This document shows positions 1 to 64,000 of a stretch of DNA of 64,000 nt, piece after piece (within the stretch, counting starts at the first letter, position 1; every line of letters begins with the position of its first letter). The stretch covers positions 2,721,355 through 2,785,354 of the forward strand of contig NZ_CP031311.1 of the NCBI RefSeq assembly GCF_004799685.1, given 5' to 3'. The position numbers were made by a program, and so were the translations under genes. The notes beneath the pieces were generated by a model that was not told where the DNA came from, did no database searches, and worked only from the letters and a program-made list of their open reading frames with translations. The DNA comes from Halobellus limi. GTDB lineage: Archaea > Halobacteriota > Halobacteria > Halobacteriales > Haloferacaceae.

Positions 1-124
1 CGCCGTAGGCTCGCAGCGTCTCGAACACGGCGTCGCCGTACATAAACCCCCGATCGCGGACGCTCACGGTCGCCGAATCGGCGGAGACGAGGTCGCCGTC
101 GACGTGGTAGGTGAGGTCGCTCAC
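1..124 (-). CDS. pabC: Class IV PLP aminotransferase, probable aminodeoxychorismate lyase (N-terminal fragment)
   Basis: Only the first 41 codons lie in the window; the gene runs off the left edge. The N-terminus reads YHVDGDLVSADSATVSVRDR and is followed by GFMYGDAVFETLRAYG, the typical start of fold-type IV aminotransferases such as PabC, which makes p-aminobenzoate for folate-type cofactors, and IlvE. I chose the GTG at 124; another in-frame GTG lies two codons upstream at 130. It starts about 30 nt after the stop of the acidic helix-hairpin-helix gene on the same strand, so the two may be cotranscribed. The lysine that binds PLP is outside the window. PabC versus a branched-chain or D-amino-acid aminotransferase therefore cannot be settled. 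Confidence 0.72.
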   Translation of the reverse strand, partial: MSDLTYHVDGDLVSADSATVSVRDRGFMYGDAVFETLRAYG

Positions 125-157
125 CGGCACCGAGCCCCCCGGATCGGAACCGTCCGG

Positions 158-1138
158 TTACGACTCGTCCCGTGCACGGTCGACCCAGTCGGAGACGCGT
201 TTTTCGGAGACGTCGATCTCCTCGGCGACCTCCTCGGGGTCGGCCGCAGCGAGGTCTGCGACGCTCTCGATGTCGACCGAGCCGAGACGTTCGGCGTACG
301 CGGGACCGATCCCCTTGAGCGTCTCGACGGGGTCGCTCGATCCCCCAGATTCGTCGGTTCCCTCCTCGGTGTCGTCCTCATCCTCGGATTCAGCGGTCTC
401 CCCCTCAGTTTCGTCTTCATCCTCGGAGTCGTCAGTCTCCCCCTCGGGTTCGTTCTCATCCTCGGAGTCGTCAGTCTCCTCCTCGGGTTCGTTCTCATCC
501 TCGGAGTCGTCCGCCTCGTCGGAACCCTCCGACTCGTCCGGCTCATCCACGGAGTCGTCGGCGACGTCCGGTTCCTCGCCTCCGTCCCCGTCCCCGTCGC
601 CTTCGGGAGCCTCGGTCGGGGCGACGGCTTCGCCCGGTTCCTGTCCCGTCGCCTCGTCGACGAGCGTCTCCGTCGACGCCGACGCGTCGGTCCCGGCCGC
701 AGCGGCCTCCCCGGTGGTTTCGACGTCGTCCTCTTCGGAGTCGGGGACGACCTCCTCGTCGCCCTCGCCGGCCGTTTCGACCGCCTCGGCCGGCTCTCTC
801 CCCTCGGCTTCGTCGACGAGGGTCTCCGTCGACGCCGACGCGTCCGTCTCGGCGGCGACTCCCTCCGGGGGAGCGTCCCCCTCGCCTTCGTCCGTCGCCT
901 CGTCTCCAGCCGTCTCCTCGTCGGAGGCGGCCACGTCCGCGTCGGCCCCCTTGATCACCGATTCGGTCGTGGCGTCGGCCGCATCGCGACCGGCGTCGGT
1001 CTCGCGCTCGACGGAGACCGTCCCCTCGGTGCGGGACGACTCCGACGTGGACGCCCCGTCCGACGACGATTCGGAGTGATCGGATTCGCCGCCGAAGAGC
1101 GATCGCAGCGACGACAGGATCGTATCGAAGATACTCAT
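158..1138 (-). CDS. Acidic low-complexity protein with C-terminal helix-hairpin-helix domain
   Basis: 326 aa. Residues 1-15 (MSIFDTILSSLRSLF) form a short amphipathic start. Residues 16-265 are extremely rich in Asp, Glu, Ser and Thr. The last 60 residues form a folded unit with LKGIGPAYAERL, a helix-hairpin-helix motif of the kind that binds DNA without sequence specificity, followed by a second helical hairpin (ADPEEVAEEIDVSEKRV). The linker holds 13-residue repeats (DSEDENEPEGETD type) encoded by 39-bp DNA repeats, and two copies of a TDASASTETLVDEA block 52 codons apart. A TATA-like TTTTTAAATA on the minus strand lies about 25 nt before the ATG, fitting a leaderless transcript. The function is unknown; DNA binding is inferred from the HhH motif only. 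Confidence 0.85.
   Translation of the reverse strand: MSIFDTILSSLRSLFGGESDHSESSSDGASTSESSRTEGTVSVERETDAGRDAADATTESVIKGADADVAASDEETAGDEATDEGEGDAPPEGVAAETDASASTETLVDEAEGREPAEAVETAGEGDEEVVPDSEEDDVETTGEAAAAGTDASASTETLVDEATGQEPGEAVAPTEAPEGDGDGDGGEEPDVADDSVDEPDESEGSDEADDSEDENEPEEETDDSEDENEPEGETDDSEDEDETEGETAESEDEDDTEEGTDESGGSSDPVETLKGIGPAYAERLGSVDIESVADLAAADPEEVAEEIDVSEKRVSDWVDRARDES
378..510 (-). repeat. 39-bp coding tandem repeat in the acidic linker
   Basis: Units begin at 378, 417, 456 and 495, each starting TCATCCTCGGA on the plus strand, and encode the 13-aa acidic repeat of the helix-hairpin-helix protein. The units at 417 and 456 are almost identical and the outer ones are diverged. Because the unit is a multiple of three, copy-number change would keep the reading frame. 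Confidence 0.85.
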
Positions 1139-1343
1139 CGTATCGTGGGTATGTCCGTCGAGTATTTAAAAATCGGTCCGTAACGACCGCGGATCAGCGG
1201 GATGGGCTCCGAGGCACTCATCGACCCGTCGGCGCAGCGCCGGCGCCGGTGTCCCCGTTTTCGTTCGCGTCGCCGCCAGCGTCGCGTCGGCCCACTGATT
1301 GATTCCGCCTACGCCGTCGGTCCGCGAATGCGTCAACCCCCGT

Positions 1344-1823
1344 CTACGCGTCGGCCTCCTCCGCGTCGGCGTCCGTCTCCGCGTCGGCCGTCTCGGCGTC
1401 GGCCGTTTCCCCGTCGGCGGTCGAATCCGCGTCCGCCGCCTCCTGCAGTTGGCTCCGGAGCTGTGGCATCGTTCCGGTGAGTTCGCCGACGAGTTCCTCG
1501 GCGTCCGCGATCGAGGTGAGCAACTCCTCGACGGACTCGACCTCCGCCTCCAGGGAGTCGGGGTCGTCGAAGGCGTCCGCGCGCTGGCCGACGATGAACG
1601 TCTTCTTCGCCTGTCGGAGGTGCTCCTGGGCGTCGTCGACGTCGAGCGCCGATCGGAGCGCGTTCAGCACGCCGAGGACGTTGTCGGCCTCGGCCTCCCA
1701 GACGGCGTCGGGGTCGGGCAACTCGGCCCGCGCGTCCGCGAGGTGGCTCTCGACCTCCTCGCGCATCTCCGCGGCGGCCTCTCCGAACAGGTCGTCGTCC
1801 GCGAGCGTGCTCTGACTACTCAT
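1344..1823 (-). CDS. Small acidic haloarchaeal protein (DUF5790-like)
   Basis: 159 aa. The N-terminal 110 residues are predicted mostly helical (LFGEAAAEMREEVESHLADA onward) and contain LRQAKKTFIVGQRADAF. The last 45 residues are an Ala/Asp/Glu tail made of ADAETADAETDADAEEADA-like repeats. The overall look matches a haloarchaea-specific family that I recall as DUF5790; the assignment is from memory. There is no catalytic motif, signal peptide or membrane segment. A TTAAAAA element about 25 nt before the ATG could be the promoter of a leaderless mRNA. The role is unknown. Confidence 0.75.
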   Translation of the reverse strand: MSSQSTLADDDLFGEAAAEMREEVESHLADARAELPDPDAVWEAEADNVLGVLNALRSALDVDDAQEHLRQAKKTFIVGQRADAFDDPDSLEAEVESVEELLTSIADAEELVGELTGTMPQLRSQLQEAADADSTADGETADAETADAETDADAEEADA

Positions 1824-1907
1824 ACCGTCCCGTTCGTCGGCCGAGGGGTTAAAAACGAGCCCGAAAGTGAAAGTGAAATCCGGCGGTTCGACCGACTTCC
1901 TCCGGGG

Positions 1908-2252
1908 TTACTCCTCGACGGCGACGAGTTTCATAAGCGGGTAGTCGTCTTCCATCTCCATCCGGGTGCGAACGCCGACGTCCGCGTACTCGATTCGCAT
2001 CTCGACGTCGAGGAACCTGCCCGTCAGTTCCGTGTAGTCGGCCGACCGTGCGGCCAGTTCCTCGGCGATCCGGTCGGTCCGGACGTCGACGTCGACGTCG
2101 ACGCAGTGCGGTTGGTTCTCGATGGCCTCCTCGATCGCGCGGCCGAGACTCCCGGCGCTCTCGGGGCTAACGGGCGTCCCCGCGAACTGGTGGTAGAGCG
2201 AGCCGAACTTGATCCCGGCCTCGAAACAGGCCTGTTCCGCGTCGGTGGGCAT
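1908..2252 (-). CDS. mptD: Archaeal-type dihydroneopterin aldolase (MptD family)
   Basis: 114 aa, the usual size of the archaeal MptD family, which is unrelated to bacterial FolB. Members cleave 7,8-dihydroneopterin to 6-hydroxymethyl-dihydropterin in the tetrahydrofolate or methanopterin pathway. Conserved family sequences visible are the N-terminal ACFEAGIKFGSLYHQFAGTP block and a C-terminal DDYPLMKLVAVEE strand. A p-aminobenzoate gene candidate lies at the window's left edge, so a pterin/folate theme is plausible, although the two genes are not in one obvious operon. It is transcribed divergently from azf. Confidence 0.8.
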   Translation of the reverse strand: MPTDAEQACFEAGIKFGSLYHQFAGTPVSPESAGSLGRAIEEAIENQPHCVDVDVDVRTDRIAEELAARSADYTELTGRFLDVEMRIEYADVGVRTRMEMEDDYPLMKLVAVEE

Positions 2253-2422
2253 AGTCGATCCACGGCGCCGGGGGAAAAAGGGGTGTCGTCGCCGCGATGG
2301 CGTCGGGGACGCGACGGCCTTCGACCCGCGGCCGCCACGGAACCGAGGAGGGAACGTGTCACTGGCGTATCACCGGCGCGAATCGGACGTTTCTTGGCTC
2401 CCCTGCACGGATAGGTGGGTGA

Positions 2423-3214
2423 ATGGACGAGCCGGTTCTCTTGACAGGGGCGGGCGGACGCGTCGGACAGGCCATTCTGCGCCACCTCGGTGAGGCGTTC
2501 GAGTGGCGGCTGCTGGACAGGGAACCGCTCTCGAGCGCGAAGCTTCCCGCGGGCGTCGACCGCGACGACGTGTACGTCTCTGACATCACCGACGAGGCCA
2601 CGGTCCGGCACGCCGTCGACGGCTGTCGCGCCGTGATCCACCTCGCGGGCGACCCGCGTCCGGAAGCGCCGTGGGACAGCGTCCTCCAGAACAACATCGA
2701 CGGCACGCAGACGATGTTCGAGGCCGCCGTCGAGACCGGCGTCGAGAAGTTCGTCTTCGCCTCCTCGAACCACGCCGTCGGCGCGTACGAGACCGACACG
2801 CGCACGCCGGATATGTACCGGCCGGACGACGACTTCCGCCTCGACGGGACCGAACTGCCCCGTCCGAGCAACCTCTACGGGGTGAGCAAGGCGACCGGCG
2901 AGGTCCTGGGCCGGTACTACCACGACCACCACGACATCTCCGTCGTCAACGTCCGCATCGGCAACCTCACCGAGGGGCACCCGCCGATCGACTACGAGCG
3001 CGGGCAGGCGATGTGGCTCTCCTACCCCGACTGCGCGCACCTCTTCGAGCGCTGCGTGCTGGCGGAGTACGACTACGAGATCGTCTACGGCATTTCGGAC
3101 AACGACCGGAAGTACTACTCGATCGACCGCGCCCGCGAGATCTTAGGGTACGACCCGCAGGACAACTCCGCGGAGTGGAACGGCGACGAGCACGTCGACG
3201 GCGACCGCCGATAG
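2423..3214 (+). CDS. azf: NAD-dependent glucose-6-phosphate dehydrogenase (Azf type), short-chain epimerase fold
   Basis: 263 aa, an extended short-chain dehydrogenase with the NAD-binding GAGGRVG motif at residues 9-15, an Asp (D32) at the end of strand 2 that favours NAD, and the catalytic Tyr152/Lys156 pair in NLYGVSKATGE. Length and sequence resemble the Haloferax archaeal zwischenferment, which oxidises glucose 6-phosphate to 6-phosphogluconate in the oxidative pentose phosphate pathway. The close relative uronate dehydrogenase is the main alternative. It stands alone, divergent from mptD, just beside the sugar uptake island that could supply its substrate. Confidence 0.78.
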   Translation: MDEPVLLTGAGGRVGQAILRHLGEAFEWRLLDREPLSSAKLPAGVDRDDVYVSDITDEATVRHAVDGCRAVIHLAGDPRPEAPWDSVLQNNIDGTQTMFEAAVETGVEKFVFASSNHAVGAYETDTRTPDMYRPDDDFRLDGTELPRPSNLYGVSKATGEVLGRYYHDHHDISVVNVRIGNLTEGHPPIDYERGQAMWLSYPDCAHLFERCVLAEYDYEIVYGISDNDRKYYSIDRAREILGYDPQDNSAEWNGDEHVDGDRR

Positions 3215-3251
3215 CGACGGACGACCCGCGGACGCGGGACAGTCCGAGGAG

Positions 3252-3287
3252 GTTCACTCGCCGTCTCAGGTTCAGTCGCCGTCCCAG
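3252..3287 (-). repeat. 18-bp tandem duplication spanning the stop codon of the 95-aa gene
   Basis: Copy A at 3252-3269 and copy B at 3270-3287 match at 16 of 18 positions with no spacer. Copy B contains the last codons and TGA (3272-3274) of the 95-aa gene on the minus strand. Copy A lies past the stop and again ends in an in-frame TGA, so the gene end (DGD-stop) is echoed as DGE-stop. Confidence 0.8.
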
Positions 3288-3559
3288 GCGTCGTGTTCGC
3301 GGATCTCCTCGCGGGCCGCCTCACAGTCGTCTTCCGATCGGAGTTCGAGGGCGTCGACCGCCCGCGAGCGCGTCTGTCTGTCGGCGACGCTCGTGCCGTC
3401 GGCCGTCTCGAACCGGAAGTTCGGGGTCGAGGAGCCGAGGAGGTCCGACCCGCCCGATTCCTCCACGACGGTCGGGAGAACGCCGTGTTCGGCGAGCACG
3501 CCGACGAGTTCGTCTCGCCCGTCGTCGAGGGCGTCTCTGATGTCGTCTTGGATCACCAT
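3272..3559 (-). CDS. Small haloarchaeal protein of unknown function
   Basis: 95 aa, acidic. The sequence has a helical N-terminus (MVIQDDIRDALDDGRDEL), a central strand-rich stretch (TPNFRFETADGTSV) and a C-terminal helix (DDCEAAREEIREHD). No known motif is recognised and there is no signal or membrane segment. Amino-acid composition is typical of the host, which supports real coding. Its final codons are duplicated downstream of the stop. Confidence 0.6.
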   Translation of the reverse strand: MVIQDDIRDALDDGRDELVGVLAEHGVLPTVVEESGGSDLLGSSTPNFRFETADGTSVADRQTRSRAVDALELRSEDDCEAAREEIREHDAWDGD

Positions 3560-3726
3560 ATCCGAGAGGACGTACGCGCCGCATCTCGTTCAGTTTTTTG
3601 TCCGGCCGGAGTCCGTACCGTGGCGGTCCGAACGACGGCCGAAGAAGACGGAACGTCGACGGCCGAGCACCGGTCGACGAGCCAGCAGCCCGGCCGGGAG
3701 TCGACCGGACGAACGGAGCCCGGCCG

Positions 3727-3930
3727 TCAGTACAGCTCTCTCTCGCGCTCTTCGCGCTCGCGACGCTCGCGTTCCGCCGCTTTCTGCTCGCGGCGGCCAC
3801 GGAGGTACTGTCGGACGCCCGGGATGAGCTTGTTCTTCAGATCCAGCGCGAACGAGACGAGCCCGTACGCCCAGAAGAAGAACAGGAACGTCACCGCCCC
3901 GACGTACGCGAGGAGGCTCGCCTCGACCAT
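3727..3930 (-). CDS. Small single-span membrane protein coupled to the sugar ABC transporter ATPase gene
   Basis: 67 aa. Residues 4-28 form one hydrophobic segment (LLAYVGAVTFLFFFWAYGLV) and the C-terminal 30 residues are a strongly charged Arg/Glu helix (RREQKAAERERREREERERE). The ATG overlaps the ATPase stop as TGATG, so translation is probably coupled and the gene is the last member of the importer operon. The basic, non-acidic tail is unusual for a haloarchaeal protein. The role is unknown; an accessory or assembly subunit of the importer is an inference from position. Confidence 0.72.
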   Translation of the reverse strand: MVEASLLAYVGAVTFLFFFWAYGLVSFALDLKNKLIPGVRQYLRGRREQKAAERERREREERERELY

Positions 3931-5117
3931 CAGTCGTCCCCTTCGACCTCCGCTTCTCCGGCGGCGCCCGAACCGGGAGTCTCGACGAGTCCGTGCGTGA
4001 GGGCGTCGCCGTTCGAATCGAAGAGGTGGAGTTTCGAGCGGTCCAGCACCACCTCGACGTCCTGTCCCTCGCCGATGTCGCTGTCGGGATCGACGCTCAT
4101 CAGGATCTCACCCGGATCCGACCCCTCCTCCATGCTGCCGCCGACGTCGACGTCCTCGGTCACCAGGTAGACGAAGATCTCGTCGCCCATCGGTTCGAGG
4201 ACGTCCGACCGCGTCGAGACGGCCTGGGTCGGATGCGCGATCTCGTCGCGGTCGGCGGTGACGTACACGTCCTCCGGTCTGACGCCCAGCGTCACCTCCT
4301 GCCCGGGCGTCACGCCGACGGCGGTCGGATCGAACTCGACGTGGACGTCGCCGTAATCGGAACTGAACCCGGTGTCGGTGACCGAACCGGAGATGGTGTT
4401 CATCGAGGGCGACCCGATGAACGTCGCCACGAACAGGTTCGCCGGCTCGTTGTAGCACACGAGCGGGGGTGCGATCTGCTGGAGTTCGCCCGCGTCGAGC
4501 ACGGCGATCCGGTCCGACATCGTCATCGCCTCCGCCTGGTTGTGCGTGACGTAGATGATCGTCGTGTCGAGTTCGCGGTGGAGCCGCTGGAGCTGGGTCC
4601 GCATGTGGACGCGGAGCTTCGCGTCGAGGTTCGCCAGCGGCTCGTCCATCAGGAACACGTCCGGGTCGCGGACGATCGCCCGCGCGATCGCCACCCGCTG
4701 TCGCTGCCCGCCGGACATCTCGTCGGGCATCCGGTCGAGCATCCCTCCGAGTTCGACGACTTCGGCGGCCTCGTCGACGCGGCGGTCGATCTCCTCTTTG
4801 TCGTAGTCGCGGAGCCGGAGCCCGAAGGAGATGTTCTCGTAGACGTCCATGTGCGGGAACAGCGCGATGTTCTGGAACACCATCGAGATCCCGCGGTCCT
4901 TCGGCGGGAGGTTCGTCACGTCCCGGTCGCCGATGCTGACGGTCCCTTCGGAGGGCTTCGTCAGCCCCGCGACCATCTCCATCGTGGTCGATTTCCCGCA
5001 TCCGGACGGTCCGACGAGACAGACGAACTCGCCGTGCCGGATGTCGAGGTTCATATCGTTGACCGCCGTTACGTCGTCGTAGTGCTTGGTTACGTCTTCG
5101 AGTTGTACTCGTGCCAT
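3930..5117 (-). CDS. Sugar ABC transporter ATP-binding protein (CUT1, MalK/UgpC type)
   Basis: 395 aa. The nucleotide-binding domain has Walker A GPSGCGKST (36-44), the signature MSGGQRQRVAIARA near 135, Walker B FLMDEPLANLD near 157-167 and the switch histidine in YVTHNQAEAM. After residue 230 comes the MalK-like TOBE/OB regulatory region (VTLGVRPEDVYV), as in ATPases energising sugar uptake. The C-terminus is acidic. The gene starts 2 nt after the downstream permease stop, so it belongs to one operon: binding protein, permease, permease, ATPase, 67-aa membrane protein. Substrate cannot be read from the sequence. Confidence 0.93.
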   Translation of the reverse strand: MARVQLEDVTKHYDDVTAVNDMNLDIRHGEFVCLVGPSGCGKSTTMEMVAGLTKPSEGTVSIGDRDVTNLPPKDRGISMVFQNIALFPHMDVYENISFGLRLRDYDKEEIDRRVDEAAEVVELGGMLDRMPDEMSGGQRQRVAIARAIVRDPDVFLMDEPLANLDAKLRVHMRTQLQRLHRELDTTIIYVTHNQAEAMTMSDRIAVLDAGELQQIAPPLVCYNEPANLFVATFIGSPSMNTISGSVTDTGFSSDYGDVHVEFDPTAVGVTPGQEVTLGVRPEDVYVTADRDEIAHPTQAVSTRSDVLEPMGDEIFVYLVTEDVDVGGSMEEGSDPGEILMSVDPDSDIGEGQDVEVVLDRSKLHLFDSNGDALTHGLVETPGSGAAGEAEVEGDD

Positions 5118-5119
5118 AG

Positions 5120-6073
5120 TTACTCCTTGAGCGCTCCGGAGGTGAGTCCGCTAACGATTTTCTCCTGTGCGACCACGACGAGGATGGCGACGGGAATCAC
5201 CGCGATGATGCTCCCGGCGGCCATCACGCCGTAGGTGACCTCGAACTGTCCGGCCCGCTGGAGGCTGAGAAGCCCGCCGACGATCGGCGCCCAGTTCTCC
5301 GGCTGACCGTTGTTCATCAGCTGGCTGAAGAAGAACTCGTTGTAGACCGCGATGAACGTGAGGACGCCCGCGGTCGCGACCCCCGGTGCCGACAGCGGCA
5401 CGATCACTCTGAACAGCGCGCCCAGGCGGGTCGTGCCCTCGACCCGGGCGGCGTCCTCTAAGCCGTCGGGGATCTGGCCGTAGAACGTCGTGAGGATGAA
5501 GATCGACAGCGGCATAAACAGCGAACTGAACGGGAGGATCATCGCCCCCGGCGTGTTGTAGAGGCTCAGTCCGCTCACCACGTTGCCGGTGAACAGTTGG
5601 TACAGCGGAACGAAGAACGCCGCCGGCGGGAAGTAGCTGATCGCCAGGATGAGAAGCATCAGCGGCTGGCGGCCGGGGAACTCCAGTCGGCCGAACACGT
5701 ACCCGGCCAGGCTGGCTAGGAACAGGACGATGGCCGTCGTCGACAGCGCCAGCACGATGCTGTTGAGCATGTACCGGAGGAAGTTGATCCGGTCGAACAC
5801 GTCGAGGAACACGCCGAACTCGAGCGTGCTGAGTTGCGGGAGAACCGCCAGACTGCCGGTGTCGGGCGTCACCGCGAGCACCAAGAGGAAGTAGAAGGGA
5901 AAGAGCGTCGTCAGGAGGAAGAAGATCGTCGCCACGTAGAACATCGCGCGGTAGGCGCGCTTCGGGTCCTTGATCGCCTTCCCGACCCACCGCTGGAACG
6001 GTCCCCGGCTGAGTTCGGGTTCGCGGCGTTCGGACTGGACGCCGCCGTCGGAGCGCGTCGATCCGTCGCTCAT
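5120..6073 (-). CDS. Sugar ABC transporter permease, MalG type
   Basis: 317 aa. I start it at the ATG at 6073, which overlaps the stop of the upstream permease as ATGA; the longer open frame upstream is antisense-like filler. After a hydrophilic, Arg-rich N-terminus there are about six membrane segments, starting with MFYVATIFFLLTTLFPFYFL. The cytoplasmic EAA loop that docks the ATPase is LEDAARVEGTTRLGALFRVI. Layout and length fit the second permease of CUT1 importers for oligosaccharides. Confidence 0.92.
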   Translation of the reverse strand: MSDGSTRSDGGVQSERREPELSRGPFQRWVGKAIKDPKRAYRAMFYVATIFFLLTTLFPFYFLLVLAVTPDTGSLAVLPQLSTLEFGVFLDVFDRINFLRYMLNSIVLALSTTAIVLFLASLAGYVFGRLEFPGRQPLMLLILAISYFPPAAFFVPLYQLFTGNVVSGLSLYNTPGAMILPFSSLFMPLSIFILTTFYGQIPDGLEDAARVEGTTRLGALFRVIVPLSAPGVATAGVLTFIAVYNEFFFSQLMNNGQPENWAPIVGGLLSLQRAGQFEVTYGVMAAGSIIAVIPVAILVVVAQEKIVSGLTSGALKE

Positions 6074-7077
6074 TGTCCACCCCGCACGTAGCCCACGATG
6101 TACACGGAGACGGCCACCGCGATGATCGCCGCCGTGATGAACGCGATCGTCGCGGAGGAGCCGAGCATCCGGTTGTTGAACGTCGTGACCACCAGACAGG
6201 ACAGCGACGGGACGGTCGTGCACCCGGCGACGGTCTCGATGAGACCGTACACCCGCATCGCCTGGATCGTGCGGAACAGCATCGCCACCATCACCGTCGG
6301 CAGGATGATGGGGAAGGTGACGTACTTGAACCGCTGCCAGGCCGACGCGCCCGCGACCTTCGCGACGTCGTAGAGGCCGCGGTCGATCGACTGCATCCCC
6401 GCGAGGATCAGGAGCGCCATGAACGCCGTCGTCTTCCAGACGTCGGCCACGATGGCGATCATCGTCGCGTCCTGCGCGTTCGCGAGCGGCGTCGTCGACA
6501 GCAGACCCAGTTGGTTCAAGAACGCGGGGTTGTCGGACGTCCCGACGAGGAACCCGACGTTCGGCTGGAACATCAGGTAGAAGATCATCCCCTGGACGAC
6601 GATCGGGATCGCCCACGGCAGGATGATCGCCACGCGGACCCACCGCCGGCCGCGGAAGTCCTGATCGAGGACGAGCGCCTGCACGAACCCGATGAGCGTC
6701 TCGAAGAACACGCTGATGACGGTGAAGATGACCGTCACCGCGAGCGCGCTGTTGAAGAACGCTCGCGTCGTCAGGGCCTCCGGGAGGAACGGCGACGGCA
6801 GCAGCGCCGTGCGTTCCCCGGTGATGATCGCCACGTAGTTCCCGATTCCGATGAAGTTCCCGACGCTCGCCTGGCCGAAGCTGTCGGCGAACATCGAGAT
6901 CCGGAACGTCGACAGCAGCGGCCAGAAGGCGATGACGCCCAGAAGCAGGAACGCGGGCGTCAAGAGGAGGTACGCGTACTGCGTCTCCGAGAGGTTCTCC
7001 ATCCAGCCCACCGCAGACGCGTACACCCCGCGGTCGCCGCTCTCGGGCGTCTCTCCCGTTCGGTGTTCAGTACTCAT
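6070..7077 (-). CDS. Sugar ABC transporter permease, MalF type
   Basis: 335 aa. Six or more membrane segments beginning with YAYLLLTPAFLLLGVIAFWP, the classic opening of CUT1 permeases, and an EAA-type loop YDVAKVAGASAWQRFKYV. Its stop overlaps the start of the MalG-type gene. The 57 nt separating it from the binding-protein gene are AT-rich (ATTAATAATAAATT) and could hold a second promoter or a processing or termination site that keeps the binding protein more abundant than the membrane parts. Confidence 0.92.
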   Translation of the reverse strand: MSTEHRTGETPESGDRGVYASAVGWMENLSETQYAYLLLTPAFLLLGVIAFWPLLSTFRISMFADSFGQASVGNFIGIGNYVAIITGERTALLPSPFLPEALTTRAFFNSALAVTVIFTVISVFFETLIGFVQALVLDQDFRGRRWVRVAIILPWAIPIVVQGMIFYLMFQPNVGFLVGTSDNPAFLNQLGLLSTTPLANAQDATMIAIVADVWKTTAFMALLILAGMQSIDRGLYDVAKVAGASAWQRFKYVTFPIILPTVMVAMLFRTIQAMRVYGLIETVAGCTTVPSLSCLVVTTFNNRMLGSSATIAFITAAIIAVAVSVYIVGYVRGGQ

Positions 7078-7134
7078 AGTATCGACATCGTACGAAGGTC
7101 GATCATTAATAATAAATTGTGGGTGTCGGTGCCC

Positions 7135-8643
7135 TTACGCCTGGCTCTCGATCGATTCGAGCGACGCCTGAAGCGACTCCATCGCCTCCGAGGAACTCTT
7201 CTCCTGTCGGAGCGCGGCGTTGACCTCGGTGGCGATCTGGTCGGACTGCTGCGGCCACACCGGCGTGACCGGCCGCGGCAGCGCGGCCTCGCCGGCGACC
7301 TGCAGCGTGTCGACGTACCGCCCGATGAGTTCGAGCTGTCGCGTCCGCTCGGTGTTGATGAGGTCGGCGATCGGCGGCGTCCACCCGCCGATCTCGAACA
7401 TCCGGAGCCGGACCTCGTCGGTCTGGAGCGCGCGGAACAGCTGGACGGCCGCCTGCTTGCGCGCGTCGTTGGCGTTCGGGTTGAGCGTGAGGTGCCAGCC
7501 GCCGAGCGCCGAGGTGCTGCCGCCGATCGACTCGTACGGGGAGTCCTCCTGCGAGACCGCGTACGGGATCGGCATCACGCCGAGGTCCTCGCCGAAGGCG
7601 TCCTCGGCCCCGTTGATGTTGATCGAGTACGGCCAGTTGCGGTGGGCGACCGCGTCGCCGTTGGTGAAGGGTTCCCGCGAGGGCTCCTCGGTGTACTGGA
7701 CGACCGCGTCGGGGGAGATGTCCGCGTACCCCTCGAGCGCCTCGTCGTCGTCCTGGCCGTAGATGAACGTCCGCATCATCCGGACGGCGTTGATGACGTT
7801 CTCCTGGTCGACCGTGACCGGGCGGTCGCCGATCGGGCCGAAGTAGTTCTCGAACTCGCCGAAGTACGACCCGCCGTGGGAGCCCATGAACTCGATGAAG
7901 TCACAGCAGGAGAGGCCCTCGTAGGCGGAGCCCTGCCAGGTGAACCCCATCTGGGTGTCGGTCGCGTCCATCGTCTCTCTGACGACCTGCGAGAACTCCT
8001 GCCACGTCATCGGTTCGGTGGCCCAGGTGTCGAAGTCGGAGTCGGAGTAGCCCGCCTCCCGCATCAGGTCCTTCCGGTACTGGATCGTCGGGAAGTCCGC
8101 GAACAGCGGGATGCCGAAGAGGTCGCCGTTCGGCCCCTGCGCCGTCGCGACCATGTTCTGCAGGTAGTCGTTCGTCACCGTGTCGGTGATCGAACTCGGC
8201 AGCACCTGGCTGAGGTTGGCGATCTGCCCCCGCGCGATGAACGGGATCGTCCACCCGTTGTCCATCATCATCACGGTCGGGCGCCCCTGGCCGGCCGAGA
8301 GGATCTGCTGGTACTGCGAGCGGCGGTCCCCCGTCGTGAACGAGCCGGCGAGGAACTCGATGGAGATGTTGTCCGGCAGTCCGCCGTCCTCGTGGAGCGT
8401 CTGGGAGATCTCGTCGGCGGCGTTCGCGAAGTTCGAGTCCGCCGCGATCTGGATGGTGACCTCCTCGTCGGAGGTCGACGTGCCGATCGGGGTGTCGGTC
8501 GACCCGCCGTCGCCCCCGCCGTCACCGCTGCCATCGCCGTTGCCGCCACCCGAACAGCCCGCGAGCCCGACCGCGCCGAGCGCGCCCGTAGCCGCGAGGT
8601 ACTGTCGTCGGGAGACGCCGTTCGAAGTGCTGTCTTGAGGCAT
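7135..8643 (-). CDS. Extracellular sugar-binding lipoprotein of the ABC importer (Tat-exported)
   Basis: 502 aa from the ATG at 8643; a GTG one codon upstream is also in frame. The signal has SRRQYLAATGALG followed by the lipobox LAGC, then a Gly/Asp/Ser-rich linker, so the protein should be exported folded by Tat and anchored by a lipid-modified Cys. The mature part is a family-1 type solute-binding protein (WTIPFIARGQI, GNLSQ-like loop, FTNGDAVAHRNWPYSI). It is first in the importer operon. The neighbouring glycoside hydrolases suggest sucrose, fructo- or gluco-oligosaccharides, but this is inferred from context. Confidence 0.92.
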   Translation of the reverse strand: MPQDSTSNGVSRRQYLAATGALGAVGLAGCSGGGNGDGSGDGGGDGGSTDTPIGTSTSDEEVTIQIAADSNFANAADEISQTLHEDGGLPDNISIEFLAGSFTTGDRRSQYQQILSAGQGRPTVMMMDNGWTIPFIARGQIANLSQVLPSSITDTVTNDYLQNMVATAQGPNGDLFGIPLFADFPTIQYRKDLMREAGYSDSDFDTWATEPMTWQEFSQVVRETMDATDTQMGFTWQGSAYEGLSCCDFIEFMGSHGGSYFGEFENYFGPIGDRPVTVDQENVINAVRMMRTFIYGQDDDEALEGYADISPDAVVQYTEEPSREPFTNGDAVAHRNWPYSININGAEDAFGEDLGVMPIPYAVSQEDSPYESIGGSTSALGGWHLTLNPNANDARKQAAVQLFRALQTDEVRLRMFEIGGWTPPIADLINTERTRQLELIGRYVDTLQVAGEAALPRPVTPVWPQQSDQIATEVNAALRQEKSSSEAMESLQASLESIESQA

Positions 8644-8649
8644 CACCTA

Positions 8650-8710
8650 GGTGTAAGTAACAATGATTAATATACTCATGGGATTTTACAACGACAGTTG
8701 TTAATCAGCT
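8650..8710 (-). promoter_or_regulatory. Promoter and candidate operator of the sugar importer operon
   Basis: On the minus strand, AGTATATTAATCATTG supplies a TATA element about 25-30 nt before the binding-protein start. Just upstream of it lies an interrupted palindrome, ACAAC-GACA-GTTGT (about 8689-8702), within TTTTACAACGACAGTTGTTAA. A site upstream of TATA is where archaeal activators such as TrmB bind. It does not match the TACT-N-GAGTA type motif I recall for Halobacterium TrmB, so the cognate factor is uncertain. Confidence 0.5.
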
Positions 8711-8783
8711 GATCCGCCGAGCGACGGGGGAGACGGGGCCCTATCCTCTTGAAGAAACGACTGCGGTCGGGGAAGCGAGCCCC

Positions 8784-9836
8784 TCACTTGACCACGGTGA
8801 GTCGGGTCCCCTCGACGTCCTCGATGATCGCGCCCCAGCCGCCGACGCTCACGTGTTCGCCGTCGACGTCGAGGTCGACGGTGACCTGTCCGGCGAGTTC
8901 GAACCCGGTGGCGGCCTCGGCGTCGAACGGCACGCGGACGTCGGTGATCGTCCCCTCGAGGTGGCACTCCTCGCCCGTGTTGGTGTCGTAGCCCTCGACG
9001 CGGAGGCGAACCGGGTCGTCCTCCCAGTCGACGTCGCGGAGGTCGCGGACGAGGTGGCGCACGTCGAAATACTCGATCGGGTAGCCGTCATCTCTCGCCT
9101 GATAGACCCGTTCCCAGGGCTCCCACAGACAGGTGAGGAAGTACCAGTAGAACACGTACGTGTGGGTCCGGTCGTTGACGAGCACGCCGTAGCGGTCGTA
9201 GGAGTCCGGGTGGTGCGCGAAGCACGCGCGGCGGCGGTCGGCGAGCGCGACGAACGGCGCGGGGAGCGGTCGGTGGTGGACCTCCGTGCAGAGACCGGCG
9301 AAGCGGTCCGCGTCCAGCGAGACCGCCTCGTCGCTCGTGTGGACGGAGACGCGGACCGAGACCCCCCGGTCCATCGCGTCCTGCAGCGCCGGCCGCAACT
9401 GCTCGAAGTTCTCGATCGTCGTCGAGAGCAGGACCTGGTGACTGGCGCTCGCGATGAAGGACTTCGCGCGGGAGATGACGGTCTGAAAGCGCGTCACGAT
9501 GCTCGCGTCGCCCGCCTCCAGTTCCGGCTGTTCCCACCGCTTCTCGACCTCCTGAGCGGCGCGCTCCAGTCGGTCCGCCCGCTCGGTGAGATCTTCGAGC
9601 ACCGTCGACGGACTGTGCGCTCGCGCACGCAGCGAGGCCTGTTCGAAGGTCTCGATGTACCCGCGGTCCTCCAGGGACCGGAGGACGTCGTAGATACGCG
9701 GTGCCGGCACGTCGCTGGCGTCGGCGACGTCGGTCGCCGGGGCGGTCCCGAGATCCAGGAGCGCCACGTACGCGTCCGCCTGGTACGGCGACAGCCCCGC
9801 CGTTTTCAGCGTCTCGACGAGCGACTCGGTGTCCAT
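8784..9836 (-). CDS. TrmB-family sugar-responsive transcriptional regulator
   Basis: 350 aa. An N-terminal winged helix-turn-helix (LVETLKTAGLSPYQADAYVA through VPAPRIYDVLRSLEDRGYIE, residues 5-65) is followed by a short coiled segment (DLTERADRLERAAQEVEKRW). A phospholipase-D-like/TrmB effector region (SFIASASHQVLLSTTIENFE) comes next, then a beta-rich C-terminal sugar-binding domain. This is the architecture of TrmB regulators that sense intracellular sugars and control ABC importers and central carbon genes. It lies directly behind the importer operon on the same strand with its own promoter region, and is the obvious candidate regulator of this island. Confidence 0.9.
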   Translation of the reverse strand: MDTESLVETLKTAGLSPYQADAYVALLDLGTAPATDVADASDVPAPRIYDVLRSLEDRGYIETFEQASLRARAHSPSTVLEDLTERADRLERAAQEVEKRWEQPELEAGDASIVTRFQTVISRAKSFIASASHQVLLSTTIENFEQLRPALQDAMDRGVSVRVSVHTSDEAVSLDADRFAGLCTEVHHRPLPAPFVALADRRRACFAHHPDSYDRYGVLVNDRTHTYVFYWYFLTCLWEPWERVYQARDDGYPIEYFDVRHLVRDLRDVDWEDDPVRLRVEGYDTNTGEECHLEGTITDVRVPFDAEAATGFELAGQVTVDLDVDGEHVSVGGWGAIIEDVEGTRLTVVK

Positions 9837-9869
9837 ACGAATGTGGGAGCGCGGCGGCGACTAAACGGT

Positions 9870-9991
9870 GTCGCGTCCGACGGTGTCGCTAGGGCGTCGC
9901 GTCCGACGGTGTCGCCGGGGCGTCGCGTCCGACGGTGTCGCCGGGGCATCGCGTCCGACGGTGTCGCTGGGACGTCGCGTTCGACAGTATC
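9870..9991. repeat. 26-bp direct tandem repeat array, 4.7 copies
   Basis: Units at 9870, 9896, 9922 and 9948 plus a partial unit 9974-9991, core GTCGCGTCCGACGGTGTCGC. The copies follow each other without spacers; the second and third are identical and the others differ by a few bases. The array fills almost the whole gap between the aldo/keto reductase stop (9990) and the TrmB start (9836), both on the minus strand. It is therefore both the 3' flank of one gene and the upstream region of a regulator gene. Confidence 0.9.
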
Positions 9992-10964
9992 AGTCCTTCC
10001 CCGGCGCGGGCCAGCGCGGCGTCTTCGGCGCCTCGATCCGCTCGATCTCTTCGTCGGTGAGCGAAACCGCCAGCGCCTCGACGTTCTCTTCGAGGTGGTC
10101 CAGTCGCCGGGGGCCGATTATCGGCGCGGTGACGACGTCCTTGTGCAGCAGCCACGCGATGCTGACCTGCGCGGGCGTCGCGCCCTTCGCCTCGGCGATG
10201 TCGCGGATCTCGTCCAACACGGCCCAGTTCTCCTCGGTGAACCGCCGGGCGGTGTACTCGTCGGTCGCCGCGCGGCCGGAGTCGGGCTCTTCGTCCCGCT
10301 CGTACTTGCCGGTCAGGAAGCCGCCCGCCAGCGGCGACCACGGCAGGACGCCGATACCCTCGGCCGCGCAGGCCGGTAGGACGTTCGCCTCCTCGTGGCG
10401 GTCGACCGCGTTGTACTCCGGCTGCATCGAGACGAAGCGCTCGTAGTTCTCGACGTCGGCGGCGTACAGCGCGCGGGTGAACTTCCAGGCGGGCATCGTG
10501 CTCGCGCCGACGTAGCGGACCACGCCCTCCTCGACGAGGTGATCCAGCGCCGACAGCGTCTCGTGAACCGGCGTGTCGTCGTCCCAGCGGTGGATCTGAT
10601 AGAGGTCGATGTAGTCGGTTCCGAGCCGATCCAGCGAGGCCTCGGCCTGGTCGAGCACGTGCTTGCGGGAGAGCCCCGCGCCGTTCGGCCCCTCTCGCAT
10701 CCGGTGGTACACCTTCGTCGCGACGACCAGCTCCGAGCGGTCGTACTCCTCGATCGCCCGCCCGACGATCTCCTCGCTCTCGCCCCGCGAGTAGACGTTC
10801 GCGGTGTCGAGGAAGTTGATCCCCAGATCCAGCGCGCGGTCGATGATCTCTCGTGACTGTTCCTCGTCGTCGATCATCCACGGTTCCCCCGATCCGAAGT
10901 TCATACACCCGAGCGCGAGCCGGGAGACCTCCAGTCCCGTCTCGCCGAGCGTCGTGTATTCCAT
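9990..10964 (-). CDS. Aldo/keto reductase
   Basis: 324 aa from the ATG at 10964 (MEYTTLGETGLEVSRLALG); ATG codons at 10973 and 11024 are less likely because family members begin at MEYTTLG. The catalytic tetrad is visible: Asp53 and Tyr58 in LDTANVYS, Lys84 in VVATKVY and His125 in LYQIHRWD. NADP-binding features (GVLPWSPLAGGFLTGKY and a C-terminal IIGPRRLDHLEEN) are present. The subfamily acts on small aldehydes, ketones or sugars; the physiological substrate is unknown. The position beside TrmB and sugar genes suggests a role in carbohydrate or carbonyl metabolism. Confidence 0.9.
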   Translation of the reverse strand: MEYTTLGETGLEVSRLALGCMNFGSGEPWMIDDEEQSREIIDRALDLGINFLDTANVYSRGESEEIVGRAIEEYDRSELVVATKVYHRMREGPNGAGLSRKHVLDQAEASLDRLGTDYIDLYQIHRWDDDTPVHETLSALDHLVEEGVVRYVGASTMPAWKFTRALYAADVENYERFVSMQPEYNAVDRHEEANVLPACAAEGIGVLPWSPLAGGFLTGKYERDEEPDSGRAATDEYTARRFTEENWAVLDEIRDIAEAKGATPAQVSIAWLLHKDVVTAPIIGPRRLDHLEENVEALAVSLTDEEIERIEAPKTPRWPAPGKD

Positions 10965-11118
10965 GTCGACCATCGTCTTCGATACCGGGGCGGGCGGCAA
11001 AAAACCACGCTGAGGCGCGTTCACACGGATCCGAGTACCCGTTCGGGAACCCTCCCGTACCGTTCCCCCGACGCCGACGGCGGAACGTTGATTTCGCGGC
11101 GGCGGCTACCCGGAAGGG

Positions 11119-12063
11119 ATGAGAGACTCGCATCTCGCCGGTCTCCGGCGACCGGAACACACCGGGGAGAACCGCTGCTGGCCGTGCACCGCGGTCAACG
11201 TCGCGATCCTGGCCGCGCTCTCGGCGGCGGTGTTCCCGATCTCGGCGGTCCTGTCGGCCCTCGTTGGGGCCGTCGGGCTGCTCCTCGTCGGACTCCGGGG
11301 CTACCTGATCCCGGGCACGCCCCGGTTCGCGCCGCGGATCGTCTCGCGGCTCCCCGGCGGCGACGCGCTGTTCCACGGCTCGGAGGCGCCGGCGGCGTCG
11401 GGGACGCTCAGCGCCGACGGCGGCGCGTCCGGCGACTCGGGGGCGTCCAGTGATTCGGGGGCGTCTGGCGGCGACGAGGCGGTCGCCGAGGAGACGGACG
11501 CGCGAACGGATACTGCCGGCGGCCCCGCCGGTTCCGGAGGGGTCGAGAGCGCCGACGGCGACGACCTGCTGGACCGGCTCGTCGCCGCCGGAGTACTGGC
11601 GGCCGACGGCGACACGATCGCCCCCACCGGGGCGTTCGAGGAGCGCTGGCACGCGGAGATGGAGGAGTTGCGCGGACTCGAAACCGAGGCCCTGGCCGAC
11701 GCGGCGCTGGAGGTCTCGCCGGCGACGATCGCCCACGCGGTCACCCAGGACGGCGAGGAGTGGGTCGCGCTCGCGCCCCACGCCGACGCGAACGCCGTCG
11801 AGGAGACGTGGCTCTCGCGGCCGGTCGCCGTCGCGGAGATCGGCGGGGCGCGGGCTGCGGCCGCGTTCGTCGACGACGACGCGACCGCCCTCGCGGCCGC
11901 CCAGACCTGCCGGATGTTCCTCGACGCCTGTCCCGAGTGCGGGACGGAGCTCGAACGGGGGAACGAGATGGACTGCTGCGGCGGTCACACCGGCCCGACC
12001 GACGTCCCCAGAGAGACCCTCGTCTGTCCGTCCTGCGAGGTCAGGCTCTACACGTTCGAGTGA
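11119..12063 (+). CDS. Haloarchaeal membrane protein with C-terminal zinc ribbon
   Basis: 314 aa. A cysteine pair (NRCWPC) precedes two hydrophobic segments at about residues 26-62 (VNVAILAALSAAVFPISAVL and GAVGLLLVGLRGYLI). A disordered Gly/Ala/Ser/Asp linker (about 95-145) follows, then a folded region (LLDRLVAAGVLAADGDTIAP), and the end has CPECGTE, CCGGH and CPSCEV, likely one or two zinc sites. The beginning and zinc ribbon resemble a conserved haloarchaeal family without known function. It is convergent with the GH13 gene. No enzyme motif was recognised. Confidence 0.78.
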   Translation: MRDSHLAGLRRPEHTGENRCWPCTAVNVAILAALSAAVFPISAVLSALVGAVGLLLVGLRGYLIPGTPRFAPRIVSRLPGGDALFHGSEAPAASGTLSADGGASGDSGASSDSGASGGDEAVAEETDARTDTAGGPAGSGGVESADGDDLLDRLVAAGVLAADGDTIAPTGAFEERWHAEMEELRGLETEALADAALEVSPATIAHAVTQDGEEWVALAPHADANAVEETWLSRPVAVAEIGGARAAAAFVDDDATALAAAQTCRMFLDACPECGTELERGNEMDCCGGHTGPTDVPRETLVCPSCEVRLYTFE

Positions 12064-12093
12064 GTGGGGAGATCGCCGAGAGCGACGCCCACG

Positions 12094-13770
12094 TCAGGGC
12101 TGCTCGTACACTCGCGTCTCGTAGGGCCGCAGTTCCAGGGTCTCGGCGGGTGTCGCGGTGACGTCTTCGTAGTTACTGACGAGCAGCGAGGCCTCGGGGT
12201 CGAGCACGTCGAGGTCGGCGGTCGCCTCGCGGTCCGAGAAGTTGATCGCGACGACGACACGCTCGTCGTCCAGCGTTCGCGTGTAGACGAACAGCTGCTC
12301 GTCGTCGGGGCGGTGCAGTTCGTACCCGCCGTAGACGAGCGCGTCGGTCCGCTCTCGGAGGTCGATCAGCGACTCGTAGTACGAGAGCACCGACGGCGTC
12401 CGCTCGCGCTCGCGGGCGACGTTGATCTCGGGGTAGTTGTCGTTGACCGGGATCCACGGCTCGCCGTCGGTGAACCCCGCGTGGGCCGTGTCGTCCCATT
12501 GCATCGGCGTCCGCGCGTTGTCGCGCGTCCGGTGCTCGACGACGTGCCGGATCGACGCGTAGTCTTCGACCTCCCCGTCGGCGATCAGTTCCCGGACGTT
12601 CCGGACGGTGTCGACGTCGCTGACGTCGTCGAGGCTCTCGAAGGTGCCGTTCGTCATCCCGAGCTCCTGGCCCTGGTAGACGAACGGCGTCCCGCGGAGC
12701 GTCAGGAGGATCGTCGCGAGCGCCGTCGCCGACTCGTAGCGGTAGCGCTCGTCGTCGCCGAAGCGGGAGACCGACCGGGGCTGGTCGTGGTTCTCGAAGA
12801 ACAGGCTGTTCCAGGCGAGGCCGTCCTGCCAGCGGTGGAGGGTCTCCTTGAGGTCGAGGAGGTCCCACTCGCCGACGTCCCACCGGCCCCGTTCGCCGAA
12901 GTCGAGGCCGACGTGCTCGAAGTGGAAGACCAGATCCAGCGGGCCGTCGGGCCCCGTGTACCGCCGCGCGTGCTCGAGGTCGAGGTTCGGCATCTCTCCG
13001 ATGGCGACGGCGTCGGTGCCGGCGAACACCCGCTCGTGGATCTCGTCGAGGTACTCGAAGATGCGCGGTCCGTCGACGAAGTGTTCGCTCCCGACCCACT
13101 CGTTGTTCGGGTCGCCGTCGGGGAGCCCCTCGGCCTTCGAGAGCAGGCTCACGACGTCCAGGCGGAACCCGTCGATGCCCTTCTCCAGCCACCAGTTCAT
13201 CGCGTCGACCATCGCGTCGCGGACAGCGGGGTTCCGCCAGTTGAGGTCCGGCTGGCTGACGTCGTAGAGGTGGAGGTACCACGCCTCGCGCTCGTCGTCG
13301 TACTCCCAGGCCGATCCCCCGAAGAAGGACTCCCAGTTGTTCGGGGGCACCGGATCGCCGTTCGCGTCGGTGTCGCCGTCGCGCCAGATGTAGTAGTCGC
13401 CGTACTCGCCGTCGGGATCCGAGCGCGACCGCTGGAACCACTCGTGGTCCGTCGACGTGTGGTTGGGGACCATATCCATCACGAGCCGGATGTCGCGCTC
13501 GTGGAGCTCCTCGAGGAGGCGGTCCCAGTCGTCCATCGTGCCGAACTCGGGGTAGATCGCGCGGTAGTCACTGACGTCGTAGCCGTTGTCGCGCTGCGGG
13601 GACTCATAGACCGGGTTGAGCCAGACGCAGTCGACGCCGAGTCGTTCGAGGTGGTCGAGTCGCTCGATGACGCCCGGGAGGTCCCCGAACCCGTCGCCGT
13701 CGGAGTCGCTGAAGCTCTTCGGATAGATCTGATATACGACTGCTTCCTTCCACCAGGTGCGTTCTCTCAT
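12094..13770 (-). CDS. GH13 alpha-glucosidase (oligo-1,6-glucosidase subfamily)
   Basis: 558 aa from the ATG at 13770 (MRERTWWKEAVVYQIYPKSF). GH13 signature regions: DMVPNHTS (99-106), GFRLDVV with nucleophile Asp205, IGEMP with acid/base Glu259, and FENHDQPR with Asp329. The QPDLNW sequence marks the oligo-1,6-glucosidase subfamily. Val after the nucleophile is the residue associated with alpha-1,6 rather than alpha-1,4 preference in this subfamily. There is no signal peptide, so it should act on imported oligosaccharides in the cytoplasm, releasing glucose. It is transcribed divergently from the GH32 gene across a shared 289-nt promoter region. Confidence 0.93.
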   Translation of the reverse strand: MRERTWWKEAVVYQIYPKSFSDSDGDGFGDLPGVIERLDHLERLGVDCVWLNPVYESPQRDNGYDVSDYRAIYPEFGTMDDWDRLLEELHERDIRLVMDMVPNHTSTDHEWFQRSRSDPDGEYGDYYIWRDGDTDANGDPVPPNNWESFFGGSAWEYDDEREAWYLHLYDVSQPDLNWRNPAVRDAMVDAMNWWLEKGIDGFRLDVVSLLSKAEGLPDGDPNNEWVGSEHFVDGPRIFEYLDEIHERVFAGTDAVAIGEMPNLDLEHARRYTGPDGPLDLVFHFEHVGLDFGERGRWDVGEWDLLDLKETLHRWQDGLAWNSLFFENHDQPRSVSRFGDDERYRYESATALATILLTLRGTPFVYQGQELGMTNGTFESLDDVSDVDTVRNVRELIADGEVEDYASIRHVVEHRTRDNARTPMQWDDTAHAGFTDGEPWIPVNDNYPEINVARERERTPSVLSYYESLIDLRERTDALVYGGYELHRPDDEQLFVYTRTLDDERVVVAINFSDREATADLDVLDPEASLLVSNYEDVTATPAETLELRPYETRVYEQP

Positions 13771-14059
13771 AGTTGGGAGGTGTAGACGGGAGTCCGTCGG
13801 CGTTTCGTGGTGTCCGTCGCGCCGGCGGCGCGGGGGGAGCGGCCGCACGCCGCGGTCGGCACGGCGAACCACCCCGTCGGACCACGCGAACCGCCCTGTC
13901 AGGCCGCGGGCGAAGGCGAGGTGACCGCCGTCGGATTCCCGATCGTCGTCTGCGGTTTCGCCCGTTTCGTATTAACCGTTGTGAGAACTACCCGCTATCG
14001 AGTTAATGATTCGGCGCCGGATGGGTTGCGTTTTTATTCGGGGACGAATTAATCTCGGT
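13771..14059. promoter_or_regulatory. Divergent promoter region between GH13 and GH32 genes
   Basis: No gene is seen here. On the GH32 side TTTTTAT at 14031-14037 lies about 26 nt before the ATG at 14060, so that transcript is probably leaderless. Further AT-rich blocks (CGTATTAACC near 13970, GAGTTAATGATT near 14000) could be upstream regulator sites. The GC-rich half near 13800-13900 has no recognisable element. A shared regulatory region fits joint control of the two hydrolases. Confidence 0.55.
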
Positions 14060-16207
14060 ATGGTTTCGACGCCGGTTCGCGTCGGGTTTCTCGTCGACGG
14101 GCGCCCGAGCGACCAACAGGCGGCCGCGCGGGAGTGGGCGAGCGACCGGTACGACCTGGACGTGATCGAGGTCGACGACGTCGCCGCGTCGACGTCGTAC
14201 GACGTGATCTGGTGGCACCGCGAGGAGGAGTTGCGGGACATCGACGAGGACGTCGCGTCGGCGCTCGAAGGCTACGTCCGGGACGGCGGCGGCCTCCTCC
14301 TCGGGCTCCGGGCGGTGAGTGCGGTCGAACCGCTCGGAATCGACCCGGTCGCACCGGACGCCGTCGGCACCGCGAGCGTGTCCGCCCCGGCGGGGCTGCT
14401 GTGGCGCTCGGTGTACGACGACCACCCCGCCGTCGAGGGGTTCGACGGTCTGCGGATTCCGATCGCAGACCACGGGACCGTGCCGTTCGCGCGGTACGAG
14501 GCGGTCCTCCCGGCCGAGGGCGAAGTCCTCGCCGCGACCGTCGAGGGCGAACACGACCGCCCCGTGCAGACGTCGGTGGTCTCCTGGCACCACGGCGACG
14601 GCGCGGTGCTGGGCGCCAGCGCGTTGGCGTTCGGGGGCGATCCGGCCGAGGAGATCGCCGCCAACCGCGACCGCGTCGCCGCGGGGTTTCTCGAGTCGCT
14701 GGCGGCCGGTCCGGATTCCCGGTTCGACCGACCGACGGATCGAGAGGGGTTCGAGCGCCTCCGCGCGCGCCTCCGCGACGACCCGCACCGGCCCCGGTTC
14801 CACGTCACGTCGCCCGCGAACTGGATCAACGACCCGAACGGCCTCATCGAACACGAGGGGCGGTACCACGTGTTCTACCAGTACAACCCGGCCGGCCCCT
14901 ACCACCACGCGATCCACTGGGGCCACGCCGTCAGCGACGACCTCGTCCACTGGCGGGACGAGCCGCTCGCGCTCGCGCCCACTCCGGACGGCCCCGACCG
15001 CGACGGCTGCTGGTCGGGGTGTGCGATCGACGACGAGGGGACGCCGACGCTCCTGTACACGGGCGGGCGCGGACGCAAACAGCTCCCGTGTCTGGCGACC
15101 GCCACCGACGGGTCGCTCCGGTCGTGGCGCAAGGATACGGCGAACCCGATCATCGAGGAGGCGCCGACCGACCTGGACATCCTGGAGACCGAACACTGGG
15201 AGGCGGAGTTCCGAGACCACTGCGTCTGGCGGGAGGACGGCCTGTGGCACCAGATCATCGGATCGGGCGTCACCGACGTCGGCGGGACGGCGTTGCACTA
15301 CACGGCCGAGGACCTCCGCGACTGGACGTACGAGGGGCCGCTGCTGGTCGGCGAGGGGCCGGACTCCGGGGCCGTCTGGGAGTGTCCGGAGCTGTTGCGA
15401 CTGGGCGAGAAGGAGCTGCTGCACGTCTCCAACTACGAGGACGTGGTGTACTTCATCGGCGAGCGCGGCGACGGCGGTTTCGAGGTGGACTCCCGGGGCC
15501 TCCTGGATCACGGTGACTTCTACGCCCCGCAGTCGATGGCGGTCGGGGACGGCTACCTGACCTGGGGCTGGCTCCCGGAGGCCCGCGACAACGAGGCCCA
15601 GTGGGACGCCGGGTGGTCGGGAGCGCTGTCGGTGCCGCGCCGCATCGACGTCGACGAGTCCGGCGACCTCAGACAGCGTCCGGCGGCCGAGCTGAAAGCC
15701 CTCAGGGAAACCCAATACGTCGACTCGGCCGCGATCGACCTCGACGACGAGCGGAGAGAACTGCCGGCGAGCGGCCGGACCCTGGAACTGACGGCGACGA
15801 TGACCCTCCGCGACGCCGACGCGGTGACGCTGTCGGTCTTCGAGTCGCCCGACCGGCGCGAGCGAACCGAGATCAGTTACACCGCCGGAAACGAACTGGT
15901 CGTCGACCGGTCGAACGCCAGCGAGGACCACCGGGCGCGGAGCGACGAGCAGCGGATGGAAGTCACGCCGTACGACGAGCCGCTGTCGCTGCGGCTGTTC
16001 CTCGACGGCTCCGTCATCGAGGCGTTCGTCAACGACCGCCACTGCCTGACGAGCCGCGTCTACCCCACCCGGGACGACAGCACCGGGCTCGCCGTCGCCG
16101 CCGTGGGCGGCCGCGCCGAAATCGGCGACTTCTCGGTGTGGGAACTCGGCGACGCGTGGCCGACGGCCGAAGAGCGCACGCCGCGGTCGACGGCCGCGAC
16201 GCGGTAG
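14060..16207 (+). CDS. GH32 fructosidase with N-terminal glutamine-amidotransferase-like domain
   Basis: 715 aa. Residues 1-215 form a Rossmann-like domain (VRVGFLVDGRPSDQQAAARE, YVRDGGGLLLGLRAV, VSWHHGDGAVLGASA) resembling class I glutamine-amidotransferase/ThuA folds but without an obvious catalytic Cys-His-Glu triad. Residues 245-540 are the GH32 five-bladed propeller: WINDPNG with nucleophile Asp258, FRDHCVW with Arg385-Asp386 and WECPEL with acid/base Glu441. A C-terminal GH32C beta-sandwich follows (FLDGSVIEAFVNDR). GH32 enzymes hydrolyse sucrose, levan or inulin from the fructose end. No signal peptide is present, so it is probably cytoplasmic. The start at 14060 fits the TATA spacing; the in-frame ATG at 14006 does not. 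Confidence 0.92.
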   Translation: MVSTPVRVGFLVDGRPSDQQAAAREWASDRYDLDVIEVDDVAASTSYDVIWWHREEELRDIDEDVASALEGYVRDGGGLLLGLRAVSAVEPLGIDPVAPDAVGTASVSAPAGLLWRSVYDDHPAVEGFDGLRIPIADHGTVPFARYEAVLPAEGEVLAATVEGEHDRPVQTSVVSWHHGDGAVLGASALAFGGDPAEEIAANRDRVAAGFLESLAAGPDSRFDRPTDREGFERLRARLRDDPHRPRFHVTSPANWINDPNGLIEHEGRYHVFYQYNPAGPYHHAIHWGHAVSDDLVHWRDEPLALAPTPDGPDRDGCWSGCAIDDEGTPTLLYTGGRGRKQLPCLATATDGSLRSWRKDTANPIIEEAPTDLDILETEHWEAEFRDHCVWREDGLWHQIIGSGVTDVGGTALHYTAEDLRDWTYEGPLLVGEGPDSGAVWECPELLRLGEKELLHVSNYEDVVYFIGERGDGGFEVDSRGLLDHGDFYAPQSMAVGDGYLTWGWLPEARDNEAQWDAGWSGALSVPRRIDVDESGDLRQRPAAELKALRETQYVDSAAIDLDDERRELPASGRTLELTATMTLRDADAVTLSVFESPDRRERTEISYTAGNELVVDRSNASEDHRARSDEQRMEVTPYDEPLSLRLFLDGSVIEAFVNDRHCLTSRVYPTRDDSTGLAVAAVGGRAEIGDFSVWELGDAWPTAEERTPRSTAATR

Positions 16208-16274
16208 GACGGGGAGCCGCGTCGCGGCCGGCGACGTCGGACAACCGCACCACGCGAGAGCCTACGACCCCGAA

Positions 16275-16338
16275 CGCACCGCGTCAGGTGGCGACACTAC
16301 GTCGAGCGTACCGCGTCAGGTACCCGTACTACGTCGAG
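16275..16338 (-). repeat. 32-bp tandem duplication over the levansucrase 3' end
   Basis: Copy A (16275-16306) and copy B (16307-16338) are adjacent and agree at 26 of 32 positions; both begin CG-ACCGCGTCAGGT and end ACTACGTCGAG. Copy B contains the last codons and stop (16329-16331) of the levansucrase gene, and copy A lies entirely past the stop. The unit is not a multiple of three. Confidence 0.75.
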
Positions 16339-17771
16339 TAGCCGTAGTACGAACCGACGGAGTCGATCCGGACCTCGTCGTCGGTCCCGCCGTCGGTCGC
16401 CGCGCCGTCGCGGTCGACGTACTCCGACTCCCGGAAGTCGCGTCGGGCCGACGGACCGAGCGGGCCCTCGCCGTCCTCGGGAACGGCTCCGGCGGGGTCG
16501 TCGACGTCGAAGTCGGGCAGCGACTCGTTCGACGTCGGGATGTGCCAGTGGTCGAGCGTGCCGAGCACCCGCGTGCGGTCGCCGTCGACCGCGAGCCGGA
16601 TCGTCGGCCCCAGGGTCCCGCCGAACCGGCGGCGCTGTTCGCGCTCGGAGAGGTGCGCGATCTCGTCGAGCGAGTCGCCGGCGAAGTCGAAGTAGTTGAA
16701 GAAGCTCTCGACGAGGATCTCCTCGCGGTGCGGGAACGCCATCCACGAGTACGCCTGGAAGGGGGCGTTGTGGGGATTCGTGACGACCAGCCCCGAGTCG
16801 TTCAGGGGTCGGTAGGGGCCGCCCAGCGAGTCGGCGACGAATCCGTAGAGCGCGTCGTAGCCCTCGAGTCCGGGCGCGAAGGTGTGCATGTGGCTCGACA
16901 CGAAGAGGTAGTACCGCCCGTCGCGGTAGACCACGTGCGGCCGTTCGAGTTCCTGGTTGGTGCAGACGCTCTCGAGGATCGGCGGGCGGAGTTCCCACTC
17001 CATCGGGTCGCCCGACGGCGACACCGCGACGCCGACGGCGCCGTTGAACTCCTGCAGACCGTCGTCGCCGCCGCAGCGGTCGCTCCCCTCGGGGACCGGC
17101 GCGTTGGCCTCGAACAGCAGGCAGACCTCGCCCGTCTCCGGATCCTCGTAGAACCACGGGTCGCGGAAGGTGTAGATCATCCCCCGGGACTGCGATTCGG
17201 TCTCGTACCACTCGCCGTCGGGGCGGAGCAGTTCGTGGTGGGTCCATAGGCCGTCGATCGAGAGCGAGGAGCCGGTGGTCGTGACGGTCCCGCCCGACGC
17301 GCCCACGAGACGCTGCGTGTACGTCAGTTCCGCGGCCCCCTCGGTCCCGGCCGCGGTGTAGTAGAGGTAGACGTCGCCGTCGTCGTACAGCGCCGATCCG
17401 GCCCACTGACGCTGGCCGAGGGCGTCGTCGGCGAACACGGGGCCGCCGTCGTGCCACCGCCGGCCGTCGCGCGAGTAGAAGTACCGGATCGCGGCGACGT
17501 CGTGGCGCTTGCCGGGGAGGAGGTCTCTCGGGGCCGTGAGCGAGAACACGACGCGCCAGCCGTCGAGGTCCGCCACCCGGCCGTGGCGGTCCCGCAACAG
17601 CCACGTGTCCCAGACGTGGACGTCCTCGGCGGGCGTCGACTCGGGCGGGTAGATGATCGGTGCGACCGTCTCGGGCGTGCGCTCGATCCCGGCGGCCTGC
17701 TCGCGACTCCACCGCGAACGCGGCGGGTCACCGCCGACGTTCGGTTCCCTGTTGGACGGTCGGTCGGGCAT
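16329..17771 (-). CDS. GH68 levansucrase/inulosucrase-type fructosyltransferase
   Basis: 480 aa from the ATG at 17771; an in-frame TTG two codons upstream is less likely. GH68 catalytic motifs are all present: VHVWDTW with nucleophile Asp55, TFRDPWFY with the transition-state Asp204, and NQELERPH with acid/base Glu276. GH68 enzymes split sucrose and transfer fructose to water, sucrose or a growing fructan. Bacterial family members are secreted, but this protein begins MPDRPSNREPNVGGDPP with no Sec or Tat signal, so an intracellular reaction or an unknown export route is implied. It is convergent with GH32, the natural pair for making and breaking fructans. Confidence 0.93.
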   Translation of the reverse strand: MPDRPSNREPNVGGDPPRSRWSREQAAGIERTPETVAPIIYPPESTPAEDVHVWDTWLLRDRHGRVADLDGWRVVFSLTAPRDLLPGKRHDVAAIRYFYSRDGRRWHDGGPVFADDALGQRQWAGSALYDDGDVYLYYTAAGTEGAAELTYTQRLVGASGGTVTTTGSSLSIDGLWTHHELLRPDGEWYETESQSRGMIYTFRDPWFYEDPETGEVCLLFEANAPVPEGSDRCGGDDGLQEFNGAVGVAVSPSGDPMEWELRPPILESVCTNQELERPHVVYRDGRYYLFVSSHMHTFAPGLEGYDALYGFVADSLGGPYRPLNDSGLVVTNPHNAPFQAYSWMAFPHREEILVESFFNYFDFAGDSLDEIAHLSEREQRRRFGGTLGPTIRLAVDGDRTRVLGTLDHWHIPTSNESLPDFDVDDPAGAVPEDGEGPLGPSARRDFRESEYVDRDGAATDGGTDDEVRIDSVGSYYGYST

Positions 17772-17950
17772 CGTCAAAAAGTGAACTCACCTCGAAATAA
17801 CTCTTTTTACTCGGTAGCGGTCCCCGCCTGCCGAGAAGACGGCCGGGCCGACCGACTCGACGGGATGGCCGGTTTGTACTAAATATTAACTCAAATCTAA
17901 GTTAAAATCTCAAAAGACTCAAGTAGTTGTGGCTCGTTGATACAACCAAG
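17772..17950. promoter_or_regulatory. Divergent promoter region between levansucrase and universal stress protein
   Basis: The left side, GAAATAACTCTTTTTACTCGG (about 17793-17813), provides T-rich elements for levansucrase. The right side is very AT-rich (AAATATTAAC at 17881, GTTAAAATCT at 17901), and the latter is a plausible TATA box about 45 nt before the stress-protein ATG, giving a leader of roughly 20 nt. No clear palindrome is seen. Confidence 0.45.
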
Positions 17951-18430
17951 ATGAGTATGAACACGGTACTGCTTGCGTTCGGCTCGAAAGACGAACAGCG
18001 AATCGACGAACTCCTCGACACGGCGACCTCGATCGTCGACCCCGACGGCACGATCGTCCTGCTCCACGCCTTCGACCGGGAGCGGTACGACACGATCGCG
18101 AAGCGGCTGAACGTCGACAACGCCGCGGAGATCTCGCCGGACGACATCGCCCGTCGATCGCGGATCGGCCGCGAGATCGCAGAGCGTCTCGACCGCGCCG
18201 GCGTCGACTACGTCGTCCGCGGGGCGATCGGCGAGACGAGCGACGCCATCCTCCGACAGAGCGAACTGGAGGACGCCGACCTCGTCGTCGTCGGCGGTCG
18301 CAGCCGGTCCGCCACGGGGAAGGCCCTGTTCGGATCGACGGCGCAGAAGGTGCTGGTCGAGGCCGACTGCCCGGTCACGTTCGTCAAGGAGCAGTCCGAG
18401 ACGAAAGAGAAGGCCGCCGCGCCCGCGTAA
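17951..18430 (+). CDS. Universal stress protein, UspA family
   Basis: 159 aa, a single Usp domain. It starts MSMNTVLLAFGSKDEQRIDE and ends with the ATP-binding signature VVVGGRSRSATGKALFGSTA followed by QKVLVEADCPVTFVKE. The GG-R-9x-GS arrangement predicts nucleotide binding. Usp proteins bind ATP or AMP and help cells survive stress, usually as dimers; specific roles in haloarchaea are mostly unknown. The ATG at 17951 follows the AT-rich promoter closely; an ATG two codons later is an alternative. Confidence 0.92.
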   Translation: MSMNTVLLAFGSKDEQRIDELLDTATSIVDPDGTIVLLHAFDRERYDTIAKRLNVDNAAEISPDDIARRSRIGREIAERLDRAGVDYVVRGAIGETSDAILRQSELEDADLVVVGGRSRSATGKALFGSTAQKVLVEADCPVTFVKEQSETKEKAAAPA

Positions 18431-18482
18431 TCGCCGGAACGTCGCCCGCCGATCGGTTCGCGAACACCGACCTTTTTGCGGA

Positions 18483-19121
18483 TCAGTCGAACAGCCCCGA
18501 GACGTCGGACTCCTGGCTTCGCCGCCGTTCGACGTGTCCGCGGAGCCGTTCGTAGACGAGCGAGCGCTGCGCTCGGTCGGCGGCGAAAGAGAACAGCATA
18601 CCGACGAAACCGCGCGAGCGCCGCTGTGGCGTCCCCTCGGGAGAGCTGTCTCCCGCGAGCTCTTCGCGGGCGTACCGGATCGCGTCGTCGACGACCGCCG
18701 CGTCGAACGACTCGTACTCGGCCGCGAGAAGGGTCACCGCGGTCGCGACGTCCTCGAACGACAGGTCGGTCGGCTCCAGCGTCTCCCCGTCGTATCGGAG
18801 CGCGGGCGGGCGACGGCGCTCTGCGAGTTCCGGGTCCGCGGCGAGCCGTCGGAGGTACGCACGGACCTCGTCGACGTTCACTCGCGGGTCGTCGACGGCC
18901 GCGAGGTAGCCCGCCGCGCTCTCGGCCAGCCCGCGCTGCCCGCTCCAGTTGCGTCGGCGGCCGTGATGGACCGCCGCGGCGTACTGGATGAGCCCGTGGA
19001 GCAACCGCTCCTCGGGCGTTCCGTCCGCCAGCGCGAGCCACGGCTCCTCCCAGGCCTCGTGGGCGACGTGGTAGTCGCCCGCGTTGAACACCGCGACGCC
19101 GACTCGAAGCGCCTCCTGCAC
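18483..19121 (-). CDS. DUF309 family protein
   Basis: 212 aa from a GTG at 19121. The frame stays open far upstream, so the start is chosen because DUF309 proteins begin just before ALRVGVAVFNAGDYHVAHEA. The DUF309 core is visible: the AHEAWEE metal-binding-like motif, LLHGLIQYAAAVHHGRRRN and a helical bundle continuing to about residue 100. The C-terminal half (PTDLSFEDVATAVTLLAAEY onward) is lineage-specific and helical. Biochemical function of DUF309 is unknown. Confidence 0.82.
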   Translation of the reverse strand: MQEALRVGVAVFNAGDYHVAHEAWEEPWLALADGTPEERLLHGLIQYAAAVHHGRRRNWSGQRGLAESAAGYLAAVDDPRVNVDEVRAYLRRLAADPELAERRRPPALRYDGETLEPTDLSFEDVATAVTLLAAEYESFDAAVVDDAIRYAREELAGDSSPEGTPQRRSRGFVGMLFSFAADRAQRSLVYERLRGHVERRRSQESDVSGLFD

Positions 19122-19264
19122 GCCTCGGAGTCGTCGTCGCGTGAGTAAATAGCCGGCGCTCGCGGATGAGAGAACCGCCCCGGCGGTGACGAACTTATCC
19201 GGCTGTAGACCCTTCGAACACCCGAACGCACGATGACCGAGACCCCCGCCTTGCCTCCCCGATA

Positions 19265-19495
19265 ATGACGCGGACGCGCGTGACCTGCCTCGATTGCGGG
19301 ACCGAGTTCGTCCGGCCGAACGGCTACGACGGCAACTACTGTCCCGAGTGCCACGAGTCGTGGACGACCGACGACGACGACCGCGGGTCGACGGACGGAC
19401 CGGAGCCGCGTCGGCTCCGGCGCGGCACGAAACCCTCCGTGCGACGGCTCGACGACCGGGACGCCGACGCCCCGTCGCGGTACGACGAGGAGTGA
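19265..19495 (+). CDS. Small zinc-ribbon protein
   Basis: 76 aa. Residues 8-29 form a compact zinc ribbon, CLDCGTEFVRPNGYDGNYC followed by PEC, giving two CxxC knuckles. The remaining 45 residues are a charged, probably disordered tail. Such tiny CxxC/CPxC proteins are abundant in haloarchaea, and a few affect regulation or stress phenotypes in other species. The target here is unknown. It is a single gene between DUF309 and the YeiH-type exporter. Confidence 0.78.
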   Translation: MTRTRVTCLDCGTEFVRPNGYDGNYCPECHESWTTDDDDRGSTDGPEPRRLRRGTKPSVRRLDDRDADAPSRYDEE

Positions 19496-19554
19496 GTAGC
19501 GGGGCGGTGCCGACGATCAGGGCGGAGGAGCGGCCGGCCTCGGAGTCCGAACGC

Positions 19555-20559
19555 TCACCCGAACGCCAGGACCGCCGCGAGGAGGGAGAGAGCGCTGACG
19601 GTGAGAAGCGAGGCCAGGACGACGAGCAGCGGTCGGGCGCCGGTGTTTCGCAGGTTCCTGATCTCGATACTCGTTCCGAGCCCGACGAACGCGACGAGAA
19701 ACAGCCACTGGTAGCCGCGTTCGAACAGCGAGAGGACTCCCGCCGGGAGAACCCCGGTGCTGGCGACGGCCGCGACCGCGGCGAATCCGAGGACGAACGT
19801 GGGGAACTGCTCCCAGAGGGACCGCCAGCTCGCGGCCGAGGAGCCCTCGCTGTCGCGGCGGGCGTAGTAGACGGCGTACAGGACGGCCACGACCCCGATG
19901 AACACGTTCCGGCCGAGTTTGGTGATCGTCGCCCACTGGCCCGCCTGCTCGGAGTAGGCGAACCCGGCCGCGACGACCGGGCCCGTACTGACCATACTGA
20001 TCCCGGACCAGACGCCGAACACGACGTCCGAGAGGTCGAGCAGGCGTCCGATCGCCGGGTACACCGCAAGCGTCACCGCGTCGAACAGGAGGATCGTCGC
20101 CACCGCGTACGCGATCTGGTCTGCCTTCGCGCGAACGCCGCTCGAAACGGCGACGATGGCCGAGACGCCGCAGATCGAGTACCCGGCCGCCAGCAGCGAG
20201 CCAAGCCGCTCTGGGACCTCGAACACCTCGCGGGCGACGAGTTCGACGAACACGAGACTGAAGCCGAGAAACCCGACGACGAGCAGCAGTAGGAGCGGCC
20301 CGGTCGACAGCAACTGATCGACCGCGACGCGAGCGCCCATCAGGACGATTCCGAGTTCCAGCCAGCGGTTGTGGGTCCCGACCCCGGGCGCGGCCCACTC
20401 GGGGACGCCGACCGCGTTGGCGAGCAGCACGCCCAACCCGACCGCCAATAGGAGCCTGTTGACGCCGAGAACGGTCGTCGAGAGCAGGTGCGCGAGCACG
20501 CCGCCGACGACGAGAAGGAGGAGTCCGGGGAGGGGTCGCGAGACGTCTCGTGGTGTCAT
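19555..20559 (-). CDS. YeiH-family (UPF0324) membrane protein, putative anion exporter
   Basis: 334 aa, about 10 hydrophobic segments from LPGLLLLVVGGVLAHLLS to LLVVLASLLTVSALSLLAAV. Family-typical sequences include LELGIVLMGARVAVDQLL, GYSICGVSAIVAVSSGVRAK and TKLGRNVFIGVVAVLYA. The family is annotated as putative sulfate or organosulfonate exporter, which rests on few members; the substrate here is unknown. Its promoter is likely the AAATAGTATATC stretch just before the ATG. It is divergent from the first beta-helix gene. Confidence 0.88.
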   Translation of the reverse strand: MTPRDVSRPLPGLLLLVVGGVLAHLLSTTVLGVNRLLLAVGLGVLLANAVGVPEWAAPGVGTHNRWLELGIVLMGARVAVDQLLSTGPLLLLLVVGFLGFSLVFVELVAREVFEVPERLGSLLAAGYSICGVSAIVAVSSGVRAKADQIAYAVATILLFDAVTLAVYPAIGRLLDLSDVVFGVWSGISMVSTGPVVAAGFAYSEQAGQWATITKLGRNVFIGVVAVLYAVYYARRDSEGSSAASWRSLWEQFPTFVLGFAAVAAVASTGVLPAGVLSLFERGYQWLFLVAFVGLGTSIEIRNLRNTGARPLLVVLASLLTVSALSLLAAVLAFG

Positions 20560-20915
20560 AAATAGTATATCTTGTGTACGGTCGGATCGGTGAGGTGTGG
20601 GTCACAGACGCGGCGAAGTTGGACCGCTGCGAACGCCGGAGAGGAACCGGGGTGAGACATCTTAACGGTTCTGTGTCGACATAGTGTGGGTTCCGAGATC
20701 GGTCTGGGTTCGCGACGCCGGTGAAGTATTGGTACGTTTCGTCGCTATCGCTCTGGTCTGTTGTGTCCGAGATACCGGAAATATTAGAGGCATTCGACTT
20801 CGGTCGGACCGGAACGGGACCGTGCCGCGGGCTGGCGATCCGATCAGTCGCGTAAAGAGTGTCTTAGTCTTATTATCGAATTACTAACAAAAAGTAGTCG
20901 TCCGGTAGAGGCGGT
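20560..20915. promoter_or_regulatory. 356-nt divergent intergenic region, YeiH and first NosD-like gene
   Basis: No convincing gene; a 67-codon plus-strand frame (20684-20887) has a non-haloarchaeal composition and no motif. The left edge carries AAATAGTATATC, a likely minus-strand promoter. The right edge carries CTTATTATCGAATTACTAACAAAAAG (20871-20896). Its CTAACAAAA core recurs at a similar distance before the second paralogue (about 22691), so the two beta-helix genes share an upstream element. Confidence 0.5.
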
Positions 20916-22466
20916 ATGACAGATCGACGGTGGGCGACCCGACGCAGCGCGCTCAAGTTCGGGGCTGTCGGATCCTTCGGAGCCGTAACGGGGCTAGTGC
21001 CGATAGTCTCGCAGGCCGCGCCCGAGGGCATCGAGGACTGTACGACGATCGACGAACCCGGCGAGTACGAACTCAAAAACGACATCACGGGAGGCGGAAC
21101 CCTCGGTCCCGACGACGACGCGTGTATCGAGATTCGATCGGACGGTGTCATACTCGACGGGAACGGATATGTGATCGAAGGCGACGGGGACGGAACGGGA
21201 ATCTTAACCGAAACGGGAGGACTGAACTCGACAATTCAAAACCTCACGGTACGGGGGTTCGAGTACGGAATCGAGGACGATTTTGCTTCCCGATTGACGA
21301 TCAAGTCAGTGACGAGCGAACAGAACCGCGTCGGAATATACGGAGACCTGTCCACGATCACCTGTACGAACTCGACTATTCGTGAAAACGACAACGACGG
21401 GATCAGTTTGTTTAACGGTGAGAGCCTGATCGTACGCGACTGCGAGATCCGTGACAACGGGGGGAATCCCGTCCTTATGTGCTGCCGCAATCGGGTCGTG
21501 TTCGAAGACTGTGTGATCGTTGGGAACGGCGAACCGGCAAGGTTTCCGATGGTTCCGGGCACGAGAATCGAGGGAACGGAGATCGCAGAGTCCAGCGGAG
21601 CGGGTATCAGCACGATATACGGCGACAGGCAAAACACTCCCGACGAGCCGGTAGAAATCACCGACAGTTACATTCACGACAACGACGGCCCCGGAATCGC
21701 ACACGGCAACGGCTATCTCGAAGTCATAGGATGCACGCTCTCCGGAAATCAAGATGGGTACTACGCGGACGGCATCGAAGCGGGAAGCGCCGTACTCAGG
21801 TACAACAACATCGAGGACAACGAAGAGTACGGAGCGTTCTTCCGGGAAGTTTTAGAAGGAGAGGTCGACGCCGAATGCAACTACTGGGGGGACGAGAGCG
21901 GTCCGAAGCACCCGAACAACCCCCGGAGCGATCCGAAAGGCCAACGCGTAACCGCCTCCATCGATGTCGTCCCGTGGTCGGTCGAGCGGATCAAAGACAA
22001 CGAGGGCGTCTGCATCGGCGGGCAGGAACGGGTCGGCTACATCAGCCTGTCGTCGTTCACGAAGGTGACTGGTGACGACGAGGTTGCCTGTGTGCCTGAC
22101 GAGGACGGTTGGGGAGACAGTTTCTACATACGGCGGGAGGCCCGAAACGGCTGGAGCGACGAGGGCGTCGTCGTCGACGTCCCGAACTCGTCGCAGTCCT
22201 TCCGCGGCTATCTCATAACTGCAGAGGGGGACACCCCCAGTAGCGGCGGGCCGAGCGGCGAGGGGCCCTGGGGAGAGGACTGCAGTAGCTGGTTGTTCGT
22301 CAACGAGGAACAGGAGGTCCAGTTCGACATCGAACAGACGGTCCACGACCCAGAGCCGATAGTCGCCCACGAAGCGGTGCAACCCACGAACGGCGACGGC
22401 GACGACGTCGGACTTCCGCTCGATCTGGTCCGGACCACGTTCGCGCCGTTCGCCGAAGCGGAGTAG
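20916..22466 (+). CDS. Tat-exported right-handed beta-helix (NosD/PbH1-type) protein, paralogue 1
   Basis: 516 aa. The N-terminus TDRRWATRRSALKFGAVGSF followed by GAVTGLVPIVSQAAP is a Tat signal with a probable signal-peptidase site near SQAAP. Residues about 40-340 are parallel beta-helix repeats (ILDGNGYVIEGDGDGTGI, LTVRGFEYGIEDD, ITCTNSTIRENDNDGISL, IRDNGGNP) ending in NYWGDESGPKHPNNP, a common cap of NosD-like periplasmic proteins. After about 370 a separate domain (GWSDEGVVVDVPNSSQSFRG, HDPEPIVAHEAVQPTNGDGD) is shared only with the next gene. Beta-helix proteins often bind or cleave polysaccharides; no catalytic residues could be assigned. Probably secreted. Confidence 0.85.
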   Translation: MTDRRWATRRSALKFGAVGSFGAVTGLVPIVSQAAPEGIEDCTTIDEPGEYELKNDITGGGTLGPDDDACIEIRSDGVILDGNGYVIEGDGDGTGILTETGGLNSTIQNLTVRGFEYGIEDDFASRLTIKSVTSEQNRVGIYGDLSTITCTNSTIRENDNDGISLFNGESLIVRDCEIRDNGGNPVLMCCRNRVVFEDCVIVGNGEPARFPMVPGTRIEGTEIAESSGAGISTIYGDRQNTPDEPVEITDSYIHDNDGPGIAHGNGYLEVIGCTLSGNQDGYYADGIEAGSAVLRYNNIEDNEEYGAFFREVLEGEVDAECNYWGDESGPKHPNNPRSDPKGQRVTASIDVVPWSVERIKDNEGVCIGGQERVGYISLSSFTKVTGDDEVACVPDEDGWGDSFYIRREARNGWSDEGVVVDVPNSSQSFRGYLITAEGDTPSSGGPSGEGPWGEDCSSWLFVNEEQEVQFDIEQTVHDPEPIVAHEAVQPTNGDGDDVGLPLDLVRTTFAPFAEAE

Positions 22467-22726
22467 AGAACCGCGCGAGACTCGGAACGGACTACGGGAC
22501 GCAGACGTTCCGCTACGCTCACTCCTTGGGATCGGAAGCTTCACCGTGAATTGTGCCGAGAGATGGTCCGGCCTCGGTCCGTAATCCGACGTCTCGGCGG
22601 GAGCGTTCGTTCGACATCGCTCTCGGCCCGAGAATCGACTGTCGATGATCGGGACTGATCGAGGTAAGCATCGTATTAATCAAATATTAGAATGCTAACA
22701 AAACCGGTTCGCGTGGTCCGTACGGT

Positions 22727-24274
22727 ATGACTGATCGGCGGCGAACGACTCGGCGTGGCGCGCTCAAGTTCGGGGCTATCGGGTCCTTCGGAGCAGTGAC
22801 CGGACTGGTCCCGATGGTCTCACAGGCCGCGCCCGAAGGCATCGAGGACTGTACGACCATCGACGAACCCGGCGAATACGAGCTCAATAACGACATCACG
22901 GGAGGCGGAACCCTCGGTCCCGACGACGACGCGTGTATCGCGATTCAAGCGGGCGATGTCACGCTCGACGGGAACGGCTACACGCTCGAAGGAGACGGCG
23001 ACGGAGTAGGGGTCCGGATCGGGATGTACGGGCCGGAATCGACGGTACGAAACCTCACGGTTCGGAATTTCGATCGAGGGATCGCACCGGAGTACGGGTC
23101 GGTCGTCGCGATCGATTCCGTGACAGTCGAGGGAAACGCCGAGGGGATACGGGGCGAGTTATCGGACCTCACCTGTACGAACTCGGTCGTTCGGGACAAC
23201 GACGGGTACGGCATTTACCTCAGTAACGAGACCCTGACCGTCCGAAACTGCGAGATACGCGACAACGGCGGCGCTCCAATTGGGATGTGTTGCCGTGGGT
23301 CAGTGGTTGTCGAGGAGTGTGAGATCGTCGGGAACGGGGGTCCGGTCTGGTTCACAATAAACCCCGACACGAGAATCGAGGGGAGCGTGATCGCCGGATC
23401 CAGCGAGGAGGGAATCGCAACGGGAGTGGGCGATATGCACAACGCCCCCGACGAGCCCGTTCGCATCACGGACTGTTACATCCACGATAACGAGGGCCCC
23501 GGAATCAACCACCGCAACGGATATTTCGAAGTGAGACAGTGTACGCTCGCCGGCAATCGGGACGGGTACTACGCGGATGGAATCGAAGTGGGCAGCGCCG
23601 TACTCAAATATAACAACATCGAAAATAACGAGGAGTACGGGGCGTTCTTCCGGAAGGAGTTCGAGAACGAAGTCGACGCGGAATGCAACTACTGGGGTCA
23701 CGAGAGCGGTCCGAAGCACCCGAACAACCCCCAGAGCGATCCGAGGGGCGAACGCGTCACCGAAAGCATCGACGTCACCCCGTGGTCGGTCGAGCGGATC
23801 GAAGACGGCGAGGGCGTCTGCATCGGCGGGCAAGAACAGGTCGGCTACATCAGTCAGTCGTCGTTCGCGAAGGTGATCGGCGACGACGAGGTCGCCTGTG
23901 TCCCCAATGGGAACGGCTGGGAAGAGACGTTCTACATACGGCGAGAGGCCCGGAACGGCTGGAGCGACGAGGGCGTCGTCGTCGACGTCCCGAATTCCTC
24001 ACAACGGTTCCGCGGCTACCTCATAACTGCGACGGGAGACACCACTTGCAACGGCGGCCCGAGCGGCGAGGGTCCCTGGGGAGAGGACTGCGGTAGCTGG
24101 GTGTTCGTCGACGAATCGCAGGACGTTCAGGTCGACGTCGAACACAGCGTCCACGACCCCGAGGCGACGGTCGCCCACGAGGCGATCCAGCCCACGAACG
24201 GCGACGGCGAAGAGGTCGGACTCCCGCTCGATCTGGTACGGACCACGTTCGCTCCCTTCGCTGAGTCGGAGTAG
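22727..24274 (+). CDS. Tat-exported right-handed beta-helix (NosD/PbH1-type) protein, paralogue 2
   Basis: 515 aa, clearly a tandem copy of the preceding gene. The Tat signal (RRRTTRRGALKFGAIGSFGA), the TTIDEPGEYEL start of the mature part, the NYWGHESGPKHPNNP helix cap and the C-terminal domain are almost the same. Differences concentrate in the middle coils of the beta-helix (VRNLTVRNFDRGIAPEYGSV against IQNLTVRGFEYGIEDDFASR), the face that would contact a ligand. This suggests duplication followed by diversification of binding specificity. It has its own 260-nt upstream region with the CTAACAAAA element. Function unknown; probably secreted or surface-associated. Confidence 0.85.
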   Translation: MTDRRRTTRRGALKFGAIGSFGAVTGLVPMVSQAAPEGIEDCTTIDEPGEYELNNDITGGGTLGPDDDACIAIQAGDVTLDGNGYTLEGDGDGVGVRIGMYGPESTVRNLTVRNFDRGIAPEYGSVVAIDSVTVEGNAEGIRGELSDLTCTNSVVRDNDGYGIYLSNETLTVRNCEIRDNGGAPIGMCCRGSVVVEECEIVGNGGPVWFTINPDTRIEGSVIAGSSEEGIATGVGDMHNAPDEPVRITDCYIHDNEGPGINHRNGYFEVRQCTLAGNRDGYYADGIEVGSAVLKYNNIENNEEYGAFFRKEFENEVDAECNYWGHESGPKHPNNPQSDPRGERVTESIDVTPWSVERIEDGEGVCIGGQEQVGYISQSSFAKVIGDDEVACVPNGNGWEETFYIRREARNGWSDEGVVVDVPNSSQRFRGYLITATGDTTCNGGPSGEGPWGEDCGSWVFVDESQDVQVDVEHSVHDPEATVAHEAIQPTNGDGEEVGLPLDLVRTTFAPFAESE

Positions 24275-24460
24275 CGAACTACGGATATCCCGGGACGCGG
24301 GCGGCTCGCAGAAGCGTCCCTGCTCAAATCTCCGGTCGGAGTTTCGCGAGACGCAGACTCCTCGCTCCGCTCGTCGTGTTGTGCTGCAGAGAAACGTCCT
24401 GACGGAGTTCCACGCGAGCGGACGCGAGCGTGGAGCAAGTCAGGTCGCGAACGAAGTGAG
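24275..24460. other. Repeat-rich flank of tRNA-Arg, possible element scar
   Basis: This gene-free stretch contains a copy of the tRNA 3' end (CGTCCTGACGGAG, 24395-24407) 66 nt from the real one. It also contains TCAAATCTCCG, matching the T-arm in the opposite orientation (about 24324-24334), and an inverted pair CCACGCGAGCG/CGAGCGTGG (24410-24434). Its CGCAGACTCCTCGCTCCGCTC resembles the flank after the first beta-helix gene (CGCAGACGTTCCGCTACGCTC, near 22500). The pattern suggests a deleted integrated element or a recombination scar. Confidence 0.45.
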
Positions 24461-24533
24461 CGTCCTGACGGAGATTTGAACTCCGGTCCCTGGCTCCGCA
24501 AGCCAAGAGGATAGTCCACTACCCTATCAGGAC
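24461..24533 (-). tRNA. tRNA-Arg (anticodon GCG)
   Basis: The minus strand folds as a cloverleaf. Acceptor GTCCTGA pairs with TCAGGAC with discriminator G; D-arm is GGGTAGTGGACTATCCT. Anticodon stem TTGGC/GCCAG closes loop TTGCGGA with anticodon GCG; T-arm is CGGAG-TTCAAAT-CTCCG. No intron and no encoded CCA. Confidence 0.92.
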
Positions 24534-24862
24534 TCACTTCTCCGTACTGCGGGTTCACTTATGAGGGTTACGATGCGACGGGAGCGCGACACCGCACCAC
24601 ACGGCAGCGATTCACCCGGACGGGTTCGGGTCTCGTAGTGTAAGCAGCAACATTTTCTGCTATCTGCGAAGATCCCAGGATTCGAGCGACGACGCAGATG
24701 CCACAGAGAACTGGCAGAATGTTACGTGATTGTGTCGGTCCGAGAAATATGTGAGTCACATCCGGCGTTAATCGCTGCCCTGTCGAATTCCCGCCGTCGC
24801 AGGTGGCTTCAGAAACTGACGAGACGCGGGAGTCTTTAGGGTCCCGTGGTCTTGATCCGGTT
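24534..24862. other. 329-nt region between tRNA-Arg and the DAACS symporter gene
   Basis: No supported gene. The minus-strand open frame across 24568-24915 is Cys/Arg-rich and unlike host proteins. GTGTAAGCAGCAACATTTTCTG near 24640 and GAGTCTTTAGGG near 24830 are the only AT-richer spots; the latter lies about 30 nt before the symporter ATG and could be its promoter. The first 40 nt would contain the tRNA-Arg promoter. Confidence 0.4.
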
Positions 24863-26167
24863 ATGGTACAGCTAATTCGGTCCCTCTGGCGACAGTATCG
24901 GTCCGTCGCGCTCATCTATCGGATCTTCGTCGCCTTCGTGCTCGGCTCGGCAGCGGGTATCGCCTTCGGCGAGCGGATGGCCGTCGTCGCCCCGCTCGGC
25001 GACCTGTTCCTCCGACTGCTCAATATGCTCGTCATCCCGATAATCGTCTTTACGTTGCTCACCGGGATCAGACAGCTCTCGCCCGCGCGGCTCGGGCGGA
25101 TCGGCGGCGCGACCGTCGGGCTGTACGCCGCGACGACGACCGTCGCGGGGATCATCGGCCTCGCCGTCGCGAACGTCCTCCAGCCGGGGCGCGGCGTCGA
25201 GTTCGCCGGCGGCGAGGCGCAGTCGCAGGCCCCGCCGTCGGTCACGGAGGTGCTCCTGGGCCTCGTCCCGAACAACCCGGTGGCGGCGATGGCCGACGGC
25301 AACCTCCTCGGGACGGTCTTCTTCGTGATCGTCTTCGGGATCGCGCTCACGTACGTCCGCGCGCGAAAAGAGGAGTACGCCGAGAGCGTCGACTCCGTGT
25401 TCGAGGCCTTCGAGGTCGGCGCGGAGGCGATGTTCGTCGTCGTCCGCGGCGTGCTCGAGTACGGCGTCGTCGGCGTCTTCGCGCTGATGGCCGCCGGGAT
25501 CGGAACCGAGGGAATCGGCGTGTTCACCTCCCTCGGTGCGCTCGTCCTGGCCGTCGCGGTCGGGGTCGCCGTCCACATCGCCTTCACGTACCTGTTCCTC
25601 CTGATGGGCGTCGTCGTCGGCGTCTCGCCGGTCTCGTTCCTCGCGGGCGCGAAGGACGCGATGCTGACCGCGTTCGCGACGCGCTCCTCCAGCGGGACGC
25701 TGCCCGTGACGATGCGGAACGCCGAGGAGGACCTGCGGATCGAAGAGCGCGTGTACTCCTTCGCGCTCCCGGTCGGCGCGACGGCGAACATGGACGGCGC
25801 GGCCATCCGGCAGGCGATCACGGTGATGTTCGCCGCCAACGTCGTCGGTCAGCCGCTGGCGCTGACCGAGCAGGCGTTCGTCCTGCTGGTCGCCGTCCTC
25901 ATCAGCATCGGCACCGCTGGCGTCCCCGGCGCGGGCATCGTGATGCTCACCGTGATCCTCACGCAGGTCGGCCTCCCGCTGGAGGTCGTCGGCTTCGTCG
26001 CCGGCGTCGACCCGATCCTCGGCCGGATCGCGACGATGAACAACGTCACCGGCGACCTCGCGGTCTCGACCGTCGTCGGCAAGTGGAACGACGCGGTCGA
26101 CTTCGAGGAGGGGGTGTGGACCCGCGGGAGAGAGCGTCTCGGCACCGTCGTGCCCGGCGGCGACTGA
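24863..26167 (+). CDS. Dicarboxylate/amino acid:cation symporter (DAACS/GltP type)
   Basis: 434 aa from the ATG at 24863; the in-frame ATG at 24803 would add a polar tail absent in the family. Eight membrane segments and two re-entrant loops are expected. Signatures visible are the serine-rich hairpin FATRSSSGTLPVT, the NMDG motif in GATANMDGAAIRQ and the second hairpin GTAGVPGAGIVML. The family couples uptake of glutamate, aspartate or C4-dicarboxylates to Na+ or H+. The exact substrate cannot be read; NMDGA instead of NMDGT is a small deviation in the cation-binding motif. Confidence 0.92.
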   Translation: MVQLIRSLWRQYRSVALIYRIFVAFVLGSAAGIAFGERMAVVAPLGDLFLRLLNMLVIPIIVFTLLTGIRQLSPARLGRIGGATVGLYAATTTVAGIIGLAVANVLQPGRGVEFAGGEAQSQAPPSVTEVLLGLVPNNPVAAMADGNLLGTVFFVIVFGIALTYVRARKEEYAESVDSVFEAFEVGAEAMFVVVRGVLEYGVVGVFALMAAGIGTEGIGVFTSLGALVLAVAVGVAVHIAFTYLFLLMGVVVGVSPVSFLAGAKDAMLTAFATRSSSGTLPVTMRNAEEDLRIEERVYSFALPVGATANMDGAAIRQAITVMFAANVVGQPLALTEQAFVLLVAVLISIGTAGVPGAGIVMLTVILTQVGLPLEVVGFVAGVDPILGRIATMNNVTGDLAVSTVVGKWNDAVDFEEGVWTRGRERLGTVVPGGD

Positions 26168-26281
26168 GTCTTTCTCCGTGAGTCGCGATCGAGGCTCATA
26201 CCTCGAACGCGACCTCGGATGGGACAAGGATCCGTTTGAACCTCCGGCACCTCTTTTGGATCACCCGTGATACGGGGAGGT

Positions 26282-26800
26282 ATGCACCGCCGAACCGTCC
26301 TGTCAGGCCTCGCCGTCGCCCTCCCCCTCGCGCTCGCCGGCTGTACCGGCGCCGCCCCGCCGGGCGATTCGGACGGGACGAACACCACCGACGAACAAAG
26401 CGAGACGGACGCGCCGACTAACGAAACCGAGACGCCTGACGAAACCGTCACACCGGGACGCATCTCCGCGAATCTCGTGCCGCGCGAGGAGTGTCCGAAT
26501 CCGGGTGCGGCGACGGTCAGTCTCGGTGACGAGGCGGTCTCGGTCGTCGGGTGCGTGGTCGGGAACAACGGCTGTAACGTCCCGCGGTTGCAGGAGGTCG
26601 ACTACGACACCGAGAGCCGGGAACTCGTCGTGGTCGTCGCCGCCGTCGACGAGAGCGGCGAAGACGAGGCGTGCACGGAGGCGCTGGTGAACCTCGGCTA
26701 CGAGGTCGAGATCGAGGCGGACGGGATCGAACCGATCAGCGTGCGCGTCGTCCATGATGACGTCGATGGGCGTCGAACAGTCGTCGACGTGACGAGGTAA
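26282..26800 (+). CDS. Small Tat-type lipoprotein of unknown function
   Basis: 172 aa. MHRRTVLSGLAVALPLALAG ends in a lipobox (LAGC), followed by a Thr/Asp/Glu linker (about 25-60), so the protein is probably anchored outside the membrane. The globular part has four cysteines (EECPNPGAATVS, VVGCVVGNNGCNV, DEACTEA) that could form disulfides, and a strand-rich ending (VRVVHDDVDGRRTVVDVTR). No family recognised. A single gene between the symporter and the RPA locus. Confidence 0.78.
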   Translation: MHRRTVLSGLAVALPLALAGCTGAAPPGDSDGTNTTDEQSETDAPTNETETPDETVTPGRISANLVPREECPNPGAATVSLGDEAVSVVGCVVGNNGCNVPRLQEVDYDTESRELVVVVAAVDESGEDEACTEALVNLGYEVEIEADGIEPISVRVVHDDVDGRRTVVDVTR

Positions 26801-26970
26801 GCGGTCGGGAGTGCGTCGGACTCGGGCCGCGAACGTTCTTATAGGAAGCCGAGCCCACACTCGGTGTGCCAGGAATCGACAGCGGAATCGGGAGACTGCG
26901 AGGGGTCGTCGCCGACGGTGTGCGGGAAAAGACCGCGGCCCGACTCCGAATCGACACCGCCGACAAGACA

Positions 26971-27003
26971 ACGCTTAAGCGGCGGCCTGCCTTGGCTGTG
27001 GAT
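26971..27003 (+). promoter_or_regulatory. Probable promoter of the RPA locus
   Basis: ACGCTTAAGCGG puts a TATA-like CTTAAG about 28 nt before the ATG at 27004, the spacing expected for a leaderless haloarchaeal transcript beginning at that ATG rather than at the RPA start 81 nt later. A small hairpin, CCGAG-CCCACA-CTCGG (26849-26864), lies further upstream and may end or regulate earlier transcription. Confidence 0.45.
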
Positions 27004-27084
27004 ATGTCTGTGGCCGTAGCCGCTCGAACCGCGGGTTTCGCGCTCGGACCCGACGGCCGTCGGCGCGACGGGGGTGTCGCGTAG
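27004..27084 (+). CDS. In-frame 26-codon upstream ORF abutting the RPA start
   Basis: Reads MSVAVAARTAGFALGPDGRR, then RDGGVA and TAG. The TAG (27082-27084) is directly followed by the RPA ATG, and both ORFs share one reading frame. The ATG has the expected distance to a TATA-like element for leaderless initiation. The peptide is basic, unlike typical host proteins, so a regulatory leader is more likely than a functional peptide. Reinitiation at the adjacent ATG would couple RPA synthesis to translation of the leader. Inference only. Confidence 0.35.
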   Translation: MSVAVAARTAGFALGPDGRRRDGGVA

Positions 27085-28569
27085 ATGGGTGCGATCGAAG
27101 AGGTGTACGAGGACCTCGACACCGACGTCGAGTTCGAGGAGTTCGAGGCGGCCGTCGAGGACAAGGTCGAACAGATGGGCGGCCTCGCCGACGAGGAGAC
27201 CGCGGCGATGCTCATCGCCCACGAACTCCGCGACGAGGAGGTCGAGGGCGTCGCCGACGTCGCGCCGGGGATGAACGACGTGAAGTTCCTCGCGAAGGTG
27301 ATGAGCGTCGGCGACCTCCGAACCTTCGAACGGGACGGCGAGGACGAGGACGGGAAGGTCGTAAACGTCGACGTCGCCGACGAGACCGGCCGGATCCGGA
27401 TCACGATGTGGGACGATATGGCCGAGGACGCCGTCGAGAGCCTCGAAACCGGCCAGACGCTCCGCGTGGCGGGTCGCCCGAAAGACGGGTACAACGGCAT
27501 CGAGGTCGACGTCGACAAGGTCGAACCCGCGCCTGACGCCGAAGTGGACGTCGAGGCCCGTGACACCTACCGCGTCGAGGACCTCGCGCTCGGACTCTCG
27601 GACGTCAACCTGAAGGGCCGGATCCTCAGCACCGACAGCGTGCGGACGTTCGACCGCGACGACGGCTCCGAGGGCCGGGTGGCGAACCTGACGCTCGGCG
27701 ATCCGACCGGCCGAATCCGAGTGACGCTGTGGGACGAGAAGGCCGACGTCGCCACCGAGTTCGAGGCCGGCCAGTCGGCGGAAGTCGTCGACGGCTACGT
27801 CCGCGAGCGGGACGGGACGCTCGAATTACACGTCGGCAACCGCGGCGCGGTCGACGAACTCGACGAGGAGATCGAGTACGTCCCCGACACCCGCGCCGTC
27901 GACTCGCTGGAGATCGGCGAGACCGTCGACATCGCCGGCGGCGTCATCGAGACCGATCCGAAGCGGACGTTCGACCGCGACGACGGCTCCGAGGGGCAGG
28001 TCCGGAACGTTCGGGTGAAAGACGACACCGGCGACATCCGCGTCGCCCTGTGGGGCGACAAGGCCGACCTCGACGTCGACCTCGCGGACTACGTGGTCTT
28101 CACCGACGTGGAGATCCAGGACGGCTGGCAGGACGACCTCGAGGCCTCCGCGGGGTGGCAGTCGACGGTCAGCGTGATGGACGACGCGCCGGAGGACGCC
28201 GCCGACACCGACACGGAGGCGGCGCAGTCGACCGGTCTGGGCGCGTTCGAGGCCGGCGGATCGCCGGCGGGCACGGGTGACTCGGAGTCCGACTCGACTG
28301 CGTCCGGCGTCGGGGGCACAGCCAGCGACGGCGGCGGTTCCGCCGCGGCGGCCGTGGCGGAGCGTCCCGGCGAGGCCGACGGAGAGGCGGAGACGGAGAC
28401 GTTCACCGGGACGGTCGTCCAGGCCGGGAGTCCGGTCGTCCTCGACGACGGGAGCGAGACGCGGAGCGTCGAGACCGACGAGTCGCTGCGGCTCGGCGAG
28501 AAGGTGACCGTGAGCGGACCGCTCGCCGACGGGACGATCACCGCCGAGGACGTCGAGCGGTCGGGCTGA
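27085..28569 (+). CDS. rpa2: Single-stranded DNA-binding protein, replication protein A (RPA2-like, multiple OB folds)
   Basis: 494 aa. A helical N-terminus (1-60) is followed by three OB folds at about 63-155 (VKFLAKVMSVGDLRTFERDG, GRIRITMWDD), 165-265 (VNLKGRILSTDSVRTFDRDD, GRIRVTLWDE) and 270-370 (VDIAGGVIETDPKRTFDRDD, GDIRVALWGD). An acidic low-complexity linker (about 372-428) and a fourth short OB-like unit (TFTGTVVQAGSPVVLDDGSE) complete it. No zinc finger is present, as in the stand-alone haloarchaeal RPA2. It coats single-stranded DNA in replication and repair. From memory, the neighbouring histone and deacetylase genes are the same in Haloferax. A 33-bp DNA stretch is identical between OB folds 2 and 3. 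Confidence 0.92.
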   Translation: MGAIEEVYEDLDTDVEFEEFEAAVEDKVEQMGGLADEETAAMLIAHELRDEEVEGVADVAPGMNDVKFLAKVMSVGDLRTFERDGEDEDGKVVNVDVADETGRIRITMWDDMAEDAVESLETGQTLRVAGRPKDGYNGIEVDVDKVEPAPDAEVDVEARDTYRVEDLALGLSDVNLKGRILSTDSVRTFDRDDGSEGRVANLTLGDPTGRIRVTLWDEKADVATEFEAGQSAEVVDGYVRERDGTLELHVGNRGAVDELDEEIEYVPDTRAVDSLEIGETVDIAGGVIETDPKRTFDRDDGSEGQVRNVRVKDDTGDIRVALWGDKADLDVDLADYVVFTDVEIQDGWQDDLEASAGWQSTVSVMDDAPEDAADTDTEAAQSTGLGAFEAGGSPAGTGDSESDSTASGVGGTASDGGGSAAAAVAERPGEADGEAETETFTGTVVQAGSPVVLDDGSETRSVETDESLRLGEKVTVSGPLADGTITAEDVERSG

Positions 28570-28700
28570 GCGCGCGGCCGCGTATCGCCCCGGACGCGTC
28601 GCTCGGGTGACCGTCGCACTGCGCCCGGACGGATCGCTCCGATCGAGAGCCGCTGCGCCGCCGAGAGCGTCGAAGGCGGACGGAGCGGCCTACGGAAAGG

Positions 28701-28732
28701 ATTATACGCCGGTCGAACACGATATAGTGGTA
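28701..28732 (+). promoter_or_regulatory. Histone gene promoter
   Basis: ATTATACG at 28701-28708 lies 25-30 nt before the histone ATG, preceded by a purine-rich GGAAAGG that could serve as a BRE. Spacing predicts a leaderless or nearly leaderless mRNA that also covers the deacetylase gene. Confidence 0.55.
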
Positions 28733-29164
28733 ATGAGTGTCGAATTGCCGTTCGCCCCCGTGGACGCGATCATTCGACGGAGAGCCGGCGACCTCCGGGT
28801 CAGCTCCGGGGCCGCAGAGGAGCTCGCTCGCCGCGTCCAGGCGCACGGAGCGGCGCTCGCCGTCGACGCCGCCGAGCGGGCGGCCGCAGACGACAGAAAG
28901 ACGCTGATGGCCGAGGACTTCGACGTCCAGCAGGTCGTGAGCCGTCGCGACCTCGAACTGCCGATCGCGCCGATCGACCGCATCGCCCGCCTCCGGATCG
29001 ACGACCGCTACCGCGTCTCGATGGATGCACGGATCGCGCTGGCGGACATCCTCGAGGACTACGCCGACAACGTCGCGAGCGCGGCCGCGACGCTCGCGCG
29101 GCACGCGGACCGGCGGACCGTCCAGGCCGAAGACATCGAGACGTACTTCGCCCTCTTCGAGTAG
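28733..29164 (+). CDS. hstA: Haloarchaeal histone, two histone folds in one chain
   Basis: 143 aa. Two histone folds in tandem: residues 1-68 (MSVELPFAPVDAIIRRRAGD, RKTLMAEDFDVQQVV) and 72-143 (LELPIAPIDRIARLRIDDRY, RRTVQAEDIETYFALFE). This is the fused dimer found in haloarchaea, where it is acidic and acts more like a specific transcription regulator than a bulk packaging protein. The upstream in-frame ATG at 28607 is rejected because the TATA element sits between it and the true start. The deacetylase gene follows after 2 nt. Confidence 0.95.
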   Translation: MSVELPFAPVDAIIRRRAGDLRVSSGAAEELARRVQAHGAALAVDAAERAAADDRKTLMAEDFDVQQVVSRRDLELPIAPIDRIARLRIDDRYRVSMDARIALADILEDYADNVASAAATLARHADRRTVQAEDIETYFALFE

Positions 29165-29166
29165 CG

Positions 29167-30183
29167 ATGCAGTTCGGCTACAGCGAGACCTGTCTCGCAC
29201 ACGATACCGGCGAACGGCACCCGGAGACCGCCGACCGTCTGCGAGCGATTCGCCGGGCGCTCGCGAAGCGGCACGGGATCTCCTACGTCGAGGCGGACCC
29301 GGCCGACGAGGAGTCGGTCGCCTCGGTCCACGACGACGACTACGTCGAGGAGGTCCGCGAGTTCTGCCGGGACGGCGGCGGCAACTGGGACCCCGACACC
29401 GTCGCCTCCGAGGCCACCTGGGAGGCCGCGACGGCCTCGGCGGGCCTCGCACAGTGGGCCGCGCGGGAGGCCACAGAAGGGGCGAGCGGACGCGACACGC
29501 CCTTCTCGATCGGTCGCCCGCCCGGACATCACGCCGTCGCGGACGACGCGATGGGGTTCTGCTTCATAAACAACGCCGCCGTCGCCGCCCAGACGCTCAT
29601 CGACGACCCCGATTCCGACGTCGAGCGCGCGGTCATCTTCGACTGGGACGTCCACCACGGCAACGGCACCCAGGACATCTTCTACGACCAGGGCGACGTC
29701 CTCTACGCGTCGGTCCACGAGGACGGGCTCTACCCCGGAACCGGCGAGATCGAGGAGACCGGAACGGGAGACGGCGAGGGGACCACACTGAACGTCCCGC
29801 TGTCGGCCGGCGCGGGCGACGAGGACTACCTCCTCGCGGCCGAGGAACTGCTCCGTCCCGTCGTCGAGCGGTTCGATCCGGACCTCTTCGTCGTCAGCGC
29901 CGGGTTCGACGCCCACCGGCACGACCCGATCTCGCGGATGCGCGTCTCGACGGAGGGGTACGCCCTGCTGACCGACCGCGTCCGCTCGATCGCCGACGAC
30001 GCCGACGCGGGGCTGGCGTTCGTCCTCGAAGGCGGGTACGGGCTCGACACGCTCTCGGAGGGCGTCGCGACCGTCCACGAGACCTTCGACGGCCGGTCGC
30101 CGGTGGAGCCCGACGGAGACCCCGGCGAGTCGACCGAGCAACTCGTCGAGGACGTGCGTCGGGCGCACGATCTCGACGGCTGA
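29167..30183 (+). CDS. hdaI: Histone deacetylase family hydrolase (class II HDAC-like)
   Basis: 338 aa, full length. Active-site elements are all visible: RPPGHHA with His121/His122, FDWDVHHGNGT with zinc ligands Asp161 and His163, SAGFDAHRHDP with the third ligand, and EGGYGLDTL with the oxyanion tyrosine. The family removes acetyl groups from lysines or polyamines. It begins 2 nt after the histone stop, so the two are surely cotranscribed and a protein-deacetylation role beside the histone is likely. Acuc-type or acetylpolyamine substrates remain possible. Confidence 0.93.
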   Translation: MQFGYSETCLAHDTGERHPETADRLRAIRRALAKRHGISYVEADPADEESVASVHDDDYVEEVREFCRDGGGNWDPDTVASEATWEAATASAGLAQWAAREATEGASGRDTPFSIGRPPGHHAVADDAMGFCFINNAAVAAQTLIDDPDSDVERAVIFDWDVHHGNGTQDIFYDQGDVLYASVHEDGLYPGTGEIEETGTGDGEGTTLNVPLSAGAGDEDYLLAAEELLRPVVERFDPDLFVVSAGFDAHRHDPISRMRVSTEGYALLTDRVRSIADDADAGLAFVLEGGYGLDTLSEGVATVHETFDGRSPVEPDGDPGESTEQLVEDVRRAHDLDG

Positions 30184-30255
30184 CGGCGGGTCAACGAGCG
30201 GACAGGAACCCGGCCCGGCGGCCTCATCCGCCGAAGTGGTCGGGACCGATCCGCC

Positions 30256-31671
30256 CTACGGTCGGGGGTCGAAGTACGACGCCAACTCGCCTCCGAACTC
30301 CTCGGACAGCGTCGCGACCTCGTCGCCGACGAGGACGTCGTACTCGGTTTCGAGCGCCGTTTCGACCCGGGCCCCGAGGCCGACCGAGAACAGTTCCGCC
30401 GAGCGGAGCAGTTCCGCGGCGTCGGTGAACTCCCGCTCGCGCTCGACGACGTAGCGCTCGCCGTCGACGAACGGCCCGTAGGTGTCGGGCGGGGCGTCGC
30501 CCCCGGGAGGCGTCTCCCTGTCGCCGCCGTTCGGCGCCGCCTCTGCGTCCGCGTACGCCTCGTAGAACCCCTCGGCGTGCGCCCGGACGTGCACCGGCGG
30601 CCCGCCGTGGCGTTCGATCGACGGGAGGGTTCGGCGGGCGAGTTCGACGAACAGGACCGCGCGCTCGTCGGCGAACGTCGTCGCCCGAATCGGCTCGAAC
30701 CCCCGGCGGGCGAGTTCGTCGCGGACGCCCGACAGCGACTTCCGGAGCTGGGGGTACAGCTGATCGTCGACGAGGTCCGGCGCGTCGAAGACGACCGCGA
30801 TGGGCGTCGTCCCGCGGCGGTCGAGATGCGCGCGGACGGCGTCGGGGCCGATCGGCTCGGGCTCTCGCGGCTCGAAGATCCCCTCGCTCGGGGCCGAAAG
30901 GAACGCCCGGGCGTAGTGCTGCAGGCGGGCGACGTTCTCCGCGGCGCAGACCGCCGCGACGTTCCGCGCGGGGTCCGTCGGGTCGACCATCACGAGCGGG
31001 TCGTCGTGCGATCTCGTCGCGTGGTCCTCGGGATCGAAGACGACCGGCGGGTGCCAGTCGGCCGCGGCGGCCAGGAGCGTCTCGACGTCGCCGTGTTCGA
31101 GGACGAGCAGTTCCGAGAGGTACCCGGAGAACCCCTCGGTCTTCAGGTTGCTCCCGTAGACGCCGATCCCCTTCAGGAACTGCTTGAACACGCGCATCTC
31201 GCCGGCGAGGTCGTCGTCGATCCGCTCGCGCAGGTAGGCGTTGTGGTGCGGCGTCCGATCGACCGCCGACTGGAGGGCGGACCCGTCGCCGACGTCGTAG
31301 CAGGGCACGAGATCGACGTCGAAGCCCTCGAACTCGCCGGTGACGTAGGGGTGTTCGGCGTACTCCTCGTGGCCGTCGGGGAGGACCGCGTTGCCGATTT
31401 CGAGCCCGTAGCGCTCCAGCGTCTCGCGGTCGAGGTCGGCCGGGAACCGCACGAAGAGGTCGATGTCGCGGTCGCCCGCGAGCCAGGTCCCGCGGGCGGT
31501 CGATCCGACCTGGACGACGTCGGCGTCGACCGGGAGGTCCGAGACCGCGGCTTCGATCCGCGCGGTGAGCGTCGAGACCGCGGCCCGCATCGCTTCGCGC
31601 TCGTCCGCGTCGGGGGTGACGCGCTCTCGGACCCGCTCTATCACCCGCCGTCTCGCGTCGGCGTCGGCCAT
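30256..31671 (-). CDS. cca: Archaeal (class I) CCA-adding tRNA nucleotidyltransferase
   Basis: 471 aa from the ATG at 31671; the GTG three codons upstream is an alternative. The nucleotidyltransferase signature GSTARGTWLAGDRDIDLFVR carries the catalytic carboxylates, followed by FDVDLVPCYDVGDGS and the class I body/tail domains (GIGVYGSNLKTEGFSGYLSE, VMVDPTDPARNVAAV). It adds or repairs the 3' CCA of tRNAs, needed here because none of the four tRNA genes in the window encodes CCA. Convergent with the deacetylase gene. Confidence 0.95.
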   Translation of the reverse strand: MADADARRRVIERVRERVTPDADEREAMRAAVSTLTARIEAAVSDLPVDADVVQVGSTARGTWLAGDRDIDLFVRFPADLDRETLERYGLEIGNAVLPDGHEEYAEHPYVTGEFEGFDVDLVPCYDVGDGSALQSAVDRTPHHNAYLRERIDDDLAGEMRVFKQFLKGIGVYGSNLKTEGFSGYLSELLVLEHGDVETLLAAAADWHPPVVFDPEDHATRSHDDPLVMVDPTDPARNVAAVCAAENVARLQHYARAFLSAPSEGIFEPREPEPIGPDAVRAHLDRRGTTPIAVVFDAPDLVDDQLYPQLRKSLSGVRDELARRGFEPIRATTFADERAVLFVELARRTLPSIERHGGPPVHVRAHAEGFYEAYADAEAAPNGGDRETPPGGDAPPDTYGPFVDGERYVVEREREFTDAAELLRSAELFSVGLGARVETALETEYDVLVGDEVATLSEEFGGELASYFDPRP

Positions 31672-31867
31672 CGTTGTCACGGCTTCGAGAGGGTCCGGCG
31701 AAAGGGTGTCGATGCGGACGGACGTCGACGCCGACGGATCGGAGACGCCGACGCCGGCCGAACGAGCGACTCTCGTCCCGGCGGCGTGCCGTCACCTCGC
31801 ACCCGTGCGGTGAAAACGAAAGCCCTATCATACTACCTCGGTGTACATTCGTGTGCAGGCACGCCGA

Positions 31868-31940
31868 GCCGTCGTAGCTCAGTTGGTAGAGCACCTCGCT
31901 GTTAACGAGGTGGTCCCAGGTTCGAGCCCTGGCGACGGCG
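31868..31940 (+). tRNA. tRNA-Asn (anticodon GTT)
   Basis: Acceptor GCCGTCG/CGACGGC with discriminator G, D-arm GCTCAGTTGGTAGAGC, anticodon arm CCTCG-CTGTTAA-CGAGG, T-arm CCAGG-TTCGAGC-CCTGG. No intron, no CCA. CCTATCATACTACC about 35 nt upstream is a likely TATA element. Confidence 0.95.
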
Positions 31941-32047
31941 TCAGTTTCTCTCGACGTCGACTTCGGAGTGGCAAATTTGCTCCTCCTCTCGGCGTACCGC
32001 CCGCCAACGACACGTCTAAGGGGGAGACCGGGAAACGGTAGACCGCC

Positions 32048-32122
32048 GGGCCCTTAGCTCAGTCTGGTCAGAGCGCTCGGCTCATAACCGGGTGGTCAGG
32101 GGTTCGAACCCCCTAGGGCCCA
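32048..32122 (+). tRNA. tRNA with CAT anticodon (elongator Met or Ile2)
   Basis: Acceptor GGGCCCT/AGGGCCC with discriminator A, D-arm GCTCAGTCTGGTCAGAGC, anticodon arm CTCGG-CTCATAA-CCGGG, T-arm AGGGG-TTCGAAC-CCCCT. It is not an initiator (those start AGC with three GC pairs in the anticodon stem). Whether C34 stays unmodified (Met) or becomes agmatidine (Ile, AUA codons) cannot be told by eye. No intron, no CCA. Confidence 0.9.
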
Positions 32123-32280
32123 TCACGAAACGAATCGCTCGTGAGCCGGTGCCGTCCCAATAAAGCCGAGTTTGGATTCGTTTAAAACGCCGAAAGTAGC
32201 CTTCAACGGGAGTAAACCGGCGATATCCTGGTTCAGAGTGTTGCCGGACTAAGTGGTGTCCGGTCGATGGATCGGACACG

Positions 32281-32988
32281 ATGAACCGAACGAAATCGAA
32301 GACCGAGCTGAGCAGACGGACGTACCTCAAGGCGACGGGAGTGGCGGCGGCGGGAACGGTCGGGCTGGCGGGGTGTGCCGGGACCGCGTCGGCGACCGGA
32401 ACGCTCGCCACGCAGGTGACGGATCAACCCGGCGACATCGCCGACTTCGAGTCGTGCGTCGTCACGATCCAGGGGATCTGGGTCAAGCCGAGCGGGGGCG
32501 ACGACGACACCGAGACCGCGGAGACAGAGGGAGACGACAGCGGAACCGACGGCGATCAGACCGACGGCACACAGACCGAGACCGGCGCGGCGGAGGAAGG
32601 GACCGAGGCGGAGGTCGACGAGAGCGACGCCCGGGAGTACCACGAGTTCGAGGAACCGCAGGAGGCCGACCTCGTGGAGCTACAGAACGGAAACACGCAA
32701 CTGATCGACGAGCGCGAACTCGACGTCGGGACCTACGAGTTCCTGCAACTCGACGTGACGGACGTGGAGGGGGTGCTCGACGGCGGCGACGAGGCCGAGG
32801 TCGACACCCCCGGGAGTGCGCCCCTGCAGTTCAAGGAGCCCTTCGAGATCCGCGAAGATCAGGTGACGACCTTCACGGGGGACTTCACGCCCGTTCGTCG
32901 GGGGCGGACCGATCGGTACCTGCTCCAGCCGGTCGCGAGCGGGACTCGGGTGGAATACGGAGACGAGGCCGGGGATGGGTCCCAGTAG
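32281..32988 (+). CDS. DUF4382 family Tat lipoprotein
   Basis: 235 aa. SRRTYLKATGVAAAGTVGLAG ends in an LAGC lipobox. The mature part begins ATGTLATQVTDQPGDIADFE and VTIQGIWVKPSG, the typical DUF4382 opening. Then comes a long acidic insert (about 75-125) inside the domain and FLQLDVTDVEGVLDGGDEAE. DUF4382 proteins are beta-rich surface lipoproteins of unknown function. A GTTTAAAAC element about 100 nt upstream may be the promoter. Its last 14 nt overlap the next small membrane-protein gene. Confidence 0.85.
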   Translation: MNRTKSKTELSRRTYLKATGVAAAGTVGLAGCAGTASATGTLATQVTDQPGDIADFESCVVTIQGIWVKPSGGDDDTETAETEGDDSGTDGDQTDGTQTETGAAEEGTEAEVDESDAREYHEFEEPQEADLVELQNGNTQLIDERELDVGTYEFLQLDVTDVEGVLDGGDEAEVDTPGSAPLQFKEPFEIREDQVTTFTGDFTPVRRGRTDRYLLQPVASGTRVEYGDEAGDGSQ

Positions 32989-33172
32989 CGCGCTGTTGAT
33001 CGGCGGCCCGCTGACCTCGCCGCCGGGGATCGTCGCGACGCTGCTCGTCCTGCTTCTCGTGATCGTGGTGGGACGCATCGTGCTGGCGCTCGCCTGGCGG
33101 ATCGTCCTCGTCGCCCTCGTCGTCAGCATCGCGCTGTGGCTGCTGGGCGCGGTGGGGCTCGGGCCGCTCTGA
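32975..33172 (+). CDS. Small hydrophobic membrane protein
   Basis: 65 aa with two close hydrophobic stretches (GIVATLLVLLLVIVVGRIVL and WRIVLVALVVSIALWLLGAV). The start overlaps the DUF4382 gene by 14 nt in another frame, suggesting translational coupling. No cysteines or motifs. Function unknown. Confidence 0.65.
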   Translation: MGPSSALLIGGPLTSPPGIVATLLVLLLVIVVGRIVLALAWRIVLVALVVSIALWLLGAVGLGPL

Positions 33173-33188
33173 CGGCTGACGTCAGCCG
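33173..33188. terminator. Perfect 16-bp palindrome between convergent genes
   Basis: CGGCTGACGTCAGCCG is fully self-complementary. It lies 1 nt past the stop of the small membrane-protein gene and includes the stop of the ZIP gene (33182-33184). It could act as a bidirectional terminator or mRNA 3' end hairpin; no T-run follows on either side. Confidence 0.5.
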
Positions 33189-34009
33189 AGCGAGATATCG
33201 AGATACAGCATCACGACGACGCCGACGATCGTGCCGAGCGTCGCGATCCGCTCGTGGCCGCCCGTGTGCGTCTCGGGGACGATCTCGTCGCTGATGACGA
33301 ACAGCATCGCGCCGGCGGCGAAGCCCATCGCGTAGGGGAGCAGTACGGAGACCGTCTGGACGGCGTAGGCGCCGAGGACGGCCAGCGGGATCTCGACCAC
33401 GCCCGAGCGGATGCCGGTGAAGACGGCGTAGGCGCGTCGGTTGAGCCCGGCGTTGACGGCCGCGACCGACACCGCGAGCCCCTCGGGGATGTTCTGGATC
33501 CCGATCGCGAGCATCAGCGGGATCGCGCCCGCGACGTCGCCGCTGCCGAACCCGACGCCGACGGCGAGCCCCTCGGGCATGTTGTGGATCGTGATCGCGA
33601 AGATGAAGAGCACGACCGGGACGAGCCGTTCGTCGTCGAGCGGGAGCGCGTCGCTCGGGTTCGCCGCGTCGGAGCGCCGCCGTCCGGTCAGGAGGTAGTG
33701 CACGTGCGGAACGAGGCCGTCGGAGCGGTCCAGAAAGAGCGCGCCGAGGAGGACGCCGACGAGCGTCGGGATCGGGTTCCCGTTCGAGTAGATCTCGATG
33801 CCCGGGATGATGAGACTCGTGAAACTGGCCGCGAGCATCACGCCCGCGGCGAAGCCCAGGGCGCCGTCGAGCGCGCGCTCGGAGGGGTTCCGCCAGACCA
33901 GCACCAGGGACGCCCCGAAGAGGTTCATCCCGGCGATGACGAGCCCCCCGACGAGGGCGTGGACGACCGGGTTCGAGCCGAACCACTCGACGAACAGCTC
34001 GGCGATCAC
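33182..34009 (-). CDS. ZIP family metal (Zn2+/Fe2+) transporter
   Basis: 275 aa from a GTG at 34009 (IAELFVEWFGSN follows). Eight membrane segments. The paired metal-binding sequences of ZIP transporters are clear: IHNMPEGLAVGVGFGSGD in TM4 and IQNIPEGLAVSVAAVNAG in TM5, with an acidic/His cytoplasmic loop before TM4. Transport is inward to the cytoplasm. The longer open frame upstream (to 34111) is Arg-rich and not membrane-like, so it is rejected. Confidence 0.93.
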   Translation of the reverse strand: MIAELFVEWFGSNPVVHALVGGLVIAGMNLFGASLVLVWRNPSERALDGALGFAAGVMLAASFTSLIIPGIEIYSNGNPIPTLVGVLLGALFLDRSDGLVPHVHYLLTGRRRSDAANPSDALPLDDERLVPVVLFIFAITIHNMPEGLAVGVGFGSGDVAGAIPLMLAIGIQNIPEGLAVSVAAVNAGLNRRAYAVFTGIRSGVVEIPLAVLGAYAVQTVSVLLPYAMGFAAGAMLFVISDEIVPETHTGGHERIATLGTIVGVVVMLYLDISLG

Positions 34010-34358
34010 GACGCCGCCTCCGGCCCGGCCCGGCGGGGCCGAGCGGTGGGAGCGAGCGCGCGCCGTCGACGACCGTCCCGAGTGACGTGGCCGCCGTCGG
34101 GCCGCCGGCACCTCGAAGGGTCGATCACAGCAGGGAACTCGGCGCGGAACGTCTTATATTGTCGGTCGGACGTCGTTCGATCCGGAGAGATACCGCCCCA
34201 CGGGACCGCGCCCCGGCCGTCGAAAATACGGTTTCGATCCGGTATTCGGTCCCTAACAATAGCCGAGCGGGGACGTTACCACGTCGTGTAGGGGTAGGGA
34301 TCGAAATGGGAGTCACAGTACTGGTTTCGAGGCCAATCGCGCGACGGCGACACCACCG
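34010..34358. promoter_or_regulatory. 349-nt divergent region between ZIP and DUF4129 operon
   Basis: No gene seen. GTCTTATATTGTCGG (about 34151-34165) is the best TATA candidate; used rightward it would give the DUF4129 operon a leader of roughly 170 nt. A second AT-richer spot, GGTATTCGGTCCCTAACAATAG (34239-34260), lies closer to the operon. The left 100 nt are GC-rich and featureless apart from the ZIP start. Confidence 0.4.
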
Positions 34359-35201
34359 ATGAAGGCGGAGAGAGCCGTCTCACTGGTGATCGCGGTGTCG
34401 TGCGTCCTGGCCGTCGGCGTCTCTGCGACCACCCTCGACGCAACCCTCTCGACGGATCCCGACGACGTGATCAACGTCGACTGGGCGGAGCTGCCGGTCG
34501 ACGGGGGCGTCGCTGGGTCGATCGAGCGCGAAATGCAGCGTCGACAGGGCGGTGAACGGGAGACGCGGGAGAGGTCGTCTCGCGACGCGGCCGCCCGGAA
34601 CGCCGCCGCGTCGGGCGCGCCGGAGCGGCAGTCACAGCAGCAGGACGCGTCCCGAACCGGATCACAGCTCCGCGAACCGAGCCCCTGGGCGAGGCTGCTC
34701 GCGATGCTTCGGAGCGGCCTCACCTGGCTGATCACGCTCGGGTTCCTCACCGTCGGGAGCACGCTGGGGTACCGCTACCGAGCGCGGGTGCGTGGCCTGC
34801 TTGCCCGAGCGTTCCGCGGCTCCAACCGCGGCGGGCGAGACCGGGGCGAGGAGAGCGACCCGGTCGCGGTGGACCCGGCGACCGAGATCGACCGCATCTG
34901 GGGGGCGGTGGTCCGCTCGCTCGACGTCGAAAGCCCGGAAACGACGACCGTCAGCGGCGTCGTCCGCCGGGCGATCGATCGCGGGCACGACCCCGACGCC
35001 GTGCGGGATCTCGCCGACGTGTTCGCCGCCATCCGTTACGGGGAGCGACCCCTGACGGGCGAGCGCCGGCGACGCGCCCGGGAGAGCTACCGGGCGCTCG
35101 ATCTGACGGACCCCCCGCTCGATCCGTCGGCGTACGCCGACGGCGGCGACCGCGACGACGAGTCCGGGGATGCAACGACAGGAGGCGGTGAGTCGGAGTG
35201 A
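34359..35201 (+). CDS. DUF4129 domain membrane protein, first gene of the DUF58 operon
   Basis: 280 aa. An N-terminal hydrophobic segment or signal (VSLVIAVSCVLAVGVSATTL), an extracytoplasmic low-complexity part, a second membrane span near 128-145 (LTWLITLGFLTVGSTLGYRY), then a cytoplasmic DUF4129-like tail (IDRIWGAVVRSLDVESPETT and FAAIRYGERPLTGERRRRAR). In bacteria and archaea DUF4129 domains accompany transglutaminase/DUF58/MoxR genes. The stop overlaps the next start as GTGA. Role unknown; inferred partner of a MoxR-DUF58 system. Confidence 0.8.
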   Translation: MKAERAVSLVIAVSCVLAVGVSATTLDATLSTDPDDVINVDWAELPVDGGVAGSIEREMQRRQGGERETRERSSRDAAARNAAASGAPERQSQQQDASRTGSQLREPSPWARLLAMLRSGLTWLITLGFLTVGSTLGYRYRARVRGLLARAFRGSNRGGRDRGEESDPVAVDPATEIDRIWGAVVRSLDVESPETTTVSGVVRRAIDRGHDPDAVRDLADVFAAIRYGERPLTGERRRRARESYRALDLTDPPLDPSAYADGGDRDDESGDATTGGGESE

Positions 35202-35926
35202 CCCGACTCAGAGACGCCCTCGCCGCCGGCGGGGGAGTCGTGCTCGCGGGGGCGGTCCTGGTCGCCGTCGCGCCGGGAACGGGAGCGGAGCAGTACGCCG
35301 AGGGGCTCGTCGAAGCGGCCGGCAACGACTACCTGTTCGTCGTCCCGATCGGGGTCCTGGCGGTGACCGCGGTCCTGGCGGCGCTCGGGGGGCGGCTCCG
35401 GTCGGGGATCGACCAGGCGCGGCCGCCCGATCCGGAGGGCGTCCCGAGCGGGCCGGCGCCCGGAACGGCGTTCGATCGGCTGGCCACCGGGAGACGGGGG
35501 GCGCTCGTCGGCCTGTCCGCCGATCGGAGCGAGGCGGTCCGCGAATCCCTCCGGGCGACGGCGGTCAAGACCGTGATGCGCGTCGGTGGCTGCTCGCGCT
35601 CGGAGGCGCGCGAGCGGGTCGACGACGGTCGCTGGGCGGACGATCCCGCGGCCAACGCGTTCCTCGCGTCGGAAGACCGGGAGCTCACGGGCGTGCTCGA
35701 TCGGCTCCGGGCGGTCGTACGGTTTCGACGTCGGCTCCGCCGCACGGCCGCGGCCGTCGCCGCGTACGACGATCAGCCGAAGCGCGCGAGTGAGACACGT
35801 CACGATCGGCCGGGAAGCCGCGGCTTCGGCGTGGCTGACGGCAGCGGACCCGGCACATCCGACGGCGAGGAACACGATCCGGCCGGCGAGACGACCCGAT
35901 CGGAGGTGGCCGATGTCGACGCGTAG
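35198..35926 (+). CDS. Membrane-anchored haloarchaeal protein of the DUF58 operon (DUF7269-like)
   Basis: 242 aa from the GTG at 35198, which overlaps the previous stop. Two hydrophobic segments (GGGVVLAGAVLVAVAPGTGA and YLFVVPIGVLAVTAVLAALG) are followed by a cytoplasmic helical domain (SRSEARERVDDGRWADDPAA, AFLASEDRELTGVLDRLRAV) and a charged tail. I recall this family as DUF7269, always next to DUF58 genes in haloarchaea; the number is from memory. It overlaps the DUF58 gene by 14 nt. Confidence 0.75.
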   Translation: MTRLRDALAAGGGVVLAGAVLVAVAPGTGAEQYAEGLVEAAGNDYLFVVPIGVLAVTAVLAALGGRLRSGIDQARPPDPEGVPSGPAPGTAFDRLATGRRGALVGLSADRSEAVRESLRATAVKTVMRVGGCSRSEARERVDDGRWADDPAANAFLASEDRELTGVLDRLRAVVRFRRRLRRTAAAVAAYDDQPKRASETRHDRPGSRGFGVADGSGPGTSDGEEHDPAGETTRSEVADVDA

Positions 35927-37334
35927 GACGACCGGGCGCTGGCGGGGCGTGGTGGCCGTCGCCCTGTTCGCCGGCGCTATCGGCGTGTTCGCGAAGCGTC
36001 CGGACGTCCTCCTGTGTGCGGTCGTCGGCGTCGCCTTCGCCGTCTACCCGCAGGTCACGTCCGGGCCGACCGTGGACGTCGAGGTCGACAGGGCGGTCAG
36101 CGACCGCGCGCCGACCCACGACGAGCCGACCGAGGTGACGGTCACCGTCCGCAACGCCGGGGAATCGACCCTGCCGGACGTCAGAATCGTCGACGGCGTC
36201 CCGCCGATGCTCCCGGTGAGCGGCGGGTCGGCGAGACACGCGACGGCGCTTCGACCGGGGGAGACGACGAGGTTCTCCTACGAACTGACCGCCCGCCACG
36301 GGACTCACTCGTTCGGAGAGACGACGGTCATCGCCCGCGACGTCAGCGGGATGCGGGAGCGGGAGACGACCGTCTCGGCCGACGCCGAAATCGACTGTCA
36401 CGCGGCGGTGCCGGTGGTGCCGCTGCGCGCCCAGACGGGCCGGCGTCCCGGCCGGATCGCCACCGACTCGGGCGGGAGCGGGATCGAGTTCGACCGCACG
36501 CGGACCTACCGCGCCGGCGACCCGCTGAACCGCATCGACTGGCGGCGGTACGCCCGGACGGGAACGCTCACGACCGTCGAGTTCCGCGAGGAGCGCGCCG
36601 CCTCGGTCGTCGTCTGCGTCGACGCTCGGCCGCCCGCCTACCGCGCCCGCGAGGGGGAGCCCCACGCGGTCTCTCACGGCGTCGCGGCCGCCCGAGAGAT
36701 CTGTGCGGCCCTCTCGGAGACCCACGACCGAGCCGGTCTCGCCGCCTTCGGTCGCGATTTCCTCTGGGAAGCGCCCGGTATGGGCGCAGAGCACGACGCG
36801 CGACTGCGTCGGGTGTTGGCGACGCATCCGACGCTGTCGCCACGTCCCCCCGACGGATCCGGGTCGCGCTCGGGGAGCCGTGACCGGTCCGGGGGTCCGT
36901 CGAGCCCGCTCTTCGGACCGCTGGTCCCGGAGACGCTGGACCCGCTCGCGGGGACGCTGGAGTCGCTCTCCCTCCCGCGTGAGTCGCCCACGGCTCGCCC
37001 CGGAATCGCCGACGGCGGCGAGTCGAAGGCGACAGAACAGACCGCGGAGTTGCGGCGGCGGCTCGACGGCGAGACGCAGGTCCTCCTGCTCTCGCCGCTG
37101 CTCGATGACGACGTCGTCGAAGCGGCGTTGACGCTGGAGGCCGGCGGGAACGCCGTCACCGTCGTCAGCCCCGACGTCACGACCGCGGAGACGGTCGGCG
37201 GTCGCCTGGCCCGAACCCGGCGGGCGAACCGGAGTCACTCGCTGCAGCGCGCCGGCGTCCCGGTCGTCGACTGGGACACCGCCGAGTCGCTGGGGGCCGC
37301 GCTCCTGCGCGCGGCCGAACGGAGGTCGCGATGA
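35913..37334 (+). CDS. DUF58 domain protein
   Basis: 473 aa. Two short membrane segments (GVVAVALFAGAIGVFAKRPD, LLCAVVGVAFAVYP), an extracytoplasmic beta-sandwich (VTVTVRNAGESTLPDVRIVD), and the DUF58 hallmark AGDPLNRIDWRRYARTG with TVEFREERAASVVVCVDARP. This leads into a von Willebrand A-like fold ending with LLSPLLDDDVVEAALTLEAG. DUF58 proteins work with MoxR AAA+ ATPases, thought to act as chaperone-like assembly systems. Residues about 325-355 are a low-complexity Ser/Arg/Gly loop. Its stop overlaps a 35-codon ORF as ATGA. Confidence 0.9.
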   Translation: MSTRRTTGRWRGVVAVALFAGAIGVFAKRPDVLLCAVVGVAFAVYPQVTSGPTVDVEVDRAVSDRAPTHDEPTEVTVTVRNAGESTLPDVRIVDGVPPMLPVSGGSARHATALRPGETTRFSYELTARHGTHSFGETTVIARDVSGMRERETTVSADAEIDCHAAVPVVPLRAQTGRRPGRIATDSGGSGIEFDRTRTYRAGDPLNRIDWRRYARTGTLTTVEFREERAASVVVCVDARPPAYRAREGEPHAVSHGVAAAREICAALSETHDRAGLAAFGRDFLWEAPGMGAEHDARLRRVLATHPTLSPRPPDGSGSRSGSRDRSGGPSSPLFGPLVPETLDPLAGTLESLSLPRESPTARPGIADGGESKATEQTAELRRRLDGETQVLLLSPLLDDDVVEAALTLEAGGNAVTVVSPDVTTAETVGGRLARTRRANRSHSLQRAGVPVVDWDTAESLGAALLRAAERRSR

Positions 37335-37438
37335 CCCGGGGAGCGTCGACCGCGACGCGACGGTTCCCGACCGCGGTTCCAGAGGGATCGCTCGTGACCC
37401 GGACCGTGCCGGCCCCCGCTCGGAGGGACCGGCGATGA
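37331..37438 (+). CDS. Candidate 35-aa microprotein between DUF58 and the next membrane protein
   Basis: The frame starts at an ATG overlapping the DUF58 stop (ATGA at 37331) and ends with a TGA overlapping the next start (ATGA at 37435), so it bridges the two genes with 4-nt overlaps at both ends. The product (MTRGASTATRRFPTAVPEGS, LVTRTVPAPARRDRR) is strongly basic, atypical for this host. It may be a real small protein, or simply translated to keep ribosomes coupled along the operon. No homology can be judged. Confidence 0.45.
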   Translation: MTRGASTATRRFPTAVPEGSLVTRTVPAPARRDRR

Positions 37439-38175
37439 GCACGGTCGTTCGCGCCCACGACGACCGTCCGACCGTCGTCGCGGCCGTGCTGGCGACCGCG
37501 GCGGCCGTACTTTCGGTCGCGGCCGTCGCCAACGACCCCTCGCAGTTGCTGGCGGTCGCGATCGAGGTCGGTGCCGTCCTCGCGCTCGGGGGCGGCGCGC
37601 TCCTGTACACCGAGGCTCAGGGCGCCGAGAACGAGAAGCACGGCGCGGACGCCGGCCGCCGCGCGGTCGCCGTGTTCGCGGTCTGCGTCGGGGTCGTCGG
37701 CGCCGCGGTGGCGCTCGGCCTCGCCGTCTACGCACCCACCGGAATGACCGCGCGTCTGGAACTCGTGCCGGGGCTCCTGGGCGTCACGACGCTCGTGTGC
37801 GGCCTGCTCCCCGTCCGCCGGGGACGGTGGGCGCGGTACCTCGTCGGGACCGGCGCTGCGCTGCTGGTGATCGCGGCCCTCACGAGCGGCGTCGTCTACG
37901 GGGCGGACACGGTCGCGCTTCTCTCGGCGACGGCGCTCGCAATCGTCGCCTGGGACGCCGGCGAACAGGCGATCAACCTGGGAACGCACGTCGGCCGGCG
38001 CGGCGAGACGGCGACGGCCGCGCTCGTCCACGTCGGAGCCAGCACGGTCGTCGGCGTCGTCGCCGTGACGGTCGCGCTGCTCGTCCGCTCGATGCAGGTC
38101 ACGGGACTCTCCCTCCCGGCGCTGGCGTTGCTCCTCGGAGCCGCGGTGCTGTTGGCCGCCGCGCTCTCGGAGTGA
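37435..38175 (+). CDS. Multi-span membrane protein of the DUF58 operon (DUF7519-like)
   Basis: 246 aa with about seven hydrophobic segments, from TVVAAVLATAAAVLSVAAVA to LALLLGAAVLLAAALSE. One loop contains YTEAQGAENEKHGADAGRRA, another WDAGEQAINLGTHVGRRGET. I recall the family as DUF7519, restricted to haloarchaea and linked to DUF58/MoxR; from memory. Last gene of the operon, convergent with moxR. Confidence 0.75.
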   Translation: MSTVVRAHDDRPTVVAAVLATAAAVLSVAAVANDPSQLLAVAIEVGAVLALGGGALLYTEAQGAENEKHGADAGRRAVAVFAVCVGVVGAAVALGLAVYAPTGMTARLELVPGLLGVTTLVCGLLPVRRGRWARYLVGTGAALLVIAALTSGVVYGADTVALLSATALAIVAWDAGEQAINLGTHVGRRGETATAALVHVGASTVVGVVAVTVALLVRSMQVTGLSLPALALLLGAAVLLAAALSE

Positions 38176-38211
38176 CCCCGGCGAAGGGCGGAAAGCGGAG
38201 CCTAACCTTCC

Positions 38212-39174
38212 TCACGACGGACTCGTTCTGACGGTCGGCACCTCGATCTCGTCTAAGATGTCGGCGATCACCGTCCGCTCGTCGACGTCGTTGACCCGCG
38301 ATTCGGGCGTGAGCACGAGTCGGTGGGCGAGAACGGGCTTCGCCGCTCGCTGGACGTCCTCGGGCGTGACGTACGCTCGGCCCCGGAGCACGGCCATCGC
38401 CCGCGACACCTCGAGCAGTCGCTGGGTGCCGCGCGGCGACGCGCCGGCCGCGACGCGGGCGTCCTCCCGTGTGGCCCGGGAGACGGTCGCGACGTACCGA
38501 CGGACGTCGGCCTCGACGTGGACGTCCTCCGGGGCCGCGCGGACGTCGTCGACCGCCTCGCGCGTGCAGACGGGGTTCGCCGACGGCCGCTGGCTCCGAC
38601 GCGCCAGCCGCCGATCGATCAGTTCCAGTTCCCCCTCCAGCCCCGGATAACCGAGGCTCGTCTTGACGATGAACCGGTCCTTCTGGGCCTCCGGCAGCTC
38701 GAAGGTCCCCTCCTGCTCGACGGGGTTCTGCGTCGCGATGACGAAGAACGGGTCGGGCAGCGGCCGGGTCTCGCCGTCGACGGTCACCTGTCCCTCCTCC
38801 ATCGCTTCGAGCAGCGCGGCCTGCGTCTTCGGCGAGGCGCGGTTGATCTCGTCGGCCAACACGACGTTCGCGAAGATCGGGCCCTCGGTGAACTCGAACT
38901 CACCGCTGCGCTCGTCGAACACGTGCGTCCCGGTCACGTCCGTCGGCAGGAGGTCGGGCGTGAACTGGACTCGCGAGAAGGAGAGATCGAGCGCCGTCGC
39001 GAGACTCCGTGCGGTCAGCGTCTTCCCCGTCCCGGGGACGTCCTCGAGGAGGACGTGCCCGCGACCGACGAAGCCCGCGAGGATCGTTCGGAGCGTCTCG
39101 CGTCCGACGACGACCGCGCTCGCGACCTCGTCGAGGATCGCCTCACACTGGGCTTCGGCATCAGCGGTGGCCAT
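38212..39174 (-). CDS. MoxR-family AAA+ ATPase
   Basis: 320 aa from the ATG at 39174; a GTG two codons upstream also fits. Walker A EDVPGTGKTLTA (48-52 core), Walker B VVLADEINRASPKTQAALLE, sensor 1 FVIATQNPVEQEG and the MoxR lid with SPRGTQRLLEVSRAMAVLRG and YVTPEDVQ. MoxR ATPases pair with DUF58/vWA proteins to activate or assemble other complexes. Here it faces the DUF58 operon from the opposite strand rather than leading it. Confidence 0.93.
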   Translation of the reverse strand: MATADAEAQCEAILDEVASAVVVGRETLRTILAGFVGRGHVLLEDVPGTGKTLTARSLATALDLSFSRVQFTPDLLPTDVTGTHVFDERSGEFEFTEGPIFANVVLADEINRASPKTQAALLEAMEEGQVTVDGETRPLPDPFFVIATQNPVEQEGTFELPEAQKDRFIVKTSLGYPGLEGELELIDRRLARRSQRPSANPVCTREAVDDVRAAPEDVHVEADVRRYVATVSRATREDARVAAGASPRGTQRLLEVSRAMAVLRGRAYVTPEDVQRAAKPVLAHRLVLTPESRVNDVDERTVIADILDEIEVPTVRTSPS

Positions 39175-39260
39175 AGCCACGCTTCGCGACCGTCGGGTTT
39201 CGTTATGCGATGGCTACGCGCCGCGCTGTGGGCGAGTTCATCGGGGACGGGGAGCACGAC

Positions 39261-39395
39261 TCACTCGACGGCCGAAACCACGGCACTCCCGCACTCCACG
39301 CAGACGTAGGTCTCCTCGATCGTCTCCGCGGCTGGAGCATTGCAGTCGATGCATTTGACGCGCGCGCTCCGGACGGTTCGCGGGTAGCGGGCCAT
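39261..39395 (-). CDS. 44-aa zinc-ribbon protein
   Basis: MARYPRTVRSARVKCIDCNA then CVECGSAVVSAVE: two CxxC knuckles 18 residues apart, enough for one zinc site. The ATG at 39395 is chosen; upstream codons of the longer frame encode an unlikely Cys/Trp-rich stretch. Tiny zinc-ribbon proteins of this kind are common in haloarchaea and mostly uncharacterised. It lies divergently from the TM2/zinc-ribbon gene. Confidence 0.68.
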   Translation of the reverse strand: MARYPRTVRSARVKCIDCNAPAAETIEETYVCVECGSAVVSAVE

Positions 39396-39510
39396 AACGA
39401 GTGATTCACCGCACGAGGGAAAAGTGTAACCACACCGGTAGGATAGGCGGCCCACGACCGCACACAGACCGACCCACAAGACCTAATCGGGGGCGTCCGA
39501 AGTAGGGAAT

Positions 39511-40008
39511 ATGGATCGGAAGCGGGGGAAGCGACCGTGGCTCGCGGCGCTCCTCGGGACGCTCGCCACCGGGCTCGGGCACTTCTATCTGCGGCGCTGG
39601 CGGCGGGGGCTCGCGTGGTTTGCGGCGGCCGTCGTCGCGTCGTTCCTGTTCGTTCCGCCCGAGGCCGCACAGGCGCTGCTGTCGGGAACGGGGAGCGATC
39701 CGATGGATCTGGCGCCCGTCTTCGCGGTGGGCATCGCGAGCATCGCCGACGCGTACGTCCTCGCCCGCCGCCGGCAGCAGCAAGCGCGCAGCGGGGCCGC
39801 GACAGGGACGGCGGATACGGGCGCGAATCAGGACGGGAACGGGAAAGAGACGGTGATCGGCGCAACGCCCACCGTTGGACCGGACGGGCCGTCGCTCTCG
39901 TCGGACCCCGAAACCTGCCCGGACTGCGGGAAGGAGTTGGACCCGGACCTGGATTTCTGCCCGTGGTGCACGACGCGACTGGACGCCGACGGCAGGGGAG
40001 ACGAGTGA
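39511..40008 (+). CDS. Membrane protein with C-terminal zinc ribbon
   Basis: 165 aa. Two or three membrane segments in the first 90 residues (WLAALLGTLATGLGHFYLRR, GLAWFAAAVVASFLFVPP, APVFAVGIASIADAYVLARR) with a GHFYLRRWRRGL turn like that of TM2-type proteins. A disordered Gly/Thr linker follows, and a final zinc ribbon CPDCGKELDPDLDFCPWC. Similar proteins are widespread in haloarchaea (I recall DUF7575). Function unknown. Confidence 0.78.
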   Translation: MDRKRGKRPWLAALLGTLATGLGHFYLRRWRRGLAWFAAAVVASFLFVPPEAAQALLSGTGSDPMDLAPVFAVGIASIADAYVLARRRQQQARSGAATGTADTGANQDGNGKETVIGATPTVGPDGPSLSSDPETCPDCGKELDPDLDFCPWCTTRLDADGRGDE

Positions 40009-40077
40009 CCGCCCAAGGCGGCCGTGCGGAGGATCGGGGCTTCCCCTGAGGATCGCCGGAGTCGGGGTACGCTCGGC

Positions 40078-40091
40078 GAGCGCTAGCGCTC
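40078..40091. terminator. 14-bp perfect palindrome between convergent genes
   Basis: GAGCGCTAGCGCTC is fully self-complementary and lies 70 nt after the membrane zinc-ribbon gene and 11 nt before the nikR stop (on the other strand). It could form a short hairpin in either transcript; no T-run is present. Confidence 0.4.
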
Positions 40092-40101
40092 CTCGTCCGA
40101 A

Positions 40102-40530
40102 TCACTCCTCGACGTCGAAGCCGCTGAACTCGTCGACCGGCATCACCGAGTAGTCGACGCTGAGCGTGTCCTTCGTCGCGCGGATCTTGCCGACGAACGT
40201 CGAGATGTCTTCGAGACGCCCCTCGAGGACGAACAGTTCCATACAGCGGTGCTCTCCGACGTGGCTGTGGAAGTTCGAGGCGACGAGCGACTCGTACTCG
40301 TGGCGGAGTTTCATCATCCGCTCTTCGACGTTCGTGGTCTCGTAATCGAAGACGACGGTGACGACGGCCATGAGATCGCGTTCCTCCAGTCGCTTGTCCT
40401 CGAACTCACCCAGGAGGTTCCGGGAGGCCTCCCGGACGACCTCACTCCGGCCGGTGTAGCCGTGTTCCTCGGCGAAGGAGTCGATGCGTTCGACCAACGC
40501 TTCGGGCATCGAGACGCTGACGACAGTCAT
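40102..40530 (-). CDS. nikR: NikR-type nickel-responsive ribbon-helix-helix repressor
   Basis: 142 aa. The N-terminal ribbon-helix-helix ([34 protein letters not shown]) binds DNA. The C-terminal ACT-like domain carries all four high-affinity Ni ligands at the expected spacing: His77, His88 and His90 in [11 protein letters not shown], and Cys96. With nickel bound, NikR represses nickel uptake genes. No nickel transporter is in the window, so its targets lie elsewhere. It may regulate itself, since two ATATTAA repeats lie directly upstream. Confidence 0.93.
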
Positions 40531-40559
40531 ATATTAACTCAACCCCGGATGGATATTAA
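40531..40559 (-). promoter_or_regulatory. nikR promoter with direct repeats
   Basis: ATATTAA occurs at 40531-40537 and again at 40553-40559, 22 bp apart (two helical turns). The distal one lies about 25 nt before the ATG and is the likely TATA box; the proximal one touches the start codon. Spacing on one DNA face is suggestive of a dimeric repressor site, possibly NikR itself. Confidence 0.45.
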
Positions 40560-40613
40560 TCCCTTGCAACGGTGACCGCGAACGGTCGACGCGGACCGGA
40601 GAACGCACCGGGA

Positions 40614-40704
40614 TCACTCGTCGCGGGCGGATCGAACCTACTCGTCGCGAGCGGACTGAAGCTACTCATCGCGGGCGGATCGAACGCTACTCGTCGTGGG
40701 CGGC
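40614..40704 (-). repeat. 24-bp tandem repeats running out of the galE 3' end
   Basis: Copies at 40614-40637, 40638-40661, 40662-40685 and a partial copy from 40687 that is the end of the galE coding sequence. Each has the form CTACTCGTCGCGGGCGG plus about seven bases; on the coding strand every copy carries CGACGAG-stop. The real gene ends HDE-stop, and the copies downstream read RDE-stop-like, with one extra base before the first. Confidence 0.8.
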
Positions 40705-41631
40705 CCGGAGTTCCGCCGCCAGTTCCGCCGTCGCGCGGCGGACCGCCTCGTCGCTGGACTGGGTCGGCTCCCACCCGAGCGCGGCGAGCTTCTCGATGGA
40801 GAGCCGCATCTTCGGCACGTCGCCGGTCCACCCGCGGTCGCCGCCGGTGTAGGTGTACTCGGGATCGAGCCCGAGTTCGTCGGCGACGATGTCGGCGATG
40901 CGGTTGACCGAGGTGGTCGTCCGCGTGCCCAGGTTGTACGTGTTCAGCGGCTCGTCGGCGTGCTCGACGACGTGACAGATCGCGTCGACGCACTCGGTGA
41001 CGTGGAGGTAGGACTTCTCCTGGCGTCCGTCGCCGAGGATCTCGAGCGTCTCGGGATCGTCGAGGAGCTTCTCGATGAAGTCCGGGATGACGTTCCCGCG
41101 TTGCTTCGGCCCGACGATGTTCGCGAACCGGAAGCACCAGACCGTCATCCCGTAGGAGTGCGCGTACGTCGACAGGAGCGCCTCGTCGGTCAGTTTCGAG
41201 GCGCCGTAGATCGAGATCGGTTCGAGCGGGGCGTAGTCTTCGGGCGTCGGGCGCGGCGCCTCGCCGTAGACCGTCGACGAGGAGGTGAACACGAAGTCCT
41301 CGACGCCGACGTCGTCCATCCGTTCGAGCAGGTTGTACGTCATCTCGGAGTTCTCCTCGAACAGCTGTCGCGGCCGGTCGTAGTTCGTGTCCGTGTACGC
41401 CGCGAGGTGGAAGACGACGTCGACGTCGGGGGTCACGACCGCTTCGACGTCCGCGGGGTCGGTCAGATCGGCCTCGGCGAACTCGACGCCGTCGGGCACG
41501 CGGTCTCGGGTCCCCTTCGAGAGGTCGTCGGCGACGACGACGTCGTTGTCGGCGCTGAGTCGTTCGGCGAGGTGCGACCCGATGAGTCCGGCCCCGCCCG
41601 TGACGAGGACGCGCTGGTCGGTCAGTTCCAT
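40687..41631 (-). CDS. galE: NAD-dependent sugar-nucleotide epimerase (UDP-glucose 4-epimerase-like)
   Basis: 314 aa from the ATG at 41631. Rossmann motif GGAGLIG (12-18), an Asp-Asp pair at strand 2 (VVVADDLSKG), FTSSSTVYGE with the catalytic Ser/Thr, and YGASK with Tyr142/Lys146. Substrate-binding regions (ANIVGPKQRGNVIPDFIEKL, GRQEKSYLHVTECVDAI) match archaeal GalE-like enzymes that interconvert UDP-glucose and UDP-galactose or related UDP-sugars used in glycan synthesis. Exact specificity is uncertain. Confidence 0.9.
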   Translation of the reverse strand: MELTDQRVLVTGGAGLIGSHLAERLSADNDVVVADDLSKGTRDRVPDGVEFAEADLTDPADVEAVVTPDVDVVFHLAAYTDTNYDRPRQLFEENSEMTYNLLERMDDVGVEDFVFTSSSTVYGEAPRPTPEDYAPLEPISIYGASKLTDEALLSTYAHSYGMTVWCFRFANIVGPKQRGNVIPDFIEKLLDDPETLEILGDGRQEKSYLHVTECVDAICHVVEHADEPLNTYNLGTRTTTSVNRIADIVADELGLDPEYTYTGGDRGWTGDVPKMRLSIEKLAALGWEPTQSSDEAVRRATAELAAELRAAHDE

Positions 41632-41761
41632 ACGCGGTATCCTCGATGTGCGGAAAAAGAGGTTGCGATGGGTCACAGCGCGGTGAGAACCCGGGAGTGA
41701 CTCCCCGGTAGCGGTCCACCGGGACGAACAGAATCGGTGACGGGCGAAGGGGGGCTCCGTC

Positions 41762-42445
41762 TCAGTCCGGTCCGTCGTACGTCGAGCGGATCGTCTCCGC
41801 CAGCACGCCGTCGCGCCGGAACACCACGTAGACGACGACGAACGGCTCGTCGACCGGCCGCAACACGAACACCGCGCGGGGTTGCTCGGCCTCCGGCGGA
41901 ACCGACTCGGCCTCGTCGGCGCGCCGGACGAGCGGGTCGATCGGCGTCACGCCGGTCCGGAACTCCTCGAAGAGGTCCCGAGCGCCGGACTGCTTCGCGA
42001 ACACGTACAGCGCGCCGTTGGGTTCGCCGTCGGTGTTCTTCGTCACGCGGCCGTTCATCGCCGCGTTGTCCGCCTCGGCGACCATCCACGCCCCCTTGGC
42101 GGCCTCGAAGATGCCGGTGACGCCGTCGTAGAACTCGAAGGCGCTCTCGGCGACGACGTCGACGGACTCGAAGCGGGGGTCGCCGTCGGCCCACGCGAGC
42201 GTCGCGTCGATCAGGTTGCCGGCCGAAAGCGAGTCGACGGCATCGGCGAGTTCGCCCTCGTAGCCCGCCGTCCCGACGTACGCCGGGTCGAAGGTCGAAT
42301 CGGCTTCGCCGTCCGCCGCCGGGGACGGGTTCTCAGCGGTCGGGGGCGCGGTGTCCGCCGCGTCGGCGACCGAGACGAGCAGGAGTTCGTCCGGATCACG
42401 CGGTCGCCCGAGCACGCGGTAGCGGCCGGTCGTCGTCGGGGTCAT
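41762..42445 (-). CDS. Haloarchaeal protein of unknown function (DUF6663-like)
   Basis: 227 aa from the ATG at 42445; a GTG two codons earlier is possible. It opens with a strand pair (TGRYRVLGRPRDPDELLLVS), has an acidic linker (about 35-50), then a mixed domain (AESAFEFYDGVTGIFEAAKG, GEPNGALYVFAKQSGARDLF) and ends in strands (RAVFVLRPVDEPFVVVYVVF). I recall the family as DUF6663; no function known. It begins 14 nt after the kdgK stop on the same strand, so the two form a small operon. Confidence 0.72.
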   Translation of the reverse strand: MTPTTTGRYRVLGRPRDPDELLLVSVADAADTAPPTAENPSPAADGEADSTFDPAYVGTAGYEGELADAVDSLSAGNLIDATLAWADGDPRFESVDVVAESAFEFYDGVTGIFEAAKGAWMVAEADNAAMNGRVTKNTDGEPNGALYVFAKQSGARDLFEEFRTGVTPIDPLVRRADEAESVPPEAEQPRAVFVLRPVDEPFVVVYVVFRRDGVLAETIRSTYDGPD

Positions 42446-42458
42446 CGCCACGACGGCG

Positions 42459-43418
42459 TCACCGCGAGATCCCGCCGGCGTTCCGTTCGACGACGGCGTC
42501 GACTTCCTCGGCCGTGACGACGGCCAGGTCGCCGTCGACGGTGCGCTTCAGCGACGCGGTCGCCGCGCCGTAGGCGAGCGCGTCGGAGACGTCGCCGCCG
42601 TCGAGTCGCTTCGCGAGGAAGCCGCCGACGAACGCGTCGCCCGTCCCGATCGGATCGAACGTCTCGGCGTCGTAGACGTCCTGTTCGTACACCTCGCCGT
42701 CGTGGACCGCGAGAGAGCCGCTCTCGCCGCGCGTGAGGACGACCGTCTCGAAGTCGAAGTCACGGAGGAGGCCGTTCGCCACCTCCACGGCGTCGCCCTC
42801 GCGGCCGAGACAGGTCGCCGCGTCGCGCTCGGCGGCGACGAGCACGTCCACGTGCGGGAACAGCGACTCGTAACGCTCGCCGGCCTCCATCGGCGACCAG
42901 AGCTTCCCCCGGTAGTTCAGGTCGAACGCCGTGGTCGTCCCCCTCTCCTGGGCCGCCCGGAGCAGCGCCTCGGTCGTCTCCCCGAGCGTCTGCGAGAGCG
43001 CCGGCGTGATGCCGCTCGTGTAGAAGACGCTCGCGTCGTCGAGCGCGCCGGCCGGGAGCTCCCCGGGGGTCGCCGTCGTCACCGAGGCGTCGGCCCGGTC
43101 GTAGATCACGTCGGTCCCGCGCGGTTCCCCGCCGTGTTCGAGGTAGTACGTCCCCAGCCGCGCGTCGTCGGAACCGTCCCACGCGACGTCCATGCGTACC
43201 CCGTGGCTCCGCAGTTCCGAGACGATCCGGCGCCCGAGCGCCGAGTCCGGCAGCTTCGAGATCCAGGTCGCGTCGCGGCCGAGGCGGGCGGCCGCCACGG
43301 CGACGTTGCTCTCTGCGCCCCCCGTCCGGACGCCGAGTTCGGACGTCCGTTCGAGTCGTTCGCCCCGGGGCGGCGAGAGCCTGAGCATCGTCTCGCCGAA
43401 GGTCACGATGTCGGTCAT
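42459..43418 (-). CDS. kdgK: PfkB-family sugar kinase, probable 2-keto-3-deoxygluconate kinase
   Basis: 319 aa from the ATG at 43418. PfkB features: [15 protein letters not shown] (33-47), [10 protein letters not shown], and the anion-hole/catalytic motif [13 protein letters not shown] with base Asp261. The N-terminus ([20 protein letters not shown]) closely resembles haloarchaeal KDG kinases of the semi-phosphorylative Entner-Doudoroff pathway. A fructokinase is the main alternative and would fit the fructose-releasing enzymes in the window, which otherwise lack a fructose kinase. Confidence 0.83.
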
Positions 43419-43534
43419 ACTCCCCTCTTGAGTCAGGGAGTACATAATTGCGATTATCGCCGGAGGGTCGCGGTGGTCGCGGTGGGCGGCGTTCACCTTC
43501 GGTACCGGCCGAACGGCGCGGCAGAAACGCCGAT

Positions 43535-45847
43535 CTAGTCGTCGGGCGCGTCCGCCGCGAGCAGTTCGGGATACGCGAAGCACCGCGCGATCCGCTCCTC
43601 CGCGTCAGCCCGATCGAAGAGGGCACCCGCGTCGCGGTCGGGATCGGTGTACCACTCGTGGACGACTCCGAACTCGCTGGTGTTCTCGAGTGCGATCGGG
43701 GCGTACGTCGCGACCGCGTGGACCGAGAAGGGCTCGCCGTGTGGGACGCCGGAGACGTCGTCGAGCCGTTCGAACGGCGTCGGATCGGGTGACCCGAATC
43801 CGGCAACCGTCACTTCGTCGTCGGCGATCCCGATCAACTCACCGTCGGGGTCGGAGACAGACAGCGCGAGTCGCCGGTGGGTATCCGGGTCCACTGCGAC
43901 CGGATCGCGGTCGGAAACCGACTCACCGAGTCGGGCCACCGTCTCCTCCAGCGCGTCTGTGACCGCGACGCCCGCGACGACGTCGGCGCCGACGAGGTCG
44001 CGGAGGGAGTCGGCCGACAGCACCGCGTCGGGGTCGGCGTTTTCGGGGGCTGCCACCGGGAGCGTCGAGTACTGCCCGGACGACGGATCGGCGAGCGCGT
44101 CTTCGAGCGCGTCGAGTCGCCGTCCGAGCCGGTCCCGCCGCTCGGAGAGTTCGGTTCGCTCCTCGCGAAGCTCTCTCACCTCCGCTTCGAGACGGTCCCG
44201 CTCGGCCCGGAGGTCCTCGCCCGCCCGCTCGTGGCGCTCGACGACCAGCGACCGAACCTCCCGGAGCCGCTCGTACTCGTCCTTCAGCTCACGGAGTTCG
44301 GCGTGTCGCTCCCGGATCCGTTCCAGTCGCGACTTCTGCTCGCGGCGGTGGAACACCCGAACGGGCAGCGTACGGTCGACGGCGCGCTCGATCGTCCGCC
44401 GGCGCTGTCGGAGGAGCGGTTCGAGCGTCTGCTCCCACCGCGTCACGGGGTCAGCGTCTGCCCCCGGAACCGGGTCGTCGATGCGGTCGCGGACCTCGTC
44501 GGCCAGGGCCTCGACCGCTTCGGGAAACGGATGCGAGTGCACCACGTCCTCGGCTCGTCGTTTCAGTTGCCCCGTGAGGAGGTAGGTGGTTAGGGCCTCG
44601 TCGTCGATCGATCCGATCGGATCGGTCTCCTCGGCCGCGGACTCGACGGTCGAATCGAGTTTCGGCTCGTCGAGGTGGACCAGATCGATCGAAGCGGCCT
44701 CGTCTCGGACGCGCGCGAACGCCTCCGGTGAGACCGGGAGGTCGTCCGCCTCGCCGTCGGACAGTGCCGCGACGGACTCCCGATCGAGAACGGCACGGGC
44801 CCCGCGGAGGGCATCCTCAACCGAGGAGTGACGCGTCTCCTTCCGTCCGATCGCCGCGTCGGTCTCCTCGCGTTCCGCCGCCGTCTCGTAGAACTCGCGG
44901 AGGTCGTCGACGGGCGCGCTGAACCCGCCCCCGTCGAGCGAGAACAGCGTGGTGTCGTTCGTCCACCCGCCCGCCGGTCGGCTGGCGACGAGGTCGGTCT
45001 CGACGGCCGAATCGACGATCAGATCCGCCGCGATCCGGTTCCGCGTCCGGATGTAGGCGTCGTCCGCGACCGCCGCCTGATCCGTCCCGATGAGGCCGTA
45101 GGCGTCGATCGGACTCCCTTCGAGCGCGAGCGAATCCGACTCGACGGATCGAGGGTCCGACTGGAGTTCGAGTTCGAGCGGATACGGATCGCCGTCGCCG
45201 AGGCCGAGCAGGACGCGGAGCTCGCGCAGGGCGGCGTAGGCGTTGTAGTAGAGGGTCGAATCGCCCGGCGGGACGGAACTGGTGGACTCAAGCCCGTCCA
45301 GTCGCGGCACGGACCCGATCCCGAAAGTAGCCGCCTGTGGCGAGAGCGTGTCGACGAGGCCGGCCAGCAGGGGGATGAGTCCGCTCCCGGTGCCGCCGCC
45401 GAGCGAACTGAGAAGCCAGACGTGATGGGCCTCCGGGTGCCCCTCGACCCGTTCCGATCCGGCGCCGAGTACGCCCGAGAGCTCCTCGACGAACGGATCG
45501 ACGCTCTCGGCGTTGTCGACGCAGTAGCGACCGACGGGGCGCCGACGGGTCGTCCCGCCGTCGTACGCTAGTTCGGCCGACACGTCGAGATAGTCGAGTT
45601 TCTCGCGGTCGTCCGAAAAGCGGCTCGTCGGTGCGTCCAGGTGGATCTTCCTGGCCTCCGCCGACGCGTTCGCGTCGAGGTCGGGGACGCTGGAGTCGAT
45701 CGCGACGTAGGAGAACGCCGGGTCGGGTTCGTATCGATCGACGGCGTCCTCGACGGCCGAGAGCATTCGACAGCCGGCGCTTCCGAGGCCGATCACCGTC
45801 ACCGCTCCCGCCGGCGGAGGCGAGAGCGGTCGTCCGCCGTTCGGCAT
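43535..45847 (-). CDS. Tubulin/FtsZ-superfamily GTPase-like protein with long coiled coil
   Basis: 770 aa. The N-terminal half is tubulin-like: [12 protein letters not shown] (about 18-29) is the first glycine-rich phosphate loop, and [18 protein letters not shown] (148-165) is the GGGTGSG tubulin signature that binds GTP phosphates. A region with [13 protein letters not shown] and [18 protein letters not shown] then follows. Residues about 502-590 form an uninterrupted charged coiled coil ([20 protein letters not shown]), and a 180-residue mixed C-terminal domain ends the protein. It is not FtsZ or CetZ; it fits the divergent Tubulin_2/FtsZ-like group suggested to remodel membranes or scaffold large complexes. 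No signal peptide. A TATA-like ATTTATAC lies upstream on the minus strand (about 45885). Function unknown. Confidence 0.82.
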
Positions 45848-46016
45848 ACCGGTCCATACGAGAACAGGTCAATAAGCGTTCCTGTCAGGTATAAATCAAT
45901 ATCTCGGATAGCGAACCGGACAGTCAGGCATCGGATCGGATATCGGGGCGTAACCGTGCGATCCGACGGGACGTCGAGGTCGAGGCCGCGCGGCGACCCG
46001 GCGGTCGGACGGCCGA

Positions 46017-48575
46017 TCAGTGCCCCGGGTAGTCCCGCTCGAACCGATCTCCGATCTCGTCGCCGTCGATGTGGATGACCACCGGGCGACCGTGCGGGCA
46101 GGCGTAGGGGTTCTCGCAGTCGTCGAGCGCTTCGAGGAGTTCCACGACCGAGCCCTCGGTGAGCGAGGTGTTCCCGGTGACGGAGGGGTAACACGCGAGG
46201 TCCGCGAGGAGGTCGTCGGCGACCGCCTCGACCGTCTCGGCCCCGCCGTCGCCCTCGGCGACGAACGCCGAGAGGACGTCTCGGACCAGTTGCGGGTCCA
46301 GCGCCTCGGCGAAGACCGCCGGCACCGACCGGACCGCGACCGTTCGGTCGTCGACGCGCTCGGAGCGGAACCCCAGATCCGAGAGCGCCTCCTCGTAGGC
46401 GTCGAACAACGCCGCCTCTCGGGCGGTGAGTTCGAGTTCCACCGGCTCCGCCAACGCCTGCGTGACGACGTCGCCGTCGAGTTCGGCCCGCAGGCGCTCG
46501 TAGTTCACCCGCTCGTCCGCGGCGTGCTGGTCGACGAGGATCAGCCCCGAGTCGGCCTCGGCGACGACGTAGGTGTCGTGTAACTGCCCGAGGATCCGCA
46601 TCGAGGGCAGGGAGTCGAACCGCGGCTCCAGCGTCGCCGACTCGCCCCGCAGGTCGCGCTGGACGGTCGGGCCGACGATACCCGTCGGCCGCGACCCCCG
46701 GGGCGATTCTCCCTGTCCTCCCGACCGAGCCCGACCGTCGGCACCGTCGGCTGCGGGCGCTTCAGAGGTCGATCGCCCCTCGGCGTTCGGGGGCTTTTCG
46801 GGGGGCTGTCGCCGGTCGCTGGACGACCTCGAATCCGGGTCGTCGCGGGCGGTAGACGGCGACGACGCCTCAGCGTCGGCCGCCCCGGACTTCGATCCGG
46901 CGGAGCGGTCCGCGTCCAGTCCCGGCGACAGGTCGGAACCGGAGCCGTTGCCGGACCAGTCGGAATCAGAGCCGTTGCCGGACAGATCGGTCTCCTCCGA
47001 CGCCGACTCCGCCGTCGGGTCGCTGCGCTCGCCGCCGAGTCCGTCGACCGTCCAGGCGTCGTCGTCCGTCGGATCCACGCCGGTCGCGGGCCCGCGTTCC
47101 CGACTCCCGGACTCCGGCTCGGCCAGAGATCCCTCGCCGTCCGCGTCGGGGTCTGCCGCGGCGTCCGAGTCGGCCACGTCGTCCGAGTCGGCCGCGGCAT
47201 CACCGTCGGCGGTCGCCGGTGGGGGACCGTGCCCCGCGCCGCCGCGGACCTCCGAAGTCGGCGACTCCGGCCGGACCTCGGTCTCGTCCGGTGCCGAGCG
47301 GCCCCGCGGCGCAGTCGATCGAATCAGTCCCTCGTCGAGCAGCGCGGTCCGTACGGCGTCGGTGACGGCCGTCCGGACGCCCGATTCGTCGTCGAATCGG
47401 ATCTCCATCTTCCGCGGGTGGACGTTCACGTCCACGGTGCCGGCGGGGACGTCGACGAACAGCACGGCGAACGGGTAGCGGTCGCTCGCCAACTGCCCGC
47501 CGTAGGCGTCGAGGACGGCCTCCCGGAGAACGCCGTCGGTGACGTACCGGCCGTTGACGAACGTCGAGAGGTACTCGCGGGTGCTTCGGGTCGTCTCGGG
47601 GTGGCTGACCAGGCCTCGCACGCGCTCGACGGTCGCCGTCGCGTCCGTCGAGTCGGGTTCGGCGTCGACTTCGATCATCGACTCGGCCACCTCGCGGCCG
47701 TACACCGACAGCACCGCCGACCGGAGGCTCCCGCGGCCCTCGGTGGCGAACACCTCGCGGCCGTCGTGTTCCAGCGAGATGGCGACGTCGGGGTTCGCGA
47801 GCGCGTAGTGCGTGACGACCGTGTTGACGTGGTCGAACTCCGTCGCGGTCGTCTTCAGGAACTTCTTGCGGGCGGGCGTGTTGAAGAAGAGGTCCTCGAC
47901 CTCGACGACCGTCCCCTCGGGGCAGCCCGCGGCCCCGACGGCGGTCACCTCGCCGCCCTCGATTCGGATTTCGGTGCCGGAGGCGTCGCCGCCGCGCGTT
48001 TCGCGGTTCCCACCGTCGCCCGGGCGCGCTCGGGGTTTCGTCCGGATCGTGAGCCGGGAGACGGCACCGATGGTGTGCAGCGCCTCGCCGCGGAAGCCCA
48101 GCGTGCCGACGCCCGCCTCGAGGTCGTCGATGCCGTCGATCTTGCTGGTGGTGTGCTCTTCGACCGCGCGTTCGGCCGACTCGCGGTCCATTCCGACGCC
48201 GTCGTCCCGGACGCGGACGCCCTCCGTACCGCCGGCGTCGACGGCGACCGAGATCCGGTCGGCGTCGGCGTCGAGGCTGTTCTCGACGAGTTCCTTGACG
48301 ACCGAGGCGGGGCGTTCGACCACTTCGCCGGCGGCGATCTGTCGGACCGTCCGGTCGTCGAGTTCGCGGATGGTCGGCGTCCCGGTCGGCCGGTTCCATT
48401 CCTCTGGCGTGTCCCCGGTACTATCCTCGTCCGCCGGCGTATCCCCGGGACTGTCTTCGTCCGTCAGCGTGTCTCCGGCACTGTCCTCACCCGCCGGCGA
48501 TTCCTCCGCGTGATCCCCACCCGCCGGCGATTCGTCCTCGCGGTCGGCGTCCGTCGGTGCCCCGTCCCCGCTCAC
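46017..48575 (-). CDS. mutL: DNA mismatch repair protein MutL with acidic repeat extension
   Basis: 852 aa from a GTG at 48575 that overlaps the Nudix stop as GTGA; no other start lies between it and the conserved domain. Residues 1-67 are an extra acidic segment of 10-aa repeats (DEDSPGDTPA type). Then the GHKL ATPase: RTVRQIAAGEVVERPASVVK, ENSLDAD, DDGVGMD, GFRGEAL. A long Ser/Asp/Glu linker (about 440-620) leads to the C-terminal dimer/endonuclease domain with VDQHAADERVNYERL, matching the DQHA(X)2E(X)4E nicking motif, and CPHGRP near the end. It directs strand-specific mismatch repair. No mutS is adjacent in the window. Confidence 0.95.
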   Translation of the reverse strand: MSGDGAPTDADREDESPAGGDHAEESPAGEDSAGDTLTDEDSPGDTPADEDSTGDTPEEWNRPTGTPTIRELDDRTVRQIAAGEVVERPASVVKELVENSLDADADRISVAVDAGGTEGVRVRDDGVGMDRESAERAVEEHTTSKIDGIDDLEAGVGTLGFRGEALHTIGAVSRLTIRTKPRARPGDGGNRETRGGDASGTEIRIEGGEVTAVGAAGCPEGTVVEVEDLFFNTPARKKFLKTTATEFDHVNTVVTHYALANPDVAISLEHDGREVFATEGRGSLRSAVLSVYGREVAESMIEVDAEPDSTDATATVERVRGLVSHPETTRSTREYLSTFVNGRYVTDGVLREAVLDAYGGQLASDRYPFAVLFVDVPAGTVDVNVHPRKMEIRFDDESGVRTAVTDAVRTALLDEGLIRSTAPRGRSAPDETEVRPESPTSEVRGGAGHGPPPATADGDAAADSDDVADSDAAADPDADGEGSLAEPESGSRERGPATGVDPTDDDAWTVDGLGGERSDPTAESASEETDLSGNGSDSDWSGNGSGSDLSPGLDADRSAGSKSGAADAEASSPSTARDDPDSRSSSDRRQPPEKPPNAEGRSTSEAPAADGADGRARSGGQGESPRGSRPTGIVGPTVQRDLRGESATLEPRFDSLPSMRILGQLHDTYVVAEADSGLILVDQHAADERVNYERLRAELDGDVVTQALAEPVELELTAREAALFDAYEEALSDLGFRSERVDDRTVAVRSVPAVFAEALDPQLVRDVLSAFVAEGDGGAETVEAVADDLLADLACYPSVTGNTSLTEGSVVELLEALDDCENPYACPHGRPVVIHIDGDEIGDRFERDYPGH
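48409..48538 (-). repeat. 30-bp coding tandem repeat in the MutL N-terminus
   Basis: Units begin at 48409, 48439, 48469 and 48499, with a partial fifth, each encoding a 10-aa acidic repeat of the type DEDSPGDTPA. The first three are similar (GTGTCCCCGGTACTATCCTC type) and the outer ones diverge. Multiples of three keep the mutL frame open when copy number changes. Confidence 0.8.
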
Positions 48576-49000
48576 GGCTCGTACACCTCGGTCGCGACGT
48601 CGACGGCCCGCTCCTGGACGTCGCTCAGGCGGTCGCTCGCCGATTCGGGCGGGAGCCACGCGTAGTCGGTGTGCTCGTGGCTGAGCGTGACCGGGTCGTC
48701 GCCGTCACGGACGTCGAGATCACCGGTCGCCTCACACCAGTAGTAGACCGCGAACCGTCCGCTGTCGCCCTCGTTCCGCCACGACACCGCGTGGATCGGC
48801 CGGCCGACCCGGGCGTCGATGCCGGTCTCCTCTGTGATCTCCCGACGGACGCCGTCGGGCGCGTCCTCGTGTGGGCCGAGCCGTCCACCGGGGAGCTCCC
48901 AGCCGCCGTCGCTGGCGCGTCGGACGACGAGCACGTCGCCGCAGGGCGCGAACAGCACGCCGCGGAGGCTGATCGTCGCCTGGAGGTGCTCCTCGGTCAT
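48572..49000 (-). CDS. Nudix hydrolase
   Basis: 142 aa from the ATG at 49000. The Nudix box GGRLGPHEDAPDGVRREITE followed by ETGI (residues 38-61) contains the metal-binding glutamates. The flanking strands (ISLRGVLFAPCGDVLVVRRA, FAVYYWCEATGDLDVRDGD) complete the fold. Such enzymes cleave nucleoside diphosphate derivatives, including oxidised nucleotides. The 4-nt overlap with mutL hints at a joint role in limiting mutations, by inference from context. Confidence 0.9.
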   Translation of the reverse strand: MTEEHLQATISLRGVLFAPCGDVLVVRRASDGGWELPGGRLGPHEDAPDGVRREITEETGIDARVGRPIHAVSWRNEGDSGRFAVYYWCEATGDLDVRDGDDPVTLSHEHTDYAWLPPESASDRLSDVQERAVDVATEVYEP

Positions 49001-49216
49001 CGGCCCACCCCGCGCGTGGGCGGCGGCGCTCGACCGGGGGCGGTCGATTCCCGCATACGACGGGAGAGGATCAGCGGGCCACGGCGTGTCTCGCCGCCAG
49101 CACGGGCGTCCGGAGAACGGGACGCGCGCTCGTTCGGACACATTGAGTGTGGGTGTAACTGGACCGGACAGGGCCTAATCGTTACCGGTCCGAGCGATCG
49201 GAAGCGGCGTCCGACG

Positions 49217-49831
49217 CTACGAGAGCCGATCGTGGAACGCGTCGACGAGCCCGGAGAGCCGTCGCGTGCCGAACAGCGCGACCAGAACCGCGCCGACCGT
49301 ATCGAAGACGAGGTCCAAGATCGTGTCCTCGAGTCCGTACTGGACGAGGACGGCCTCGACGCCGACGGTCGACGCGGCAATACGCGCGAGGAACTCGAGG
49401 ACCTCCCAGAGGACGCCGAGCGCGAGCGTGAACAGCAGGATGAACACCGAGAGGAACCGCGGCGGGAACGACACCGCCTCCGAGTAGCGGTCGAGCGCAC
49501 GTGTGGCCGCGTAGCCAACGGCAGCAACGATCGCGGCCGAGAGGGTGTGCGTCAGGTGGTCGTACCACCAGAGGTGCTCGTAGAGGCCGACCATCCCGAC
49601 CGTGTGCAGAAGCACCGCGAGCGTCACGACGAGGGTCAGTTCCGGCGAGAGGCGGAGGTCCCAGTCGCGACGCAGCACGGCGGGCAGATACGTGACTCCG
49701 AGTGCGAGCACCGCGTTGACGACGACGCTCACATTCAGCGTCGCGATTCCGACGCCGAGGACGACCGCGATGCTCATCCGCATCGCGCTGGCGATCGAGC
49801 GGGCGTTCACCGACCGGATCGGCCGCCGCAT
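49217..49831 (-). CDS. DUF2238-like (YjdF-type) membrane protein
   Basis: 204 aa from the ATG at 49831. Five or six membrane segments with the family motif YEHLWWYDHLTHTLSAAIVA and later FTLALGVLWEVLEFLARIA, the DHLTH and WEVLE signatures of DUF2238/YjdF proteins. The C-terminal part (LEDTILDLVFDTVGAVLVAL) continues the pattern. Biochemical role unknown. It is divergent from a metal-dependent-hydrolase-like membrane protein. Confidence 0.78.
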   Translation of the reverse strand: MRRPIRSVNARSIASAMRMSIAVVLGVGIATLNVSVVVNAVLALGVTYLPAVLRRDWDLRLSPELTLVVTLAVLLHTVGMVGLYEHLWWYDHLTHTLSAAIVAAVGYAATRALDRYSEAVSFPPRFLSVFILLFTLALGVLWEVLEFLARIAASTVGVEAVLVQYGLEDTILDLVFDTVGAVLVALFGTRRLSGLVDAFHDRLS

Positions 49832-49999
49832 ATCGGACGATAGACCGGCGACGAAAAAAAGGTCGCAGTGTCGCCCCGACGTTCGGGGCCGAATCGGGAT
49901 ATCGTCGCACGCGGTCCGAGCGGTATCGATCGCCCACCGGCAGCAGTGGTACCGAGACACACGCAACGGTCATACCGTTCATCGGCGTACGACCCGGTG

Positions 50000-50623
50000 A
50001 TGATGGCAACTACGCACGCGCTGGCCGGCGTCGTGCTCGCAGTGCTCGCGGGCGTCCTCTTTCCGGGGAGCGCCGCGGGAACGTCCGTGATACCCGTCGC
50101 GGCGGCCGCTCTCGGCGGGTTGTTTCCGGACTTCGACCTCTACGCCGGACACCGCCGGACGTTGCACTTTCCGGTGTACTTCAGCGCCGCGGCCGTCGGG
50201 GCCGCCCTCGTGGCCGTCGCCGTCCCCACGGCGGTCACCGTCGCCGCCGCGCTCTTTCTCGCGGCGGCGGCGCTGCACTCCGCGATGGACGCCCTCGGCG
50301 GCGGCCTGGAGCTGAAACCGTGGCTCGGCACCTCCGAACGCGCGGTCTACAGCCACTATCACCGCCGCTGGATCCGCCCCCGACGCTGGGTCCGCTACGA
50401 CGGCGCGCCGGAAGACCTGTTCGTGGCGACCGCGTTCGCCGCCCCCTCGGTGTACGTCCTCGACGGTCTCGCGCAGACGGCCGTCCTCGCCGCCCTCGCC
50501 GTCTCCGCGCTGTACGTCCTCGTGCGCAAGCCGATGGTGATCGTCACCCAGAAGCTCGTCGACGCGCTTCCCTCCCAGTTCGTCGACCGACTGCCCGCCC
50601 GGTTCGTCGAGGACTTCCGGTAG
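50000..50623 (+). CDS. Membrane-bound metal-dependent hydrolase-like protein (DUF457/YdjM type)
   Basis: 207 aa, starting at tandem ATG codons at 50000/50003. The N-terminus MMATTHALAGVVLAVLAGVL contains the conserved THALAG, and LGGLFPDFDLYAGHRRTLHF followed by HSAMDALGGGLELKPWLGTS matches the His/Asp pattern of the family. Several membrane spans. Some family members are annotated as LexA-regulated, but no activity has been established for archaeal ones. A GHRRTLHFPVY stretch and HYHRRWI add possible metal ligands. Confidence 0.82.
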   Translation: MMATTHALAGVVLAVLAGVLFPGSAAGTSVIPVAAAALGGLFPDFDLYAGHRRTLHFPVYFSAAAVGAALVAVAVPTAVTVAAALFLAAAALHSAMDALGGGLELKPWLGTSERAVYSHYHRRWIRPRRWVRYDGAPEDLFVATAFAAPSVYVLDGLAQTAVLAALAVSALYVLVRKPMVIVTQKLVDALPSQFVDRLPARFVEDFR

Positions 50624-50905
50624 CCCGCCAGCGGCGACGGGACGATGTGGTCGGCCGGCGCCGCGTCTACGGTGAACGGCTCGTCGTAGGAGATAGCGTG
50701 TTGGAGCGGATTTTGAATCGCCCAGAATCCCTCCTGTACGCCTCGGTATTCTCGAACCGTCTCGGTCGACTCCGAATCGCCTCTATCGTCCGGCGATCGA
50801 CGTCGCGCGTGGCGACTTCCTGCTGTGCCCACACGGACGCCGGTGAAAACGATATAAACACATACATCCAGAAAATTTTTGAAGTAGTATCCAGTATAGA
50901 AAGTT
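50624..50905. other. 282-nt gap before the 47-aa zinc-finger gene
   Basis: No supported gene on the plus strand. In one minus-strand frame the stretch reads like protein (GVQEGFWAIQNPLQHAISYD) but runs on antisense to the hydrolase gene with no start or known family, so a decayed gene is possible. The right end is strongly AT-rich (GATATAAACACATACATCCA, then AAAATTTTTGAAGTAG) and should hold the promoter of the next small gene. Confidence 0.4.
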
Positions 50906-51049
50906 ATGACAGATAACAGTGGACGTTCACGTATCGATTCACACACGCAATACACGCACAGTCGGTTCCGGTGTCGCCGCTGTGGTGCGGTCGTTCCGGA
51001 GGAGGCCGTCGAGGGGGCGCTCTGCGTAAACTGCGAACGGTCGCGTTGA
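50906..51049 (+). CDS. 47-aa zinc-finger protein
   Basis: MTDNSGRSRIDSHTQYTHSR then FRCRRCGAVVPEEAVEGALC and VNCERSR. Two CxxC knuckles (Cys23/26 and Cys40/43) make a single zinc ribbon. It is preceded by a very AT-rich promoter region with GTATAGAAAG close to the ATG. It resembles the many small CxxCG zinc-finger proteins of haloarchaea. Basic N-terminus; function unknown. No other gene follows within 248 nt on this strand. Confidence 0.65.
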   Translation: MTDNSGRSRIDSHTQYTHSRFRCRRCGAVVPEEAVEGALCVNCERSR

Positions 51050-51198
51050 CGGTCGGCCGGCCGCGGGCCTCGCGGTGCGACGGGACGAGACTACTTATTC
51101 GGAACTGTCACAATCGGGAGTGATGTCGGACTCCGGGCTATCGGCCGCGTCGCCGCCACAGCCAGTCAGATCACTCCGGAGAGGCCTGTGGTCGTCCC

Positions 51199-51243
51199 GG
51201 TGGATCTAGTGGGCCTAGTGAACCCAGTGGACCCAGTGGTGAT
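51199..51243. repeat. 9-bp tandem repeat, five imperfect units
   Basis: A run built on AGTGGACCC: units GGTGGATCT, AGTGGGCCT, AGTGAACCC, AGTGGACCC, AGTGGTGAT. It lies about 55 nt before the DUF21 gene in a region without other genes. Confidence 0.7.
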
Positions 51244-51297
51244 CGCTGGGGAGACGCAAGGGTGGGACCTTTGCCACCGGCGTGAGTGCGGGTCCGT

Positions 51298-51813
51298 ATG
51301 GTACTCGTCTCTATCGGTCTCACCGTCGGCGCGATCGTCGTCCTGATCGGAGTGAGCGCGTTCTTTTCGAGCAGCGAGACGGCGATCTTCACCCTTCCCG
51401 AGGAGTGGTTCGCGGCGGCGGATCCGGCGGCCGACGGGCGGTTCGCGACGCTGCAGGGACTCCGAGGCGATCCCCACAGACTGCTGGTGACGCTTCTGGT
51501 CGGGAACAACGTCGTCAACGTCGCGATCGCGAGCATCACCACGCTGCTTCTGACCGAACACCTGCCGGCCGGCGTCGCCGTGACGGCCTCGACCGTCGTC
51601 GCCAGCACCGTCGTGCTGATATTCGGCGAGATCGTCCCGAAGTCCTACGGACTGGGCCACGCCGAGGAGTGGGCGCTCAGGGTGGCCCGGCCGATCGCGC
51701 TGGTCGGTCGGGTCCTCCTCCCGCTCGTGGTGCTCTTCGACTGGATCACCCGTCACCTGAACGCCGCGATTGGCGGCGAGTCCGCGATCGAGAAGACGCA
51801 CGTCGAGGAGTGA
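51298..51813 (+). CDS. DUF21 (CNNM/CorC transmembrane domain) protein
   Basis: 171 aa from the ATG at 51298. It contains only the DUF21 membrane module: SAFFSSSETAIFTLPEEWF, VTLLVGNNVVNVAIASITTL and VLIFGEIVPKSYGLGHAEEW, which are family signatures of CNNM/CorB-type Mg2+ transporters. The CBS pair and CorC_HlyC domain normally behind it are missing; the ORF ends about 35 residues after the last span. Stand-alone DUF21 proteins exist, so this may be complete rather than truncated. Putative divalent-cation transport. Confidence 0.85.
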   Translation: MVLVSIGLTVGAIVVLIGVSAFFSSSETAIFTLPEEWFAAADPAADGRFATLQGLRGDPHRLLVTLLVGNNVVNVAIASITTLLLTEHLPAGVAVTASTVVASTVVLIFGEIVPKSYGLGHAEEWALRVARPIALVGRVLLPLVVLFDWITRHLNAAIGGESAIEKTHVEE

Positions 51814-51907
51814 GCGCCGCCGCTCGTCCGTCAGGACGTGCTGCCCTTCCGGAGCGTTTCGAGCGCGGTCGGTGAACGGTTTTGTTCCTCCCGTGTTTGC
51901 AGTCGTT

Positions 51908-52558
51908 ATGAAACTGTCAACCGCAGTCAAGAGCAGCTTCTTCGCGGGATTGATTCTGATCACGCCCCTGGTCGTCACGCTGTACGTTCTTCGGATCCTC
52001 GTCAACTGGTCGCTCCAGTTCGTCAACCCAGTCGTCCGAGAGACTCGCCTCACGCAGTACACGGCGAACATCGAGGTCGTCGCCCAGGTCCTCGCCGTCG
52101 TCGTGATCCTGGGATCGATCACGGTCCTGGGCTATCTCGCCAAGCAACGCGTCGGACGGGAGATGTTCGGCAATCTCGGTCGGATCGTGAACGTGATTCC
52201 CCTCGTCAGTACGATCTACGTGGGCGTGCGGCAGGTCGCCAACTCGCTCGTCGATCGGGATACGGCGTACGAAAGCGTCGTGCTCGTCGAATACCCGCGG
52301 AAAGACGTCTACTCTATCGGTCTCGTCACTGGCGAGAGCCCCACCGTCGCCGAGGACGTCGCAGGCGAGCGACTGTACAACGTGTTTCTCCCGCACAGTC
52401 CGAACCCGACGGCCGGACGGTTGGTACTCCTCCCGGACGATCAGATCCACGAGGTCGACATGAGCGTCCGCCGAGGGATGCGGCTCATCGTCACGAGCGG
52501 GATCGGAGCGGACGAGAAGCCCACGACGCTCCCGAGACTCGACGAATCTGCGGATTGA
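51908..52558 (+). CDS. DUF502 family membrane protein
   Basis: 216 aa from the ATG at 51908. Two spans, SFFAGLILITPLVVTLYVLR and VVAQVLAVVVILGSITVLGY, then the conserved VNVIPLVSTIYVGVRQVANS and VVLVEYPRKDVYSIGLVTGE followed by HSPNPTAGRLVLLPDDQIHE. These are clear DUF502 signatures. Length is normal. Function unknown; DUF502 proteins occur in bacteria and haloarchaea. Confidence 0.9.
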   Translation: MKLSTAVKSSFFAGLILITPLVVTLYVLRILVNWSLQFVNPVVRETRLTQYTANIEVVAQVLAVVVILGSITVLGYLAKQRVGREMFGNLGRIVNVIPLVSTIYVGVRQVANSLVDRDTAYESVVLVEYPRKDVYSIGLVTGESPTVAEDVAGERLYNVFLPHSPNPTAGRLVLLPDDQIHEVDMSVRRGMRLIVTSGIGADEKPTTLPRLDESAD

Positions 52559-52807
52559 TACCTCCACACGGCTAAATACGCGTGTTTCTGACCGCAGGAC
52601 GGGGAGTCCACGACGAGCGGGCTTGGGCTCGAAACTCGGTAACTCACGGGGCAAAGGGGCACTCCTAGCGAAGATCTTCCGCAATTCTGTGGCCTTCAGG
52701 AGTGGCCCGAGGAGAACCGATGTGGTTCACGACCGACGACAACTGGGGCCAGCCCCACCGAATCCTCCACCCGTATCTCGCCGCATCGAGGGCCTTTTGT
52801 CACTCAC

Positions 52808-53089
52808 TCAGTCGTCAGCGGTGTACGCGCCGCCCCGACGCTTGATACGTGCGACGACGAGCCGCCCGTCGTCCTGCCGGAAGCTCACTGAGAGCCGGAA
52901 CTCCCCGACGCGTATCTTCTTGTACGGGCCGTTCTGGAGCGGCTCACCGTAGTCCGGCGGGTCGCGCCACGGCGAGGAGACGATTTCATCGAGCTTGTCG
53001 AGTATCCGGTCTTGGTCGGCGGGGGACAGTCCGTCGAGGTCGTCTTCGGCGGTCGAGGAGAGTTCCCACGTCCACCCGTCGTCACTCAT
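52808..53089 (-). CDS. RelE/ParE-family toxin
   Basis: 93 aa. ELSSTAEDDLDGLSPADQDR, LDEIVSSPWRDPPDYGEPLQ, GPYKKIRVGEFRLSVSFRQD and VVARIKRRGGAYT follow the RelE/ParE pattern of alternating helices and a four-stranded sheet with basic active-site side chains. Family members either cleave ribosome-bound mRNA or poison gyrase; which applies cannot be told. It overlaps the antitoxin gene by 8 nt and is translated after it. Confidence 0.85.
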   Translation of the reverse strand: MSDDGWTWELSSTAEDDLDGLSPADQDRILDKLDEIVSSPWRDPPDYGEPLQNGPYKKIRVGEFRLSVSFRQDDGRLVVARIKRRGGAYTADD

Positions 53090-53363
53090 CGCTCGTGCCG
53101 AACCGCTCGCGGGCTTCCTCGGCGCTCGTCGTTCGTCCCTCGCGGATGTCCTCCTCGGCTTCGAGCAGGGCGACGAGTTCGTCGCGGTCGAACGTCGGGA
53201 ACTCGACGGCGTCCCGAAGCGTGTACCGGATGAACTCGCTTCGGCTGTTGAACCCGCGTCCCTGCCACGTATCGTCTATCTGTTCGAGGAACGACTCGGT
53301 GAGTTTGAAATTCACCGTGGCGATATCGTCCCCGCCGTCGTCGTCCGTAGCCGCTTCGGACAT
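53082..53363 (-). CDS. Ribbon-helix-helix antitoxin of the RelE/ParE pair
   Basis: 93 aa from the ATG at 53363. An acidic N-terminal tail is followed by a CopG-like ribbon-helix-helix (IATVNFKLTESFLEQIDDTW, NSRSEFIRYTLRDAV) that should bind DNA. The C-terminal half (RDELVALLEAEEDIREGRTT) would wrap the toxin. Antitoxins of this type repress their own operon; TAATACGCTGGTCTTACC just upstream may include the TATA box and operator. Confidence 0.85.
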   Translation of the reverse strand: MSEAATDDDGGDDIATVNFKLTESFLEQIDDTWQGRGFNSRSEFIRYTLRDAVEFPTFDRDELVALLEAEEDIREGRTTSAEEARERFGTSDE

Positions 53364-53721
53364 ATAGACGTAATACGCTGGTCTTACCAATAGTCGTTTC
53401 GGCGGAACATCACTCACCGCGTACTCGTCGTGGATAGCCGCATCGAGGAGCATTTCTATCACATTCCTGACTACGGTTCATCGTCCGTCCTGCGAGCGTG
53501 GATTAGCGAAATCCGCGATATCCCATTGAGGGGACGCGCCCCCGGTCGATTTCGGGGTCCATCCCACCGCAGTCTGTGAATTAGTTTGTATCTCCTGATA
53601 ATTCATCGAATCCATTACGGCGAGGGATGCCCTGTTTAGCGAGAGAAGCGAATCTTGAACGGGTTTCGTTCAGACGAGTGTAGCCGGAAAAGTGTGCGTA
53701 CGAGGAGTGTACGGCGGAAAG
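53364..53721. other. 358-nt region between antitoxin gene and tRNA-Thr
   Basis: No gene supported. It contains the antitoxin promoter at its left edge and a hairpin CCCCG-GTCGATTT-CGGGG (about 53540-53557). An AT-richer stretch (GAATTAGTTTGTATCTCCTG, near 53579) is the only other distinctive part. It faces the 3' end of tRNA-Thr, where integrative elements commonly insert, but I found no second copy of the tRNA end here. Confidence 0.4.
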
Positions 53722-53793
53722 AGCCTAGGCCGGGATTTGAACCCGGGGTCTCGTCCTTACCAAGGACGCGCTTTACCGCTAAGCTACCCAGGC
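53722..53793 (-). tRNA. tRNA-Thr (anticodon GGT)
   Basis: Minus strand: acceptor GCCTGGG/CCTAGGC with one G-U pair and discriminator T, D-arm AGCTTAGCGGTAAAGC, anticodon arm CGTCC-TTGGTAA-GGACG with anticodon GGT, T-arm CCGGG-TTCAAAT-CCCGG. No intron, no CCA. Confidence 0.93.
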
Positions 53794-53886
53794 GCAGTTC
53801 TCCGTAGCGCGGATTCGTCTTTAGGGGTTTCGATTCGCGGCGGCAGTTTCCGCCGAGCGCGCCGCCGCCCGGGAGCCGTTATTCGG

Positions 53887-54585
53887 TCACGAGTCCGTCG
53901 CCGACGACGGCACTCTGTCGTCAGAGCCGCTTCCGACGGCCGACAGCGACGCGAGGCGCTCGGCGGTCGCCTCCGAGAACGCCGCATCCGCGGGCTGTAG
54001 CTCCCCGTCGGCGTCGCAGTCGCGGCCCAGTTCGGCCGCGTACTCCAGCAGGGCGGGCGAGGGCGTCGCGCCGACGGCGGTCGTCCCCGCGACGACGGCG
54101 AGCGCGAAGACGTCGGATTCGAGGTTCCGATCGAGGGAGTCGACGTCGGCACCCTCGCCGCGTCTGAGCGTCTGGTCCCGTCCGAAGGCGCGGACGACGT
54201 CGACCGCTCGCCCGGCGGCGTCGGTCCGCGCGAGCAGGTAGAAACCGCGCGAGACGAACACGTCGGCGGCGAGGACGTCGAGGTCGGCGGCGATGTCGCC
54301 GGTAGCGTCGCCGTCGGCAATGCGCGTCCAGGGTTCCTCGTGGGCCAGCGTGCGAGTGAGCCGAAGGCCCTCGTAGATCAACTGTACGCCGGCAGCACGC
54401 TCTGCGAGGCCGTCGGCATCGGTGTCAACTCCGGTTTCGGGTGCGCGAGCGCTCAGAAGCGCCAACACGGCCGGCGTCATCGGCGCGTCGGAGAGGCGCT
54501 CGAACAGTACCTCCCGGAGCCGGTCGGGTTCGACGTCTTCGACCGCCTCCTGCGCGGCGTCGCGGACCCGCACGGCGTCGTCCAT
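53887..54585 (-). CDS. Helical haloarchaeal protein of unknown function (DUF7114-like)
   Basis: 232 aa from the ATG at 54585; a GTG two codons upstream is also possible. It is almost entirely helical (DAVRVRDAAQEAVEDVEPDR, LIYEGLRLTRTLAHEEPWTR, LDVLAADVFVSRGFYLLART, AVDVVRAFGRDQTLRRGE). The pattern DVLAADVFVSRGFYLL loosely recalls the polyprenyl synthetase fold, but the DDxxD metal motifs are absent. I recall it as DUF7114, from memory. Divergent from riboflavin synthase. Confidence 0.7.
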   Translation of the reverse strand: MDDAVRVRDAAQEAVEDVEPDRLREVLFERLSDAPMTPAVLALLSARAPETGVDTDADGLAERAAGVQLIYEGLRLTRTLAHEEPWTRIADGDATGDIAADLDVLAADVFVSRGFYLLARTDAAGRAVDVVRAFGRDQTLRRGEGADVDSLDRNLESDVFALAVVAGTTAVGATPSPALLEYAAELGRDCDADGELQPADAAFSEATAERLASLSAVGSGSDDRVPSSATDS

Positions 54586-54726
54586 CGACACTTCCTAGCG
54601 ACGGGAGCGGCAAAGACCTTTGGAAACCCCGTCCGCGCGGATGCGACCGCGAGCGCGGGACTCGCGGCCCCCCACGACGATGCTCGCGTTCGAGACGTTT
54701 TTCAGAACTGGGACGAATGCGTGGGT

Positions 54727-55431
54727 ATGTTCACCGGAATCGTCGAGACGACGGGGAAGGTCGTCGAGACGAGTGACGACGAGGGGGGCCGGCGGCTCCG
54801 CATCGAGGTCGGCGGACACGGGTCCGCGGCGGACGCCACCTCCGAGGGGAGAGAGGATGCACCCGACGCCGGCGGTGCCGGCGACCCAGAGGCGGGAGTC
54901 GCCTACGACGACCTCCACCACGGCCAGTCGATCGCCGTCAACGGCGTCTGTCTGACCGTCGAGGCGTTCCGAACCGACCCGGTCCCGGAGTTCGAGGTGT
55001 TCCTCGCGAGCGAGACCGTCGAGAAGACCTACCTCGGAGCGGTCGAGGCGGGCGATCGGGTGAACCTCGAACGCGCGCTCGCCGCGGACGGCCGGTTCGA
55101 CGGTCATCTCGTGCAGGGGCACGTGGACACCACGACCGAGGTGACGGAGATCGAGCGCGTCGGCGACGACTGGTTCTTCGAGTTCGCGCTGCCGCCGGCG
55201 GTGAAGCAGTACGTCGTCGGAAAGGGGTCGGTCACGCTCGACGGCATCAGCCTCACCGTCGCCGACCGCGGGACGGATCGCTTCACCGTCGCGATCATCC
55301 CGACGACGTACGACCTGACGACGCTCTCGGAGAAAGACGTGGGCGACCCGGTGCACCTCGAGGTCGACGTCGTCGCGAAGTACGTCGAGCAGATGGTCGC
55401 CGGCTACCGCGACGCGATCGAGCAGGGCTAG
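54727..55431 (+). CDS. ribE: Riboflavin synthase, alpha-chain (lumazine-binding) type
   Basis: 234 aa. Two homologous lumazine-binding barrels: MFTGIVE start with GQSIAVNGVCLTV in the first, and FDGHLVQGHVDTT with GSVTLDGISLTVAD in the second. It converts two 6,7-dimethyl-8-ribityllumazine molecules to riboflavin. An insertion of about 30 residues rich in Gly, Asp and Ala (GSAADATSEGREDAPDAGGA) interrupts the first barrel between residues 30 and 60. Haloarchaea use this bacterial-type trimeric enzyme instead of the archaeal RibC of methanogens. Confidence 0.94.
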   Translation: MFTGIVETTGKVVETSDDEGGRRLRIEVGGHGSAADATSEGREDAPDAGGAGDPEAGVAYDDLHHGQSIAVNGVCLTVEAFRTDPVPEFEVFLASETVEKTYLGAVEAGDRVNLERALAADGRFDGHLVQGHVDTTTEVTEIERVGDDWFFEFALPPAVKQYVVGKGSVTLDGISLTVADRGTDRFTVAIIPTTYDLTTLSEKDVGDPVHLEVDVVAKYVEQMVAGYRDAIEQG

Positions 55432-55514
55432 CGGGCGTCCGACCGTATCGCTGCTGGGTCACTCGAAGCGTCGCGTCACCTGACCGCTGCGGGGAGCATC
55501 GAACGGCCGCGGGA

Positions 55515-56519
55515 TCACTCGAACTCGGTCAGTTCCGAGTCGAAGTCCGATTCGGTCGCGGGCGGCGCGTGGGCCTCGCGGTAGCTGTCGCGGTACTTCT
55601 GGATCTTCCGGAGCAGGAAGAGCCCGAAGACGCCGTCGTAGAGCACGACGTAGACGAGGAACGGCGCGAGCCCCGAGAGCCCGGTCACGGCGCCGATGAG
55701 CGCCGAGCCGATCCCGACGGTGGTGTTGTACGTCGCGTGGACGAACGCGGCGAGCAGAATGCCCTTCACGACGATCGGGCCGCGTTTGCCCGGATTGAAC
55801 TTCGCGAGGCCGAGGTAGTAACCCGCGATGGCTGAGTAGATCACGTGTCCCGGACCGGCGAGCGCCCTGATCGCGGTGATGCCGCCGCCGACGCCGATGA
55901 GCCCGAGTCCCATATCGAGCCCCTGGTCCGGGAGCTGTCGGGTGATGTAGAGCGCGTTCTCGATGACGGCGAAGCCGAGGCCGGCCATCGCGCCGTAGAC
56001 CGTCCCGTCGAGGACGGCGTCGAACCGGTCGTCGGTGTAGGCGTAGAGCCGAACCGCCAGCAGCTTCACCACCTCCTCGACCGGGCCGACGACGACGTAG
56101 AAGAACGCCGCCGTTCCGAGAAACCCGAGCACCTGGAAGTACGGGCGCAGCACGGTGTTGAGAACGGCCGCGAAGTTCGCCGTCAGCACCCCGAGGAGGA
56201 ACGTCGCGACGAGAAGCGAGAGCGGTTCGCTGGAGGTCACGTCCGTCGAGTAGACGTACGCGGCCAGCCCGATCGCCGGGATCGCAGAGAGAAGCGTGAG
56301 CAACCCGATCTGCGGGTCAGTCAGCGCCGCGAGGCCGCCGATACCGAGGAGCAAGAGGAAGGCGAAGCCGACCACGGCGAGTCGGGCGGACCCGGCGACG
56401 ACGCGCCAGATGAGCGCCGACACCTTGTCGAGCGGGGTGCGCACGTCCCAGGTCGCCACGTCGTAGAGGTCCATCGAGTCCCCTGCAGCCTCTTCGATCG
56501 GATCCTTTCTGTCCCGCAT
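55515..56519 (-). CDS. PrsW-family intramembrane metalloprotease
   Basis: 334 aa with about eight membrane segments. The four PrsW motifs are present: VGPVEEVVKLLAV with Glu148/Glu149, GLGFAVIENALY with Glu187, AGPGHVIYSAIAGYY with His225 and AFVHATYNTT with His261, which together ligate the catalytic metal inside the membrane. Bacterial PrsW cleaves an anti-sigma factor; archaea lack sigma factors, so the substrate is unknown. The N-terminal 35 residues are cytoplasmic and acidic. Confidence 0.9.
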   Translation of the reverse strand: MRDRKDPIEEAAGDSMDLYDVATWDVRTPLDKVSALIWRVVAGSARLAVVGFAFLLLLGIGGLAALTDPQIGLLTLLSAIPAIGLAAYVYSTDVTSSEPLSLLVATFLLGVLTANFAAVLNTVLRPYFQVLGFLGTAAFFYVVVGPVEEVVKLLAVRLYAYTDDRFDAVLDGTVYGAMAGLGFAVIENALYITRQLPDQGLDMGLGLIGVGGGITAIRALAGPGHVIYSAIAGYYLGLAKFNPGKRGPIVVKGILLAAFVHATYNTTVGIGSALIGAVTGLSGLAPFLVYVVLYDGVFGLFLLRKIQKYRDSYREAHAPPATESDFDSELTEFE

Positions 56520-56739
56520 CGCCGGCCGGTTCTCACGCGGCGACCTAAGGTCTTCGGCCGGGGCGTTCGAGAGGTGCGTCGGCGCCTGCCGCGACCGCCT
56601 GGTGTCGGCCGCGACTGGCTGGATTCGTACTGGTTACGCTCACTTGTCACCGCCGGGCGCCACCCCGTTGCCGGCGCTCGGCGGGAAGAGGCGAGAGTAA
56701 TCAGTCTCAAAAGTCGGCCGCCCGTATCACCGGGTACCG

Positions 56740-57114
56740 ATGCACTTCGATCAACGTACGCAGGCCGCCCTCCGGGAGGTCGGCCTCACCCGCGAGGAGG
56801 TCCGGGAGGCCTCCGAACTCGTCTCGACGGCCGTCGACCGCGACGCCGAGACCCTCCGGGAGTTCTTCGAGCGCGACGTCGTCTACTCGGACATGGAGCT
56901 GGCGCACAGCGCGAGCGGGATCAACGAGCACGCCGTGGAGTACCTCGACCTGTTCACCCACGGCAGCGACCTCCGGGGGTACCTCCGGTTCGATACGTGG
57001 GGCGTCCCGGTCGAGGGCGGGCGCGTCCTCTCGTCGGACGTCGTCGAACTGTCGCTCGGTCCGACCGTCCACGACCGGGTGCGGTTCGCCCACGACGAGG
57101 ACGCGCTGCGATGA
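56740..57114 (+). CDS. Small haloarchaeal protein preceding the FAU-1-like gene
   Basis: 124 aa, acidic, no membrane segment. A helical first half (LTREEVREASELVSTAVDRD, AETLREFFERDVVYSDMELA) and a second half with GSDLRGYLRFDTWGVPVEGG. It is conserved in appearance among haloarchaea (I recall DUF7532), without known function. The stop overlaps the next ATG as ATGA, so it is translationally coupled to the RNase-like gene and may work with it. Confidence 0.72.
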   Translation: MHFDQRTQAALREVGLTREEVREASELVSTAVDRDAETLREFFERDVVYSDMELAHSASGINEHAVEYLDLFTHGSDLRGYLRFDTWGVPVEGGRVLSSDVVELSLGPTVHDRVRFAHDEDALR

Positions 57115-58649
57115 GCCGGGAGGACGGCGACGGGCGGTCGACGGCGGATGAACCCGCGAGCGCGTCGCCCCGCGTCCGGGTCAGGGGGATCTACGCGACG
57201 GCCGTGACGTGGGTCCTCCTCGACGCGGGCGCCGAGGTCGTGCAGGCCTCCGAACCGATCCGGGAGCGATTCGACGCCGAGTTCGGCGAGGGATCGCACG
57301 ACGTCACGGTCGCGACGACGGGCGACCGCCAGGGCGTCGGCGTCGACGGCGACCCCGACGCCGTCGCGACCGTCGGCGCGGAACTCCGAGACGTCGGCCG
57401 CGACACCTTCGCGTGGGAGGATCCGACCCCGCCGGGCGCGGTGTTCGAGGCGACCGTGAGCGAGACGCTCGGCTCCGGTGCGGTCTGCGATCTCGGGGAG
57501 AGCGAGGGGTTTCTCCCCTACGGCGAGTCCGACACGCATCTCGAAACGGGCGACGACGTCAGGGTGCAGGTCAGAGAGAGCGCGCCGCCGTGGGCCGACC
57601 GGCGGGCGCGACTCGGCACCGAGATCCGCGCGGACGCCGGACTCGCGACCCTGGTGCGCGGCCGCGACGGCGTCGCGGTCGACACCCGAGACGACGCCGC
57701 CGGGCGCGAACTCGCGGGGATGACGGACCTGCTCTCGGTCGACGTCCCCGACGGGTGGGGCATCGAGTGGTCCCACGCGGCGACCCGGGCCGAGATGAGC
57801 GCGCTGGAGGCGGCGCTCGAACAGGCCGTCGGACGCGCCGAGGATCTCGCCGCGGCCGTGGACGAGGCGGGGATCGACGGCGAAAGCGGATCGACCGCAG
57901 AGCGCCCGGCCACGCTCGCGACGCCCTCGACCGGGCTGTGGCTGTGGTTCGGCCGCGAGACCCGGTTCGCGCTCGACGCCGCTCGACGCGAGGTGACGAC
58001 GACGATGCCCGGGCACCACCGGACGAAGGCCGGAAGCGAGGCCGCCAGCGCCGGCGTCGACCTCGCGGAGGCGCTCTGGGGGGCGGACGGGGCCGGCGGC
58101 GTCGCCGACGGTGCCGCGGAGTCCGAGGACGGGAGCGACGGCCCCGACTTCCCGTTCGACGTCGTGACGCGGCAGTTCGGCCCCGTCGAGGGCGACACCG
58201 TCGAGATCAGACACGGGAAGCCCGACGGCCGCGCGTTCTCGCTGGGCAGCGGCGAGGTGACCGACCGGGACGTCGACGGCTCGCTGGACGTGACGCGGAC
58301 GCTCTCGGGCAGCGGCACCTACGACGGACTGGGGACCCGGCGGGAGGCCGGCGACACCGCCCTCACGAAGTTCCGCGAGGGCCGTTGGTGGTACCCGACC
58401 GTCTACCGGAGCGCCGAGGGCGAGCACCGCGGGACCTACGTCAACGTCTGTACGCCCGTCGAGTGCTTCCCCGACGAGGTCCGGTACGTCGACCTCCACG
58501 TCGACGTCGTGAAACGTCCCGACGGGACGGTCGAGCGCGTCGACGACGACGAACTCGACGCGGCGGTCGAGGCGGGGGCCGTCCCCGAAGGCGTCGCGGA
58601 GAAGGCGCGAGCGGTGGCCGCGAGTCTCGAACGCGCGCTGTCCGAATAA
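57111..58649 (+). CDS. FAU-1-type probable ribonuclease (RNase E/G-like with DUF402)
   Basis: 512 aa. The N-terminal part has an S1-like/RNase E-like domain ([60 protein letters not shown]). The C-terminal third is DUF402 ([70 protein letters not shown]). This is the arrangement of archaeal FAU-1, an AU-rich RNA-binding protein reported to process 5S rRNA in thermococci. An acidic linker (about 330-350) separates the parts. The final 12 codons are copied just past the stop. Confidence 0.88.
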
Positions 58650-58685
58650 CGCCCGGGCTTTCTCGAACGCGCGCTGTCCGAGTAG
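58625..58685 (+). repeat. In-frame 36-bp echo of the FAU-1-like gene end
   Basis: TCTCGAACGCGCGCTGTCCGA occurs at 58625-58645 inside the gene and identically at 58661-58681 past its TAA. The offset is 36 bp, so the copy is in frame: the gene ends LERALSE-TAA and the downstream frame continues [14 protein letters not shown]. Confidence 0.95.
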
Positions 58686-58801
58686 CGACCCCGATAACGG
58701 CGGACTCGAACGCCGTGGAAGGAGCTCCCACACCCTCCCTCGGGGCGAGAACAGCAACTTTATCAGTCGCTCGCGGCGAATTGCACGCAAGATTACTCTC
58801 T

Positions 58802-58808
58802 AGGAGGT
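58802..58808 (+). promoter_or_regulatory. Strong Shine-Dalgarno site of the aIF2-gamma gene
   Basis: AGGAGGT lies 5 nt before the GTG at 58814 and is complementary to the 16S rRNA 3' end. It fixes the GTG as start. Most genes in this window lack such a site and are probably leaderless, so its presence on a translation-factor gene stands out. Confidence 0.75.
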
Positions 58809-58813
58809 CAATA

Positions 58814-60043
58814 GTGACACAACAAACACAACAACCGGAGGTGAACATCGGACTCGTCGGGCACGTCGACCACGGGAAGACGACGCTCGTGCAGGCGCTG
58901 TCCGGATCGTGGACGGATCAGCACTCCGAGGAGATGAAGCGCGGAATCTCCATCCGCCTCGGATACGCCGACGCCACGTTCCGGAAACTCCCCGACGTCG
59001 ACCCGCCGGAGTGCTACACGGTCGAGGAGACCGGACCGGACGGCGAGGAGACCGAGGTGCTGCGGACGGTGTCGTTCGTCGACGCCCCGGGCCACGAGAC
59101 GCTGATGGCGACGATGCTGTCGGGCGCGGCCATCATGGACGGCGCGGTCCTCGTCGTGAGCGCGACCGAGGACGTCCCGCAGGCCCAGACCGAAGAGCAC
59201 CTGATGGCGCTGGACATCATCGGCATCGACAACATCGTCATCGCACAGAACAAGATCGACCTGGTCGACCGCGAGCGCGCGGTCGAGTCCTACGAACAGA
59301 TCGAGGAGTTCGTCGAGGGCACCGTCGCCGAGGACGCGCCGATCGTCCCCGTCAGCGCCCAGCAGGAGGTCAACATCGACCTCCTGATCGACGCCATCGA
59401 GCGTGAGATCCCGACGCCAGAGCGCGACGAGAGCGAGTCGCCGCGGCTGTTCGCGGCGCGCTCGTTCGACATCAACCGCCCGGGGACGACCTGGGAGGAC
59501 CTCAAGGGCGGCGTCGTCGGCGGGTCCGTCGTTCAGGGCAAACTCGCCACCGGCGAGGAACTGGAACTCCGCCCCGGCCGCGAGGTCGAGGAGGGCGGCT
59601 CCTCGGAGTGGGAGCCGATCACGACGGAGATCCGATCGCTGCAGGCCGGCGGCCAGTCGGTCGAGGAGGTCCGACCCGGCGGCCTCTGCGGGATCGGCAC
59701 GGGCCTCGATCCGAGCCTCACGAAGGGCGACGCGCTGGCCGGGCAGGTCGCGGGCGAACCCGGAACGCTCCCGCCGACGCGCGAGGAGTTCACGATGGAC
59801 GTCGAACTCCTCGACCGGATCGTCGGCGAGGACGAGGGCGCAGTGGAGGAGATCTCGACCGGCGAACCGCTGATGCTCACCGTCGGGACCGCGACGACCG
59901 TCGGCGCGGTCACGAGCGCCCGGACCGGCGAGGCCGAGGTGTCGCTGAAGCGACCGGTCTGCGCCGAGTCGGGCGCGAAGATCGCCATCAACCGCCGGGT
60001 CGGCGCGCGGTGGCGACTCATCGGCATCGGGACGCTGCAGTGA
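58814..60043 (+). CDS. eif2g: Translation initiation factor aIF2, gamma subunit
   Basis: 409 aa. G-domain motifs: [17 protein letters not shown] (G1, residues 15-31), [15 protein letters not shown] (G3), [11 protein letters not shown] (G4) and [14 protein letters not shown] (G5); two beta-barrels follow, ending with [20 protein letters not shown]. It binds GTP and initiator Met-tRNA and delivers it to the small ribosomal subunit. The zinc knuckle cysteines seen in many archaeal homologues are reduced to a single Cys (PPECYT), common in haloarchaea. It heads a run of information-processing genes. Confidence 0.97.
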
Positions 60044-60148
60044 CGGCCGGCCGCGACGCCGCGGTCCGACGGCGGCCGTGAACGCACACGCGAGCGGATC
60101 GAAACGCGCGGCGGCGGAGCGGGACGCGACCACACGACACACACGAGG

Positions 60149-60532
60149 ATGACGACCGTGATACTCGACACGAACGCGCTGATGATGCCGGTCGAACTCG
60201 ACGTGCGGGTCTTCGAGGAACTCGACCGCCTCGTCGGCGCCGACGCCGACCTGGTCACCCCGCGCGCCGTCGTCGAGGAACTGGAGAAGCTCGCGGAGGG
60301 GGGCAGCGGCGTCGAGGCGACCGCCGCGAGCGTGGGCCGGGACCTCGTCTCGCGGTGTCGCGTCGTCGAGACCGGCGTCTCCTACGCCGACGACGCCGTG
60401 ATCGAACTCGCAGAAACCGAGGGCGGGTACGTCCTCACCAACGACAGGCCGCTCCGCGACCGGTTGCTCGAACGCGGCGTTCGCGTAATCGGTTTAAGGG
60501 GGCGAAACGCATTGGAGATAACAGAACCATAA
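60149..60532 (+). CDS. PIN-domain ribonuclease (Fcf1/Utp24-like)
   Basis: 127 aa. Acidic active-site residues typical for PIN nucleases: ILDTNALMMP (Asp near residue 7), PRAVVEELEKLAEG, YADDAVIELAETEG and VLTNDRPLRDRL. In archaea this gene is regularly placed between aIF2-gamma and rpo7 and resembles eukaryotic Fcf1/Utp24, the rRNA-processing endonucleases; a role in rRNA maturation is inferred. There is no antitoxin partner next to it, which argues against a VapC toxin. It ends 3 nt before rpo7. Confidence 0.9.
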   Translation: MTTVILDTNALMMPVELDVRVFEELDRLVGADADLVTPRAVVEELEKLAEGGSGVEATAASVGRDLVSRCRVVETGVSYADDAVIELAETEGGYVLTNDRPLRDRLLERGVRVIGLRGRNALEITEP

Positions 60533-60535
60533 CAC

Positions 60536-61114
60536 ATGTACAAACGGGTACGACTCAAGGACACAGTCGAGGTACCGCCGAAGCACCTCGCGGACGTGAC
60601 GCCGCAGCGGGTCAAGCGGCTCCTGCAGGACAAACTGGAAGGACGGATGGACGAGGACGTCGGCAGCGTCGTCAGCGTCGTCGACGTCCACGACATCGGC
60701 GAGGGGACGGTGCTCCCCGGCCGCGCCGGCGTCTACTACGAGGCGGAGTTCGACGCGATCACGTTCGACCCCTCGATGCAGGAGGTCGTCGACGGCGAGG
60801 TCGTCGAGGTCGTCGAGTTCGGCGCGTTCGTCGGCATCGGGCCGGTCGACGGGCTGCTGCACGTCTCGCAGATCTCCGACGAGTACCTCGCCTACGACGG
60901 CGAGAACCAGCAGCTCGCGTCGACGGAGTCGAACCGGACGCTGAGCGTCGGCGACTCCGTCCGCGTGCGCGTCGTGACGAAGAGCATCGACGAGCGCAAC
61001 CCGCGCGACTCGAAGATCGGTCTCACCGCCAAACAGCCCGGGCTCGGCAAGCACGGCTGGCTGGAGGCCGACCGCCAGGCGAACACCGCGACGACCGGGG
61101 CGGAGGGCGAGTAG
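60536..61114 (+). CDS. rpo7: DNA-directed RNA polymerase subunit Rpo7 (RpoE')
   Basis: 192 aa. The N-terminal tip domain (MYKRVRLKDTVEVPPKHLAD, VTPQRVKRLLQDKLEGRMDE) is followed by an S1 OB fold (VVDGEVVEVVEFGAFVGIGP, DGLLHVSQISDEYLAYDGEN), as in the stalk subunit that pairs with Rpo4, binds nascent RNA and helps open promoters. It abuts spt4 with no gap (stop TAG then ATG). Confidence 0.97.
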   Translation: MYKRVRLKDTVEVPPKHLADVTPQRVKRLLQDKLEGRMDEDVGSVVSVVDVHDIGEGTVLPGRAGVYYEAEFDAITFDPSMQEVVDGEVVEVVEFGAFVGIGPVDGLLHVSQISDEYLAYDGENQQLASTESNRTLSVGDSVRVRVVTKSIDERNPRDSKIGLTAKQPGLGKHGWLEADRQANTATTGAEGE

Positions 61115-61312
61115 ATGGCCGAGTCCCGTCTCGCCTGCCGGGAGTGTCACTACATCAACCACGGCGACGCGCAGGCGTGTGAGAACTGCGGCTCCAGCAG
61201 TCTCACCGAGGACTGGGCGGGCTACGTCGTCATCACGCACCCCGAGCAGTCGGAGATCGCCGACGAGATGAACGTCAACGAGCCGGGCGGCTACGCGCTG
61301 AAGGTCCGCTGA
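61115..61312 (+). CDS. spt4: Transcription elongation factor Spt4
   Basis: 65 aa. A zinc finger CRECHYINHGDAQACENCGS is followed by SLTEDWAGYVVITHPEQSEI, standard for archaeal Spt4 (formerly RpoE''). It forms the Spt4/5 clamp that keeps RNA polymerase processive; the spt5 partner is not in this window. It starts immediately after the rpo7 stop. Confidence 0.96.
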   Translation: MAESRLACRECHYINHGDAQACENCGSSSLTEDWAGYVVITHPEQSEIADEMNVNEPGGYALKVR

Positions 61313-61317
61313 GTCGG

Positions 61318-61866
61318 ATGCTCACGCTGCCAGACGACGTCAGAGGCTCGTTCAAGGACCCCTTCGGCCCCGTCTACACCGACGCAGCGGCGCTGCTCGC
61401 CGACGCCGGCCGCCCCGTGATCGCCGTCGGCGACGTCGTCACCTATCACCTGCGGCGGGCGGGTCACGCGCCGTCGGTCGCGCTCGTCGACGGGAAGACG
61501 AAACGCGAGGCGGTCGACGCCGAGATCCGCGAGGCGCTCTCGGACCCCGATCACAGGCGCGACGTCGAGAACCCGCCGGGTACGCTGTCGGAATCGCTGC
61601 TTTCCACGCTCGCCGAGGCCGTCGCGGCCGACGACCCGATCACGATCGTCGTCGACGGCGAGGAGGACCTCGCCGCGCTGCCGGCGGTGCTCGTCGCACC
61701 GGTGGGCGCGACAGTCGTCTACGGCCAACCCGACGAGGGGATGGTCCGCGTCGACGTCACCGACGACGCGAAGGCGGAGATGCGGTCGCTGATCGAGCGG
61801 ATGAACGGTGACGTCGCCGGCGCGCTGGCGGCCCTCGGCGTCGAACCGGCGGGCGACTCCCGTTGA
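61318..61866 (+). CDS. GTP-dependent dephospho-CoA kinase (DUF359 family)
   Basis: 182 aa. Family signatures: GDVVTYHLRRAGHAPSVALV, DGKTKREAV, ENPPGTLSESLLSTL, IVVDGEEDLAALPAVLVAP and VVYGQPDEGMVRVDV. The archaeal enzyme performs the last step of coenzyme A synthesis using GTP, and is unrelated to bacterial CoaE. It begins 5 nt after spt4 and is probably part of the same operon. Confidence 0.93.
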   Translation: MLTLPDDVRGSFKDPFGPVYTDAAALLADAGRPVIAVGDVVTYHLRRAGHAPSVALVDGKTKREAVDAEIREALSDPDHRRDVENPPGTLSESLLSTLAEAVAADDPITIVVDGEEDLAALPAVLVAPVGATVVYGQPDEGMVRVDVTDDAKAEMRSLIERMNGDVAGALAALGVEPAGDSR

Positions 61867-61880
61867 ACGCCTCGGGAGTC
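61855..61880 (+). terminator. 8-bp stem hairpin overlapping the dephospho-CoA kinase stop
   Basis: GACTCCCG (61855-61862) pairs with CGGGAGTC (61873-61880) around a 10-nt loop that contains the stop codon TGA. It could end the aIF2-gamma to kinase operon or protect its mRNA 3' end. The next gene has its own AT-rich promoter (AATCCTTTTACTCC). Confidence 0.5.
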
Positions 61881-61983
61881 CGGACGAACCCGGCCGAACG
61901 GCGTCGGAGGCGCGACTGAGAACCGCGTTCGCCTCTTCGAAATCCTTTTACTCCTTTCGGGAGGAAGGTAGGACAACTGAACC

Positions 61984-62298
61984 ATGGAAATCGACATTAT
62001 CTCCGAGGACGAGAATCCGATGTTACATCGGACCGACGTCCGGTTCGAGATCGTTCACGACGACGCGACGCCCTCGCGGCTCTCCGTCCGCGACAGCCTC
62101 GCCGCGAAGCTGAACAAGGACTCGGCGGAAGTCGTCGTCCACGAACTCGACACGAAGTTCGGGATGCGAAAGACCGTCGGCTACGCGAAGGTCTACGAGT
62201 CGCCCGACTTCGCCCGCGACATCGAGCAGGACTACATGCTCGATCGGAACAAGATCGAGGCCGAAGAAGGGGCCGAGGCGGAAGCCGAAGAGGCCTGA
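61984..62298 (+). CDS. rps24e: 30S ribosomal protein S24e
   Basis: 104 aa. MEIDIISEDENPMLHRTDVR, VRDSLAAKLNKDSAEVVVHE, LDTKFGMRKTVGYAKVYESP and the acidic tail EEGAEAEAEEA are typical S24e. It is part of the small ribosomal subunit. A TTTTACTC TATA-like element lies about 37 nt before the ATG and a GGAGG about 20 nt before. The S27ae gene that often follows S24e in archaea is not present in the 33-nt gap before kae1. Confidence 0.96.
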   Translation: MEIDIISEDENPMLHRTDVRFEIVHDDATPSRLSVRDSLAAKLNKDSAEVVVHELDTKFGMRKTVGYAKVYESPDFARDIEQDYMLDRNKIEAEEGAEAEAEEA

Positions 62299-62331
62299 TC
62301 GGTCGCACAGCCAGCGGACACTCACTTCTCG

Positions 62332-63933
62332 ATGCGAATCGTCGGAATCGAAGGGACCGCCTGGGCCGCCAGCGCCGCGCTCTACGACGCCGAAACCGAC
62401 GACGTCGTCATCGAATCCGATCCCTACGAACCCGACAGCGGCGGCATTCACCCGCGCGAGGCGGCCGAACACATGGGATCGGCGATCCCCGAGGTCGTCT
62501 CGACGATCCTCGATCACGCGGCATCGACCGCCAGTGAAGACGGGGACGGGCTCGACGTCGACGCCGTCGCGTTCTCCCGCGGGCCCGGACTCGGTCCGTG
62601 TCTCCGCATCGTCGGCACCGCGGCGCGGGCGCTGGCGCAGACGCTGTCGGTGCCGCTCGTCGGCGTCAATCACATGGTGGCCCACCTCGAGATCGGTCGC
62701 CACCGGTCGGGCTTCGAGTCGCCGGTTTGTCTGAACGCCTCGGGCGCGAACGCGCACCTCCTGGGCTACCACGACGGGCGGTACCGGATCCTCGGCGAGA
62801 CGATGGACACCGGCGTCGGAAACGCGATAGACAAGTTCACGCGGCACCTCGGCTGGTCCCATCCGGGCGGCCCGAAGGTCGAGAGGCGGGCGAAAGATGG
62901 CGAGTACCACGACCTCCCCTACGTGGTGAAGGGGATGGACTTCTCCTTCTCGGGGATCATGTCCGCCGCGAAGGACGCCGTCGACGACGGCGTGCCGGTC
63001 GAAGACGTCTGCGCCGGCCTCCAAGAGACGATCTTCGCGATGTTGACCGAAGTCGCAGAGCGGGCGCTGTCGCTGACGGGGACCGACGAACTCGTCCTCG
63101 GCGGCGGCGTCGGGCAGAACGAGCGCCTGCGTGAGATGCTCGCCTCGATGTGCGAGCAGCGCGGCGCGGACTTCTACGCGCCCGAGCCGCGGTTCCTCCG
63201 CGACAACGCCGGGATGATCGCGGTGCTGGGCGCGAAGATGTACGCCGCCGGCGACACGGTCGAGATCCCGGACTCCTCGGTCGACCCGAACTTCCGGCCC
63301 GACGAGGTCGCAGTGACCTGGCGCGGCGGCGACGAGTCGGTCGTTCGCGATCCGACCGCGTCGGGGACGATCCGCGGGGCGGAGGCGACCGTGACGATCG
63401 AGAGCGACCGCGTGATCAAGCGACGCGTCCCGAAGGCGTACCGCCACCCGGCGCTCGACGACCGCCTCCGCGCCGAGCGCACGCGGGCGGAGGCGCGGCT
63501 CACGAGCGCCGCGCGCCGCGTCGGCGTCCCGACGCCCGTCGTCTACGACGTCGATCCCGCGGAGGGGACGCTGCTCTTCCAGCGCGTCGGCGACGACGAC
63601 CTCGCCGCGGCGCTCTCGGAGGAGCGGTGCCGGGCAGTCGGGCGGCACCTCGCGGCCGTCCACGACGCCGGCTTCGTCCACGGGGATCCCACGACCCGGA
63701 ACGTCCGCGTCGACGGCGAGCGGACGTACCTCATCGACTTCGGCCTCGGCTACCACACCGGCCACGTCGAGGACCACGCGATGGACCTCCACGTGTTCAA
63801 ACAGAGCGTCGCCGGGACCGCCGCCGACGCGGAGCCGTTGCTCGACGCCGTCGAATCGGGGTACGCCGCCGTCGGCGACGGCGCCGTTCTGAACCGACTC
63901 CGGGAGATCGAGGGACGCGGCCGGTACCAGTGA
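62332..63933 (+). CDS. kae1-bud32: Bifunctional Kae1/Bud32: tRNA t6A synthase subunit fused to its kinase/ATPase
   Basis: 533 aa. Residues 1-325 are Kae1: GIEGTAWAASAALYD, the HMVAH iron/zinc site (His114, His118), GVGNAIDKFTRHLGW, DFSFSGIMSAAKDAV and VLGGGVGQNERL. Residues about 345-533 are Bud32, a small atypical kinase with VIKRRVPKAYRHPALDDRL, DAGFVHGDPTTRNVRVDGER and IDFGLGYHTGHVEDHAMDLH. The KEOPS complex makes N6-threonylcarbamoyladenosine at position 37 of ANN-decoding tRNAs. The fusion is normal for haloarchaea. Confidence 0.97.
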   Translation: MRIVGIEGTAWAASAALYDAETDDVVIESDPYEPDSGGIHPREAAEHMGSAIPEVVSTILDHAASTASEDGDGLDVDAVAFSRGPGLGPCLRIVGTAARALAQTLSVPLVGVNHMVAHLEIGRHRSGFESPVCLNASGANAHLLGYHDGRYRILGETMDTGVGNAIDKFTRHLGWSHPGGPKVERRAKDGEYHDLPYVVKGMDFSFSGIMSAAKDAVDDGVPVEDVCAGLQETIFAMLTEVAERALSLTGTDELVLGGGVGQNERLREMLASMCEQRGADFYAPEPRFLRDNAGMIAVLGAKMYAAGDTVEIPDSSVDPNFRPDEVAVTWRGGDESVVRDPTASGTIRGAEATVTIESDRVIKRRVPKAYRHPALDDRLRAERTRAEARLTSAARRVGVPTPVVYDVDPAEGTLLFQRVGDDDLAAALSEERCRAVGRHLAAVHDAGFVHGDPTTRNVRVDGERTYLIDFGLGYHTGHVEDHAMDLHVFKQSVAGTAADAEPLLDAVESGYAAVGDGAVLNRLREIEGRGRYQ

Positions 63934-64000
63934 GTCGGACTAGCGGCGTTGGGGGCGAACAGTCGGCACCCGCGCGGGGCGGCCGGCCGGTCCTCGCCCG
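63930..64000 (+). CDS. Possible start of the next gene, cut by the window edge
   Basis: A GTG at 63930 overlaps the kae1-bud32 stop as GTGA and opens a frame without stops to the window end (SRTSGVGGEQSAPARGGRPV). The residues look like a disordered N-terminus and identify no family. The 4-nt overlap is the only support. Confidence 0.35.
   Translation, partial: MSRTSGVGGEQSAPARGGRPVLA

Follow-up and report, generated by a model that had tools for sequence, protein, structure and literature searches.

Where does a fructosyltransferase act when it carries no recognizable export signal? The question is raised by a GH68 gene in the 64,000-nucleotide stretch of DNA analyzed here (the window), which a sequence-only reading had described as a levansucrase without an export signal, lying beside an intracellular fructosidase and perhaps building a store of fructan within the cell. 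The gene is the single GH68 match in its haloarchaeal assembly (3.75 Mb), and its product matches Pfam PF02435 with 262.5 bits against a cut-off of 27 (E 9e-78). The N terminus, MPDRPSNREPNVGGDPPRSRWSREQAAGIERT, is short and polar, and under simple hydropathy and twin-arginine motif rules, used rather than SignalP, both a hydrophobic segment and a twin-arginine signal are absent from it. The features of the locus are listed in Table 1.

Table 1. Features of the GH68 locus and its neighborhood, in window coordinates
Feature	Coordinates	Strand	Basis
Sugar ABC importer and TrmB-type regulator	3930..9836	-	Family matches
Importer ATPase	3930-5117	-	Family match
Importer permeases	5120-6073 (putative, from reading frame), 6070-7077	-	Sequence reading / family match
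Importer binding protein, Tat-like N terminus by eye	7135-8646	-	Family match
TrmB-type regulator	8784-9836	-	Family match
GH13 alpha-glucosidase-like enzyme	12094..13770	-	Family match
DUF4960-like domain fused to GH32 beta-fructosidase, without signal	14060..16207	+	Start at 14060 likely, 18 codons inside the longest ORF
DUF4960-like N-terminal domain of GH32 partner	14060..14782	+	Profile comparison
GH32 catalytic propeller of partner	14801..15682	+	PF00251, E 1.5e-67
GH68 fructosyltransferase, probably inulosucrase type, 480 aa, without signal peptide	16329..17771	-	Intact ORF
GH68 C-terminal tail, residues 429-480, pLDDT <50, end GSYYGYST (Gly-x-Tyr motif)	16332..16487	-	Model and sequence
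HMHT (residues 294-297), the HXHT marker of archaeal inulosucrases	16881..16892	-	Marker from passages of PMC8066391
Acid/base Glu276 (ELERP motif)	16944..16946	-	Alignment; role from passages of PMC8066391
Cys270, second of Cys pair	16962..16964	-	Alignment
Cys233, first of Cys pair; positional counterpart of the HmcIsc C229-C266 pair	17073..17075	-	Alignment
Transition-state stabilizer Asp204 (RDP motif)	17160..17162	-	Alignment; role from passages of PMC8066391
Nucleophile Asp55 (WDT motif)	17607..17609	-	Asp in 95/95 signal-less and 10/10 Tat-type proteins; role from passages of PMC8066391
Start ATG of GH68	17769..17771	-	Homologous ATG 43-58 residues before WDT in 95/95 aligned signal-less proteins
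In-frame stop TGA, six codons 5' of GH68 ATG	17787..17789	-	Read from sequence
TATA-like box TTATTT, -29 to -24 of GH68 ATG	17795..17800	-	Putative promoter

The catalytic motifs are intact, as had been claimed, with D55, D204, and E276 invariant in all 95 aligned signal-less proteins (window included), but motifs, fold, and sequence point away from the name levansucrase. A complete HXHT is found in 92 of the 95 signal-less proteins and is replaced by HXFT in all 10 Tat-type relatives, and D369 of the window protein has an equivalent Asp in 93 of the 95. Passages of PMC8066391 give HXHT and a characteristic Asp as features of archaeal inulosucrases; we took the latter to be D365 of HmcIsc (Halomicrobium sp. 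IBSBa), and equated D369 with it by position and not through the HmcIsc sequence. The AlphaFold2 model of the window protein is a five-bladed propeller (mean pLDDT 85.3), the closest match among solved structures is to Halalkalicoccus jeotgali inulosucrase (7bj4; E 4.7e-180), and the fold match to 7bjc has a TM-score of 0.98 by target (Foldseek E 8.1e-60). The window enzyme is thus probably of the inulosucrase type, with a predicted beta-2,1 product; the same source warns that inulosucrases and levansucrases are not yet safely separable by sequence.

The H. jeotgali enzyme (7bj4, 7bj5, and 7bjc) shares the fold of the window protein at 64% identity in structural alignment, but the window protein differs from the 7bj4 chain in its longer C-terminal tail and in a Met that takes the place of the Asp in the 7bj4 HXHT motif. 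Locus L091 encodes a 428-aa protein like the 7bj4 chain, identical over the start compared, with a short polar N terminus and a Gly-Tyr end. As described in passages of PMC8066391, HmcIsc resembles the window group in length, catalytic positions (D53), HXHT, and a C229/C266 pair, and in lacking a SignalP 5.0 signal, although its authors follow PRED-TAT, which predicts a signal, and hold that the enzyme acts outside the cell. The Gram-negative enzymes of Erwinia (4d47), Pseudomonas syringae (8qj5), and Zymomonas (9ibs) have the GH68 fold in common with the window protein at 32 to 34% identity and, unlike it, are named levansucrases. GH68 proteins of Rahnella and Pantoea lack an N-terminal signal by eye, as the window protein does, but stop 7 residues past the IPP of the fold without a long tail; the Rahnella protein has Gly-Tyr at the fold edge.

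A misread N terminus, with an upstream start that would add a signal peptide, is highly improbable. We chose as homologous start the last ATG at least 36 residues ahead of the WDT motif, and then profiled the upstream DNA of the 95 signal-less genes (window included). A/T content at -28 to -26 of this ATG is 86, 95, and 89%, against a background from -60 to -1 of mostly 20 to 50% with lesser peaks near -40, -33, and -10. An A/T peak at this distance from the ATG is the pattern of a leaderless haloarchaeal promoter, and because the ATG was picked before the profile was computed, the sharp peak is independent support for the start; it locates the start of transcription close to the ATG throughout the 95 genes, and the TTATTT box of the window gene fits a leaderless transcript. 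Judged by stops alone, open codons upstream of the ATG number 20 or fewer in 54 of the 95 genes. They number more than 40 in 26, and a loose Tat filter flags 11 of 143 signal-less frames, both of which favor an upstream start; the flagged stretches, however, lie 5' of the conserved ATG and are by eye unconserved. For the window, where a hidden upstream signal had been named as a finding that would overturn the idea, the codons preceding the ATG in frame are ACG, TTG, TTT, CAC, GTT, and then, further upstream, TGA, which leaves no room for one. An upstream start with a signal peptide was accordingly ruled out by the in-frame stop and the promoter profile, and, with translation starting at an apparently leaderless ATG, the sequence shows a product that has neither a Sec nor a Tat signal. 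The claimed absence of either signal is borne out, by the same hydropathy and motif rules, for the window protein and for the signal-less group, as is the start codon by comparison among haloarchaeal homologues.

Of 391 sampled Halobacteria genomes, 154 have a PF02435 match. A first set of 100 stretches, the window, and three short loci gave 105 distinct GH68 frames, 95 of them signal-less (56 to 100% identity to the window protein) and 10 Tat-signaled (40 to 49%). The full set adds 44 further stretches and nine re-searched genomes, and covers 153 of the 154 genomes (G114 was left out), with proteins sharing their last 150 residues counted once. It comprises 143 signal-less proteins (143 genomes), a few of them from broken genes (e.g., in G333 and G264), and 13 Tat-type proteins, all Tat-flagged, a motif filter having removed two Tat-type proteins (L034 and L117) and three fragments. 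Both types occur together in four genomes (G112, G216, G326, and G348). A weakly supported branch (65/91) separates the signal-less group from the other rows of a 47-row tree, in which the long branches of the bacterial sequences are unreliable. In a contig scan for bacterial relatives, the 80 places retained out of 120 confirmed ones are all archaeal by title, and the best named match is that of Halobellus rarus (92% identity; the window's own records were possibly omitted). The scan also places this GH68 in Haloferax gibbonsii and Haloarcula vallismortis. We note that in genome G264 (L271, L279, and L282) GH68 is fragmented across two reading frames but the DUF4960-like domain persists, and that a GH68 of the Tat-type group on Haloterrigena turkmenica plasmid pHTUR01 (L213) lies in a sugar locus that also holds a TrmB-family regulator, a binding protein, ABC transporter genes, and a GH32.

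The convergent GH32 neighbor, 121 bp from GH68 in the window, is likewise real, conserved, and equally devoid of a signal peptide, both in the window and across 78 starts. The leaderless-type A/T peak is seen at these 78 GH32 starts too, and the window GH32 start was moved to 14060 on this basis. At 89 signal-less loci (three more with uncalled GH68 being excluded), GH32 is downstream and convergent in 76, either adjacent (59) or with another called ORF between (17), with a median gap of 32 bp; it is otherwise placed in one and missing from the stretch in 12, and in nine of these 12 genomes a relative of the partner is encoded at another place. A convergent GH32 is found at none of nine Tat-type loci. 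The DUF4960-like domain of the partner is present in 144 of the 391 genomes, 142 of which also have GH68, leaving two with the domain only and 12 with GH68 only (Fisher p 2.9e-89, uncorrected for relatedness). It accompanies signal-less GH68 in 138 of 143 genomes, and is present in three of the 10 genomes with Tat-type GH68 only (G181, G192, and G250).

The window copy of this domain scores 17.4 bits with PF16324 (DUF4960), below the cut-off of 29.2, which two of five scanned partner domains pass (39.2 and 31.4 bits), the window's own not among them. A 22-row profile of the domain matches the Bacteroides DUF4960 chain of 8a9y with E 3.2e-13 over approximately 90 aligned residues. From passages of PMC7618045, which liken the C-terminal domain of the Bacteroides levan-binding protein to a ThuA-like protein, this chain, present also in 8aa0 and 8aa2, is taken to be BT1761 of the levan utilisome. 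BT1761 is a surface lipoprotein without a catalytic domain, unlike the fused GH32 partner, and as reported in the portion of PMC7782687 consulted it does not bind inulin; inulin binding by the archaeal domain is therefore unsure, and fructan binding there is putative. GH68 and DUF4960-GH32 form a conserved pair, and they would work together as a fructan module.

Signal-less proteins continue past the fold into a tail that varies among them. Gly-(x)-Tyr lies within the last 12 residues of 73 of 95 signal-less and none of 10 Tat-type proteins of the first set, and of 40 of 1129 other ORFs from the same loci; among the 143 signal-less proteins of the full set, 96 have it within this distance and 117 have a looser pattern within the last 20. 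Several signal-less tails have GGY placed further inside. In 112 tails, G.?Y was observed in 92, against a mean of 37.8 and a maximum of 48 in a pooled shuffle keeping G and Y content; 29 of 141 proteins were uncut by the script and left out, and some cuts take in fold residues. No docking of the tail on its own fold was seen in either of two models, the tail end having pLDDT <50 in both. Five signal-less genomes are without the partner: G068, G149, and G284, which are of one genus, G138, and G161. Their tails end in GPFW (G068), GPYW (G149, still fitting the loose pattern), and GPFW (G284), or are nearly absent (G138), so that the tail end is changed or missing in four of the five, three of these four being one genus. 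G161 (L100) retains GGYG; the tail is thus not a strict marker of the partner, and the link between the two is only suggestive. The motif near the end is also missing in other genomes that do have the partner. These sequence patterns, from few lineages, hint that the tail may serve in docking, and the disordered tail, through its Gly-x-Tyr end, is a candidate for a part in sorting or docking. The Zymomonas levansucrase of PDB 9ibs is listed as a self-assembled nanotube, and assembly is conceivable for the tailed archaeal enzymes.

The GH13 protein is above the phosphotrehalase subfamily cut-off (PRK10933) and below the TreC equivalog cut-off, and, lying next to the sugar importer, may act on alpha-glucosides. 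Two tandem plus-strand genes (20916-22466 and 22727-24274) have similar products (516 and 515 aa) whose N termini look Tat-like by eye; the first, the only one of the pair scanned, has no NCBIfam match. A PfkB kinase on the minus strand (42459-43583) scores 540 bits (cut-off 440) with the haloarchaeal KDG/KDGal kinase model, and is not a fructokinase; the assembly has further PfkB matches at other places.

Because GH13, GH32, GH68, and a sugar importer share one stretch, GH68 might mainly be a sucrase or beta-fructosidase that releases glucose and fructose, with fructan as a by-product and a catabolic role alongside GH32 and GH13. PMC9726719, where consulted, lists the GH32 and GH68 of one archaeon as beta-fructosidases apparently permitting growth on levan. 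We nonetheless regard such a role as improbable, since the closest characterized enzymes produce inulin or bind kestose (passages of PMC8066391; 7bj4) and the acceptor-site markers examined are conserved.

The location of a mainly synthetic enzyme is more evenly contested. In our assessment the chances are about equal, for and against, that the window GH68 acts on sucrose outside the cell after signal-independent export, which we judge somewhat likelier than a cytoplasmic fructan cycle. With chemistry taken from the family and its markers, the enzyme would split sucrose and hold fructose on Asp55 until its transfer, with either a lengthening beta-2,1 fructan or water as the acceptor; it would be the synthetic half of a module with the DUF4960-GH32 beta-fructosidase as the other. 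It would meet sucrose outside by a route like that reported for Gram-negative GH68, perhaps with the conserved tail end as the sorting or docking element, and GH32 would digest fructans either inside, after short-chain uptake, or outside by the same unsignaled route. The haloarchaeal cytoplasm is rich in KCl. In passages of PMC8066391, HmcIsc suffers "tremendous inhibition" by K+ salts and works best at 3.5 M NaCl, and the medium in which its strain was grown yielded purified inulin (there cited from an earlier paper); both observations speak for action outside the cell and against a cytoplasmic cycle, and both come from one paper on one enzyme, placed in the group by description and not by sequence. 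Levansucrases of Gluconobacter, Zymomonas, and P. syringae are reported, in the part of PMC11540611 consulted, to be secreted by a signal-peptide-independent pathway, so a cytoplasmic location does not follow from a missing signal, and the assumption that levansucrases of bacteria depend on one for their action outside the cell fails for some Gram-negatives. Natronocalculus amylovorans AArc-St2 reportedly grows on inulin (passages of PMC9726719), and G054, a genome fitting this strain, has a single GH32 match, of the signal-less DUF4960 type and beside a signal-less GH68, which argues that at least there the module serves outside fructan, through uptake or unsignaled export; short-chain uptake and hydrolysis inside can also explain this growth.

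A cytoplasmic cycle, in which imported sucrose would be turned inside the cell into inulin or fructo-oligosaccharides, serving as a store or an osmotic buffer, and DUF4960-GH32 would bind and degrade these products, is a substantial possibility, though we hold it to be less than an even one. No signal is found in the 95 signal-less proteins, whose starts are of the leaderless type, and the nearly obligate partner is equally signal-less, which counts against export. The existence of Tat-signaled GH68 in the family, with both types in four genomes, means that an ordinary export route was available, and we know of no signal-independent export route of this kind in haloarchaea. A sugar importer and TrmB-type regulator are close by, and the partner domain is a relative of DUF4960, which has a levan-binding protein among its members, although binding of levan and not inulin by BT1761 weighs on the other side, as does the lack of any report of intracellular fructan in the passages of literature covered. 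Taken together, signal absence and a conserved signal-less GH32 with its DUF4960-like domain make a cytoplasmic fructan cycle a serious hypothesis. The store proposed by the sequence-only reading therefore gains from these two observations and loses from K+ inhibition, medium inulin, and the fact that an absent signal is no proof of the cytoplasm; the alternative that it had offered, exit by an unknown route, is at least as likely. The broader proposition that approximately one-third of haloarchaeal genomes run such an inulin cycle, from imported sucrose to degradation by DUF4960-GH32, with the two enzymes possibly joined by the Gly-x-Tyr tail, is on balance unlikely.

Cysteine content and amino acid composition were considered as indicators of compartment and set aside. 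Both cysteines of the pair are present in 67 of 95 signal-less proteins, one in 13, and neither in 15, and the pair is present in two of 10 Tat-type proteins; as proof of an oxidizing compartment this patchy pattern is indecisive. Cysteines beyond the pair occur in 71 of the 95, but an argument from them to a reducing compartment was dropped because Tat-type and soluble controls are equal, at 3.19 Cys per 400 aa. A composition classifier built from 49 Tat-type and 482 soluble proteins (cross-validated AUC 0.872) scores 91 of 95 signal-less GH68, all 10 Tat-type GH68, and 38 of 84 GH32 proteins as exported-like, a result that leans toward export for GH68 but is confounded by fold.

In the literature covered, passages on haloarchaeal inulosucrases show that such enzymes are already known, one of them crystallized, and argue their place of action from signal prediction and inulin in the medium rather than from fractionation. 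The tail motif, the DUF4960-GH32 partner, and the split into two groups go unmentioned in the passages on related enzymes, which were retrieved by a search not aimed at them. The signal-less and Tat-signaled groups, and the four genomes that have both, offer a direct contrast for testing location, and the near-obligate DUF4960-GH32 partner supplies a defined second gene of the system. If export without a signal is true, it would add an archaeal case to the route reported for Gram-negative GH68; if instead the fructan is stored inside the cell, this would, to our knowledge, be unusual for a prokaryote.

Follow-up and report, generated by a model that had tools for sequence, protein, structure and literature searches.

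Within the 64,000-nucleotide stretch of the Halobellus limi genome analyzed here (the window), a gene for a divergent tubulin-like protein, referred to here as the solo gene, lies between mutL and a kdgK-type sugar kinase gene, with all three on the minus strand (Table 1). Its open reading frame of 770 codons begins with ATG, and the boundaries are exactly those placed by an earlier note made on this DNA. That note had described the gene as lying by itself between mutL and kdgK and having a promoter of its own, a description that the analysis supports. A TATA-like element precedes the start codon and is kept as (C/T)TTATT, in the same place, at the loci of the two orthologs in the genus (L063 and L064; three solo orthologs in all). 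At a distance of 24 to 29 nt from the ATG, this element would imply a leaderless mRNA. The kdgK gene is preceded by a conserved element of its own, found also in genomes without the tubulin-like gene; an operon of the solo gene with kdgK was ruled out on this basis. Given the two separate upstream elements, the solo gene is probably monocistronic. Most of the genus's genomes without this gene have mutL running straight into kdgK, and we therefore regard the solo gene as an addition at this site; it may have been gained at the junction or lost elsewhere. The solo gene and its orthologs adjoin kdgK and the gene for a DUF6663 protein (window positions 41762-42445), which most members of the genus encode next to kdgK. 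Elsewhere in the window (20997-24274), two neighboring reading frames have near-identical N-termini (MVSQAAPEGIEDCTTIDEPGEYEL...), apparently as a result of tandem duplication.

Table 1. Coordinates of the solo gene, its sequence features, and associated genes (window positions unless a locus is given)
Feature	Coordinates	Strand	Basis or remark
Tubulin-like gene, solo paralog (P0001)	43535..45847	-	ORF; Tubulin_2 (FtsZl1-type), 770 aa
N-terminal peptide MPNGGxPLSP, residues 1-10	45818..45847	-	Alignments; confined to the three solo orthologs
T1 loop GLGSAG, residues 20-25	45773..45790	-	Aligned to CetZ T1
Basic T3-region motif, residues 98-111	45515..45556	-	Branch conservation
T4 signature GGGTGSG, residues 150-156	45380..45400	-	Sequence, Pfam, profile alignments
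Candidate T6 loop, residues 246-257, then candidate helix H7	45077..45112	-	Alignment reading
Coiled coil, residues 503-586	44090..44341	-	Heptad periodicity and AlphaFold2 helix
C-terminal FAYPEL motif, residues 757-762	43562..43579	-	Branch conservation of A758, Y759, P760, E761
TATA-like element CTTATT, 24-29 nt upstream of ATG	45871..45876	-	Sequence; putative promoter
kdgK-type sugar kinase gene, downstream	42459..43418	-	Insertion-site marker, outside the system
mutL, upstream	46017..48575	-	Insertion-site marker, outside the system
Exported protein beside C2 paralog	L077:9533-10336		Sole copy in genome

The assignment of the solo protein to the tubulin/FtsZ superfamily, which the earlier note had proposed, is borne out by profile searches. 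Pfam model PF13809 (Tubulin_2) matches residues 18-257 with a score of 52 bits (cut-off, 27; E 8.6e-14); PF00091 gives 27.3 bits, under its cut-off of 33. Using hhalign, the family profile was matched to haloarchaeal CetZ/FtsZ over residues 15-215 with a probability of 98% (E 2.1e-13), in an alignment that spans T1, T4, and the conserved Asn 202, and to canonical haloarchaeal FtsZl1 with an E value of 6.8e-17. A profile of 16 relatives searched against PDB sequences matched CetZ2 (4b45; E 1.1e-7), FtsZ, and alpha-tubulin, and the single P0001 sequence retrieved only coiled-coil look-alikes from the PDB. The FtsZ C-terminal domain is not among the Pfam matches of the solo protein and the similarity to the CetZ/FtsZ profile ends near residue 215, in agreement with the view that the protein is neither FtsZ nor CetZ. 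PADLOC and NCBIfam matches were confined to the coiled coil, and no defense-system assignment was therefore made. The above-threshold PF13809 match, the GGGTG(S/T)G signature with a T1 glycine loop, and an extended coiled coil together place the protein in the Tubulin_2/FtsZl1 family. Genes of the vWA, kinase, GTPase, or OmpA type, which are usual though not universal near FtsZl1, were not seen beside the solo gene. The solo protein is a divergent, FtsZl1-type Tubulin_2 protein that is predicted to bind GTP.

The two glycine-rich motifs singled out in the 770-residue product by the earlier note, GLGSAG and GGGTGSG, were confirmed at residues 20-25 and 150-156. In T1, residues G20, G22, and G25 are kept in at least 80% of the sub-branch to which the solo protein belongs (described below). 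In the T3 region, G98, R101, R103, R107, and D111 are conserved in the branch, and the sequence from D111 onward aligns with the tubulin stretch that runs up to the GGGTGSG of tubulin. A candidate T6 loop, followed by a candidate helix H7, can be read from the alignments: P246 and a [DN]E-type motif are conserved in the branch, and the corresponding stretch in canonical FtsZl1 aligns with LLVDND of CetZ. The authors who described FtsZl1 in 2010 made no confident placement of T6 and the helix after it in that family (PMC2875224). Residues 300-320 form the candidate T7 stretch; the branch alignment contains no conserved acidic residue there, which makes canonical hydrolysis by the solo protein doubtful, and the FtsZ-type T7 motif NxDxxD is absent. 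Of 38 alignment columns that are conserved among the other branch members, the solo protein keeps 34; its two orthologs in the genus share 63% and about 40% identity with it.

The long coiled coil reported earlier is genuine. Residues 503-586 (∼85 residues) display a 3.5-residue hydrophobic periodicity that was matched by 0 of 5,000 shuffles, and this segment contains no prolines and two glycines. It also falls within a single continuous helix predicted by AlphaFold2 at residues 467-586, with a pLDDT of about 66-86 at residues 501-580; the rest of the model is unreliable. The AlphaFold2 alignment consisted of two sequences only (mean pLDDT, 40.6 for the whole protein and 34.2 for residues 1-345), and because it was too shallow, the models were considered unusable. 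A Foldseek search with the low-quality model gave TubZ and FtsZ as best matches, at a nonsignificant E value of 0.016 or worse and a TM score of about 0.13. The coiled coil may mediate dimerization of the solo protein.

This layout was known before. Starting from the haloarchaeal protein Huta_2051 of Halorhabdus utahensis, Makarova and Koonin described FtsZl1 in 2010 as an N-terminal FtsZ-like domain with an extended coiled coil and a C-terminal domain, noted that the genes are often found beside vWA, kinase, or GTPase genes, and predicted that these proteins drive membrane remodeling (PMC2875224). The PF13809 proteins were likewise set apart as a known divergent FtsZ-like group (PMC9871819). 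Since FtsZl1 had been described with this architecture, the coiled coil of the solo protein is not a new fusion, and the suggestion in the earlier note of a novel kind of filament or tether in archaea mostly fails; the solo protein may form filaments. As in Huta_2051, a GGGTGSG-containing FtsZ-like domain, a coiled coil, and a C-terminal domain are present with no recognizable FtsZ/tubulin C-terminal domain. However, the solo protein has 770 aa compared to 1051 aa for Huta_2051, a long branch with full support sets its group apart from canonical haloarchaeal FtsZl1, and its relatives are paired with an exported single-membrane-helix protein. With CetZ (CetZ2, 4b45), the solo branch shares T1, T4, and the stretch up to Asn 202, but its profile shows no similarity past about residue 215. 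CetZ is not known to have a coiled coil of this kind. The superfamily GTP-binding signature is shared with FtsZ; unlike FtsZ, the solo protein has no FtsZ C-terminal domain in its Pfam matches and no NxDxxD T7 motif.

Two further published systems bear comparison. Halo.Tub is a CetZ-like Halobacterota group with quasi-tandem copies and C-termini of limited similarity to CetZ (PMC9871819). The solo protein's branch is likewise haloarchaeal, divergent, and tubulin-like, with quasi-tandem copies (L065, L066, L069, and L091); the two may or may not be the same group. Sll0445, a Tubulin_2 protein from Synechocystis, is associated with proteins of pilus assembly, and phototactic motility is impaired in the mutant; its gene cluster encodes FtsA- and DivIC-like proteins, with an actin/Hsp70-type ATPase gene nearby (PMC9880817). 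By description, it resembles the solo branch in its Pfam domain and in an Hsp70-type neighbor such as that at L092, and it differs in being bacterial and clustered with FtsA-/DivIC-like genes.

Proteins similar to P0001 were detected in 13 of 148 genomes of the taxonomic family and in 14 of 242 across the class, with no relatives on viral contigs or plasmids. In a tree confined to rows of the branch and of canonical FtsZl1, the branch containing the solo protein (25 rows) stands apart from canonical haloarchaeal FtsZl1 (9 rows), and both sides are fully supported. Branch proteins measure about 765-950 aa versus about 1050-1200 aa for canonical haloarchaeal FtsZl1. At all 20 non-solo loci of the branch that were examined (L065-L076, L077, and L091-L097), the tubulin-like gene is adjoined by one that encodes an exported protein made up of a domain of some 150 residues, a single C-terminal membrane helix, and a short tail; most members have an N-terminal hydrophobic stretch, with the C-terminal membrane helix about 150 residues further on. 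These loci were picked by the tubulin-like gene alone, and the neighbors were recognized by clustering and pairwise tblastn before an HMM was made. The HMM matches 20 of 20 partner-linked loci, a count that is not independent because the HMM was built from those loci, and it finds nothing at any of the 10 canonical FtsZl1 loci or the 3 solo loci. Among the 20, the tubulin-like genes of L074 and L076 look damaged or oddly framed, that of L075 is split over two frames, and the exported-partner reading frame of L066 is short. Pfam matches of the exported protein are subthreshold only, some of them to TRAP-beta, CARDB, and similar Ig-like families. At four loci (L065, L066, L069, and L091), two or three tubulin-like genes lie close to the exported-protein gene, with a short form of about 770 aa and a long form of about 890-950 aa.

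Other features of these loci were recorded as well. Some short forms at the multigene loci depart from GGGTGSG (SGGTGSG and AGGTGSG). Genes for vWA-like proteins, Ser/Thr-kinase-like proteins, or Hsp70-type ATPases are found near some branch loci; an Hsp70/DnaK-type ATPase gene and a vWA-like gene sit beside the tubulin-like gene at L092:4718-6415 and L068:5231-6754, as tested with Pfam in L092 only. In two genera (L073 and L075), the region of the tubulin-like gene contains ThiF-domain genes and encodes a 74-76-aa protein that by eye is possibly ubiquitin-like, with no Pfam match. At L094 and L095, two HEAT-repeat-like proteins of about 950-1050 aa are encoded near the tubulin-like and exported-protein genes.

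The solo gene and its two orthologs form a supported clade and occur in 3 of the 17 genomes of the genus. A second tubulin-like gene, the paralog on contig C2 (L077:10486-12993), is of the partner-linked type, and C2-type paralogs occur in the same three genomes and in no others of the 17. If the two distributions were independent, the chance of this co-occurrence would be 1 in 680, a figure that overstates its weight because two of the three genomes are close relatives. No membrane-protein gene was found near the window gene or at the loci of the two solo orthologs, and the genome contains none beyond the copy beside the C2 paralog. The tree gives no resolved grouping of the solo clade with the short forms found at tandem loci. 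In single pairwise NG86 estimates against H. rarus, the solo gene has a dN of 0.249, a dS of 0.46, and a dN/dS of about 0.54; for kdgK, mutL, and other neighbors, dN is 0.035-0.10 and dN/dS is 0.14-0.31, and for the C2 paralog these values are 0.029 and 0.09. Such rapid change around a held core is compatible with a shift in role, with relaxed constraint, or with an arms race. What is unusual, then, is a partner-linked branch plus a partnerless, fast-evolving, patchy solo offshoot.

Our tentative interpretation, to which we give somewhat less than an even chance, is that the solo protein binds GTP and serves as an accessory subunit in a tubulin-like system that is anchored to the membrane and whose genes lie elsewhere in the genome. 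The N-terminal domain would use T1, the basic T3 region, and T4 to bind GTP and would switch conformation or assemble with other tubulin-like subunits. The coiled coil would either dimerize the protein or hold it off the assembly, and the conserved C-terminal domain (SEFG...FAYPEL) would dock onto a common component. The exported single-helix protein beside the C2 paralog would act as an envelope anchor that the solo protein uses in trans. Such action in trans is favored by the co-occurrence of solo and C2-type genes in three genomes and by the four loci at which short and long tubulin-like genes sit together with a membrane-protein gene; the 34 retained columns speak for constraint on the solo protein. 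Against an accessory subunit, the dN/dS of about 0.54 allows weak constraint, the window gene has no adjacent membrane-protein gene, the solo clade is not grouped with the tandem short forms, and a conserved acidic residue is missing from T7.

Three alternatives were weighed against this accessory-subunit interpretation. The protein may instead be a self-contained coiled-coil tubulin-like scaffold or tether that dimerizes with itself and has no dedicated partner, as suggested by its lone position and own promoter-like element, intact pocket motifs, strong coiled coil, and a solo-specific N-terminal peptide conserved in three of three orthologs. We consider this unlikely: all 20 of the non-solo branch loci examined are tied to a membrane-protein gene, the genomes with a solo gene always hold a partner-linked paralog too, and the coiled coil does not single out the solo protein because coiled coils are general in FtsZl1. 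Alternatively, the gene may be a relaxed, dispensable paralog, left without its partner and drifting toward elimination. The elevated dN relative to its neighbors, the dN/dS value, the presence in 3 of 17 genomes, and the mutL-kdgK junction that is empty in most others are what such a paralog would show, but drift of this kind seems improbable for a gene that has stayed complete and undamaged in three species despite differences of up to 60% between the copies, that keeps 34 of 38 family-conserved columns, and that has a conserved promoter-like element. Finally, a stress, surface-sensing, or conflict role, in which the protein is the nucleotide-binding part of an envelope-monitoring signaling complex rather than cytoskeleton, would suit the vWA-like, Ser/Thr-kinase-like, and Hsp70-type ATPase genes near relatives, the ThiF genes and small, perhaps ubiquitin-like protein near two of them, the patchy distribution and fast evolution, and the phototactic motility role and pilus assembly protein association of Sll0445 (PMC9880817), but it is doubtful given that the PADLOC matches are coiled-coil look-alikes only and that no vWA, kinase, or Hsp70-type gene lies near the window gene, such genes being found at some loci only.

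Should the ordinary explanation apply, the solo gene would be another lineage-specific paralog in a family of patchy distribution. The experimental work that we found on FtsZl1/Tubulin_2 is limited to a cyanobacterial motility phenotype (PMC9880817), and the adjacent, conserved single-membrane-helix partner offers a concrete, testable anchor for these proteins. A solo copy in genomes that also hold a partnered copy constitutes a natural experiment on whether such proteins work alone or in pairs. A broader and rather speculative possibility is a heteromeric tubulin-like machine in haloarchaea, in which solo or short coiled-coil GTPases co-assemble with C2-type or long ones and are anchored to the envelope by the exported membrane-helix protein. 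If true, archaea would have their own version of a paired tubulin system, one that is directly connected to the cell surface by design.
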